Source: Bacteroidales bacterium
Lineage (GTDB): Bacteria > Bacteroidota > Bacteroidia > Bacteroidales > WCHB1-69
Direction of reading: 5' to 3'
Assembly: GCA_017549765.1 (NCBI GenBank)
Contig: JAFYNM010000027.1
Location: 1-38,455, forward strand
DNA length: 38,455 nt
A program made the translations under genes and the position numbers. Positions 1 through 38,455 of this stretch are shown piece by piece. The number at the start of each line of letters is the position of its first letter. The stretch's first letter is position 1. The notes beneath the pieces are model-generated. The model saw only the letters and a list, made by a program, of their open reading frames with translations, was not told the DNA's origin and did no database searches.

Positions 1-374
1 AACATCTGGAAGTCACCGCCCGATGCTACCTCAGCAGCAACTATCCCGCGCTACACCCCTTGCAGAACGACTCGCGTGACGAAGTGTGGTGCGCGCTCCG
101 CGACTGCGGCTACAACCCACAGTATGAGGACGGCGTGTCCCTTTCCACGCTGACTCTCCCCAGCGACTTCCGCGAATCGTTCGACGACTTCATCGGGATG
201 ACCTGTCCGCCGCCCAACTGGAACGAAGGGCTCGACCCGGAACTCACCAAAGACCTGCACCTCATCAGCGCGTTTCACCACCTTTTCGACCACACCCACC
301 TCGCCCACACGGACTTCATCTTCGTTCGGGACTTCCGCACGGAAATCAGGATGGAGGTGGTGACGGGGGAGTGA
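1..374 (+). CDS. Unrecognised cassette protein, copy 1 (5' end cut by window)
   Basis: The frame is open from position 3 to a TGA at 372-374, giving the last 123 residues of a gene that begins before the window. It matches the C-terminal part of the 213-residue protein at 7609-8250 with about a dozen substitutions, and the DNA is also nearly identical, so this is a recent duplicate. I do not recognise the family. The protein is acidic, with a conserved CPPPNWNEGLDPELTKD stretch, no membrane segment and no obvious catalytic motif. A TTG at 60 could pose as a start, but homology runs upstream of it. An exonuclease cassette follows; the other exonuclease copy, at 12320, follows a different gene. 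Confidence 0.8.
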   Translation, partial: HLEVTARCYLSSNYPALHPLQNDSRDEVWCALRDCGYNPQYEDGVSLSTLTLPSDFRESFDDFIGMTCPPPNWNEGLDPELTKDLHLISAFHHLFDHTHLAHTDFIFVRDFRTEIRMEVVTGE

Positions 375-436
375 GGTTGACGGTGGCGCTTTATGAAAAT
401 TCGTAATCTCCGCCCCAACAATTCCCGTTTATTCCT

Positions 437-444
437 TATTTTTG
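437..444 (+). promoter_or_regulatory. -7 box of the first exonuclease gene
   Basis: TATTTTTG fits the Bacteroidota -7 consensus TAnnTTTG and lies 20 bases before the ATG at 465. No TTG sits at the usual 20-base spacing. It is inside the longer open frame that starts at 393, which argues for the downstream start. Confidence 0.6.
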
Positions 445-464
445 CAGCCGGAAAAAGAACAATC

Positions 465-959
465 ATGCAGGATTTCGCCGCCATCGATTTCGAGACCGCC
501 AACGGACAGCGCAGCAGCGTGTGCAGCGTGGGAGTGGTGGTCGTGCGCAACGGCCTCATCACCGACACGTTCTACTCGCTCATCAAGCCCGAGCCCGACT
601 ACTACGCCTGGTTCTGCCAGGAAGTGCACGGTCTCACGCACGAGGATACGGACACCGCACCAGTGTTCCCCGATGTATGGCGGCAGATCGAGCCACTGAT
701 CGAGGGCCTGCCTTTGGTGGCGCACAACAGCCCGTTCGATGAAGGCTGTCTCAAAGCAGTGTTCCAAGTCTATCAAATGGACTACCCTGACTATCAGTTC
801 CTTTGCACTTGCCGTGCCTCGCGTCGGCATTTCGGACGACGGCTGCCCAACCACCAGTTACACACCGTAGCGGCGGCCTGCGGCTGTCCCATGACGAACC
901 ACCACCATGCCCTCGCCGACGCGGAAGCGTGCGCCAAAATCGCCCTGCGACTGCTATAG
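465..959 (+). CDS. DnaQ-like 3'-5' exonuclease (DEDDh family), copy 1
   Basis: A 164-residue stand-alone exonuclease of the RNase T/DnaQ superfamily, expected to remove 3'-terminal nucleotides with two metal ions. All three motifs are intact: Exo I with D8 and E10 (IDFETAN), Exo II with D102 (AHNSPFDEG) and Exo III epsilon with H147 and D152 (HHALADAE). No polymerase, helicase or BRCT domain is attached. ATG 465 is preferred to ATG 393 because the -7 box lies between them and because the copy at 12320-12814 has homology from this point. The two copies are about 90% identical by eye. It could act in repair, in RNA trimming or as a nuclease effector of the island; the substrate cannot be told from sequence. 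Confidence 0.9.
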   Translation: MQDFAAIDFETANGQRSSVCSVGVVVVRNGLITDTFYSLIKPEPDYYAWFCQEVHGLTHEDTDTAPVFPDVWRQIEPLIEGLPLVAHNSPFDEGCLKAVFQVYQMDYPDYQFLCTCRASRRHFGRRLPNHQLHTVAAACGCPMTNHHHALADAEACAKIALRLL

Positions 960-982
960 AGACGTTTCAGGAAACGTCTCTA
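957..982. terminator. Perfect hairpin overlapping the exonuclease stop codon
   Basis: TAGAGACGTTT (957-967) and AAACGTCTCTA (972-982) form an 11-bp perfect stem with loop CAGG. The stop codon TAG is the first three bases. There is no U-run, so it may be a REP-type palindrome or a processing site rather than an intrinsic terminator. The second exonuclease copy has only a degenerate trace after its stop. Confidence 0.55.
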
Positions 983-1078
983 CAGGGCAACACACATTTC
1001 TGTCCGAATCTTCAACTTGCTGTTTCTCGTTCCTCAGTCCGACTTTCCCCCGAGTCGCCGTTTCAGTTCTGCGTTTTC

Positions 1079-1644
1079 CTATTCCAGTCGGGCAACCCTA
1101 TCCTCGTCAACACCGCGTTTCACCGAGTGCTTGAACTTGAGCATCGCGAGATTCAGCTCGAAGGAGGTCTCGCTGCTTTGGACCGGCAACACGTCTGTCA
1201 TCAGGTCCTCCACTAACTGTCCGCCGCGCTGAAGTAACGTTTTCTGCTCCACGGAGTTCTCCTCCTGCTGGGGGATTTCCGTCATCACCCGAGACAGTTC
1301 CCTCAACTTCGCGTATGCCTCTACAATGGCGATGGTGGTTTCCACCGCTTTCGGACTCTTCAGAATCGTGGCAAGCATGTAGAGACCTTTCTCGGTGAAA
1401 GCCTTAGGGAATTGTGGTGAGAATTTGAGCTTTTGTAGGTGGTGGAAATTTTCCACCACCTCGGATTTCTCGCTGGTGTCAAGCTCGAAAATATATCCAC
1501 TTGGGAATTTTAGAGGATTGTTTTTCACAGCTTTGTTATGTCGCGAGTTTCCACGCCGTACAACTCTGCCACATCGGAGTCCAAAATCACCTGCTGATTC
1601 CGAAGGGTGATCATCTTGTTTTCAACTTCAATAATATTCGTCAT
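1079..1644 (-). pseudogene. ORF6N-domain protein, frameshifted
   Basis: Read on the minus strand from ATG 1644-1642, the start translates as an ORF6N N-terminus (MTNIIEVENKMITLRNQQV... ELYGVETRDITK) and then meets TGA. The family sequence resumes in another frame from about 1534 (AVKNNPLKFPSGYIFELD, then PKAFTEKGLYMLATILKSP) and runs to TAG at 1079-1081. One A seems lost from a run at 1532-1534: AAAAGCT would restore DITKAVKNN. The C-terminal part is a helical, glutamate-rich tail. ORF6N proteins are phage- and island-associated DNA-binding proteins. The frame break may be real decay or a homopolymer sequencing error. Confidence 0.8.
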
Positions 1645-1687
1645 AACACTTTATTTTGATGATTAGAAACTATGTTTAACTACGCTG

Positions 1688-1718
1688 CAAATATACAACA
1701 CCAAAAGGCGTTTGTCAA
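1688..1718 (-). promoter_or_regulatory. Promoter of the ORF6N gene
   Basis: On the minus strand TTG (1718-1716) is followed after exactly 20 bases by TATATTTG (1695-1688), a full Bacteroidota -33/-7 promoter 43 bases before ATG 1644. An intact promoter suggests the frameshift is recent or artefactual. Confidence 0.65.
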
Positions 1719-1893
1719 GGTTTTTGTGAAATATTTTTCGATATTGAGAACCAACAAAATACAAAATATTTTAACAATTTAATTTTGCAATTGTTAAATT
1801 TCAAGAAGGGTTTTTCGCAGGATTTTGCGGGTAGCTGCCAAAAAAAGATTCCTTCACAACATTTTCACAACCAAAAATTATTCCGCACCACTT

Positions 1894-1930
1894 TGCCATG
1901 TTTTGTCACACCTGTGTGTTATTTTTGCCG
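1894..1930 (+). promoter_or_regulatory. Cassette promoter/operator element, copy A
   Basis: One of six near-identical 36-38 bp elements in the first 12 kb (31 of 37 bases match the copy at 8256). It comprises a TGCCATGTTTTG block, a dyad CACAC-CT-GTGTG at about 1907-1918 and the -7 box TATTTTTG at 1920-1927, followed by CCG. The gene starts 43 bases after the box. The position normally holding TTG (20 bases before the -7 box) reads CAT, so this is not a standard -33. The dyad in the spacer is a likely regulator site. Confidence 0.8.
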
Positions 1931-1970
1931 ACGAAATTCAAATCAATCTTTCACTAACAGCGACAAAACA

Positions 1971-3050
1971 ATGGAAAAACATGACAAAAACGATGACAAC
2001 GTTAAGATAACATGGTATGAGCATGTCCGCTCACACCCTGGCATGTACACTGGAATGTACATTGACAAGGAGAGCGAAGGTAGCTCTCCCCACGATAGCA
2101 TCTATATACTACTGAAAGAGGTAATTGACAACACTATCAATGAGTCTGAACAAGGTTATGGGAAAAGCATAGATGTCACCATCAATGATAACGAGGTGCG
2201 TGTGCGTGACTACGGAAGAGGCATCCCGTTTGATGAAATAGTAAATTGTGTAACAAAAATCAATCCAGGCAAAGGGATAGGCATTGCGCCGACAAATGCC
2301 CTCTCAAACTACTTCAAAGTGCAAAGTTTTCGCAACGGACAAACGAAAGAGGTTTTGTTCTATTGTGGCAAACTCATCAGTGAATTCCCCGTTGAATTGA
2401 GCGACCAGCAATCTGGTACTTTCATCTCCTTTGTACTCGACAGCAGCATATTCGGTAATTACAATTGGATACCACAACACCTCGTCAAGATGATGTGGAA
2501 CTACACTTACTTGAACGAAGGGATCGCCATCAACTACAATGGACAGAAGTTCCTTTCCAAGAACGGCTTGTACGACCTCTTGTGCCATAAGGTGAAACGA
2601 GAGGAGATGCTATATGAGCCGATTCACTTGCGGGACGACAAGTTCGAGCTCGTATTTACCCACACTATTCGGCGTTATGGGGAGGAACTATATTCGTTCG
2701 TCAACAAACACTACACTCCGCGAGGTGGCGCACACCAAAACTCCTTTCGTGAGGCGTTAGCCAAAACAATCCGCTCATATTTCGGCAAATGGTATGAAAC
2801 CGATGATATCTGTAACTCCGTTTCCGCTGTCATCACCATCAAAGTGCAAGAACCTATTTATGAAACAGGAGCGCACACACGCCTCGGTTCTGATTGGATG
2901 CAACCCGACGGTCCGACCATTCACGAATATGTTAACGATGTGGTAGGTCGCCAGTTATCAGACTACCTCCACAAGCATGCCGATGTCGGCGAGATCATCC
3001 GTAAGAAAATCAACGAATTAGAAGAAGAGCGCAAAGGCCTTCCTTTGTAA
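1971..3050 (+). CDS. ParE/GyrB N-terminal half-like GHKL protein without TOPRIM domain
   Basis: A 359-residue protein homologous to the ATPase and transducer domains of type II topoisomerase B subunits, closest in appearance to Bacteroidales ParE. Visible motifs are the N-box E50-V-I-D53-N54, the G1 box DYGRGIP (80-86), NALSNYF near 109-115, and transducer stretches YSFVNKHYTPRGGAHQNSF (241-259) and VSAVITIKVQEPIYETG (284-300). It ends where TOPRIM would begin, so it cannot hold the DNA-breakage core. The ATP lid between residues about 93 and 107 appears shortened by roughly 15-20 residues. The QTK-loop glutamine and lysine align with G300 and H302, so turnover is probably lost. ATG 1971 is chosen because the promoter lies at 1920-1927. 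It may be an inactive partner or decoy of ParE; that is inference. Confidence 0.85.
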   Translation: MEKHDKNDDNVKITWYEHVRSHPGMYTGMYIDKESEGSSPHDSIYILLKEVIDNTINESEQGYGKSIDVTINDNEVRVRDYGRGIPFDEIVNCVTKINPGKGIGIAPTNALSNYFKVQSFRNGQTKEVLFYCGKLISEFPVELSDQQSGTFISFVLDSSIFGNYNWIPQHLVKMMWNYTYLNEGIAINYNGQKFLSKNGLYDLLCHKVKREEMLYEPIHLRDDKFELVFTHTIRRYGEELYSFVNKHYTPRGGAHQNSFREALAKTIRSYFGKWYETDDICNSVSAVITIKVQEPIYETGAHTRLGSDWMQPDGPTIHEYVNDVVGRQLSDYLHKHADVGEIIRKKINELEEERKGLPL

Positions 3051-3099
3051 GTTTCATAAAACAAAAACAAATAACAGTTGCGCCCGACACGTAACAGGG

Positions 3100-3315
3100 A
3101 TGACGAATATGAACGATTACTATTTTTATGTAGCCCCAGACGAAGAAGGTTTGGGATGGGAATTCACGATTAGAGACTTGATTGAGAACGAATTCGAAGC
3201 AAAACCTGACAATTTCCCGGACAAGTCGGCAAAAATCGAGTTTTTGAAAGATTTGATTGCGGGTATTGAGGAGTGTGTGGAAAAGGTGGAGAGGGAGGAG
3301 GAAATTATCGTTTAG
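3100..3315 (+). CDS. Small acidic cassette protein, copy 1 (71 aa)
   Basis: A 71-residue acidic protein, MNDYYFYVAPDE near the start and a Glu-rich helical tail, about 80% identical to the one at 11164-11382. The family is not recognised. Here it lies 49 bases after the ParE-like gene with no promoter in between, so it is probably co-transcribed with it; the second copy has its own cassette promoter. The leader GTTGCGCCCGACACGTA is shared by both copies and lies upstream of ATG 3100, supporting this start. Size and acidity would suit an antitoxin, an immunity protein or a DNA-mimic, but nothing proves any of these. Confidence 0.65.
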   Translation: MTNMNDYYFYVAPDEEGLGWEFTIRDLIENEFEAKPDNFPDKSAKIEFLKDLIAGIEECVEKVEREEEIIV

Positions 3316-3323
3316 GGCGATGA

Positions 3324-3354
3324 TTGGAATGGGGGGATTATTTTTGTATTTTTG
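3324..3354 (+). promoter_or_regulatory. Promoter of the nuclease operon
   Basis: TTG (3324-3326), exactly 20 bases, then TATTTTTG (3347-3354) give a canonical Bacteroidota promoter, 37 bases before ATG 3392. The G-run in the spacer is partly shared with the promoter after the second small-protein copy (11411-11418). Confidence 0.7.
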
Positions 3355-3391
3355 CAAAGCGAATAGTCTTTAAGTATTTTATAATACACTT

Positions 3392-4375
3392 ATGGAGAAC
3401 AAGAACAAATTCGTGCATCTTCATGTGCACTCTTATTACTCATCGTTACATGGGTTATCAACAATCAAACAGCTTGTGGACAAAGCTATTGCGTGCAATA
3501 TGCAAGGTATGGCTTTGACTGACAAGAATATGTTCGGCATCAAAGAATTATACAATTACTGCTGTGAGGTAAACAAGAACAAAATAGACGACGAGAAGTT
3601 CAAACCGATTTTCGGCTGCGAGATTTATTGTGCCCACAGCGACCTTCATTCAAGGGGTAACTTTTTAAGAGAAGGCAAAGGATGGCACTTGATTCTGTTG
3701 GCAAAGAATGAAGTAGGTTACCATAATCTGCTTAAGATTGTTAATGAGGCATGGACAGATGGCTATTATTATTGTCCCCGTACAGAACATAGGTCAATTG
3801 AAAAGTATCACGAAGGACTGATTGCTACATCAGCTTGTCTTGCTGGAGAGATTCCGAGATACATTCAAAAAGGACAGTTGGAAGAGGCCGAGAAATCCGT
3901 CGAGTGGTTTAAGAACCTCTTTTGTGATGATTTCTACATAGAATTGATGCGTCACGAAGTAAAAGACAAAAAAACACAGGCAAACAGGGATATTTTCAGG
4001 GACCAGAAATCCATAGAACCGGCACTTATCAAATTGGCACAAAAGCACAACGTGAAAATTATATGCACAAACGATGTGTACTTCACCAATGAAGAGGATG
4101 CCGAAACACACGACGATATGTTGTGTTTTGCAATCGGAAAAGAGAAAAACGATCCATCGCGCTGGTATGTCAGCAAACAAGAATGGCTCAAAACCTCAGA
4201 AGAAATGGCAGAGTTGTTTTCTGACATTCCCGAAGCTCTTGACAACACGATAGAGATTCTAAACAAGGTGGAATGGTATAACATAGATCTATTTCAAGAG
4301 ATTCCGCCTGAGTTAGAAGGAAAACTGCCGTATAGATTTGAACAACAGAAGTACGGCTACAACTGTTACTGTTAG
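3392..4375 (+). CDS. Stand-alone DnaE-type PHP domain protein
   Basis: The 327 residues align with the N-terminal PHP domain of replicative polymerase DnaE (FVHLHVHS at 7-14, ALTDKNMFG at 41-49, IFGCEIY at 73-79, LILLAKNEVGYHNLLKIV at 100-117, SACLAGE near 147, CTNDVY at 225-230), but no palm, fingers or thumb follows. As I align it, metal ligands are altered: the Asp of YSLLDG is H20, the His of TDHGN is K45 and the His of NDVH is Y230. Phosphoesterase activity is therefore doubtful. It leads a four-gene operon with a PD-(D/E)XK protein starting 13 bases later. A short C-terminal tail (YGYNCYC) replaces the polymerase. An inactive polymerase mimic or a repurposed nucleic-acid-binding domain are the main options. 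Confidence 0.85.
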   Translation: MENKNKFVHLHVHSYYSSLHGLSTIKQLVDKAIACNMQGMALTDKNMFGIKELYNYCCEVNKNKIDDEKFKPIFGCEIYCAHSDLHSRGNFLREGKGWHLILLAKNEVGYHNLLKIVNEAWTDGYYYCPRTEHRSIEKYHEGLIATSACLAGEIPRYIQKGQLEEAEKSVEWFKNLFCDDFYIELMRHEVKDKKTQANRDIFRDQKSIEPALIKLAQKHNVKIICTNDVYFTNEEDAETHDDMLCFAIGKEKNDPSRWYVSKQEWLKTSEEMAELFSDIPEALDNTIEILNKVEWYNIDLFQEIPPELEGKLPYRFEQQKYGYNCYC

Positions 4376-4388
4376 AATGTAGGTAGAT

Positions 4389-5084
4389 ATGAGCGATATT
4401 ATTGATTTTTCAAAAGCAATAGAATCTTTTGTTGCAATTACAAAGGAAATTCACAAGAAAAAACAAGAGAAAATAAACAGAGGCGAATTTATCAATGTTT
4501 TTTGTCTTTGGAATGAGTTTTCAGGAATAACGGAGCCTATTCACAGTCGGATCCTGCACTTTTTTCTTTCAAATAATCCTATGCATGGTCAAGGAAATTT
4601 GTTTTTAGGACTATTTCTAAAGCGGATTGGCATTGATATCCAAGAGTGTGACGAATGGATTTCAACAGCAGAAATTGGACGAGTCGATGTTATGCTTAAG
4701 CGGATTCATCCTCGAAGTGTAGTAATAATAGAGAACAAGTCTAACTGGGCTGGGGATCAAGAGAATCAACTATATCGATATTGGTGTGAAAACATTCACC
4801 ATTGCGAAGAAGATTGTTCCGAAGAATATTACAAGTCTCATCCAGAGTATAAAATTGTCTATCTTGTTCCAAACATGGGTAAATCTATCAGCGAAAATTC
4901 TTTAGAGAAACCCAAAGAATTTGGAGATAATCTCCCTCTTTTTTTACCACTTAACCCAATCACCCTTTCTTTTGAAAAAGACATAGTAGCGTGGTTAACG
5001 GAGTGTATAAATAAACTTTCTCCCGACAACACTCCGCTAATCAATCTGATTTCACAATATAAATCCTATTGCAAAAACCTATAG
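4389..5084 (+). CDS. PD-(D/E)XK nuclease-like protein (PDDEXK_4 type)
   Basis: A 231-residue protein with the layout of the PDDEXK_4 family: TEPIHSRILHFFL (48-60) with E49, HGQGNLFLGLFL (66-77), then the core GRVDVML (D100) and IIENKSN (E115, K117), followed by DQENQLYRY (123-131) and IVYLVPN. All catalytic acids and the lysine are present, so metal-dependent DNA cleavage is plausible. Such proteins are common in phage-defence and island settings. It is 13 bases after the PHP gene and 3 bases before the next gene, clearly in one operon. Base composition is AT-rich, unlike the last gene of the operon. Confidence 0.85.
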   Translation: MSDIIDFSKAIESFVAITKEIHKKKQEKINRGEFINVFCLWNEFSGITEPIHSRILHFFLSNNPMHGQGNLFLGLFLKRIGIDIQECDEWISTAEIGRVDVMLKRIHPRSVVIIENKSNWAGDQENQLYRYWCENIHHCEEDCSEEYYKSHPEYKIVYLVPNMGKSISENSLEKPKEFGDNLPLFLPLNPITLSFEKDIVAWLTECINKLSPDNTPLINLISQYKSYCKNL

Positions 5085-5087
5085 AAA

Positions 5088-5663
5088 ATGGAAGAAGTAA
5101 AAGATGTTTTGGCTTTATTTGACACAGTCGATAAATGGCGTTCATATATTGAACTTGCAAATATGAAAACGGATTTGTTGAACGAGCTAAAAAATCGTTT
5201 AATAACCGAGTTGAAGAAAATCGCTGAAATGCATTTGGATTCAGCTTGGACGTTATATTGCGATTACAACTCCATTTGTATCAAACCGTCTGTAACACCA
5301 CTGATCGAAATTATCATTCAATGGCATTGGTGGAATACACCCTGGTGCAGGAGAGGTGTATGTCTTTGGGTAGATGCCAAAAACACAGATAGTATGAGTG
5401 TGTTTTCACGAATAAGAGAGAAAAAATCCCTTTTGCCTTTGCAAGAGTATGTGGAAAATATACAAAACCATAGTTGGTTTCCTTTCGTCAAAAAAATACC
5501 ATCAAAAGTTTTTGATGTACGCGACGAAATAGTCTCCATTGACGAATGTCTTTTTAAGGCTAAGGATAAAGCTGAACAACTGGCTTACGATCTTTGGCAC
5601 GAAGTATTCGAACCGTTTTCCTCAAAAGAAATAGCACATATATTTGAAGAAATCATAAAGTAA
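5088..5663 (+). CDS. Hypothetical protein between two nuclease-like genes
   Basis: A 191-residue soluble protein of unknown family. It begins 3 bases after the PD-(D/E)XK gene, and its TAA overlaps the ATG of the PLD-like gene (TAATG), so translation is probably coupled on both sides. It starts with a helical, charged segment (about 1-50), followed by an aromatic-rich middle (WHWWNTPWCRRGVCLWVDAK near 80-99) and a helical C-terminus. No catalytic motif is visible. Its fixed place next to the nuclease suggests a partner, sensor or inhibitor role. Confidence 0.7.
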   Translation: MEEVKDVLALFDTVDKWRSYIELANMKTDLLNELKNRLITELKKIAEMHLDSAWTLYCDYNSICIKPSVTPLIEIIIQWHWWNTPWCRRGVCLWVDAKNTDSMSVFSRIREKKSLLPLQEYVENIQNHSWFPFVKKIPSKVFDVRDEIVSIDECLFKAKDKAEQLAYDLWHEVFEPFSSKEIAHIFEEIIK

Positions 5664-6178
5664 TGCCCACCACCCTCATCACCGACTCCTCCCACTACAC
5701 CACCGTGCTGAACCTCGCGGCGCAGGCGAAAATTTCGCTGTGGATCGGAACCGCCGACATCAAAGACCTGTACGTGCTGCAGGGCGGTACTGAAAAGCCG
5801 TTTCTCGGGGTGCTGTCGGAGATGCTTGGCAAGGGCGTGGAGGTGCGGCTTATACACGCGAAGGAGCCGGGACCGAACTTCCGCGCCGACTTCGACCGCT
5901 ACCCGCGACTGGCCAAGATGCTGGAACGGGTGATGTGTCCGCGAGTACATTTTAAGATCATCGTCATCGACCAAACAGTCTGCTACGTGGGCAGCGCGAA
6001 CCTCACGGGCGCGGGTATGGGGATGAAATCGCCTTATCGCCGTAACTTCGAGGCAGGAATCCTTACCGATGAACCCTCTATTGTGTCCGCCGCCATTGAG
6101 GAGTTCGACAAGATGTGGCGCGGAAGCGAGTGCGGGAGGTGCCAGCGGAGGAATGTCTGCCCGGATCCGATTGTGTGA
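5663..6178 (+). CDS. Phospholipase D-superfamily nuclease-like protein, single HKD
   Basis: A 171-residue protein with one HKD motif: H96-x-K98-x4-D103 (HFKIIVID) followed by G110-S111 and N113 (GSANLTGAG). Single-HKD proteins of this size (Nuc/BfiL type) work as dimers and cut DNA or RNA. The C-terminus has three cysteines (C157, C160, C166: CGRCQRRNVC) that could bind metal. It is the last gene of the nuclease operon, coupled to the preceding gene by a TAATG overlap. It is markedly richer in G+C than the three genes before it, resembling the gene at 7609 instead, so the operon looks assembled from two sources. A perfect hairpin follows. Confidence 0.85.
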   Translation: MPTTLITDSSHYTTVLNLAAQAKISLWIGTADIKDLYVLQGGTEKPFLGVLSEMLGKGVEVRLIHAKEPGPNFRADFDRYPRLAKMLERVMCPRVHFKIIVIDQTVCYVGSANLTGAGMGMKSPYRRNFEAGILTDEPSIVSAAIEEFDKMWRGSECGRCQRRNVCPDPIV

Positions 6179-6191
6179 ATTTACGGAAATC

Positions 6192-6222
6192 CACTTCAGA
6201 TTTTACGATAAAATCTGAAGTG
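6192..6222. terminator. Perfect 14-bp hairpin between convergent genes
   Basis: CACTTCAGATTTTA (6192-6205), loop CGA, then its exact complement TAAAATCTGAAGTG (6209-6222). It lies between the end of the PLD-like gene (plus) and the end of the DUF4143 ATPase (minus), so it could serve as a two-way terminator. No U-run follows. Confidence 0.65.
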
Positions 6223-6265
6223 CTACTTCAAAATTTCATTCAAAAACAATGGTTGTGTATAGGTA

Positions 6266-7438
6266 TTAGAGTGTCGTTGCCGTTGAATAGATTTCACCAT
6301 CCCACAACTTTTTCAGAAAAATCTTGACCGGCCATATCTCTACATCGTTGAGCATGCGTGGTACAGGGTCAAGAGAAACTGCTATCAAGCGGCATTGGGG
6401 ATGCTCCTCTTTGAATGCTTTCAGTCCGCGGAGATGTCGTGATTGAACCTCACTATTGGATTTGATTTCGATAGCCACTTCGGCATCCCCCAAAACTGCA
6501 TCAACCTCATAATCAGAATAAGTGTGCCAATACGAGAGCACTTCAAGCATACGATGATAGCCCAAGTAAGCCACAATCTCTTGAATGACAAAATGTTCGA
6601 AAGCGTGGCCGAAATCCGCCGAACCAGGAGTCAGAGCTCGACGTCCTAGCAGATAGTTGGGAATAGCGACATCAAAAAAGTAAAAGCGCGGGGCTTGCCG
6701 CAATTTACGTTTCACCACCTTGGAAAATGCAGGAATCATATATCCGATCAGGGTCTCTTCCAAAATGGAAAAATAGCCCGCAACCGTTTTCGAGTCAACA
6801 CCGCAATCCTGCGCTATATTGCTGTAATTGACCATCTCGCCATCGGTTAAGGCGGCAGCCTCGAGAAAGCGAGTGAATGTGGACATATTGCGCACAAGTG
6901 CCTCTGCCTTGATTTCCTCACGTAAATATACGGCAACGTATGCCTGCAACATTTGCCAATATCTGTCGGTGTCAGCAAGATAATGTCTTGGCATCATGCC
7001 TTGGTTAACCGCCTTGATCAAATCAAAATCGGGTATTTCCGCACTGACAAGAGGGTAAAGATTCGTCTGCATTGCTCTGCCGCCGAGCATGTTGGCACCG
7101 CCGCGCTTGAGTTTTCGGGCACTCGACCCGCTGAGAATGAAACGAAGTCCTTTGCGTACCATAAGCCACTGCACCTCATTCAGCAAAACGGGCAGCGACT
7201 GCACCTCATCAATGATGACCAACGTGCCAGGGTCGCACATTTCCAAATCCTGCCTGAGGAGAGATGGATTGCGTTGCAGTCGTTCGTAGGTGTTGCTTTC
7301 CAACAAGTCATAAAAACGTGCGTCGGGAAAGAGCTCCAGCAGCAATGTTGTTTTTCCCGTCTGGCGAGCCCCGAACAGAAAAGTGCTGTCCGCAGAAAGA
7401 ATCGTTTTGTCTAATATCCGTTTAATCATCGCATTCAT
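6266..7438 (-). CDS. AAA ATPase with DUF4143 C-terminal domain
   Basis: A 390-residue protein of the AAA_14/DUF4143 family, widespread in Bacteroidota. Walker A is GARQTGKT (23-30), Walker B is TLVIIDEVQ with D77-E78, and FILSGSSARKL is the sensor-1 region. A middle winged-helix-like segment (SNIAQDCGVDSKTVAGYFSILEE) precedes the C-terminal DUF4143 part, which contains a nuclease-fold-like stretch (DYEVDAVLG, then VAIEIKSN). ATG 7438 is chosen because the -7 box at 7456-7449 lies upstream of it and inside the longer frame that starts at 7594. It is a single-gene unit opposite to its neighbours, and its promoter carries a strong inverted repeat. The cellular role of the family is unknown. Confidence 0.88.
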   Translation of the reverse strand: MNAMIKRILDKTILSADSTFLFGARQTGKTTLLLELFPDARFYDLLESNTYERLQRNPSLLRQDLEMCDPGTLVIIDEVQSLPVLLNEVQWLMVRKGLRFILSGSSARKLKRGGANMLGGRAMQTNLYPLVSAEIPDFDLIKAVNQGMMPRHYLADTDRYWQMLQAYVAVYLREEIKAEALVRNMSTFTRFLEAAALTDGEMVNYSNIAQDCGVDSKTVAGYFSILEETLIGYMIPAFSKVVKRKLRQAPRFYFFDVAIPNYLLGRRALTPGSADFGHAFEHFVIQEIVAYLGYHRMLEVLSYWHTYSDYEVDAVLGDAEVAIEIKSNSEVQSRHLRGLKAFKEEHPQCRLIAVSLDPVPRMLNDVEIWPVKIFLKKLWDGEIYSTATTL

Positions 7439-7448
7439 AATTTGGCGG

Positions 7449-7502
7449 CAAAGATAATAAAATTTTCGGAATACCACTCCGAAAATTACAGAAATTTTCG
7501 GA
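7449..7502 (-). promoter_or_regulatory. Promoter and candidate operator of the DUF4143 ATPase
   Basis: TATCTTTG (7456-7449, minus strand) is the -7 box, 10 bases from ATG 7438. Immediately upstream AATTTTCGGA (7461-7470) and TCCGAAAATT (7478-7487) form a perfect 10-bp inverted repeat with a 7-base spacer, and the same 10-mer recurs at 7493-7502. This covers the -33 to -7 spacer, so a repressor bound here would block transcription. Confidence 0.65.
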
Positions 7503-7544
7503 ACACAATTCCTAAGTATGACAACATCTTCGCGCTCACATTTG

Positions 7545-7581
7545 TGCCACGTTTTCGCACACTTGTGCCCTATTTTTGCCG
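7545..7581 (+). promoter_or_regulatory. Cassette promoter/operator element, copy B
   Basis: This copy matches the one at 8256 at 30 of 37 bases. The dyad is GCACA-CT-TGTGC (7557-7568) and the -7 box TATTTTTG is at 7571-7578, 30 bases before ATG 7609. It sits back to back with the ATPase operator. Confidence 0.8.
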
Positions 7582-7608
7582 CCGTAAAACCCAATAAACC
7601 CCAAAACT

Positions 7609-8250
7609 ATGATCCATTACAACGATTATGTGATTGAACTTATCGAGCAGGATATTCTCCGGGCCTACAACGACGGGAAAGTCGATTACACCGAACGCCA
7701 AGACCTGTTGAAGTTGCGCAAGGAACTCCTCAACCGGCAAGCAGCGGAGCCGGTAAACCAAGCGGAGCTGCTCCCCGACATCATCGCCTTCAACGAAGCA
7801 CTGCGGGAGGCGCTGAAGGAGATGTACGAAACCGCCCGCCGCATCTATCGCGACACGCTTTCCTGCGACTACGGCGAACATCTGGTAGTCACTGCCAGAT
7901 GCTACCTCGGCAGCAACTATCCCACGCTGCACCCTTTGCAGAACGACTCGCGTGACGAAGTGTGGTGCGCGCTCCGCGACAGCGGCTACAATCCGCTCTA
8001 CGAGGACGGCGTGTCCCTCTCCACGCTGACTCTCCCCAGCGACTTCCGCGAATCGTTCGACGACTTCATCGGACTGACCTGTCCGCCGCCCAACTGGAAT
8101 GAAGGGCTCGACCCGGAGCTCACCAAAGACCTGCACCTCATCAGCGCGTTCCACCACCTTTTCGACCACACCAACTTCGCCCTCACCGATTTCATCTTCG
8201 TACGCGACTTCCGTACGGAGATCACGATGGAGGTGGTGACGGGGGAATGA
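7609..8250 (+). CDS. Unrecognised cassette protein, copy 2 (213 aa)
   Basis: A full-length version of the protein truncated at the window start. It is 213 residues, acidic and soluble. An N-terminal helical region (about 1-85, charged, IELIEQDILRAYNDGK then a long amphipathic helix) precedes a conserved region from about residue 90 that is almost identical in copy 1. No motif of a known enzyme was found. It is directly preceded by cassette element B, and the next element (copy C) begins 6 bases after its stop, so the transcription unit is probably this single gene. G+C content and codon use match the exonuclease and PLD genes, not the AT-rich FtsK-like and ParE-like genes. Confidence 0.75.
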   Translation: MIHYNDYVIELIEQDILRAYNDGKVDYTERQDLLKLRKELLNRQAAEPVNQAELLPDIIAFNEALREALKEMYETARRIYRDTLSCDYGEHLVVTARCYLGSNYPTLHPLQNDSRDEVWCALRDSGYNPLYEDGVSLSTLTLPSDFRESFDDFIGLTCPPPNWNEGLDPELTKDLHLISAFHHLFDHTNFALTDFIFVRDFRTEITMEVVTGE

Positions 8251-8255
8251 TGCAA

Positions 8256-8292
8256 TGTCACATTTTGGCACACCCGTGTGCTATTTTTGCCG
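8256..8292 (+). promoter_or_regulatory. Cassette promoter/operator element, copy C (reference copy)
   Basis: The most symmetric copy. TGTCACATTTTG is followed by GCACAC-CC-GTGTGC (8268-8281), a perfect 6-bp dyad, abutting the -7 box TATTTTTG (8282-8289). It starts 6 bases after the stop of the previous gene, so it marks the cassette boundary. The gene starts 26 bases after the box. Confidence 0.85.
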
Positions 8293-8315
8293 CAACAATA
8301 AAAACAACTCTGACA

Positions 8316-8966
8316 ATGAACGGAACGAAACACATCATCATCCCTGTAGGCTTCAACGCCGCGCAGAGCAAAGAGGGCATTATGCAACAAATGCCTTCGT
8401 CATACGCCTACGAATGGATGGAGAGCGCGGATTTTGTCAAAAAGTATCTCTATGGAGTGGAAGATGGTCCCTACGACCCGCCCGTGGAGGTGTGGCTGTT
8501 GGTGTGGGATTCGCCCTCAAATATGGTGCGCAAACCGCATCCCGATCCGAAATGCGAAGGATTATCGAATATGGAGTTGGTAATCGGAGCGATAGGAGTT
8601 AATTTGGTGTGGTGCAAGGCGCATCACGCCAATATCAGAAGACAGCTTATCTATATAATGCCGCCAAGACACAACTCCAAACTGTACGAGCTGCCCGACA
8701 AACATTTCCTGGGCGTGGATGATATACACATCGTTGATATGCAGGAGGAGATTGCCCAAGCGGACGGCAACACGCCTTTGTTGGACTTCCTTGGAAGTAT
8801 AGACCGCCGAGTGGCGGAGATAATCGCAGGACCAAAGCCCGCTTCTGTGGCGCACATTGGCGAGTGGGCCTTCTGCGGTTGCAAGAAGATACGAAGGGTA
8901 CAACTACCAGGCACGGCAACCCTTGGAGAGCACGTGTTCGCCGCGTGCGAAGGGTTGGAGGGATGA
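8316..8966 (+). CDS. Cassette protein with a C-terminal BspA-like leucine-rich fragment
   Basis: A 216-residue protein. The first ~170 residues are not recognised (MNGTKHIIIPVGFNAAQSK start, several Trp and Pro, no signal peptide). The last ~40 residues read as BspA-type LRR_5 repeats (VAHIGEWAFCGCKKIRRVQL, then LGEHVFAACEGLEG), cut off mid-repeat by the stop. ATG 8316 is chosen because the promoter element lies at 8256-8292; an upstream ATG at 8247 would put the promoter inside the gene and overlap the previous stop. The lack of a signal peptide is unlike surface BspA proteins, so the LRR segment may have been captured from one. The next cassette element begins 4 bases after the stop. Confidence 0.65.
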   Translation: MNGTKHIIIPVGFNAAQSKEGIMQQMPSSYAYEWMESADFVKKYLYGVEDGPYDPPVEVWLLVWDSPSNMVRKPHPDPKCEGLSNMELVIGAIGVNLVWCKAHHANIRRQLIYIMPPRHNSKLYELPDKHFLGVDDIHIVDMQEEIAQADGNTPLLDFLGSIDRRVAEIIAGPKPASVAHIGEWAFCGCKKIRRVQLPGTATLGEHVFAACEGLEG

Positions 8967-8970
8967 GTTG

Positions 8971-9007
8971 TGCCACATTTCAGCACACCCGTGCGCTATT
9001 TTTGCCA
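8971..9007 (+). promoter_or_regulatory. Cassette promoter/operator element, copy D
   Basis: Matches the copy at 8256 at 32 of 37 bases. The dyad is GCACAC-CC-GTGCGC with one mismatch; -7 box TATTTTTG is at 8997-9004, 37 bases before ATG 9042. It starts 4 bases after the stop of the preceding gene. Confidence 0.85.
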
Positions 9008-9041
9008 GCAGAAATCCATTCGTCATTTTAAAATCAATAAT

Positions 9042-10241
9042 ATGCAAGAAATCGATCAACCAAAATCAACAAATCATCCTTTTCCACCCATAGATTTGTT
9101 GGAAAAAATTGACAATGTACAACCCTGTGTTTCTTCTGAAGAAATTGAAAGAAACAAAAAGTCAATAACCAAGGTTCTGAAGTATTTTGAGATACCATTC
9201 AAAGAAATAACGGTTCAATGCGGACTGGCATACAGTTCGTATAATATCACATTGGCACCGCCGGCCCGAATGACTAAATTATTAAAGTTGGAGAGATACA
9301 TTTCACTGCTTCTTCGACATTTAGGCAGGAATCGTATCACAATTCCACTGCCCGGGAAAATCGCTTTTGGCATTGATATCGTAAATAAGAACCCGCAAAC
9401 GCTCTCATTACGTTCTCTGATTGAAACAGAAGCGTTTCAAAACAGCGAAGCTGAACTCCCCATAGCTTTGGGTGTGACCATAGATGGCCAGCCCATCATT
9501 ACAGACTTGAGCAAGATGCCACAGCTTCTTATTGGCGGTGCATGTATGCAAGGGAAAACGACACTGCTCCACAACATAATCCTCTCGTTACTTTACAAGA
9601 AATGTCCGTCCGAACTCAAATTCGTTATAATGGATCCATCAAGATATGCTTTCTCGATATATAAAAAGCTAACAAACAGCTATTTGTCAGAGTTGCCAAA
9701 TTTGGAATCTGATATTATCACAGACACAAAAAAAATGGGGAATGCGTTAAATCATATAAGCGAGGAAATGGATCACCGTTACGAGTTGTTGAGAAATACC
9801 CATAGTAGAAACATCCAAGAATATAACACTAACGTATCAGACGATAAACAACTCCCTTACCTCGTGGTGGTAATTAATCTCTTTGATGAATTGACGAGGG
9901 CAGAGAACGGTGATGCAGCAAGTACAATTCATCTTTTGGCACAAATTGGGCGAGCAGTGGGCATACACTTGATTATATCCACCCAAGTACACGATTACAG
10001 TGTTATCACTGGTTGGCTCAAAGCCAACTTTCCATCGCGAATCGCATTCAGAGTCAGCACCAGCATCGAATCACGAACAATTTTGGACGAGAGCGGAGCA
10101 GAAGAACTCGCCGGGAAAGGCGACATGCTGTTCTCGCATAACGGTGAGCTTTTGCGATTGCAGGGTGCGTTGGTGCAGCCGGAAGAGATTGAGCGTGTGG
10201 TGACGTATATTGAGAATCATTCTGAACATTTTGATTCATAG
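9042..10241 (+). CDS. FtsK motor-domain paralog, truncated and with altered Walker B
   Basis: The 399 residues align along their length with the cytosolic alpha and beta motor domains of Bacteroidota FtsK: PPIDLLEKI (15-23), PGKIAFGIDIVNKNPQTLSL (104-123), ELPIALG (138-144), Walker A GACMQGKT (166-173), GRAVGIHLIISTQ (303-315), SRTILDESGAEELAGKGDML (344-363). The four-helix membrane domain and the DNA-reading gamma winged helix are both missing. Where FtsK has the Walker B Asp-Glu (VVDEFADL) this protein has N279-L280 (VINLFDEL), and the RPS after ATQ is VHD. ATP may bind but hydrolysis should fail. It could poison or cap FtsK hexamers, or be a decoy; both are inference. ATG 9042 is used because the promoter lies at 8997-9004. 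Confidence 0.88.
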   Translation: MQEIDQPKSTNHPFPPIDLLEKIDNVQPCVSSEEIERNKKSITKVLKYFEIPFKEITVQCGLAYSSYNITLAPPARMTKLLKLERYISLLLRHLGRNRITIPLPGKIAFGIDIVNKNPQTLSLRSLIETEAFQNSEAELPIALGVTIDGQPIITDLSKMPQLLIGGACMQGKTTLLHNIILSLLYKKCPSELKFVIMDPSRYAFSIYKKLTNSYLSELPNLESDIITDTKKMGNALNHISEEMDHRYELLRNTHSRNIQEYNTNVSDDKQLPYLVVVINLFDELTRAENGDAASTIHLLAQIGRAVGIHLIISTQVHDYSVITGWLKANFPSRIAFRVSTSIESRTILDESGAEELAGKGDMLFSHNGELLRLQGALVQPEEIERVVTYIENHSEHFDS

Positions 10242-10267
10242 ATTGTGAGACCATCGCGAGGACGCAA

Positions 10268-10305
10268 TGCTACATTTTGGCATACCCCTATCTTATTTTT
10301 TATCG
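10268..10305 (+). promoter_or_regulatory. Cassette promoter/operator element, copy E (degenerate)
   Basis: The left part TACATTTTGGCA is kept, but the right dyad arm GTGTGC has become CTATCT and the -7 box ends TTTT rather than TTTG (10294-10301). It lies 22 bases before ATG 10324. Promoter and operator strength are probably reduced. Confidence 0.65.
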
Positions 10306-10323
10306 AAACAAAAAACAAAGAAT

Positions 10324-11046
10324 ATGTTGCAATATATCATCAAACATTTGAAAAAAGGGGATTACATCTATGTGGAAACCCTCGGCGACACCATTGCAGG
10401 ACAAATTGAACTAGCAAATGCAGAAAAGCTCGTTTTGAAAAAGGGTGCGGAAACAACAACGCTGTTAGAGAACGACATATCGGGAATCAAATACTATGAG
10501 TCTTGCAATGTAGTGGCCACATACATTCTGAAAGTCTTTTTGTATGAAGTTCATCCGGATTCATTTTACGGCGCTGATGCCAAACAAGTACTGGATTGTT
10601 CTCTCTTCGATGGCAAAGTCAGATTAACGGGCGAAAGCGCATTCCCAACCATGGACGGGCATTTCGATTTTCCGGACATCATTGAGGTGAACGACAAATA
10701 CTATGATGTAGATGTTGTTGAGAATGAGTGGGACTATTTTCACTCTGACAAAATCACATCCCTCAAACTGCCATATAGATGCAAGGAGGTGGGTTGGCTC
10801 GCTTTTGAAGAATTTTCCAAACTGCAAACCGTCTATATACCAACAACAATCTCTGACATCGGCGACCGCATGATTGGTGGCAAAAGCGACTGCAAATTAT
10901 ACGATTTCAAAGGAAACTTTCTGGACTATGAGGAGTATGTGGAAGTTGAATTTAAAGATCCTTGTGGTATGAGCTTTGAAGATTTTATTAGACACCGTCA
11001 CTTTGGGCGCAAAGATAATGTCTGTGGTGGCGTTTTTGGGGGGTGA
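10324..11046 (+). CDS. Cassette protein with partial leucine-rich segment
   Basis: A 240-residue soluble protein. The N-terminal ~60 residues look like a small beta-barrel (GDYIYVETLGDTIAGQIELANAEKLVLKKG), resembling SH3-like or LSm-like folds only in pattern. The middle (about 135-190, KITSLKLPYRCKEVGWLAFEEFSKLQTVYIP) has the spacing of a BspA-like LRR_5 repeat. The C-terminus is Gly-rich (CGGVFGG). No signal peptide is present. It shares the LRR theme with the gene at 8316 but not its N-terminus. The family is not recognised, and its promoter element is the weakest of the set. Confidence 0.6.
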   Translation: MLQYIIKHLKKGDYIYVETLGDTIAGQIELANAEKLVLKKGAETTTLLENDISGIKYYESCNVVATYILKVFLYEVHPDSFYGADAKQVLDCSLFDGKVRLTGESAFPTMDGHFDFPDIIEVNDKYYDVDVVENEWDYFHSDKITSLKLPYRCKEVGWLAFEEFSKLQTVYIPTTISDIGDRMIGGKSDCKLYDFKGNFLDYEEYVEVEFKDPCGMSFEDFIRHRHFGRKDNVCGGVFGG

Positions 11047-11082
11047 GACCCTTTTTCTTCCTTTATACTTCTAAAGAAACAG

Positions 11083-11118
11083 TGCCACGATTTTGCACAC
11101 CCGTGTGTTATTATGCCG
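11083..11118 (+). promoter_or_regulatory. Cassette promoter/operator element, copy F
   Basis: TGCCACGATTTTG, dyad CACAC-CC-GTGTG and a -7 box shortened by one base (TATTATG, about 11109-11115), followed by CCG. It lies 48 bases before ATG 11164. The intervening leader is shared with the other copy of the small gene. Confidence 0.75.
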
Positions 11119-11163
11119 ACATATTACAAACTCTTTAACAGTTGCGCCCGACACGTATCAGGG

Positions 11164-11382
11164 ATGATGAATATGAACGATTACTATTTTTATGTAGCCC
11201 CAGACGAAGATGGTTTGGGATGGGAATTCACGATTAGCGACTTAATCGAGAGCGAATTCGAAGAACGACCTGACAATTTCCCAGACAAGTCGGCCAAAAT
11301 CGTGTTTTTGAAAGAATTGATTGCTGATATTGAGGAGTGTGTTGAAACTGTGGAGAATGAGGAGGAGAAAATTGTTCTTTGA
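11164..11382 (+). CDS. Small acidic cassette protein, copy 2 (72 aa)
   Basis: A paralog of the 71-residue protein at 3100-3315, with about a dozen substitutions and one extra C-terminal residue. The start MMNMNDYYFYVAPDE is chosen by alignment with copy 1; an in-frame ATG at 11113 falls inside the promoter element and is rejected. Here the gene has its own cassette element, whereas copy 1 trails the ParE-like gene. Downstream is a promoter for the ADP-ribosylglycohydrolase in the same place where copy 1 has the nuclease-operon promoter. Confidence 0.65.
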   Translation: MMNMNDYYFYVAPDEDGLGWEFTISDLIESEFEERPDNFPDKSAKIVFLKELIADIEECVETVENEEEKIVL

Positions 11383-11410
11383 GGCTATGATGGCGAATGG
11401 GATAATTTTG

Positions 11411-11418
11411 TAGTTTTG
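11411..11418 (+). promoter_or_regulatory. -7 box of the ADP-ribosylglycohydrolase gene
   Basis: TAGTTTTG fits TAnnTTTG and is 24 bases before ATG 11443. The upstream 25 bases resemble the promoter at 3324-3354, but TTG at the -33 position reads TGA. Confidence 0.55.
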
Positions 11419-11442
11419 CAGAATAATCAAAACAATTAGTCT

Positions 11443-12255
11443 ATGTTAGGCGCAATTATCGGTGACACCGCAGGTTCGGTGTATGAATTCAACAACATCA
11501 AAACCACGGATTTTCCTTTTTTTTGTTTTCGCAGCAGCTATACGGATGACAGTGTGATGTCGTTCGCCGTTGCCGATTGGCTGTTATCCGACAGCGAACA
11601 CACGCAATCCGTGCTGGAAGAGACGATGGTGCGCATCGCCCATGACTTTCCCTGTCCGATGGGCGGCTATGGGGGCAGCTTTTACAGATGGCTGTTCAGC
11701 GGTCGGGAGCGCAAACCCTACAACTCTTGGGGCAACGGCTCGGCCATGCGCGTGAGTGCGGTAGGCTGGGCTTTTGACACGCTGGACGAAACCCTCCGTG
11801 TGGCGGAGCTGTCGGCATCCATCACCCACAACCACCCCGAGGGCATCAAGGGGGCGCAGGCCACCGCCGCCGCCATCTTCCTCGCCCGCAACGGCAAAAC
11901 GAAGGACGAAATCAAGGCCTATGTCGAAGAAATGTTCGGTTATGACCTTCACCGCACCTGCGACGGGATTCGGCCGTACTATGAATTTGACGAGAGTTGT
12001 CAGGGCACCGTGCCGGAAGCCATCATCGCCTTCCTCGACAGCAACGACTTTGAAAATGCCGTCCGGCTGGCGGTATCACTTGGAGGCGACAGCGACACGT
12101 TGGCCTGCATCACCGGCGGCATCGCCGAAGCCTTCTACAAGGAGATTCCGGAAGAAATTGTCCTGCAGATGTGGCAGCGACTGCCCGAATCTTTCCAACT
12201 GATTCTGCAAGAGATGCAATCGAAATTCGGATACCCGCTGCCTATCAAGATATAA
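11443..12255 (+). CDS. ADP-ribosylglycohydrolase family protein
   Basis: A 270-residue enzyme of the ARH/DraG fold, which removes ADP-ribose from proteins or nucleic acids using two metal ions. Ligand motifs are intact: LGAIIGDTAGS (2-12), YTDDSVM with T34-D35-D36, WGNGSAMR (96-103), and GGDSDT with D216, D218 and T219. No signal peptide. Within the island it could reverse an ADP-ribosylating toxin, as in polyimmunity loci, or act in housekeeping; neighbours suggest the former. The exonuclease copy 2 follows after 64 bases and has only half a promoter element, so the two may be co-transcribed. This region is G+C-rich. Confidence 0.9.
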   Translation: MLGAIIGDTAGSVYEFNNIKTTDFPFFCFRSSYTDDSVMSFAVADWLLSDSEHTQSVLEETMVRIAHDFPCPMGGYGGSFYRWLFSGRERKPYNSWGNGSAMRVSAVGWAFDTLDETLRVAELSASITHNHPEGIKGAQATAAAIFLARNGKTKDEIKAYVEEMFGYDLHRTCDGIRPYYEFDESCQGTVPEAIIAFLDSNDFENAVRLAVSLGGDSDTLACITGGIAEAFYKEIPEEIVLQMWQRLPESFQLILQEMQSKFGYPLPIKI

Positions 12256-12283
12256 ACAGGATTGTCGGTGGCATTTTATGAAA

Positions 12284-12304
12284 TGTCACGGCATTGTACA
12301 CCCC
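12284..12304 (+). promoter_or_regulatory. Left half of a cassette promoter element
   Basis: TGTCACGGCATTGTACACCCC matches the first ~20 bases of the element at 8256, but the right dyad arm and the -7 box are missing: the sequence continues directly as GAAGAAAGAAC, which is leader in the first exonuclease copy. A deletion removing the promoter is the simplest reading. Confidence 0.5.
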
Positions 12305-12319
12305 GAAGAAAGAACAATC

Positions 12320-12814
12320 ATGCAAGATTTTGCCGCCATAGATTTCGAGACCGCCAACGGACATCCCAGCAGCGTGTGCAGCGTGGGCGTGGTGGTCGTG
12401 CGCGGCGGCCTCATCACCGACACGTTCTACAGCCTCATCAAGCCCGAGCCCGACTACTATGCCTGGTTCTGCCAGCGCGTACATGGGCTATCGCATGAGG
12501 ACACGGATGACGCGCCGGTTTTCCCTGACGTGTGGCAACAAATAGAGCCCATGATAGAGGGATTGCCGTTGGTGGCGCACAACAGTCCCTTTGACGAGGG
12601 CTGCCTGCGAGCGGTATTCCAGGTTTACCAGATGGACTATCCCGACTACGAGTTTCATTGCACCTGTCGCGCCTCGCGGCGTCATTTCGGGCGGCGCTTG
12701 CCCAACCACCAGCTCCACACCGTGGCGGCGGCCTGCGGCTGTCCCATGACGAACCACCACCATGCCCTCGCGGATGCCGAGGCGTGCGCCCGGATTGCGA
12801 TGGAGATACTGTAA
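12320..12814 (+). CDS. DnaQ-like 3'-5' exonuclease (DEDDh family), copy 2
   Basis: A paralog of 465-959 with the same 164-residue length and all catalytic residues kept (D8, E10, D102, H147, D152). Differences are scattered (for example NGHPSS for NGQRSS near residue 14, RAVF for KAVF near 106). The preceding ~65 bases also resemble those of copy 1 (GGTGGC..TTTATGAAA), showing the whole cassette was copied. The start at 12320 corresponds to ATG 465. It lacks a recognisable own promoter and may depend on that of the ADP-ribosylglycohydrolase. Confidence 0.9.
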   Translation: MQDFAAIDFETANGHPSSVCSVGVVVVRGGLITDTFYSLIKPEPDYYAWFCQRVHGLSHEDTDDAPVFPDVWQQIEPMIEGLPLVAHNSPFDEGCLRAVFQVYQMDYPDYEFHCTCRASRRHFGRRLPNHQLHTVAAACGCPMTNHHHALADAEACARIAMEIL

Positions 12815-12874
12815 GAGATGTCTTGACGTAGACCTTTTACAATCCCGACAGATTAGCCTTTGTTATTTGAATTG

Positions 12875-12930
12875 AATTATTTAAATTAAATAATTTATTT
12901 TGAATAATGTAAAAATATTTCGTATCTTTG
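12875..12930 (+). promoter_or_regulatory. Promoter of the AAA ATPase with adjacent AT palindrome
   Basis: TTG (12900-12902), exactly 20 bases, TATCTTTG (12923-12930): a canonical promoter 13 bases before ATG 12944. Just upstream AATTATTTAA (12875-12884) and TTAAATAATT (12886-12895) form a 10-bp inverted repeat around one base, a possible operator. Confidence 0.7.
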
Positions 12931-12943
12931 CCGCCAAAATAAT

Positions 12944-14110
12944 ATGGATATGAAGAATATGGAGAATCCATTTACGGTGATCGGGCGGATCAAACCAGAG
13001 AGTTTCTGCGACAGGAAGACGGAATCCGAACGTCTCATCAAACTCTTGCAAAACGGCAACAACGTACTGCTGAAATCGGACCGGCGTATGGGTAAGACCG
13101 GACTGATCCAATTTTGTTTCGACAAAGCGGAACTGCGTGACCACTATTACACATTTTTCATCGACATTCTGCATACGAGCTGTTTGCAAGAGTTGGTGCA
13201 CGAACTCGGCCGCGCTGTTTATGAGCAGACGGTTCCACGAGGCAAGAAAATGACGCAGAATTTTGTGAGAATCCTTAAAAGCATCAGCGGAAAAATGGGC
13301 TTTGACGGCAACACAGGACTCCCCACCTTCAGTCTTGGATTAGGCGATATTGAACAACCGGAATATACGTTGAAGGAGATTTTCCAGTATCTGCAAAATG
13401 CGGACAAACCCTGCATAGTAGCCGTTGATGAGTTCCAACAAATCGGCAAATACCCTGAGAAGAATGTTGAGGCTTTGCTGAGAGGGCAGATACAGCAGGT
13501 GAACAACTGTCACTTCATTTTCGCCGGTAGCGAGAAACATCTGCTGGGTATGATGTTTGAAAGCGGAAGACGCCCTTTTTATAAGAGTGCAGATAATATG
13601 GATCTTTTGCCGATCGTACGTGACGTATATGTGGATTTTATATGCCAAATGTTCGAAAATCAAGGGAGGAAAATTGAAAGCACCATTGCAGGCATGGTTT
13701 ACGACGCATTTGAAGGACACACCTATTATGTGCAGAAAACGATGAACGAGGCCTTTTCCAATACAGATAAAGAAACGGATTGTACTATTGAAACAATTCT
13801 TATTTCTGTCCAAAATATTTTGGAGGATAATGGTACTCACTATAGGGAGACGCTTTCCAATTTGCCTGCCAGCCAAAAGTCGCTGCTTTACGCCATTGCG
13901 GTGGATGGTTGGTCTTCGCAAATCACCTCCGCCGCCTTTGTAAAACGCCATAAATTATTATCCCCCAGCTCAGTACAGGCTGCCATCAAAAAACTCATGG
14001 GAGAGGAATTGGTGGTTGAGCACAACAAACGATTCCGTGTGAGCGACCGTTTCCTTGGGCTTTGGATCCGCCGGATGATGGGAATTCCTCTCTCGTCGCT
14101 TTTTCAATAA
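12944..14110 (+). CDS. AAA ATPase, archaeal-type (stand-alone)
   Basis: A 388-residue ATPase of the type often annotated as ATP-binding protein in Bacteroidota. Walker A is an unusual KSDRRMGKT (44-52) without the first glycine, Walker B is CIVAVDEF with D162-E163, and FIFAGSEKHLL is the sensor-1 region. The C-terminus (about 325-380) looks like a winged helix (SSVQAAIKKLMGEELVVEHNKRFRVSD). A leaderless or nearly leaderless transcript is likely, since the -7 box ends 13 bases before ATG; ATG 12950 is an alternative. It is the last gene of the accessory region; its function is unknown. Confidence 0.85.
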   Translation: MDMKNMENPFTVIGRIKPESFCDRKTESERLIKLLQNGNNVLLKSDRRMGKTGLIQFCFDKAELRDHYYTFFIDILHTSCLQELVHELGRAVYEQTVPRGKKMTQNFVRILKSISGKMGFDGNTGLPTFSLGLGDIEQPEYTLKEIFQYLQNADKPCIVAVDEFQQIGKYPEKNVEALLRGQIQQVNNCHFIFAGSEKHLLGMMFESGRRPFYKSADNMDLLPIVRDVYVDFICQMFENQGRKIESTIAGMVYDAFEGHTYYVQKTMNEAFSNTDKETDCTIETILISVQNILEDNGTHYRETLSNLPASQKSLLYAIAVDGWSSQITSAAFVKRHKLLSPSSVQAAIKKLMGEELVVEHNKRFRVSDRFLGLWIRRMMGIPLSSLFQ

Positions 14111-14167
14111 TTGTTTATAGTCGCCCCGCCGCCGCAACTTCGAGGCTGGAATTCTCACCTTTTTTTC

Positions 14168-14175
14168 TATCTTTG
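14168..14175 (+). promoter_or_regulatory. -7 box of the DRWG-repeat gene
   Basis: TATCTTTG, 21 bases before ATG 14197; it lies inside the open frame that extends back to 14062, fixing the start at 14197. Confidence 0.6.
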
Positions 14176-14196
14176 CACCCCAAACCACACCTCGTT

Positions 14197-14520
14197 ATGC
14201 GAAAAGCCTTCATCCTATCCATACTGCTCATATCCGTCGCCGCGACGAGCCACGCACAGACGGTCTATCAGAAAGACCGATGGGGTGCGAAACTCCTTTT
14301 CTTCCAGGAAGATGCAGTCCGTATCTGCGACCGCTGGGGCGAACAGATACTGTGGTACGATGCTGACTACAACACCATCCGTCAGAAGGATCGCTGGGGC
14401 ACGCCATTGTTTTTTATTGACGGCAACACCATCCGCCAGAAAGACCGGTGGGGCGCCGCCCTCTATTACTTCGACTTCACCCCATCGCTCTGGCAGATCG
14501 CCTGTGTCGTGTTGTTGTGA
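14197..14520 (+). CDS. Secreted DRWG-repeat protein
   Basis: 107 residues with an N-terminal signal peptide (MRKAFILSILLISVAATSHA, cut near residue 20). The mature part has four copies of a short repeat: DRWG followed by two or three residues, an L/F/Y-rich strand, a D-x-x-[NA] turn and IRQK leading into the next DRWG. The spacing is about 20 residues, suggesting four beta-hairpins of a small beta-sheet or propeller-like fold. The last ~15 residues are hydrophobic (LWQIACVVLL). I do not recognise the family. It is a single gene with its own promoter, followed closely by the M1 peptidase promoter, which partly overlaps its 3' end. Confidence 0.75.
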   Translation: MRKAFILSILLISVAATSHAQTVYQKDRWGAKLLFFQEDAVRICDRWGEQILWYDADYNTIRQKDRWGTPLFFIDGNTIRQKDRWGAALYYFDFTPSLWQIACVVLL

Positions 14521-14545
14521 CGGGTTGCAGTTTTATGTATTTTTG
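14515..14545 (+). promoter_or_regulatory. Promoter of the M1 peptidase gene
   Basis: TTG (14515-14517), exactly 20 bases, TATTTTTG (14538-14545), 54 bases before ATG 14600. The -33 part lies within the last codons of the DRWG-repeat gene. Confidence 0.7.
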
Positions 14546-14599
14546 CACTCTAAAAAAACGTTACAAAATCTGTGAATTTTGTTTTTGAATAATATCCCT

Positions 14600-16924
14600 A
14601 TGATCAAGAAAACCGCTTTGCTGTCAGCCCTGCTGACCGTCCTGTTGACCCTCAACCTCTCCGCCCAGAACCGCAGCGACACGATGCATGTGGTGCATTA
14701 CGATTTGTCGCTGACCATCATGGACTTCACCGCTCACAACATCGAGGGCGAGGCGCAACTGACCATCGTCTCCAAGATGCCCAACCTCCAAGAGGTGATG
14801 CTGGATCTGCTGGCCCTGACTGCCGACTCTGTCAAGGTGAACGGGCAGAACGCTCAGTTTTCCCATATTGGCGAACGTCTGACCATCACGGTGCCCACCA
14901 TACAGACGGGTGACACGGTCCTGGTGACGGTTTTCTACCATGGCGTGCCGACCAAAGACTCCGGCTGGGGAGGCTTCTATTTCTCTGGCCAGTATGCCTA
15001 CACGATGGGCGTCGCCTTCCAGAGCTTGCCCCATTGCTATGGGCGTTGCTGGTTCCCCTGTATGGATGTCTTCACCGACAAGTCGAGCTATACCACCCAT
15101 ATCCGTACCGAACAGAACAAGACAGCCGTCTGTGGCGGCATGCTGACCGATGTGCTGACGCTTGCCGACAGCTCCAAGGTCTGGACGTGGCAACTGGACG
15201 AGCCCATCCCCACCTACTTAGCCTCTGTGGCGGTGGGTGAGTACATCGCCTATCAGGATACCTTCCACGGGATGGAAGGCGATATCCCGATCGTGATCTA
15301 TGCCCAGCCGACGGAATATGCCAACGTGGCGGCTTCATACGCCCATCTCAATGAGATGATGCAGATGTACGAGCAGTACTTCGGCCCCTACCGTTGGCCG
15401 CGCATCGGCTATGTGGACGTCAACTTCTCCAGCGGCGCCATGGAGCACGCCACCAACATCGCCTATCCCAAGAGCTTTGTGAACGGCACCGATACATACG
15501 TCACGCTCTATGGTCACGAGCTCTTCCACCACTGGTTCGGCGACCTTATCACCTGCGAGCGGCCCGAGGAGATGTGGATCAACGAGGGCTTTGCCTCCTA
15601 TGCCGAGCCGATGATCATGGGGATGCTCAACCCCAACGATCCCGAGACGGCCTATATGGACTATCTTCGCGACATGCACCACTCCACGCTGAAGGATATC
15701 GTCAAGAACGACGGTGACCACTACGCGCTGGACGCGGTGCCGCAGGCGGTGACCTACGGCACGCACTCCTACGACAAGGGCGCCCTCGTCATTCATACGC
15801 TGCGCAGCTATCTTGGTGACTCGCTTTTCTTCGGTGGCCTGCGCTCCCTGCTCAACCATTTTGCTTGGCAGAATGTCAATAGCGAGCAGTTCTTCAACTA
15901 CTTGTCGCAGGTTACGGGTGTGAGCTTGGCCGACTTCTACGCCAACTGGGTACACACGCCCGGCTTCCCGCAGTTCTCCATCGACTCCATCCGTCATCTT
16001 GCGGGCAACCAATATGAGGTCTTCCTGCAACAGAAACACTGCGGTGCCAATTTCTATGGCAACTCCAACAAAATAGACCTTACTTTCGTGTCTCCCGACA
16101 GGACGCTCTACACGGTTTCGGACGTCCTCTTCTCCGGCCAGTATGCCACGGTCACCGTCACCATCCCCTTTGAGCCGATGTTCGGCATGGTGGACTATTA
16201 CGAGAAGATGATGGATGCTACCGTCGATTACACTGTAACCGCTGGAGGCAACAGCGACATGGTCTCCCTGACAGATGCCTATTGTGCCTTCAAGGTGGAT
16301 GCCTTCGCGGATTCTGTCATGGTGCGTGCCGAGCATCACTATGTGGGACCGGACCAGCCCGCCGCATTGCCGGAGGGTATCCATCGGATGTCCGACAATC
16401 ACTATTGGAATGTGCAGCTGGCCTATCCTGCCGGCGTGACGCCTCCGGAGGGCTATCTGCGGTTCCGCTATGAGCGGGGCAGCGCCACCTCTCTGGACCA
16501 TGCGCTGGTGCAGGGCTACGACCATAACAACCTCAAGGTGCTCTATCGTCCAACGACTGCCGACAGCTGGCAGATCGTGCCCACCACGCGCACGGGCTCC
16601 CCGAATGCGGGCTTCCTGCGGGTGGATGCATTGCGCGCCGGCCAGTACTGTCTTGCTGTGGGCGATGTGGATGCCTCCGTCGTCAATCGTGAGGAACCTA
16701 CCATCATCATCTATCCCAACCCCGTCCACGACCAGCTGAACGTATGGCTCGAGTATGAGGGCAAGGCGCTTAGATGCTCCATCGTGGACAGCGCCGGCCG
16801 TATCGTCAAGACGGTGAAGTTGAAAGGCGGAAGCAATGTTGTGGAGGTGAGCAGTCTCCCTGTTGGCGCCTACTTCCTCCGTGTAGAGCCCAATGTGATG
16901 GCCACCCCGTTTGTGAAACGATAG
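14600..16924 (+). CDS. M1-family metallopeptidase with type IX secretion sorting domain
   Basis: 774 residues, secreted zinc aminopeptidase. A signal peptide (MIKKTALLSALLTVLLTLNLSAQ) precedes the M1 beta-sandwich domain, a GAMEN-like motif SGAMEH (278-283), the zinc site HELFHH (H306, E307, H310) and the third ligand E329 in NEGFASY. The C-terminal ~75 residues form a T9SS type A sorting domain (IIIYPNPVHDQLNV, then LPVGAYFLRVE). The protein therefore crosses the outer membrane and is probably attached to the surface or released. ATG 14600 is chosen because it starts the signal peptide; an upstream TTG at 14579 only adds polar residues. Probably used in peptide scavenging. Monocistronic. Confidence 0.93.
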   Translation: MIKKTALLSALLTVLLTLNLSAQNRSDTMHVVHYDLSLTIMDFTAHNIEGEAQLTIVSKMPNLQEVMLDLLALTADSVKVNGQNAQFSHIGERLTITVPTIQTGDTVLVTVFYHGVPTKDSGWGGFYFSGQYAYTMGVAFQSLPHCYGRCWFPCMDVFTDKSSYTTHIRTEQNKTAVCGGMLTDVLTLADSSKVWTWQLDEPIPTYLASVAVGEYIAYQDTFHGMEGDIPIVIYAQPTEYANVAASYAHLNEMMQMYEQYFGPYRWPRIGYVDVNFSSGAMEHATNIAYPKSFVNGTDTYVTLYGHELFHHWFGDLITCERPEEMWINEGFASYAEPMIMGMLNPNDPETAYMDYLRDMHHSTLKDIVKNDGDHYALDAVPQAVTYGTHSYDKGALVIHTLRSYLGDSLFFGGLRSLLNHFAWQNVNSEQFFNYLSQVTGVSLADFYANWVHTPGFPQFSIDSIRHLAGNQYEVFLQQKHCGANFYGNSNKIDLTFVSPDRTLYTVSDVLFSGQYATVTVTIPFEPMFGMVDYYEKMMDATVDYTVTAGGNSDMVSLTDAYCAFKVDAFADSVMVRAEHHYVGPDQPAALPEGIHRMSDNHYWNVQLAYPAGVTPPEGYLRFRYERGSATSLDHALVQGYDHNNLKVLYRPTTADSWQIVPTTRTGSPNAGFLRVDALRAGQYCLAVGDVDASVVNREEPTIIIYPNPVHDQLNVWLEYEGKALRCSIVDSAGRIVKTVKLKGGSNVVEVSSLPVGAYFLRVEPNVMATPFVKR

Positions 16925-16978
16925 CGAACGGGTGATTGGCCATTAGTTTTTAGTTTCTTAACTTCTTATCTCCCTTCT

Positions 16979-17017
16979 TCAACAAATCAACGAATCAACA
17001 AATCAACAAATCAACAC
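16979..17017. repeat. Short tandem repeat AATCAACRA
   Basis: About four copies of a 9-base unit (AATCAACAA or AATCAACGA) just before the nitroreductase start. The 30 bases before it (about 16949-16978) contain the GTTAAG/ACTAA word repeats in reverse orientation. No -7 box was seen here. Confidence 0.6.
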
Positions 17018-17029
17018 CCAAACATCCTT

Positions 17030-17665
17030 ATGGCTGATAATTACTTAGAGCGAAAAATGTCGGAACTGTACGATGGCAAAAAGAAGACCATCGTCAAGCG
17101 GGTGGGGGAGTCGTTGGACACCCTGCTGACCAAAAACCGCAGTTGTCGGGGTTATGACCCCTCCGTGCCTGTCTCTGAAGAGTTGTTGAAGCGCATTGTG
17201 GCTGTCAACACCAAGATACCGTCCGCCTGTAACCAGCAGGTCTTGCGTTTCCGGCTGGTCACGGGTGACGATGTGGCCAAGGTGCATCCTCTGATCAAGA
17301 TGGGTGCGGCGTTGCCCGAGTTGCATTTGCCCTTTGCGGGCACCGAGCCGCCCGCCTATATCGTCATCTGCTCCGCCGCCAAAGAGACCAAGCTCGTGGA
17401 TATGGACCTCGGCATCTCCGCGCAGAGCATGTTGTTGAAGGCCGTGGAGCTGGGCTTTAACGGACTGATTATCGGTGCTTTCAACAAAGAGAAAATCTCA
17501 GAAGTCCTTTCGCTGCCCTGCGACCCGCTGCTGATCGTGGCCATCGGCAAGGGTGCCGAGCAGATCCGTCTGCAGGAGATCCGCGAGGGTGACAGCCATG
17601 CCTACTACCGCGAGAACGGTGTCCACATCGTGCCCAAGGTGGCGCTGGAGGACCTGGTGATTTGA
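17030..17665 (+). CDS. Nitroreductase-family protein
   Basis: 211 residues of the FMN-dependent nitroreductase fold. N-terminal RSCRGYDPSVPVSEELLKRIV (38-58) is the usual phosphate-binding Arg region, SACNQQVLRFRLV (65-77) matches the core SxxNxQ motif, and MDLGISAQSMLLKAVELGFNGLIIGAF (124-150) is the FMN-binding helix and loop. It should use NAD(P)H to reduce nitro compounds, quinones or related acceptors. The first ~30 residues form an extra charged extension. It is cytosolic, with no signal peptide. It stands alone, with repeat-rich intergenic DNA on both sides. Confidence 0.88.
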   Translation: MADNYLERKMSELYDGKKKTIVKRVGESLDTLLTKNRSCRGYDPSVPVSEELLKRIVAVNTKIPSACNQQVLRFRLVTGDDVAKVHPLIKMGAALPELHLPFAGTEPPAYIVICSAAKETKLVDMDLGISAQSMLLKAVELGFNGLIIGAFNKEKISEVLSLPCDPLLIVAIGKGAEQIRLQEIREGDSHAYYRENGVHIVPKVALEDLVI

Positions 17666-17793
17666 GGAGGAGTTAAGGAGTTAAGAAGTGAAGAGGGGAG
17701 CACTCATTCCCCTTCTTGAGAAGGGGTGCCCGAAGGGCGGGGTAGTGGAGAGGAGTTAATTGAAAATTGAAAATTAAAAATTGAAAATGGTTG
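17664..17793. repeat. REP-like intergenic unit, copy 1
   Basis: GGAGTTAAG-type words are followed by the hairpin CCCCTTCT-TG-AGAAGGGG (17709-17726), a second small hairpin GCCC-GAA-GGGC, GGGGTAGTGGAGAGGAG and a (TTGAAAA)-type AT tail. The same unit, almost base for base, occurs at 18748-18882. Each copy abuts the 3' end of a RhuM-like gene, and may double as its transcription terminator. Confidence 0.75.
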
Positions 17794-18657
17794 TCAGACG
17801 TTCAGCAGCAATTCCGCTCCTACCTCCATCCTGCAGAACGCGAATAGCTTCTTGCCGAGATCTTTGAGGGAGGCGCCGAGGTGATAGACGGTGTCGTCTA
17901 GGATGAGGAAGCGGTCGTGGAACCGGTCGGAGGTGCGGACCTGTATGGGCGGGTATTGCCGGTTGTGGCGCTCAATGTCCACCGCCAGGGTGTCGGAGAT
18001 GCGCCTGGTGACGATGGTCGCGGTGACGCCCTCGGTCCGCTTGGTGAGCATCTTGAGCACGGAGTCGTCCACAAAGTTGTCGATGAGGATGATGCGTTTC
18101 TTTGCCTTGCGGATGAGGTCCGCGGCGAAGGTGTACGCATCGAAGATCTGCCCGTCAAAAAAGATCCCCTGTCGGGGAGGAAGCGCTGTTTTCACCAGAT
18201 GATCCACCTTTTGATGTACAGATAGTATGTCTAGTTCGTTTTGTCGCAAACGCTCTTCCACCAACTCAAATCGTTGATTTACCGCAGCACCACGAAGAAT
18301 GTATTCCTTGAGAATATGATTTGCCCAAATACGAAACTGTGTGGCCTGTGCAGAATTGACTCTATATCCAACAGACAGAACAGCATCAAGGTTATAGAAT
18401 CTTGTGGCATATTTTTTACCATCATGTGCAGTTGTTTCCAAAATGGAAACAACTGATTGTTGTTGTAATTCTCCTGATTCAAAAATGTTTTTCAAGTGTT
18501 TTGATATAGCTGCTTTCTGAACACCAAAAAGCAAGCCTATTTGCGCCTGCGTTAGCCACACGGTCTCATCCTCCATCCTGACCTCCAGTCTGATGTCGTC
18601 ATCCGGTTGGTAGAGAATGATTTCGCCTTTGTTCATAGGATCAATATTTGTCTCCAT
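17794..18657 (-). CDS. RhuM-like DNA-binding protein with PLD-like C-terminus, copy 1
   Basis: 287 residues. The N-terminal ~130 match the RhuM virulence-protein family: EIILYQPDDDIRLEVRMEDETVWLTQAQIGLLFGVQKAAISKHLKNI, a helix-turn-helix, then RFYNLDAVLSVGYRVNS. A short coiled segment follows (about 135-165), then a PLD-like domain (AKKRIILIDNFVDDSVLKML, later HDRFLILDD with an H-x-R-x4-D variant of HKD, then GASLKDLGKK). ATG 18657 follows a -7 box at 18686-18679; the longer frame from 18720 contains that promoter. RhuM-type genes are mobile-island and toxin-associated, but no antitoxin partner is visible. Its C-terminal half is almost identical to the downstream paralog. Confidence 0.85.
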   Translation of the reverse strand: METNIDPMNKGEIILYQPDDDIRLEVRMEDETVWLTQAQIGLLFGVQKAAISKHLKNIFESGELQQQSVVSILETTAHDGKKYATRFYNLDAVLSVGYRVNSAQATQFRIWANHILKEYILRGAAVNQRFELVEERLRQNELDILSVHQKVDHLVKTALPPRQGIFFDGQIFDAYTFAADLIRKAKKRIILIDNFVDDSVLKMLTKRTEGVTATIVTRRISDTLAVDIERHNRQYPPIQVRTSDRFHDRFLILDDTVYHLGASLKDLGKKLFAFCRMEVGAELLLNV

Positions 18658-18678
18658 TTTGTATCTTTTAAATCGCCG

Positions 18679-18686
18679 CAAAGATA
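18679..18686 (-). promoter_or_regulatory. -7 box of RhuM-like copy 1
   Basis: TATCTTTG on the minus strand, 21 bases before ATG 18657, followed by CGGCG. No TTG at 20-base spacing. Confidence 0.6.
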
Positions 18687-18747
18687 CAAATAATTTTGCA
18701 AATCGTTGATAATCAGGCAATTTTAACTATTGATTGCAAAAAATCGG

Positions 18748-18882
18748 TGAGGAGTTAAGAAACTAAGGAGTGAAGAAGTTAAGAGGGGGGCGCTATTCCC
18801 CTTCTTGAGAAGGGGTGCCCGTAGGGCGGGGTAGTGGAGAGGAGTTAATTGAAAATTGAAAATTAAAAATTAAAAATGGTTG
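18748..18882. repeat. REP-like intergenic unit, copy 2
   Basis: Duplicate of 17664-17793, with hairpin CCCCTTCT-TG-AGAAGGGG at 18798-18815. The near-identity runs without a break into the 3' part of the adjacent RhuM-like gene, showing the unit was copied together with it. Confidence 0.75.
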
Positions 18883-19761
18883 TCAGACGTTCAGCAGCAA
18901 TTTCGCTCCTACCTCCATCCTGCAGAACGCGAACAGCTTCTTGCCGAGGTCTTTAAGGGAGGCGCCGAGGTGATAGACGGTGTCGTCGAGGATGAGGAAG
19001 CGGTCGTGGAAGCGGTCGGAGGTTTGGATCACCACGGGCGTGTATTGCTGGTTGTGGCGCTCAATGTCCACCGCCAGCGTGTCGGAGATGCGCCTGGTGA
19101 CGATGGTCGCGGTGACGCCCTCGGCCCGCTTGGTAAGCATCTTGAGCACGGAGTCGTCCACATAGTTGTCGATGAGGATGATGCGTTTCTTTGCCTTGCG
19201 GATGAGATCCGCGGCGAAGGTGTACGCATCGAAGATCTGCCCGTCACAGTAGATCCCCTGCATGGGCGGCAGCGCAGTGCGCACGAAGAAGTCCACTTGA
19301 TTTTCCAAGTTCTGAATCCTCTCAGAATGCTTATATAATTCTTTGTCGATGCGCTGCCCCAAGCAAAGTATCTGCTGATTAATGCTATATCCGTGCAAAA
19401 GATGATTTTTTAGAGTGTGTGTGGCCCAACGTCTGAACAAAGTAGCATTTTTGCTATTGACACGATACCCGACAGAAAGTATGGCATCGAGATTGTAATA
19501 CTTTGTGGTATAGGTTCTTGTCCCACCTTGTCCCATGTGTTCCAAAATGGAACATGTGCTCTCGATTTCTATCTCACCGCTTTTATAGATGTTGTTTAAA
19601 TGTTTGGTTATAGCTGCTCTTTGGGTGCCAAAGAGTTCTGCCATCTGTTGCTGTGTCAGCCATACTGTCTCACCTTCCATCCGCACCTCCAAGTGTATGT
19701 CTTCGTTCGGCTGATACAGAATAATTTCGCTTTTATTCGAAGGATCAAAATTTGTTTCCAT
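18883..19761 (-). CDS. RhuM-like DNA-binding protein with PLD-like C-terminus, copy 2
   Basis: 292 residues, same layout as copy 1: RhuM HTH (ETVWLTQQQMAELFGTQRAAITKHLNNIYKSGE), KYYNLDAILSVGYRVNS, a helical linker (about 135-170) and the PLD-like domain with HDRFLILDD. The last ~125 residues differ from copy 1 at only a few positions, whereas the N-terminal half is only about half identical, so the DNA-recognition part has diverged or been swapped while the C-terminal part is kept uniform. ATG 19761 follows the -7 box at 19790-19783. The two genes are not overlapping and each has its own promoter. Confidence 0.85.
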   Translation of the reverse strand: METNFDPSNKSEIILYQPNEDIHLEVRMEGETVWLTQQQMAELFGTQRAAITKHLNNIYKSGEIEIESTCSILEHMGQGGTRTYTTKYYNLDAILSVGYRVNSKNATLFRRWATHTLKNHLLHGYSINQQILCLGQRIDKELYKHSERIQNLENQVDFFVRTALPPMQGIYCDGQIFDAYTFAADLIRKAKKRIILIDNYVDDSVLKMLTKRAEGVTATIVTRRISDTLAVDIERHNQQYTPVVIQTSDRFHDRFLILDDTVYHLGASLKDLGKKLFAFCRMEVGAKLLLNV

Positions 19762-19782
19762 TCTATCATTGTTAAATCGCTG

Positions 19783-19790
19783 CAAAGATA
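19783..19790 (-). promoter_or_regulatory. -7 box of RhuM-like copy 2
   Basis: TATCTTTG on the minus strand, 21 bases before ATG 19761, the same spacing as for copy 1. Confidence 0.6.
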
Positions 19791-19913
19791 CAATATTTAT
19801 TATAAATTATTGATAATCAGATGATTTTAACTATTGATTGTAAATATTGGAAATGGAGGGTTGTGAAACTAAGGAGTTAAGAAGTTAAGTGGGGCGCGTT
19901 CAACAAAAAATCC

Positions 19914-19921
19914 TATCTTTG
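19914..19921 (+). promoter_or_regulatory. -7 box of the AMP nucleosidase gene
   Basis: TATCTTTG, 20 bases before ATG 19942. Another copy of the GGAGTTAAGAAGTTAAG word repeat lies just upstream (about 19872-19890). Confidence 0.6.
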
Positions 19922-19941
19922 CCCCCACATTTTGAATCATT

Positions 19942-20724
19942 ATGCATACTAAACAAGAAATCGTGGATAACTGGCTGCCCCGCTATACGGGCATGCAGCT
20001 GGAGGAGTTTGGCCGTTACATACTGCTGACTAACTTTGCCGACTATCTGAAGAACTTCGCCGACCTGATGCGCGTGGAGGTCAAGGGTGCGGGGCACCCT
20101 ATGCAGAGTGCCACCGCCGATGGCATCACCATCATCAACTTCACAATGGGGAGTCCCAACGCGGCGACCATCATGGACTTGCTCACTGCCATCCAGCCCA
20201 AGGCGGTCCTCTTCCTGGGCAAGTGCGGGAGCCTGAAGAACAACATAGGCCTCGGCGAGTTGCTGCTGCCCATCGCAGGCATCCGCGGCGAGGGTACCTC
20301 CAACGACTACTTCCCACCCGAGGTGCCGGCGCTGCCCGCCTTCAACCTGGAGAAAGCTATCTCCACGACCATCCGCGACTACGGTCTCGACTACTGGACG
20401 GGCACGGTCTATACCACCAACCGCCGCGTGTGGGAACACGACCAGGAGTTCAAGGACTACCTGCGACGTATCCGCGCCACGGCTGTCGATATGGAGACTG
20501 CCACGCTCTTCTCCGTGGGCTTCTATAACCGCATCCCCACCGGTGCCCTGCTGCTGGTCTCCGACCAGCCGATGCTCCCCGACGGCATCAAGACGGAGAA
20601 GTCGGACAAGGCGGTGACACAAAACTATAGCCTGCGTCATCTCCAAATCGGCATCGACTCTCTGAAACAGCTGATCAACAAAGGCATCACCGTCAAGCAC
20701 CTGAAATACGACTATTATGAATAG
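19942..20724 (+). CDS. amn: AMP nucleosidase (short Bacteroidota type)
   Basis: 260 residues of the nucleoside phosphorylase/nucleosidase fold, hydrolysing AMP to adenine and ribose 5-phosphate. Motifs: NFTMGSPNAATIMDLL (70-85), VLFLGKCGSL, AVDMETATLFSVGF (purine and ribose binding, Met-Glu) and LLLVSDQPM with the catalytic Asp. The length fits the short form that lacks the N-terminal regulatory domain of the enterobacterial enzyme. The GH20 gene begins 8 bases before its stop (ATG 20717), so the two are translationally linked, though there is no obvious metabolic link between AMP breakdown and hexosaminidase. Confidence 0.85.
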   Translation: MHTKQEIVDNWLPRYTGMQLEEFGRYILLTNFADYLKNFADLMRVEVKGAGHPMQSATADGITIINFTMGSPNAATIMDLLTAIQPKAVLFLGKCGSLKNNIGLGELLLPIAGIRGEGTSNDYFPPEVPALPAFNLEKAISTTIRDYGLDYWTGTVYTTNRRVWEHDQEFKDYLRRIRATAVDMETATLFSVGFYNRIPTGALLLVSDQPMLPDGIKTEKSDKAVTQNYSLRHLQIGIDSLKQLINKGITVKHLKYDYYE

Positions 20725-23260
20725 AATGCGTATTCCTCAGTTCCTCCTCGTACTGGTCGTGCTGATGGCCGGCTGGACCCTCTCTGCCCAGGAATTAGGC
20801 ATTACCCCTTTGCCCCAACATGTAGAGATGCGGACGGGCACCTACACCTTCACGGGCACTCCTGTGGTCGCCACCGTGATGCTGCCCTCCTTCCCCGTCG
20901 ATACCAACGCTGACCAAGGCTACATTCTGGAGGTCTTCTCCGACAAGGTCCAGATCAGCGCCATCAGCGAGGTGGGACTCTACTACGGCAATCTGAGTCT
21001 GAAGCAGATGTCACGATATTACACCCAGAAGGATGGCAGTGTAAAGCTGCCCTGCGTCCGCATCGTCGATTATCCCAAACTGAAATACCGTGGCTGGATG
21101 GATGACATCAGTCGGGGCCCGATTCCCAACATGACCTTCCTCAAACAGGTCATCAAGCAGTTGGCGGAGTATAAGATGAACTTCTTCAATCTTTACACGG
21201 AGCATGTCTTCAAGTTGGACAAATACCCCGACATTGCGCCCACCGACGGTCTTACCGCCGCGGAGGTCAAGGAGTTGGAGGAGTACGCGGCTCAGTTCCA
21301 TATCGAGTTCTTCGGCAACCAACAGTGTCTGGCCCATGCCGAGAAGACGCTGCGGATACCGGCCTATCAGGAGATGGCCGACACCAAGGTCAACTGGAAC
21401 CCCGGGAACGAGAAGACCTACCAGTTTCTGCAATATGAGTTGGAGACCGTGGCCAAGGCCTACAGTTCGCCCTTCTTCAATATCAACTGCGACGAGACCG
21501 AGGCGTTGGGCAGTGGCAAGGCGCGTGGGTATGTGGAGAGTCACGGCGGCACCTCGCAGGTCTATGCCGACCATATCAAACGCGTCTATAACATCCTCAA
21601 GCCCCTCGGCAAGAGGGTCATGATGTGGGGCGACATCGCCGCCAAGGATCCAGAGATCGTGCGACAACTGCCCAAGGACATGATCATGCTGGTGTGGAGC
21701 TATTCTCCCTCCGAGAGCTATGCCGACATGATAGAGCCCTTCACCAAACAGGGTCTGCAGTTCATGGTGGTGCCGGGCATGAGCATGTGGGGCCATGTGT
21801 TTCCCAGTTACGATACCTATACGAAAAACATTGCCAACCTGACGCGCGATGGCTACAAGCGCGGGGCCTTGGGCATGATGAACACGGCCTGGGACGACTC
21901 CGGTGAGTCATTGTTCAACAGTACTTGGCACGGCATGGCGTGGGCCGCCGAGATGGCGTGGCGCCCCCTGGAACAGACAGAACCTGAGGCGGCAGAGCAG
22001 GAGCGTGTGCAGCGTCTGGCTGCCTTCGACAAGCGCTTCGCCAAAGAGTATCGCGTGGTCGATCAGAACTTCCGCCTGATGCGCGAGATGGAATACAGCG
22101 CCATCCCCAACTTCTTCAACAGCCTTGCCCTCTATGAGCCTCTCCTCGACTTCTATCCGACCAAGGTGAGCCATGAGGCATACCGGATGAATGTGGAGAT
22201 GTGCTCTACGATCCGCCGTAGGCTGGAGGCCTATCACGAGGTGACTCTCGACTCGGTCTATGACGCGCACAATGCGATGGCGCGCATCGGTTACTATGTG
22301 GCCCATCATCAGTGGGTGCTTGCCCAGCGCAACATCCTGCGTTGGCATCTTTATGAATATCTCCAAGGCCATGATGTAATCGATGAGGGCTCCCTGCGCG
22401 TGGAGATACGCCAGCTGGCGGAGCATATCCACCGCGTGAAGAAGATGTACATGCAGCTGTGGGATGAGGAGTGCCGCCCCTACAGCCGCAATATCGTGGA
22501 GGCCCGCTATGATGCGCTCGTTCAGGAGCTTAACGATCTTCCTTACAAGCCTTTCATTGAGGTGAAACGTTCCGAGACGGGCAACACTTACGTTCAGTTG
22601 CGGACTCTTTTTGACGATGTCCCCATCTACTACACGCTGGACGGTCGCAACCCGCAAAAAGGGGAGAACCGCTATGAGAGACCAGTCCAATTGTACGGTT
22701 CTGCCACCGTCAAGGCGATGTGCCGCAATGAGATGGGCGAGGATGTCCTGACGGAGCAGTACGTGCTGCTGCATCAAGGGCTGAACAAGATCTCCAAGCT
22801 GAACAGTGAATATGCCACCTACAAGCCCGAGTATGCGGCGGGAGGCACCCAGGCGCTCGCTGACGGTCGGTTGGGTGGCGACCGCTACAACGATGGCAAC
22901 TGGCAGGGCTTCTGGGGTAATGATATCGATGTGGAGTTCGACTTTGGCAAGAAGACGGTCCTCCAGCACTTCAAGACCCGCTTCTTCCAGAATGTGCAAG
23001 ACTGGATCATGTCACCGAAAGTGGTGGAACTTTACGTCTCCAACGACGGCAGCAGTTACCGTCTCTTGACGACTTTGGAGGTGAAGGATGTGAACTACGA
23101 TTCCGGTATCCCGACCATCTACACGGTGCAGGGCGACAATCTGAATATCAAGGCCCGCTATGTGAGGGTGGTTGTGAAAAACGGAGGCCCGTTGCCCGAG
23201 TGGCACATGTCCCGTGGCAACCAGTCCTATATCTTCTGTGATGAGATGATTTTTGATTAA
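20717..23260 (+). CDS. Secreted GH20-type beta-N-acetylhexosaminidase, multidomain
   Basis: 847 residues. A signal peptide (ends LMAGWTLSAQ) is followed by a GH20b-like N-domain, a GH20 TIM barrel with the catalytic pair D259-E260 (FNINCDETEALG), a helical region (about 400-610), a chitobiase-C-like segment (IYYTLDGRNPQKG near 635) and a C-terminal F5/8 type C carbohydrate-binding domain (DGRLGGDRYNDGNWQGFWG, YVRVVVKNGG). It should release terminal GlcNAc or GalNAc from glycans in the periplasm or at the surface. INCDET departs from the common HIGGDE, so substrate range is uncertain. ATG 20726 is an alternative start three codons later. Confidence 0.87.
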   Translation: MNRMRIPQFLLVLVVLMAGWTLSAQELGITPLPQHVEMRTGTYTFTGTPVVATVMLPSFPVDTNADQGYILEVFSDKVQISAISEVGLYYGNLSLKQMSRYYTQKDGSVKLPCVRIVDYPKLKYRGWMDDISRGPIPNMTFLKQVIKQLAEYKMNFFNLYTEHVFKLDKYPDIAPTDGLTAAEVKELEEYAAQFHIEFFGNQQCLAHAEKTLRIPAYQEMADTKVNWNPGNEKTYQFLQYELETVAKAYSSPFFNINCDETEALGSGKARGYVESHGGTSQVYADHIKRVYNILKPLGKRVMMWGDIAAKDPEIVRQLPKDMIMLVWSYSPSESYADMIEPFTKQGLQFMVVPGMSMWGHVFPSYDTYTKNIANLTRDGYKRGALGMMNTAWDDSGESLFNSTWHGMAWAAEMAWRPLEQTEPEAAEQERVQRLAAFDKRFAKEYRVVDQNFRLMREMEYSAIPNFFNSLALYEPLLDFYPTKVSHEAYRMNVEMCSTIRRRLEAYHEVTLDSVYDAHNAMARIGYYVAHHQWVLAQRNILRWHLYEYLQGHDVIDEGSLRVEIRQLAEHIHRVKKMYMQLWDEECRPYSRNIVEARYDALVQELNDLPYKPFIEVKRSETGNTYVQLRTLFDDVPIYYTLDGRNPQKGENRYERPVQLYGSATVKAMCRNEMGEDVLTEQYVLLHQGLNKISKLNSEYATYKPEYAAGGTQALADGRLGGDRYNDGNWQGFWGNDIDVEFDFGKKTVLQHFKTRFFQNVQDWIMSPKVVELYVSNDGSSYRLLTTLEVKDVNYDSGIPTIYTVQGDNLNIKARYVRVVVKNGGPLPEWHMSRGNQSYIFCDEMIFD

Positions 23261-23276
23261 TGAATCTTATCAAAGT

Positions 23277-23678
23277 ATGATCAAACAGATTGTCTGTATC
23301 GGTGTGTTGTTGGTCTCCATCTTCTGGGGTGGTCGGCCCGCGCACATGTCCTCCCCATCCCGGGAGCGAGATGCCGCCATCCAACAGCCTCTGTCGGAGA
23401 ATCTTACCCTCGACAACCTGCCGAATAAAGACATGGTGCTGAACTTTCCTGTTCAGGTGCTGAGCGCTGGGGCGGGCGGCAATGCGCAGTCTAATGTCCG
23501 GAACCAACAGTCTAGCAGCCAATCGTTTTCGTTTTTCAAGCATTCCAACAGAGGATGTAATGCCGACAAAGCCATACAAAACTACCTGAAACCTTCTCAA
23601 AAACACGATATTTATAGTGCTTCCAGCCTCTTTTCAGCAGAGAGAAGGCTGACAATTATCTGTCTCTTGCGAATATAG
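23277..23678 (+). CDS. Hypothetical protein with N-terminal hydrophobic segment
   Basis: 133 residues from ATG 23277, 16 bases after the GH20 gene. An N-terminal hydrophobic stretch (IVCIGVLLVSIFWG) is a signal peptide or anchor. The rest is Ser/Asn/Gln-rich (NQQSSSQSFSFFKHSNRGCN) with no recognised domain. It lacks a promoter of its own and may be co-transcribed with the GH20 gene, but the low-complexity C-terminus makes it possible that only part of it is translated. Confidence 0.45.
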   Translation: MIKQIVCIGVLLVSIFWGGRPAHMSSPSRERDAAIQQPLSENLTLDNLPNKDMVLNFPVQVLSAGAGGNAQSNVRNQQSSSQSFSFFKHSNRGCNADKAIQNYLKPSQKHDIYSASSLFSAERRLTIICLLRI

Positions 23679-23807
23679 AATAGCAAAGACTTTCCTTTTC
23701 TCTTTTCCGGGCGGTCTTCCTGTGTCAGTTGATGTGGGAGGTCGCTTGGATATGCATGGCTATTTGCTGTGCTCAATAATTATTTATCAATCAATAAAAT
23801 ATCAATA

Positions 23808-24245
23808 ATGGAAAAGAATGTTTTAAAGGTGCATGCACCAATAGATTATATGGTGGCGGCGATTCTGCTGCTTGTCGGAATAGGATTGTTTTTTGTGAAT
23901 AGAATTCTGGGCGTGACGATTGTTGTGGTCGCCGTTCTGTGTTTTCTTTTGTTTAAATCCGGTTATCGGATGGAGGGAGATGGTAAGTTGCTGAAAAAGA
24001 AGAATGTGGAACTTAGCCGACATTGTCGTGAGACGATGCTGGATTTTATCAATGGGAGCAAAAAAGAACCCGAGATGATAAAAGGCAATCTAGGCGGTAC
24101 TATCTTGTTGGAAGTCTGGTATAATGCAAAAGAGACGGTCGCCTATGTGCGTCTTTCCGATTATGTGGAGTTTGCCTTTCAGAAACTGACAGGGATTGTG
24201 GAACTGCCGACTGAAAAAGCGGCCAAACTGATATCTGAGTTATGA
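23808..24245 (+). CDS. Small membrane protein, tandem paralog 1
   Basis: 145 residues. Two membrane segments near the start (YMVAAILLLVGIGLFFVN and LGVTIVVVAVLCFLLF) are followed by SGYRMEG and a ~90-residue soluble domain. It shares this plan, and the SGY[RK]xEG junction, with the next gene, so the two arose by duplication. Its TGA overlaps the next ATG (ATGA), showing coupled translation. No promoter of the usual kind was found in the 130 bases upstream. Function unknown. Confidence 0.7.
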   Translation: MEKNVLKVHAPIDYMVAAILLLVGIGLFFVNRILGVTIVVVAVLCFLLFKSGYRMEGDGKLLKKKNVELSRHCRETMLDFINGSKKEPEMIKGNLGGTILLEVWYNAKETVAYVRLSDYVEFAFQKLTGIVELPTEKAAKLISEL

Positions 24246-24691
24246 AGGCACCTGTTAGAAAAACGTTTAGATACCGCGACTTGTTGATTATGGCAGCCCT
24301 TGTGGCGGTGGGCATCCTGCTGGCCTTTTTGGGCCCAGGCTGGCGCGAGCTGGGATATGTAGTGATAGGTAGCGTGCTGATCCTGTCCCCGCTGTTTCGT
24401 TCGGGTTACAAAATCGAAGGCCATCATGGGGTTTTCCGTGTACAGGAGATTGTGGTGCCTCGAGAGTGTGAACAAGAGATTTGCTCTTTCTTGCATGGAG
24501 ACAGCGAAACGCTGGATTTTGGCTCCAGGGCACCCAATGGGGCTATAGTCCAGATCTTCACTCGGAAAGATGGCCCGATCTTGGCCCAGTATTTCGATTA
24601 TGCAAAGCTCCTGGCGGGTGCAGAATTCCCTATCGTGGAGATTAACAACTGTCAATACAGGGTTCTGCTAGATCTCTCTAAACCGCAATAG
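24242..24691 (+). CDS. Small membrane protein, tandem paralog 2
   Basis: 149 residues, two membrane segments (LLIMAALVAVGILLAFLG and GYVVIGSVLILSPLF), then SGYKIEGHHGVFRVQEI and a soluble domain. Overlaps the preceding gene by 4 bases. The soluble parts of the pair are similar in length and strand pattern but not closely identical. The pair likely makes a two-subunit membrane complex. A good intrinsic terminator follows. Confidence 0.7.
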   Translation: MKAPVRKTFRYRDLLIMAALVAVGILLAFLGPGWRELGYVVIGSVLILSPLFRSGYKIEGHHGVFRVQEIVVPRECEQEICSFLHGDSETLDFGSRAPNGAIVQIFTRKDGPILAQYFDYAKLLAGAEFPIVEINNCQYRVLLDLSKPQ

Positions 24692-24717
24692 GGATAATGA
24701 ACAAGCCTCAATAGTGC

Positions 24718-24748
24718 AACGGCTCCGGCAACATGTCGGGGCCGTTTT
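24718..24748 (+). terminator. Intrinsic terminator after the membrane-protein pair
   Basis: AACGGCTCCG (24718-24727), a 9-base loop and CGGGGCCGTT (24737-24746) make a 10-bp stem with one G-U pair, followed by TTTT overlapping its end. Confidence 0.75.
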
Positions 24749-24834
24749 GATAACAGCATCATCCTTTACAGCTCAGGCCTCTTTTCTCACTTTTTCTACC
24801 AAGAGAAAAGGTGAAGACTATGTCAAAAAATGAT

Positions 24835-24842
24835 TACTTTTG
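24835..24842 (+). promoter_or_regulatory. -7 box of the FISUMP gene
   Basis: TACTTTTG fits TAnnTTTG, 61 bases before ATG 24904. A hairpin CTTTTCTC...GAGAAAAG (24781-24810) lies just upstream. Confidence 0.5.
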
Positions 24843-24903
24843 CCAGCCCGTTGGGTGAAGATTTGCCTCGGGTCTTTGTTTCTGTTGAATCCTAAAGAAG
24901 AAG

Positions 24904-25650
24904 ATGATGAATGTCAAGACAATCACTATATGTATCAGCCTGCTGTTTCCGCTCTGGCTGCTGGCCCAGCCGGCAGACTGCGGCACGGTGACCGATATTG
25001 ACGGCAACCAGTACCAGACGGTGCGTCTCGGCAAGCAGTGCTGGATGCGCCAGAACCTGCGGGTGACGCGCTATGCCGATGGCACGATGCTGGTGCCCAT
25101 GACAGAAAACACGCTGACAGAGCATGGCTATTTCTTCCCCAACGGCGATGAGTCGTTGGTGCAGCAGTATGGCCTTCTCTACACATGGCCCACGGCTATG
25201 CGCGACCATGAGACCTCCGAGGCGGTGCCGAGCAGCGTGCAAGGCATCTGCCCCGACGGCTGGCACCTGCCCAGCAACTACGAGTGGATGGACTTGGAGG
25301 ATGCGGTCGGCTATAACGAGGCCCTCCGCTGTGGCACAGACGTGAACTATGTGGCCAAGGCGATGGCCTCACAAAAAGGCTGGAACACTGATGTGGAAGA
25401 TACCCCGCAACCGTGCAGCATTTTGGAGGATGTGAGTGCGAATAACAAGGCGGGGATGAATGTGCTGCCCGCAGGCCTCTGCTTTATGGGTTTCTATGGC
25501 TATGGCACCGAAGCCGGCTTCTGGACCGCCTCCGACGGTAGTCCCGAAAGCGCACCCATACATCGTTACTATGGCGCCAACGCGACCGTGGAGATCAACT
25601 GCACGCCTAAAGAGGCCGGCGCCTCCGTCCGCTGCGTCAAAAACGAATAA
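24904..25650 (+). CDS. Secreted FISUMP-domain protein
   Basis: 248 residues. Signal peptide MMNVKTITICISLLFPLWLLAQ, then the Fibrobacter succinogenes major paralogous domain: VTDIDGNQYQTVRLGKQCWM (30-49), QNLRVTRYADG, YGLLYTWPTAM, GICPDGWHLPSNYEWMDLE, GFWTASDGSP and the closing SVRCVKN. Such proteins are exported by Bacteroidota and Fibrobacter; their role is mostly unknown, possibly adhesion. Five or six cysteines suggest disulfides. ATG 24907 is an equal alternative. It is a single gene that ends facing the GH20 lipoprotein gene. Confidence 0.88.
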   Translation: MMNVKTITICISLLFPLWLLAQPADCGTVTDIDGNQYQTVRLGKQCWMRQNLRVTRYADGTMLVPMTENTLTEHGYFFPNGDESLVQQYGLLYTWPTAMRDHETSEAVPSSVQGICPDGWHLPSNYEWMDLEDAVGYNEALRCGTDVNYVAKAMASQKGWNTDVEDTPQPCSILEDVSANNKAGMNVLPAGLCFMGFYGYGTEAGFWTASDGSPESAPIHRYYGANATVEINCTPKEAGASVRCVKNE

Positions 25651-25734
25651 TCAGCTTTTAGCCGTTAGCCATTAGCCTTTGGCTAATAGCCAACAGCCAA
25701 TAGCTAAAGTCAAAGTCAATAGTCAAAGTCCTGA
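25651..25734. repeat. Short-word intergenic repeats between convergent genes
   Basis: TTAGCC and its complement GGCTAA recur several times, with a perfect hairpin TTAGCC-TTT-GGCTAA (25672-25686), followed by three AGTCAA words. Probably serves as a two-way terminator. Confidence 0.6.
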
Positions 25735-27354
25735 TTACGGATGGCAATTGTACCCCATCTTCTTCAACATCGGCTTGTGGTAGTCGAGTTTGCGGAGGAA
25801 GGTGCGGAAGTCTTTGTTGTCGGGTTCGGTCCACACGCACTCCGACAGGGCACACAAGCGCGGCAGCAGCATGTAGTCGGCCTGCTCCGGCGTGTTGATG
25901 AATTCCGTCCACAGGTTGCACTGCGCACCGAGGATGTGATGCTGCGCTGTCTCGTCCAAGCCCGTCGGCATGGGGTCGAAACTGTAGGCGGTGTCCAAGG
26001 TGATGAGGCCGGTCATGGCCAGCGGCTCGGTCTCGGGATCTGCCTGGTAGTAGTTGAAGTAGCAGTGGGTGGTGGGACTCATGATGACGTCGTTGCCGTG
26101 GTTGGCGGCGATACGGGCGGCCTTGTAGCCCTGCCAGCCCATGATGGTGGAGGTGATCTGCATGTCCTCCGACACTACGTCGTCCCAAACGATGGCTTTC
26201 TTGTCGATGCCTTTCAGATAGACCTCGATCTCGTTCATCAGCCATTGCTGCAGGTTGAACTCATCGGCTAACCCTTTCTCCTGGATGCGGGCCTGGCATT
26301 TGGGGCACACCTGCCAGTTGTCGTTGAAGGCCTCGTCGCCGCCGATGTGGATGTAAGGGTAGGGGAAGAGGTCGGCGACTTCGGCGAGGACGTCCTTGTA
26401 GAAGGTCAGCACCTGGTCGTTGCCGGCGCACATGATGGCTTTGGGTGGCCAGTAGGGACCCACGGCCACGGTGTAGGGGTAGTCGTCGCAGGCGAACTGC
26501 GGGTAGGCGGCCAGGATGGCGCTGCAGTGGCCCGGGATCTCGATCTCGGGGATGATGTCGATATAGCGGGCAGCAGCATAGTCGATGATGTCGCGGATCT
26601 GCTCTTTGGTGTAGAAGCCGCCGTAGGTCATGGGCTCCTCAGGCTGCACAGGATGCAAAGTGTCCCAAGAGTCGCGCTCGGGACGCCAGGCACCGACTCT
26701 CGTCAGCTCGGGATATTTGTCGATGGCGATGCGCCAGCCGTGGTCGTCGGTCAGGTGCCAGTGGAACTTGTTGAGCTTGTAGGAGGCCATGAGGTCCAGA
26801 TAGTGCTTGATGTAAGCGGTGTCGAAGAAGTGACGGCTTACATCCAGGTGCGCGCCCCGATAGCTGAAACGCGGCACATCGGTCATCTTCAGACAGGGAA
26901 TCAGGATCTCCTTGCCCTCTCCCAACTCGCTGGGGTAGGAGAGCTGCTTGATGGTCTGGAAGGCATAGAACAACCCTTTGGTGGTGTTGGCCTTGGCCTG
27001 TATGTATTTGCGGGTGACGACCAGCCGATAACCTTCCTCGCCTAAATCCTCTTCTTCTTTCTCATTGATACTGAAAAGCATATAACTGCCCTTGGACGGC
27101 TTTCCCTCGCTGAGGTTCGGCTTGTGCTGGAAGAAGTCCTGATACTGCTCCCGCACGGTCTTGGCGAAGGTGGCGTCGTCTTGGATGTTCTCAAAACAAA
27201 GCGTGACTTGGTCGTCAAGGGTGAAGTTGCCGCGCTTGGGCTGGTACTCCGTGGGCTCTGGGATGACGACCACGGGATACGGCTTTTGACAGCCGATGGC
27301 AGCCATAGCCAATATAATGAATAAAGCGATAGTCTTGAAAGTTTTCATATTCAT
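25735..27354 (-). CDS. GH20 beta-N-acetylhexosaminidase, lipoprotein
   Basis: 539 residues. A lipoprotein signal with lipobox AAIGC (C22) is followed by a GH20b N-domain (about 40-150) and the catalytic barrel starting at FSYRGAHLDVSRHFF. The catalytic pair is D340-E341 in HIGGDEAFNDNW; YKLNKFHWHLTDDHGW is another classic GH20 stretch, and the barrel closes with WTEFINTPEQADYMLLPRLCALSE. An exo-acting enzyme that trims terminal GlcNAc/GalNAc at the periplasm or surface. It follows TerC by 18 bases on the same strand and has no separate promoter. ATG 27348 is an alternative start. Confidence 0.93.
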   Translation of the reverse strand: MNMKTFKTIALFIILAMAAIGCQKPYPVVVIPEPTEYQPKRGNFTLDDQVTLCFENIQDDATFAKTVREQYQDFFQHKPNLSEGKPSKGSYMLFSINEKEEEDLGEEGYRLVVTRKYIQAKANTTKGLFYAFQTIKQLSYPSELGEGKEILIPCLKMTDVPRFSYRGAHLDVSRHFFDTAYIKHYLDLMASYKLNKFHWHLTDDHGWRIAIDKYPELTRVGAWRPERDSWDTLHPVQPEEPMTYGGFYTKEQIRDIIDYAAARYIDIIPEIEIPGHCSAILAAYPQFACDDYPYTVAVGPYWPPKAIMCAGNDQVLTFYKDVLAEVADLFPYPYIHIGGDEAFNDNWQVCPKCQARIQEKGLADEFNLQQWLMNEIEVYLKGIDKKAIVWDDVVSEDMQITSTIMGWQGYKAARIAANHGNDVIMSPTTHCYFNYYQADPETEPLAMTGLITLDTAYSFDPMPTGLDETAQHHILGAQCNLWTEFINTPEQADYMLLPRLCALSECVWTEPDNKDFRTFLRKLDYHKPMLKKMGYNCHP

Positions 27355-27372
27355 AAAGGATTTGTTGTTCTG

Positions 27373-28440
27373 TTATTCGTGAATGGTCTCCACAGCCTCT
27401 TTCTTCGGCGGGAAGAGCAACGACAGGACGATGCTGCCGACCAGGATGGTCAGGATGACGGCCAACGAAATGCCGGTAGTGATGATCTCCTTGTGGAAGA
27501 TGAACGGCAAGAGCATCTTGACACCGATGAAGGTGAGCAACAGGGCCACACCGGTTTTGAGATAGGCGAACTTGTCCATCACACTCTCCAACATGAAGAA
27601 CAACGACCGCAGTCCCAAGATGGCGAAGATGTTGGACATGAAGACGATATAGGGATCCTCAGTGACCGAGAAGATGGCCGGGATGGAGTCGAAGGCGAAG
27701 ATGATGTCGGAGAACTCGATGATGAGCAGCACGATGAAGAGCGGGGTCACCAGACGGCGGCCGTTCTCCTTGGTGAAGAAGTTGTGCCCGTCGAAGTGGT
27801 CGGTGCTGAGTTTCCGCTTGGCGAAGAACTTCACCAGCACATGGTTCTTGACGTCCACCTCCTCTTTCTTGTTGCGTTCAAGGAACATCTTGACACCCGA
27901 GTAGATGAGGAAGCCGCCGAAGACAAACAGGATCCAGTGGAACTTCTGAATCAGCGCCGAGGCCGTCATGATGAAGATGAGGCGCAGCACGATGGCTCCG
28001 AGGATGCCGTAGAAGAGCACCCGGTGGTAATAGGCTTTCTCCACCCCGAACGATAGGAAGAGCATGATCATCACGAAGATATTGTCGATGGAGAGGGTCT
28101 CCTCGATAAAGTAGCCGGTGATGTATTCCAGCGACAGATTCTTGCGGTATTTGACGAGGTTGTCTTGGTAGGCGGCCTCGTCGGGGTTGAGGTCGATATG
28201 GTCGTGGTATTTGGAGGCCACCTCGATGAGCGACTGGTTGTCGTGGATGCCGTGCAGGATCTCGCCTTTGTATCGGATGAGCAGGAAGAAGAGCAGCGCG
28301 AGGGCTACGTAGATGGCGGTGGAACGGGCCGACTCCTTGAAGGTGACGACATGGTCTTTCTTGTGAAAAGCGCCCAAATCCAAGGCCAAAAGAAGTCCGA
28401 TGAAGACTATGAAGCAAATTAAGAAAATGATCTCGTTCAT
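27373..28440 (-). CDS. TerC/Alx-family integral membrane protein
   Basis: 355 residues with about eight or nine membrane segments. Family motifs: LSIDNIFVMIMLFLSFGV in the middle and EFSDIIFAFDSIPAIFSVTEDPYIVFMSN near residue 250, whose acidic residues in the membrane are typical of TerC/Alx proteins implicated in Mn2+ or other metal export. Start ATG 28440 (MNEIIFLICFIVF) is chosen because the -7 box at 28467-28460 lies between it and the alternative upstream ATG 28479. It heads a likely two-gene unit with the GH20 lipoprotein. Confidence 0.9.
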   Translation of the reverse strand: MNEIIFLICFIVFIGLLLALDLGAFHKKDHVVTFKESARSTAIYVALALLFFLLIRYKGEILHGIHDNQSLIEVASKYHDHIDLNPDEAAYQDNLVKYRKNLSLEYITGYFIEETLSIDNIFVMIMLFLSFGVEKAYYHRVLFYGILGAIVLRLIFIMTASALIQKFHWILFVFGGFLIYSGVKMFLERNKKEEVDVKNHVLVKFFAKRKLSTDHFDGHNFFTKENGRRLVTPLFIVLLIIEFSDIIFAFDSIPAIFSVTEDPYIVFMSNIFAILGLRSLFFMLESVMDKFAYLKTGVALLLTFIGVKMLLPFIFHKEIITTGISLAVILTILVGSIVLSLLFPPKKEAVETIHE

Positions 28441-28459
28441 CGTGCTGAAAATTAGGGCG

Positions 28460-28467
28460 CAAATATA
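28460..28467 (-). promoter_or_regulatory. -7 box of TerC
   Basis: TATATTTG on the minus strand, 19 bases before ATG 28440. A copy of the ACTAAG/GTTAAG word repeat (about 28502-28536) lies upstream. Confidence 0.6.
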
Positions 28468-28644
28468 AACTTTTTTCACACAGACAAGACGAGAGGGGTT
28501 GGCAGTTAAGAAACTAAGAAACTAAGAAGTTAAGAGGGGGCGTACCATTCCTCTTCTTTGAGTCGGCTGTGATGTAGGTTGGGTGACAGCGGCGTGCTTC
28601 ACATACCTGAATGGTTTTTTTAGTGACAATATTGAAAGAATATG

Positions 28645-28652
28645 TATCTTTG
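28645..28652 (+). promoter_or_regulatory. -7 box of the lipoprotein gene at 28699
   Basis: TATCTTTG, 46 bases before ATG 28699. No TTG at 20-base spacing. Confidence 0.6.
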
Positions 28653-28698
28653 CACTTTATTTTTATAGGATTCTAGTATTAATAAAAAACAGAAAACA

Positions 28699-29253
28699 AT
28701 GAAGAAAACATTCATGCTGATGCTGGCGATTTGCGCCATTGCCTTTTCTTGTAACAGAAATGAGGAAGACCAACCGTCTCGCAGAGACAGAAACATGGTT
28801 AAGGAAGAGATGACCTGGGCGCTCGACTCCACGTTGGTGATTTACAACCCGAACACACCACAAGAACAAAGGATTATGCTGCACAAGGAGGATGGCATGT
28901 TTACTTGGTCTTACTCCTTCTTCCCTTACAAATATCAGTTCCCCACCAATCTTACCGGCGTCAATGTCATGTCTGGCGAGACGTTCCACTATGCGGACAA
29001 GTATCCCGAGGCTTATTGTAAATATGCCCGTTTGGATTCGGACGGGTCTTTCACTGCGGGTGGATATATCTGCTTTTACAAAGATGATCTGTTTATGTTC
29101 CGTGGTACGAAGATCAACGGCGAGTTGGATACGAGGGTGGTGATTGCCAACACGGACTGGAATGCTCCGGTCTGGACCATTACCTATAATCCGGTTGAGG
29201 ACGACGATGTCGTTTACGAGCAGCGTGTGGAGTATTATTCCCGCGTGAAATAG
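28699..29253 (+). CDS. Lipoprotein of unknown function
   Basis: 184 residues. Lipoprotein signal MKKTFMLMLAICAIAFSC with C18 as the modified cysteine, followed by NRNEEDQPSRRD, an acidic linker. The remainder is beta-strand rich and aromatic (MFTWSYSFFPYKYQF, GGYICFYKDDLFMF), consistent with a small beta-barrel or lipocalin-like fold, but I cannot assign a family. Single gene with its own promoter; its end faces the vWA gene. Confidence 0.75.
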   Translation: MKKTFMLMLAICAIAFSCNRNEEDQPSRRDRNMVKEEMTWALDSTLVIYNPNTPQEQRIMLHKEDGMFTWSYSFFPYKYQFPTNLTGVNVMSGETFHYADKYPEAYCKYARLDSDGSFTAGGYICFYKDDLFMFRGTKINGELDTRVVIANTDWNAPVWTITYNPVEDDDVVYEQRVEYYSRVK

Positions 29254-29305
29254 GCTCGAAGGCTCATGCCAGTGCCGGAATGATGGCCGCTGGGATGAAT
29301 AAGAG

Positions 29306-29337
29306 AAGGGGGCTACAGACGACCCTTTCACCCCCTT
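29306..29337. terminator. Candidate terminator between convergent genes
   Basis: AAGGGGG (29306-29312) and CCCCCTT (29331-29337) form a 7-bp stem with an 18-base loop, between the ends of the lipoprotein and vWA genes. Confidence 0.4.
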
Positions 29338-29365
29338 CCTTTGTGCCCTTTGTGCCTTTGTGTTC

Positions 29366-30535
29366 TTAGATCACCAGCTCTTCCCAGAAGCTCAGGGGCA
29401 GGTGGATGTTGGGGATATCGATGGCTCTGGCGAACAGCGGGGCGATTTCCTTGACGGAGAAGCCTGCGATGCCGCAGCCGATGGCCGTGACCAGGAAAGT
29501 CATTCTCGGGTGTGAATCGGCAAAACGGAGGAACTCGTCCACATAGGGAGCGATGGTCTCTACGCCGCCCTGCATGGTGGGGATGGCGTAGCTCTGTCCC
29601 TGCAGGCCCACGCCCTGGCCCATGATGGCACCGAAATGCTCCACGGCCGTTCTCGCCGCACCGCCGGCATGCATGCCCGCCAAGTTGCTGCCAAAGACGA
29701 AGATCTCATTCTCTTTCAGGCTCTTGATGCTGTCAGGGGCAATCCTGTCTTGAAATTCATCCAAGGTGCGGTAGTTCCTCACCTCCCGGTTGCGTTTGGC
29801 ACGGAAGGATTTTACCTCGGAAGGAGCCATGCTGCATCTACTTTGGCTCATGACCAGCCTGTCTTCTTTCATGCGGCGGAACAGGTTTCTCTTGGCCTTT
29901 CGCTCATTCTCCCAGGCGGTGCTCATGCCTAACTCGTTGTCGTCAAAATACAGGGTGTTGGTGATGGAGATGCTGGCCGCCACCTGCTCTACGTCTTGGT
30001 TGGTGCCGATGTAGGCGAAGTTCCAACCCTCCTTGTCCTGCAACTTGTCCACCAGCGCTTTGATGCCCTCGCCGGAATACTCCTTAGAGGCATTCTCCAG
30101 ACCGTCGGTGATGACCGTCACAACCGCGGTGGCATTGGGGTCGTTCTGAATCTGTTTCAGCAACTTGTTCAATGAGAATCCCATGGCATCGTATAAGGGG
30201 GTGCCGCAGCAGGGCTGGTACTCTTTGGAAGTCAGTATGTTGACCTCTTCTGCAGGCACGTTTTCATAGATGTAGTGTTTGTCGCAGTTGCAGAAGACAT
30301 ACAGCGACACGTAATGTTCTTGAGACTCTTGCAGCTGCCTCTGAGCGGTTCGGATGCCACCCACGGTCTCGTTGAAACCGGAGATGGCGGCATTGGCGAT
30401 ACTGCACATGGAGCCGCTTTTGTCCAGGATGATCAGATTGTAGATTTTCAATTTTTCACCTGAGGAAATCGTCTTGCCGGTCCCTTGACTCTTAGGACCG
30501 TTTGTCTTTTTTTGTGTTTTGTTTTTTGATAACAT
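29366..30535 (-). CDS. von Willebrand A domain fused to a macro-like domain
   Basis: 389 residues. A Lys/Thr-rich N-terminus precedes a vWA domain (about 30-215) with a full MIDAS: D38-x-S40-x-S42 (LDKSGSM), T122 region (CCGTPLYDAMG) and VITDGLENAS. A basic linker (about 215-260) leads to a C-terminal domain (about 276-385) that looks macro-like, of the type seen in phage proteins: EIFVFGSNLAGMHAGGAA, GVGLQGQSYAIPTM, and VTAIGCGIAGFSVKEIAPLF. Macro domains bind ADP-ribose. It follows a NrtR-like Nudix regulator by 36 bases, so both halves of the operon point to ADP-ribose or NAD metabolites. Cytosolic. The macro-like call rests on pattern, not a search. Confidence 0.8.
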   Translation of the reverse strand: MLSKNKTQKKTNGPKSQGTGKTISSGEKLKIYNLIILDKSGSMCSIANAAISGFNETVGGIRTAQRQLQESQEHYVSLYVFCNCDKHYIYENVPAEEVNILTSKEYQPCCGTPLYDAMGFSLNKLLKQIQNDPNATAVVTVITDGLENASKEYSGEGIKALVDKLQDKEGWNFAYIGTNQDVEQVAASISITNTLYFDDNELGMSTAWENERKAKRNLFRRMKEDRLVMSQSRCSMAPSEVKSFRAKRNREVRNYRTLDEFQDRIAPDSIKSLKENEIFVFGSNLAGMHAGGAARTAVEHFGAIMGQGVGLQGQSYAIPTMQGGVETIAPYVDEFLRFADSHPRMTFLVTAIGCGIAGFSVKEIAPLFARAIDIPNIHLPLSFWEELVI

Positions 30536-30571
30536 AACTTTGTTTTTAATAATGGTGAATGATATAGGAAG

Positions 30572-31396
30572 TTAGAACTCCAGCCGGGAGTTGTTGTCCT
30601 GCTTGAAACGATTGTATTTTTCTTTGTTGAAGAAGAAGCGGCGCCCCTTGCGACCGCGTTGTTTGGGAGTTTCGAGGGTGCTGTTTGGCATGGTGCCGAA
30701 GAGCTCGTCAATGTTTTTGGTCTTCATCTCATGATGAGTTCCAAAGAATGATTTGCTTTCTTCCATGCTGGAACATGAGTGGTATGAGCCCATCTCCTCG
30801 GCGAGGTCCGGTTCGTCGTACAGGTCCAGGATGCCGGTTTGCAGCATCTTCTTCTCGAAGTTGCGCCGGTCGAAGTGGATGCCGAGGATGGCCTCGTAGA
30901 GCCGTTGCAGTTCCGACATGGTGAAGGACTCACCCAGCAGTTCAAAGCCCACGGGCTCGAAGTGAATGTCTTTGCGCAGTTGCTGCATGGCCTTCCGGAA
31001 GATGTAGTCGTGGTCGAAGGCCAGTTGCGGCACCTCCTCCACGGGGAACCATCTGGCGTTGACAGCATCATCGCCACCCCTCACCTCGGATGGGTTGACC
31101 AGTGTGTAGAAGGCGATGGAGACCACGCGCTCGCGCGGGTCGCGATGCACGGCGGAGAAGGCGCCCAGCTGCTTCAGTGTCTGGATGGCCAGCCCTGTCT
31201 CCTCCAGCAGTTCGCGCCGCGCGCACTCTTCTGCCGTTTCATCCATTTTGAGGAACCCGCCGGGGAAGGCCCACATCCCTGTGAAAGGCTCTATTCCTCT
31301 CTCTATCAACAGGATCTCCAGTGTCTTTCCGTTGAATCCGAAGATGACGGTGTCGGTGGCCACGGCTGGATGCGGATAGTCGTATGTGTAACTCAT
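30572..31396 (-). CDS. NrtR-like Nudix transcription regulator
   Basis: 274 residues. An N-terminal Nudix domain with an intact Nudix box at 47-69 (G-x5-E-x7-RE-x2-EE-x-G: starts GFLKMDE, ends RELLEETGL) is followed by a C-terminal winged helix (about 150-210, MSELQRLYEAILGIHFDRRNFEKKMLQTGIL) and a basic tail. This is the NrtR/AraR-type architecture in which a sugar-nucleotide or ADP-ribose product controls DNA binding. Because the box is intact, it may also hydrolyse its ligand. ATG 31396 is used because the -7 box (31437-31430) lies upstream of it, within a longer frame. Two 19-bp palindromes at its promoter suggest autoregulation, including the downstream vWA gene. Confidence 0.88.
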   Translation of the reverse strand: MSYTYDYPHPAVATDTVIFGFNGKTLEILLIERGIEPFTGMWAFPGGFLKMDETAEECARRELLEETGLAIQTLKQLGAFSAVHRDPRERVVSIAFYTLVNPSEVRGGDDAVNARWFPVEEVPQLAFDHDYIFRKAMQQLRKDIHFEPVGFELLGESFTMSELQRLYEAILGIHFDRRNFEKKMLQTGILDLYDEPDLAEEMGSYHSCSSMEESKSFFGTHHEMKTKNIDELFGTMPNSTLETPKQRGRKGRRFFFNKEKYNRFKQDNNSRLEF

Positions 31397-31413
31397 AGCA
31401 CTTGTTTTTTTAA

Positions 31414-31482
31414 TTGCGTAATTTTGACGCAAAAATAAAACTTTTATCCATGCAAAACACAATTTGTGTAAAATTTACGCAA
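31414..31482 (-). promoter_or_regulatory. Promoter with two candidate NrtR-like operators
   Basis: Two 19-bp imperfect palindromes with the same outer arms: 31414-31432 (TTGCGT...GACGCAA) and 31464-31482 (TTGTGTA...TTACGCAA), centres 50 bp apart, about five helical turns. The -7 box TATTTTTG (31437-31430, minus) overlaps the first by three bases. Binding at both would allow repression with a DNA loop. Confidence 0.7.
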
Positions 31483-31618
31483 AATTTTTTATAATACAGA
31501 TTATCAGCATATTGAAAGGTGTCAAAAAGAGAGAAAGAGGTGTTGATTAGGGTGGAAAAGGGTAGGGCGGGAGGGTGGATATCGGAGGTTTTTGTTCTGG
31601 TCATTTGCTGAATCGCAA

Positions 31619-31720
31619 TCAGGTTTCCCCATTTACTCCCTCAAAATAAGTTTGGATTTTCTCTGCAAATAAAACAGGTGTTCTTACGGATAGGTATTCT
31701 TGAAATTCTTTTTCCGTCAT
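31619..31720 (-). CDS. Possible 33-residue small protein
   Basis: ATG 31720-31718 opens MTEKEFQEYLSVRTPVLFAE and 13 more residues to a TGA at 31621-31619. Composition looks protein-like (acidic helix, then LFAEKIQTYFEG) in an otherwise empty stretch. No -7 box was seen upstream, and it may be the remnant of a longer gene. Confidence 0.3.
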   Translation of the reverse strand: MTEKEFQEYLSVRTPVLFAEKIQTYFEGVNGET

Positions 31721-32045
31721 ACTTGTGATATTTTCTTGTTAGTTTCAGACTTTTTTCTTGTATTTTGAATTGGAATTTATATATCGTTGTTGTTCATTCT
31801 TATTTCCTCTTCTCTTGATAGAAAAGTTACAAAAGATCAAGTCGACATGAAAGCCGCCCGCGTGCTCTATGGGGAAGTGTTTCGGAGAAACACTATTTCG
31901 GTAACCCCACACGAGCGACGAAGGAGCGTAGTGTGGGGTGTGGCATGTGCGCGGGATGAGACTCGCGGCGCGGGGAACACCAGCCATGATGCACGTGACG
32001 TGCCCGCCGCGAAAGGGAAGTGTGTGCCATCATGTCTATAATCAC
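31721..32045. other. Intergenic region without a recognised gene
   Basis: The stretch holds AT-rich DNA to about 31840, then G+C-rich DNA with two hairpins: AGTGTTT-CGGAG-AAACACT (31876-31894) and CCCCACAC...GTGTGGGG (31905-31938). An 84-codon open frame on the plus strand (31787-32041) crosses both hairpins and has no protein-like pattern; I do not call it a gene. Confidence 0.5.
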
Positions 32046-32052
32046 CACAAAA

Positions 32053-32076
32053 AAAGCCCCGCTTGCGCAGGGCTTT
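32053..32076 (-). terminator. Intrinsic terminator of the GlsB-like gene
   Basis: AAAGCCC (32053-32059) and GGGCTTT (32070-32076) form a stem; on the minus strand the second arm runs into seven or more T residues (forward A-run 32049-32055), the classic terminator layout, 20 bases after the stop. Confidence 0.8.
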
Positions 32077-32096
32077 CGTCGGTGAATCTCTTCTCC

Positions 32097-32348
32097 TTAT
32101 TTCTTCTTGAACAAGGAGATGATGAATAACAGCACCACGGCGCCGATGACGGCTACGATGAGCTCCCACAGGAGGCCGCCTTTCTGAATGCCGACCAGAC
32201 TCATGAGCCAGCCGCCCAGAAAACCGCCGATAACACCGATGATGATGTTCCAAAGGAGGCCGAAACCGCCACCTTTCATCAATACGCCAGCCAACCAGCC
32301 AGCCACTGCTCCAATGAGGAGGAAGAGTAATAAGCTTGTAAGTGTCAT
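32097..32348 (-). CDS. GlsB/YeaQ/YmgE-family stress membrane protein
   Basis: 83 residues with three membrane helices: LLLFLLIGAVAGWLAGVLMKGGG, LWNIIIGVIGGFLGGWLMSL and LLWELIVAVIGAVVLLFIISL. The GAVAGWLAG and GVIGGFLGGWL glycine-rich helices are hallmarks of the family (transglycosylase-associated protein-like). Inner membrane; linked to general stress in other bacteria, precise role unknown. Single gene with a strong terminator; no clear TAnnTTTG was found upstream. Confidence 0.92.
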   Translation of the reverse strand: MTLTSLLLFLLIGAVAGWLAGVLMKGGGFGLLWNIIIGVIGGFLGGWLMSLVGIQKGGLLWELIVAVIGAVVLLFIISLFKKK

Positions 32349-32390
32349 AATTTTAAGGTTTTAGTGAATAAAAAAAGGGGGTGATGATAG

Positions 32391-32425
32391 TTGTCAGTTG
32401 TCAGTTGTCAGTTGTCAGTTGTCAG
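32391..32425. repeat. Five tandem copies of TTGTCAG
   Basis: Five exact 7-base units, followed by TTAGAAGTTAGGAGTTAGAAGTTAGG-type words and then by TAATGGCCAATAG/TTAATAGCC words up to the next gene. Part of the window-wide family of short-word intergenic repeats. Confidence 0.85.
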
Positions 32426-32490
32426 TTAGAAGTTAGGAGTTAGAAGTTAGGAGCTAATGGCCAATAGTTAATAGCCAATAGCCGTCTCTC

Positions 32491-35400
32491 CTACTTGAAC
32501 GCGTTCTCGCTCAGGCCTTTGCCGCTGAGGGCGAGGTCTTTCATGTAGCCGGGCACCTCCTTGCCGAGGTACTTGTCCACATAGATCTTGGCCAGGTACT
32601 GTCCGAGCATGAAGCCGTGGCCGCGCAGACCGGTGAGCATACCCACCTCGGGATCGACGATGTAGCGCGGCTCCATGTAGTAGCCGGCCCATACGGCGTG
32701 GAAGCCCACGGAGGCCAACTCCGGGATCCAGTCGGCGAACACCTCGCTGCAGATCTGCAGGAACTCCTTGCTGTTGTACTTGAGGTTCTGGCGCGCCTCG
32801 AAGGCGTCACAGTCGGGCGATGCGCAGCCGATGATCTGGCCGGTGTGCAGGAACTGCTGGCCATACACGGCGCTGAAGCCTTTGTAGTGACGGCGGTCGA
32901 TGATCATGTCCAGCGAGTCGCCGCCCTTGCCTAAGTTGGGCAGTCTCCGGGTGATGAAGGCCTGGTGCTTGACGGGGTACAGCTGCGTGTCGATGCCGAG
33001 CATGTCGGTGAACTTCTCGGCACCCCAGCCCAGCGCGTTGACGAAGTGGTTGCAGGTGAACTCCACGAACTTCTTGTCGTGGGTGCGCACGAGGGCCACG
33101 AACTTGCCGCCGGCCTTGTGCACCTCGAGCAGCTCGCAGTCTTCCATCAGCGTGCCGCCCTTCTCGACGGCGAGGCCGCGGATGTAGTCGATGGTGCGGC
33201 CCGGCGTGGCCTGCCAGCAGTCGTTGGAGATGAGGGCGTGGCTATAGACGTTGCTCTCCATGTTCCACATCGGGGAGATCTCGTTGCGGAAGTCTTTCTT
33301 GTCGATCATGTAGGCGTCAGACCAGGCACGGGAGGCGTCCAAGGCTTTGTAGGTGGCCTCGTCGTGAACCAGGTTGACATATCTCGTCATCTTGAGGTCG
33401 ATGTTGTGCACCTTCTGTATCTCCTTGAAGATCTCCAGGTTATGGTTGGCGATGTCGGAGATGTCGGGGTTGGAGAAGGCGGGTCTGCCGCCGCCGATGC
33501 AGCGCCAGGAGGAGCCGTGGTCGTAGTTGATGAGCACGGGCTTCATGCCAGCCTCGGCGAAGTAGCGGAAGGCGCCGCTGCCCGCGATGCCGCCGCCGGC
33601 GATGAGCACCTCCGTCTCCTCTCTCCGCACGTCGTTGCCCGTCTGGAACATGAAGACCTCCTTGGCGTTGGGGTTATAGACATCGCCCAGGCATACTTGG
33701 TTGGCCAGCGGGGCGCGCGGGGAGGAGTCGCCCACCAGCTCGATGCCGTGGGCGCGCAGGATCTGTCGGGCGCGCGACACACAACGCTTGCCACGACACG
33801 GACCCATACCCATGCGCGTGATGTGCTTCAGCTCATCTACCGATATATATTTGCGGTCGCCGATGGCCTTGAGGATGGTGTCCAAATCGACATCCTCGCA
33901 GTGGCAGACGTAGGTCTTGCCGGTCACCTCCTGCAGAGGCTTCATCTCCAATGGCTTCGGATAGCGCTCTTTGAGGATGAAGCCGCGGGCTGCGATGAGC
34001 TGCTCACCGCTGATGTCGGTGGCCTTGACGCGTACCACATCGGTCTTGTTGCTCTTCTTCAGCACCTTCTCGATGACGCCCTCGCCCACAGGCTTGCCGT
34101 TGTTGTCGATGAGGAAGACGTCGGCACCCTCCGTGACTTCGTATTCCACGGGCAGGAAGAGCGCGTTCTTGTTGAGGTCGTAGCCGAAGATGGCCAGACC
34201 CGGACAGTGGTTGACGCACTGCATACAGCCGATACACTTGCTGTAATCGACCGTCGGGGTGGTGTTGGTGCTCTGTTTGGTGATGGCGCCCTGCGGACAG
34301 GAGAAGGAGCAGGGGTTGCAGGCGAAGCCGTAGAGACAGTCGAGCTGCACGAACGGCTTGGCGAACATACGCTCTTTGTCGGGCAGGTTGGGTTTCTCGA
34401 GCACTCTGACGGGGTGCTGCTGGGAGTCGATATACTGTCTGGAGATCTCCAGATATTCGTCGTAGTTGAAGCGGATGCCGAGGTTCTGGGCCACCTCGTA
34501 GGCGGCCTGTTTGCCACGGAGCACGGCGCTGGTGCCCTCGCCGATACGGACGGCGTCGCCGCAGCCGTAGGTGTTGAGACCGAAGACCTGCTTGCCCTTG
34601 GTGAGCAGCTGGTCGTCAGGGGTCAGGCCGGTACAGATGTTGATGATGTCGATGTCGTCGATGATCTTCTCGGTGCCCGGGATGGGCTTGAAGTTCTGGC
34701 ATTCGGCGATGACGGCGCCGGTGATGCCGGTGTAGTCGTCGTTGGGGATGGCCTTCAGCAGGATATGGGAGGTCATGATGGGGATGCCTAAACGGCGCAC
34801 GCGGTTGGCCTGTACAGGGAAGCCGCCCTCGTGGTCCATGCCCTCGATGATGGCTTTGATGGTGGCGCCTGCCTGCATGCCCTGGTAGGAGGTCAGGTAG
34901 CCGATGTTGCCGGCACCGATGGTGAGCACCTTCTTGCCCAGCAGGGTGTGCTCCTGGTTCATCATCTTCTGGAAGACGGCCGCGGTATAGACGCCGGGCA
35001 CGTCGTCGTTCTCAAAGACCGGCATGAAAGGTACGGCACCCGTGGCCACTACCAGATGCTCGGCATCCACGTAGTTGACCTCTTGGTTGACGATGTTCTT
35101 GATGGCGATGCGCTTGCCCTCGAGGATGTCCCATACCGTATTGTTGAGCAGGATGCCGTCGTGGTTGTCGCCCGCCAGCGTCTTGGCGATGTCGAAGCCA
35201 CGCATGCCGCCGAACTTCTGCTCTTTCTCAAAGAAGAAGAACTGGTGGGTCTGCATGTTGAACTGTCCGCCGATATGGGCGTTGTTGTCGATGACCAAGT
35301 TGGGGATGCCCATGGCGTTGAGCTGTTCTCGGCAGGCCAGGCCGGCGGGACCGGCGCCGATGATGGCCACGGTGGTCTTGTATATCTTTACCTCCTGTTG

Positions 35401-35715
35401 CGGGTTGGGGTCCGCCACGGGGTAGTTGTCTTTGGGAATCTCACACACCTCCTTGACATTGTCCACCAAGGTGATGCAGATACGGCGGATCTTGCCGTCC
35501 ACCAGCATCTCGCAGGCGCCGCACTTGCCGATGCCGCACTCTAAGCTGCGGTTGCGGCCGTCCAAGCTGTGGCTGTGGATGGGGAAGCCGGCCTGATGCA
35601 GAGCTGCGGCGATGGTCTTGCCGCGCTGCCCGCGAATCTTCTGTCCGTTATACAGAAATTCTACCACATCCTCTTGCGGAATGTCTAAGATAGGGTGCTT
35701 TTCAATGCGATACAT
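32491..35715 (-). CDS. Fused iron-sulfur/FAD amine-type dehydrogenase (HcnA-HcnB-HcnC-like fusion)
   Basis: 1074 residues joining parts that are separate subunits in hydrogen cyanide synthase, opine and proline dehydrogenase complexes. In order: a 2Fe-2S domain with C60, C65, C68 and C80 (ECGIGKCGACEM); an FAD/NAD-type oxidoreductase with VAIIGAGPAGLACRE (116-130) and a second nucleotide site VLTIGAGNIGYL near 267; a ferredoxin-like cluster domain (CNPCSFSCPQGA, then CIGCMQCVNHCP, about 470-515); a BFD-type 2Fe-2S segment (YVCHCEDVD ... GPCRGKRC, about 610-655); and a C-terminal DAO-type FAD domain (VLIAGGGIAGSGAFRYF near 690). It probably oxidises an amino or imino acid and passes electrons internally. 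The substrate is unknown. Confidence 0.85.
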   Translation of the reverse strand: MYRIEKHPILDIPQEDVVEFLYNGQKIRGQRGKTIAAALHQAGFPIHSHSLDGRNRSLECGIGKCGACEMLVDGKIRRICITLVDNVKEVCEIPKDNYPVADPNPQQEVKIYKTTVAIIGAGPAGLACREQLNAMGIPNLVIDNNAHIGGQFNMQTHQFFFFEKEQKFGGMRGFDIAKTLAGDNHDGILLNNTVWDILEGKRIAIKNIVNQEVNYVDAEHLVVATGAVPFMPVFENDDVPGVYTAAVFQKMMNQEHTLLGKKVLTIGAGNIGYLTSYQGMQAGATIKAIIEGMDHEGGFPVQANRVRRLGIPIMTSHILLKAIPNDDYTGITGAVIAECQNFKPIPGTEKIIDDIDIINICTGLTPDDQLLTKGKQVFGLNTYGCGDAVRIGEGTSAVLRGKQAAYEVAQNLGIRFNYDEYLEISRQYIDSQQHPVRVLEKPNLPDKERMFAKPFVQLDCLYGFACNPCSFSCPQGAITKQSTNTTPTVDYSKCIGCMQCVNHCPGLAIFGYDLNKNALFLPVEYEVTEGADVFLIDNNGKPVGEGVIEKVLKKSNKTDVVRVKATDISGEQLIAARGFILKERYPKPLEMKPLQEVTGKTYVCHCEDVDLDTILKAIGDRKYISVDELKHITRMGMGPCRGKRCVSRARQILRAHGIELVGDSSPRAPLANQVCLGDVYNPNAKEVFMFQTGNDVRREETEVLIAGGGIAGSGAFRYFAEAGMKPVLINYDHGSSWRCIGGGRPAFSNPDISDIANHNLEIFKEIQKVHNIDLKMTRYVNLVHDEATYKALDASRAWSDAYMIDKKDFRNEISPMWNMESNVYSHALISNDCWQATPGRTIDYIRGLAVEKGGTLMEDCELLEVHKAGGKFVALVRTHDKKFVEFTCNHFVNALGWGAEKFTDMLGIDTQLYPVKHQAFITRRLPNLGKGGDSLDMIIDRRHYKGFSAVYGQQFLHTGQIIGCASPDCDAFEARQNLKYNSKEFLQICSEVFADWIPELASVGFHAVWAGYYMEPRYIVDPEVGMLTGLRGHGFMLGQYLAKIYVDKYLGKEVPGYMKDLALSGKGLSENAFK

Positions 35716-35798
35716 AGTAGTTGTTTTTTTAAGATCTAATAAGGTTTGTCCATGACGGGGATGCTTTCGCAGCCTCTTCTTTTTTTGAAATTAAGCCG

Positions 35799-35806
35799 CA
35801 AAAATA
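35799..35806 (-). promoter_or_regulatory. -7 box of the fused oxidoreductase
   Basis: TATTTTTG on the minus strand, followed by CGGC, giving a leader of about 80 bases before ATG 35715. Confidence 0.55.
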
Positions 35807-35889
35807 AAAAATAATTCGGTATGAAATGACGGGCGATGATGAAAAAAACGCACCCCACAACCTAACTCAAAACTGCTAACTGCTAACTC

Positions 35890-37188
35890 CTAAATAACTC
35901 TCACGTATTTCTTCTCACACAGGAACATCAGTCCTCCGCGGAAACAGAGGAAGGCGATAAAGGCGCACCAGAGGCCGTGGTTCTGCCAGATGGGCTGCAG
36001 GAGGTAGTAGAGCAGGAAGAAGACGGCGGTGGCGACGAACATGATGTTGCGCATCCCCTTGGAGGCAGTGGCGCCGATGTAGATGCCGTCGTAGATGAAG
36101 GCCGCGAAGCCGGTGAAGGGCACCAGCACCGTCCAGACGATAAATTGCATGGCGAGGTCGATGACGGCCTTGTTGTTGGTGAGGATGCTGAGCAGCTGGC
36201 GGCCCAGCAGACCGTAGATGGCGGTGAAGATCAGGGAGAGCCCGATGCCCCAGTGGAGGAGCTTGCGCACGACCTGCCGCAGGGTCTCCTCGTCGCGGGC
36301 ACCGATGAAGCGGCCCACCAAGGACTCGCCGGCGTAGGCGAAGCCGTCCATGATATACGAAAGCAGGGTGAACAGCTGCAAGAGCAGCGTGTTGGCCGCC
36401 AGGATCTCGTCGCCCATATCGGCGGAGATGTAGGGGATGAAAGTGAAGACGGCGATGAGGCAGAGGGAGCGGAGGAAGATGTCGGCGTTGACCTTGAAGA
36501 AGCGGATCATTTTGTGCCACTGGATGCTCTCTCGCAGGCGTATGTGCTCGCGCAGGTGGCCGTACTGGAGGAACCAGATGATGACGGCGGCGGTGAGACC
36601 GCTGTACTGCGCGATGACGGTGCCCCAGGCGATGCCCTCGATGCCAAAGTGGAATACGAAGACAAAGACCAGGCTGCAGATGATGTTGACGATGTTGAGG
36701 GCGATGGCGATCCACATGGGCGTCTTGGCGTTCTGCATCCCGATGAACCAGCCCTTGAGGACGTACAGCCCCAGGTTGGCGGGCGCCGCCCAGATGCGGA
36801 TGAAGAAGTAGGTGAGCGCCATCTCGATGGTCTCGGGACTGCTGTGGATCCAGCGCTTGCAGAGGAGACCGATGGGATACTGAAGCAACAGGAGGGTGGC
36901 GGCCACCGCACCCGCGATGACGAGTCCCTGCAGCAACACGTTGAGGTACTCCTGCCGGTCTTCCGCGCCGTAGGCTTGGGCGGTGAGACCGCTAGTGCCC
37001 ATCCGCAGGAAGCCGAAGTTCCAGTAGATGAGGTTGAAGATCATCGTGCCCAAGGCGATGGCCGCGATGCCGCGCGCGTCACCGATGTGGCCGATGATGG
37101 CCACGTCCACCATGCCCAATAGGGGGACGGTAATGTTGGTGATGATGCTCGGAATCGCTAAACGCAGGATCTCCTTGTTGAGATTCAT
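35890..37188 (-). CDS. MATE-family efflux transporter (DinF-like)
   Basis: 432 residues, about twelve membrane helices in two homologous halves. N-terminal LAIPSIITNITVPLLGMVDVAIIGHIG and RMGTSGLTAQAYGAED are typical of the DinF branch of MATE transporters, which export cationic drugs or metabolites in exchange for Na+ or H+. The charged membrane residue D28 of helix 1 is kept. It starts 3 bases after the stop of the lipoprotein gene, so the two form an operon driven from 37634. The gene is G+C-rich and ordinary in composition. Confidence 0.92.
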   Translation of the reverse strand: MNLNKEILRLAIPSIITNITVPLLGMVDVAIIGHIGDARGIAAIALGTMIFNLIYWNFGFLRMGTSGLTAQAYGAEDRQEYLNVLLQGLVIAGAVAATLLLLQYPIGLLCKRWIHSSPETIEMALTYFFIRIWAAPANLGLYVLKGWFIGMQNAKTPMWIAIALNIVNIICSLVFVFVFHFGIEGIAWGTVIAQYSGLTAAVIIWFLQYGHLREHIRLRESIQWHKMIRFFKVNADIFLRSLCLIAVFTFIPYISADMGDEILAANTLLLQLFTLLSYIMDGFAYAGESLVGRFIGARDEETLRQVVRKLLHWGIGLSLIFTAIYGLLGRQLLSILTNNKAVIDLAMQFIVWTVLVPFTGFAAFIYDGIYIGATASKGMRNIMFVATAVFFLLYYLLQPIWQNHGLWCAFIAFLCFRGGLMFLCEKKYVRVI

Positions 37189-37191
37189 AGG

Positions 37192-37569
37192 CTAGTATTC
37201 CCGGATGAAAGGATTGACATACCACGTGCCGTCGCGCTTGTCCATGAAGACCGGCACATCCAACTCGCGGATGTTGTTGTTGCGCGTCAGGTTGACGATG
37301 ATGATGGCGTGTTCTTTGTCGGCCAGCAGACTGTCTCCGGTGATCTCATGGGAGCGGATGTTGGTGCCGAAATACTCCAGCATGGCGTTGATGGCCATCT
37401 CTTGGGAGTCGGCATCCTTTGAAAGGCCGCAATAGACAGAGGCGCGCTCGTAGTCCTGTTTCTCTAAGCAGGAGAGGAATTTGTCCGCCGTTTTTCTGCT
37501 CCCGGAGCCGCAAGAGGTGCAGAAACATAACAGCGAAAGGAGCCAGATGAATATAGTTATTTTTTTCAT
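37192..37569 (-). CDS. Small lipoprotein upstream of MATE transporter
   Basis: 125 residues. Lipoprotein signal MKKITIFIWLLSLLCFCTSC; the lipobox cysteine is C20 or C17. The mature part resembles NTF2-like/DUF4878 lipoproteins: TADKFLSCLEKQDYERASVY, then NIRSHEITGDSLLADKEHAIIIVNLT and GTWYVNPFI. ATG 37569 is selected because the -7 box at 37634-37627 precedes it; the frame stays open back to 37629. Likely attached to the periplasmic face of a membrane; no known link to transport beyond the operon. Confidence 0.8.
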   Translation of the reverse strand: MKKITIFIWLLSLLCFCTSCGSGSRKTADKFLSCLEKQDYERASVYCGLSKDADSQEMAINAMLEYFGTNIRSHEITGDSLLADKEHAIIIVNLTRNNNIRELDVPVFMDKRDGTWYVNPFIREY

Positions 37570-37626
37570 AATCAATAAGATATTGGTTGGCAGTATGACG
37601 TACCTGCCTCGGTTGAAAAGAAGCGG

Positions 37627-37634
37627 CAAAAATA
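37627..37634 (-). promoter_or_regulatory. -7 box of the lipoprotein-MATE operon
   Basis: TATTTTTG on the minus strand followed by CCGC, 57 bases before ATG 37569. Confidence 0.6.
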
Positions 37635-37744
37635 ATATTTTTAGGGCAAAACTCTATCCTTGGTTTGCTTTTTTTCGGGATATTGTGAGAGCGAGGGCGA
37701 AGTGAAGAGCGCGTGAGGGTTTTGACAAAGCGACATGCCTTATG

Positions 37745-38194
37745 CTAGTCCATTAAAAAAGTGCTTTCATCGATCTTGATCCCATTCTCTTGAAGGAACT
37801 TCCGGTATTCTTCCTCGAAGGTTTTGGTGTGATGATGGCTCTTTTGGTTGCGGATATAGTTGGCAATCATGTCTTTGTCGCGTATGGAATAAGAAAATGC
37901 GGCAAATTCTTTAGACCAATGGACAAATGCCGGGAAATGAGGATTCTTCTTTAACCAGCCGCTGGAGATAGCCTTCAACTCTTGAACGAATTTGGATAAT
38001 GCCAGCGAGGGCGGTATTCCAACGAGCAGATGAACATGGTCAGGCATACCCCCGATTCTATAAACTTTCACTTCGCGGTTCGCGCAGATTTCCATCATGA
38101 ACATGTGCAGCTCACGCTCGTGGTTTTCAAAAATGGTCAGCTGCCTTTTGTAAGTGATGATGACAATGTGGTACAGTAGTTTTGTGTAGCTCAT
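37745..38194 (-). CDS. tnpA: IS200/IS605-type Y1 transposase (or REP-associated RAYT relative)
   Basis: 149 residues, full length for Y1 single-strand transposases. The HUH pair H53-x-H55 lies in MPDHVHLLVGI, and the nucleophile Y113 is in IANYIRNQKSHH with Q117. It cuts and rejoins single-stranded DNA at hairpin ends. No TnpB/IscB gene is next to it inside the window, and I could not define subterminal hairpins with confidence, so it may be a lone IS200 or a domesticated copy acting on REP-like palindromes such as those at 17709 and 18798. The -7 box is at 38228-38221. Confidence 0.9.
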   Translation of the reverse strand: MSYTKLLYHIVIITYKRQLTIFENHERELHMFMMEICANREVKVYRIGGMPDHVHLLVGIPPSLALSKFVQELKAISSGWLKKNPHFPAFVHWSKEFAAFSYSIRDKDMIANYIRNQKSHHHTKTFEEEYRKFLQENGIKIDESTFLMD

Positions 38195-38220
38195 AATAGT
38201 AGGTTGATAGTTTTGTCCTG

Positions 38221-38228
38221 CAAAGATA
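38221..38228 (-). promoter_or_regulatory. -7 box of the Y1 transposase
   Basis: TATCTTTG on the minus strand, followed by CAGG, 26 bases before ATG 38194. Confidence 0.6.
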
Positions 38229-38455
38229 TATTAAAACGACAACGATGTCAATCTTTTTGTGAAAATATTAATATCCTGATAATTCGATTGTTATAAAAAT
38301 TTTATTAACTAATTTTGTAATGTTTGTAAATTTTATAAAAATTTTTCGCTAGTATTTGTGCTTTTCCTTGTAAAATGAGTGTGGGTGGGTTGTGCCTGAA
38401 GGAAAAAATCTGTCGAAGGCTGAGTGTGGGGGTGGCGAAGGGAGGGGGGAGGGGG
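38229..38455. other. AT-rich non-coding end of window
   Basis: No gene seen. TTATAAAAATTTT occurs twice (38291-38303 and 38333-38345), and the last 60 bases are G-rich with GGGAGGGGGG-type runs. The left or right end of the IS200-like element may lie here. Confidence 0.4.

Follow-up and report, generated by a model that had tools for sequence, protein, structure and literature searches.

Three genes in a 38,455-nucleotide stretch of DNA (the window) from a rumen-type Bacteroidales genome encode copies of ParE, DnaE and FtsK that are cut at domain borders, keep open frames and have key motifs rewritten. Each sits as its own cassette in a variable chromosomal island of defence type, and both the ParE copy and a DnaB-like gene of related islands are under purifying selection despite altered active sites. 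Since selection persists after these changes, the copies most likely work by binding and not by catalysis, and we tentatively propose, with somewhat less than even confidence, that they are co-regulated, non-catalytic binding proteins acting chiefly as decoys.

A sequence-only reading had described the three genes as cut-down look-alikes with changes at key residues, and both points are borne out: the frames are open, Pfam domain content fits truncation, and alignments with the genome's own ParE, DnaE and FtsK, to which in full-length form the copies are 43-52% identical, reveal key-residue changes in all three. The ParE-like gene (1971..3050, + strand) encodes a 359-aa GHKL ATPase and transducer fragment, which matches DNA_gyraseB (E 5.6e-19) and HATPase_c (E 2e-6), lacks Toprim, before which the frame stops, and is 51-52% identical to the genome's own full-length ParE. 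Its lid, NTGRNFKGDFASIGMNG in the native protein, is shortened to NPGKGIG, and the SQTK of the native QTK motif reads TGAH. The DnaE-like gene (3392..4375, + strand) encodes a 327-aa protein with PHP as its sole Pfam domain, the polymerase domains being absent after it; this protein is 48% identical to the genome's own DnaE across residues 69-299, is changed at three metal-ligand positions (D17 to H, H42 to K and H261 to Y, in own-native numbering) and matches in sequence the solved epsilon-alpha fusion chain 4gx8. The FtsK-like gene (9042..10241, + strand) encodes a 399-aa alpha and beta motor, 43% identical to the genome's own FtsK, that begins at the alpha domain, has Pfam matches to FtsK_alpha and FtsK_SpoIIIE only, lacks the membrane part and gives no gamma domain match. 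Its Walker B D-E has become N-L (IDEF to INLF), ATQRP reads STQVH and DPKKVEF reads DPSRYAF; the GK of Walker A and the SR(I/M)AFRV arginine are retained. Given the usual roles of the altered ParE lid and QTK, PHP ligand and FtsK motif residues, the copies have presumably lost enzyme activity.

The further claim that loss was confined to catalysis does not hold. Among positions invariant in natives (30 ParE, 12 DnaE and 11 FtsK sequences, with GyrB row L003 left out of the ParE counts and L024 out of the FtsK set), the ParE copy has lost 8/19 active-site and 17/71 other positions (Fisher p 0.15), the DnaE copy 3/9 and 24/92 (p 0.70) and the FtsK copy 8/13 and 86/205 (p 0.25), with no enrichment at active sites when the three are pooled (p 0.17). 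Of the nine PHP columns counted, two are the L and V of HLHVH and not its histidines, which leaves the count unaffected because the copy retains all of these residues.

Simple decay, in which captured gene pieces are being lost and have stayed open by chance, was addressed by neutral simulation at the observed divergence. A stop-free frame was kept in 0/300 runs for any of the three copies, with a mean of 7-9 stops per frame, so that chance survival of three open frames is unlikely. The orthologue of the ParE copy in genome G021, 66% identical to it, allowed selection to be measured for this copy: dN/dS is 0.20 (dS 1.04), far from the value near 1 expected of decay and compared with 0.03 for native ParEs, and is lowest in the transducer part (0.14, against 0.24 in the GHKL part), which is also the best-kept region between the two copies (79% identity). 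The copies of G021 and of the window genome (G000) have in common the deletion in the lid and the replacement of Q-T by G-A, which are thus older than the selection measured; the copy was accordingly maintained after loss of its lid. The QTK lysine is lost in both, to different residues, and the G021 copy has additionally lost the native-invariant E45 and R78. DnaB-like genes gave dN/dS of 0.18-0.31 in 21/21 pairs of seven sequences. Decay is in this way refuted, as judged from substitution patterns, for the ParE and DnaB-like genes, though not for the DnaE and FtsK copies; the earlier judgement that decay is unlikely stands by direct measurement for ParE and by simulation for all three. That the copies are relics is improbable overall, even with visible remnants in the island, such as a piece of an 89-aa gene at 3072-3312, and with neither the DnaE nor the FtsK copy matched by an orthologue in a search of 39 other genus genomes, several of them incomplete.

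This last result also bears on the proposal that the three genes form one system. The ParE copy recurs without the other two, which have no orthologues in the 39 genomes, and a single three-gene system was therefore rejected. We did not count as copies the ParE frames of G050, G015 and G049 that end early, each being the sole match in its genome at the limit used. A genome-collection scan with the two ParE copies found 30 stretches fitting a pattern and returned two loci, one being that of G021 and the other a Cocleimonas locus that matched at 26%. Searches of the genus also brought up further DnaE- and FtsK-type frames, none of them orthologous to a window copy. An additional DnaE-type protein is encoded in G004 (738 aa) and in G046 (734 aa); both match PHP and, partially, the polymerase, both have more PHP ligand positions changed than the window copy, and the two are 50% identical, with saturated dS. 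G016 has a 267-aa DnaE match beginning at a contig end, G009 has a 146-aa frame of FtsK type that is 29% identical and lacks the Walker A lysine, and the short FtsK matches of G040 and G020 are native-looking pieces at contig ends.

In the ParE tree, the G000 and G021 copies form a pair that joins genus ParEs (98/93), and a third copy, from G017, is nested among genus natives (99/97); bootstrap had not settled, and GyrB row L003 was omitted from the second tree. AU tests did not reject genus natives as a clade excluding the G017 copy (p 0.18) and marginally rejected a joint origin of all three copies (p 0.045). ParE thus appears to have been taken into islands twice, with G017 as a separate capture, a history that the trees support without making it firm. 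In the FtsK and DnaE trees the branches that lead to the window copies are very long. Relatives of DnaE, FtsK and GyrB occur in phages, and among the PHROG matches is phrog_7513, a PHP-type family without known function, which could suggest that the copies are pieces of phage and not host genes. The best phage-collection matches, in unannotated faecal contigs, are 51% (DnaE), 43% (FtsK) and 42% (ParE) identical, no better than genus natives at 55%, 46% and 53%, and for the FtsK and DnaE copies scans of viral contigs found no relative. With the ParE copies clustering among genus ParEs as well, phage origin is not favoured and seems very improbable.

The genes around the copies are those of a mixed array with GC of 0.35-0.61. 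The DnaE copy forms a tight row with a PDDEXK_4 nuclease-type gene directly after it (4389..5084, +; Pfam E 1.1e-14, PADLOC PDC-S26), the 191-aa frame P0004 (5088..5663, +), which had no match in Pfam, PADLOC, NCBIfam or PHROGs at the limits used, and a recurrent PLD-type gene (5663..6178, +; Pfam). An AAA_14/DUF4143 ATPase (6266..7438, - strand; Pfam, PADLOC PDC-S01) follows, then P0007 (7609..8250, +; partial second copy at 3-374) and LRR1 (8316..8966, +), whose N domain recurs and whose LRR_5 match is weak. Beyond the FtsK copy lie LRR2 (P0010; 10324..11046, +; weak LRR_5 match), a family member of which adjoins the ParE copy in G021, the 89-aa array gene (11113..11382, +) whose remnant copy was mentioned above, and two genes that by their motifs would be ADP-ribosylglycohydrolase-like (11443..12255, +) and a recurrent DnaQ-like exonuclease (12320..12814, +; second copy 465-959). 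No RNA families or tRNAs were detected in the window. PADLOC PDC families are thus present here, and related islands carry WYL (E 8.6e-11 in one member), KAP ATPase, Fic and GIY-YIG domains (Pfam) as well as HipA/HipB-like genes recognised by eye. Among their DnaB-, RadA- and MreB-like genes, the MreB-like gene has intact conserved motifs, and the DnaB-like genes keep Walker A in 10/11 aligned rows and the FSLE glutamate in 3/11, with the native EKNRHG segment rewritten.

Many of these genes share a palindrome-plus-promoter element. In the window it lies on the + strand upstream of the ParE-like gene (1894..1928, 21/24 defined bases), P0007 (7545..7579, 22/24), LRR1 (8256..8290, 23/24) and the FtsK-like gene (8971..9005, 23/24), at the 89-aa gene (11083..11117, 21/24) and, more weakly, upstream of LRR2 (10268..10302, 19/24). 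Across the genus we found 54 sites in 22/40 genomes, and none with the reversed pattern as control. The element is present at 12/16 core-like genes tested, scoring 20-23/24 at three ParE copies, FtsK, six DnaB-like genes, one of two RadA-like genes and the MreB-like gene. Because sites of the window and the islands served to define the pattern, the scores of FtsK, LRR1, the G000 and G017 ParE copies and the DnaB-like genes are partly circular; the G021 ParE copy and the MreB-like, RadA-like and WYL genes were outside the defining set. The remaining four core-like genes score 13-17, 70 control ORFs 11-15, and 7/13 island genes tested in the window genome only 11-14. The DnaE copy, at 13/24, falls inside the control range, so the data do not support shared control of all three copies. 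The G004 and G046 DnaE-type genes score at most 16 throughout the stretches examined, and the G009 FtsK-type frame lacks the element. Four WYL regulator genes, from four other genomes and selected among the loci examined, not every WYL gene, score 19-20/24; a WYL regulator of the island may therefore control the element, a predicted regulon only. No WYL gene occurs among the window frames read, and the island continues past the contig end.

What would such proteins do? The islands contain modified relatives of the core proteins that run the chromosome and the cell cycle. Under the decoy reading, switching on the shared element would produce the core-like fragments, and a fragment would compete with the native protein for an inhibitor from a phage or rival bacterium. 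A partial parallel is offered by the protease toxin Cpe1, which, according to PMC12136450, targets the ParE ATPase domain alone and is countered by the immunity protein Cpi1 through competitive substrate binding; protection by a target copy is thus plausible in principle. The toxins described so far fit only loosely: the native ParE of the window genome has NTGRNF where Cpe1 cuts LHAGGKF and, being without the GG of the motif, may not be a Cpe1 substrate, which slightly lowers our confidence in decoys. A decoy ParE without its lid would also have to present other binding surfaces.

The same fragments could instead be brakes, entering native ParE, FtsK or DnaB assemblies once induced and halting replication or segregation; we regard such dominant-negative action as unlikely, if a serious contender, and the same applies to the abortive response or damage checkpoint that it would serve. 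Walker A kept with Walker B lost is the usual make-up of a poisoning subunit, and the FtsK copy has just this composition and keeps the SRIAFRV arginine, as the DnaB-like genes keep Walker A with EKNRHG rewritten. The ATP lid, however, is required for the ATP-driven ParE dimer and is missing from the ParE copies, and loss of 86/205 other invariant positions makes it doubtful that the FtsK copy joins a native hexamer. The WYL factor DriD binds ssDNA, and PMC12340889 describes it as turning on the cell cycle inhibitor didA, a regulatory logic compatible with brakes. Either decoy or dominant-negative action is a plausible kind of mechanism, as first suggested, and among binding readings we would rank decoys first and brakes second. 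It is rather unlikely that the cassettes have diverged to a different biochemical role, such as binding DNA or nucleotides in a defence module, to which the parent protein is irrelevant. The fusion of DnaB-type domains to varied partners (an unknown C domain, the LRR1 N domain and a UPF0227-type domain) and the tight row around the DnaE copy would suit this, but the transducer part being the best kept is expected if a parent-like surface matters. Returning to decoys and brakes together, the whole may be an inducible, regulator-linked island whose pieces of topoisomerase IV, replicative helicase, polymerase, translocase, RadA and MreB protect the chromosome cycle or put a brake on it, a possibility that we hold only loosely; we would be equally cautious in supposing that the captured parts are kept as binding-only versions and respond to phage attack, rival toxins or DNA damage.

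Several known systems resemble these islands in part. The recombinase-associated acquired interbacterial defence (rAID) arrays of Bacteroidales are likewise made up of individual genes, vary in content and have a conserved motif between the genes, of which the shared element would be the counterpart. According to PMC12247911, the defining features of rAID are a tyrosine recombinase and orphan immunity genes of 100-300 codons that are co-oriented. Our motif scan of 1006 frames from 57 loci, a weak test on islands partly cut by contig ends, gave no tyrosine- and two serine-recombinase-like frames. Several of the island genes exceed 300 codons (327-399), some lie on the opposite strand (one long minus-strand gene in the window), their GC exceeds in part the rAID bound of <41%, and, unlike in rAID, the cargo includes core-machine look-alikes; membership was not adopted. 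WYL/BrxR/CapW-linked defence islands similarly place a WYL gene beside variable defence-type genes, and BrxR is a repressor that binds inverted repeats (PMC9122601); here, unlike there, one element is repeated before many separate genes and the cargo comprises degenerate relatives of core proteins. Toxins acting on the GyrB/ParE ATP lid, by Cpe1 cleavage or Fic AMPylation, target the region deleted in both older ParE copies, and their known immunity proteins, unlike the genes here, are not target copies.

Defence-type islands are thus already known, and what is apparently unreported is core-machine cargo retained after active-site change: in open-licence literature we found no report of islands with altered host replication, segregation or cell-shape relatives kept in this way. 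Were decoy or brake action true, such islands would flag the core proteins that are attacked in gut and rumen communities, and they would supply ready-made binding partners. The shared element allows a direct test, with one candidate regulator, one site and many genes. A final parallel comes from E. coli, where the native DnaE PHP domain has no metal chemistry and serves as a binding scaffold; there it is attached to the polymerase, whereas the window PHP domain stands alone, a candidate non-catalytic binding scaffold of the same kind.

The window comprises the whole of contig C26 (38,455 bases) of a 2.45 Mb Bacteroidales genome (G000), and the three open frames proposed in the sequence-only reading were present on its plus strand: a ParE-like copy (1971-3050), a DnaE copy (3392-4375) and an FtsK-like copy (9042-10241). 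Pfam domain content agreed with the proposal that each is cut at domain borders, the ParE copy keeping GHKL and transducer and lacking Toprim, the DnaE copy consisting of PHP only, with the polymerase absent, and the FtsK copy keeping alpha and beta and lacking the membrane part and gamma. Alignment with full-length native counterparts likewise revealed altered key residues in all three, whose functional roles are those described for their families: the ParE copy is missing most of its ATP lid and carries TGAH in place of SQTK, 3 of 9 ligand positions are altered in the PHP copy, and in the FtsK copy IDEF has become INLF and ATQRP has become STQVH, whereas the SRIAFRV arginine and the lysine of Walker A are retained. 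The further claim, that loss is confined to catalysis, was not borne out. Active-site versus other invariant native positions were lost at 8/19 versus 17/71 in ParE (Fisher p = 0.15), 3/9 versus 24/92 in DnaE (p = 0.70) and 8/13 versus 86/205 in FtsK (p = 0.25), with a pooled p of 0.17. The copies are relaxed broadly, catalytic losses being some among many. Their third-position GC (0.54 for ParE, 0.47 for DnaE and 0.44 for FtsK, versus 0.77-0.80 in G000 core genes) is compatible with transfer, relaxed codon choice, or both.

When neutral change was simulated until identity had fallen to the observed level, 0 of 300 runs remained stop-free for each of the three frames. A related island in genome G021 holds an orthologue of the ParE copy, 66% identical, and dN/dS for this pair (Nei-Gojobori counts), the measure that the sequence-only reading had named for telling maintenance from decay, is 0.20 at a dS of 1.04, as compared to 0.03 for the native ParE pair. 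Selection was strongest in the transducer part (0.14, versus 0.24 for the GHKL part). In both copies the lid is deleted and Q-T has become G-A, so selection worked on an already altered ATPase site; the QTK lysine is lost from both and replaced differently in each, and the G021 copy has additionally lost E45 and R78. A search of the other 39 genus genomes, of which several are incomplete, yielded no orthologue of the DnaE or FtsK copy, so that the neutral-run argument alone applies to these two, and it speaks to past, not present, selection.

Across the genus set of 40 genomes, G000 included, a match to the array exonuclease was found in 31. The G011 island is flanked by M1-peptidase and nitroreductase-type genes, resembling the window at 14.6-17.7 kb, and carries PLD, DUF4143-type, ORF6N-type, exonuclease, LRR and P0007 (an array protein of no assigned family) genes; none of the three copies was seen among its frames, the contig end being reached within 15 kb. 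Frames were clustered from 34 stretches around exonuclease sites and ParE matches and from three others, and further island genes are HipA/HipB-like, Fic/RhuM, DUF262-like, KAP ATPase, PDDEXK_4, RtcB, ADP-ribosylglycohydrolase-like and WYL, with Fic, KAP and WYL named by Pfam and several others tentatively named from family motifs. A short secreted-looking KDRWG-repeat protein is found at one end in several islands (14197-14520 and related loci), its cluster occurring in 15/37 loci. PADLOC models matched in the window were those of PDC for the PDDEXK_4 and DUF4143 genes and DrmC for the PLD gene; hits of the FtsK copy to SspH and mad8 models are a result that any motor of the FtsK type could give. 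The left contig end cuts the island, leaving a partial P0007 gene at 3-374, with part of the island elsewhere in G000. P0007 and the exonuclease gene each occur twice in the window (3-959 versus 7877-8176 and 12303-12602, in stretches of 93% and 84% identity), which points to duplication or shuffling of cassettes. Just beyond the island, two tandem RhuM-type genes (17706-19844, minus strand) contain long 94% and 72% repeats. The lone PHP domain (3392-4375) shares its island with DnaQ-like exonucleases (465-959 and 12320-12814); the proofreading exonuclease of E. coli docks on the PHP domain, and the two may likewise pair here.

Several island genes are preceded by a shared element, TGCCAC-N3-TT-N-GCACA...TATNTTTGC, a palindrome followed by a -7 box of Bacteroidales type. 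It occurs at 54 sites across 22/40 genus genomes (reversed pattern, 0 sites), and a fuzzy scan covering 43 loci with flanks (650 kb) gave 33 sites, with 0 in one random-sequence control. Out of 24 defined bases, upstream scores were 21, 21 and 20 for three ParE copies, 23 for the FtsK copy, 20-22 for six DnaB-like genes, 22 and 17 for two RadA-like genes, 22 for MreB, 20 for two AAA genes and 19-20 for four WYL genes, versus 11-15 for 70 control frames, the pattern having been drawn partly from scored sites, with MreB, RadA, WYL and the G021 ParE outside the drawing set. No clear element preceded the DnaE copy (13), two further DnaB-type genes (17 and 14), one of two RtcB genes (12), HipB (12) or, overall, 7 of 13 tested G000 island genes. 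In several islands a WYL gene lies near an M3-peptidase-type flank, making its product an obvious candidate regulator of the element; none was seen in the window. The WYL-family protein BrxR is described as a defence-island repressor that binds inverted repeats (PMC9122601), and DriD as an ssDNA-binding WYL activator that switches on the cell cycle inhibitor didA (PMC12340889).

Related islands carry other core look-alikes. The G017 ParE (496 aa) has an intact lid and QTK, lacks much of Toprim and has the shared element upstream. In the ParE tree it fell inside the genus natives (99/97), and the G000 and G021 pair joined genus ParEs (98/93); one joint origin was rejected only marginally (p-AU 0.045), genus natives as a clade without the G017 copy were not rejected (p-AU 0.18) and the tree bootstrap had not settled, so that a second ParE capture, in G017, is likely but not firm. 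A DnaB-like gene, which combines a domain of DnaB_C type (E 1e-41 by Pfam in two stretches) with an unknown C domain, is near full length in 9/40 genomes. Of 11 aligned rows, 8 have lost the FSLE glutamate, one lacks Walker A and 2 join the domain to other partners, and all 10 rows that cover the native EKNRHG segment have it rewritten; dN/dS is 0.18-0.31 in 21/21 pairs (7 sequences). An island-like stretch of G019 (L175:5236-6816) fuses a UPF0227-type domain to a DnaB_C-type domain without Walker A. G006 and G010 have a RadA-like gene (NCBIfam sms E 1.9e-9 for G006), and G006 an MreB-like gene (MreB_Mbl E 3e-79), apparently with its conserved motifs preserved. Comparison with genus natives covered the ParE and DnaB-like genes, the latter mostly matching them at 39-46% identity across ~116 residues, and supports a host origin for ParE alone.

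Altered DnaE- and FtsK-type relatives are not unique to the window, since further ones lie outside the marked islands. G046 (L182:5960-8164) and G004 (L183:5010-7226) encode second DnaE-type proteins (~735 aa, more degenerate) with changed PHP ligand positions and polymerase matched only in part, each gene adjoining a similar membrane-type gene, and G009 has an FtsK-type frame of 146 aa (L240:3809-4249) that lacks the lysine of Walker A and lies next to a sigma-factor-like gene. None is an orthologue of a window copy, and the shared element was absent at these frames in the stretches scanned (best 14-16/24). The sole ParE match of G050 (L184, on C120) stops early, at ~385 aa; its frame otherwise resembles a native one, and a frameshift in the assembly may be the cause.

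The GyrB/ParE lid region is described as the target of two known toxin types, and the immunity protein of Cpe1, a ParE-cutting toxin, as acting by substrate-binding competition (PMC12136450). Both old ParE copies (G000 and G021) have lost this region; native G000 ParE has NTGRNF there, without the GG cut by Cpe1, so the likeness holds at the level of principle. We rank first the reading that the copies would act as decoys, tentatively, giving this best explanation as a whole somewhat less than an even chance. Second comes the reading that they would act as dominant-negative brakes, which we hold to be unlikely, and third that they would have taken on a new binding job, which we consider rather improbable. 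We found no description of such core-look-alike cargo in the open-licence papers searched. The nearest kind to these islands is the rAID array, from which they differ in gene size, orientation and cargo and, within the reach of a motif scan, in recombinase.
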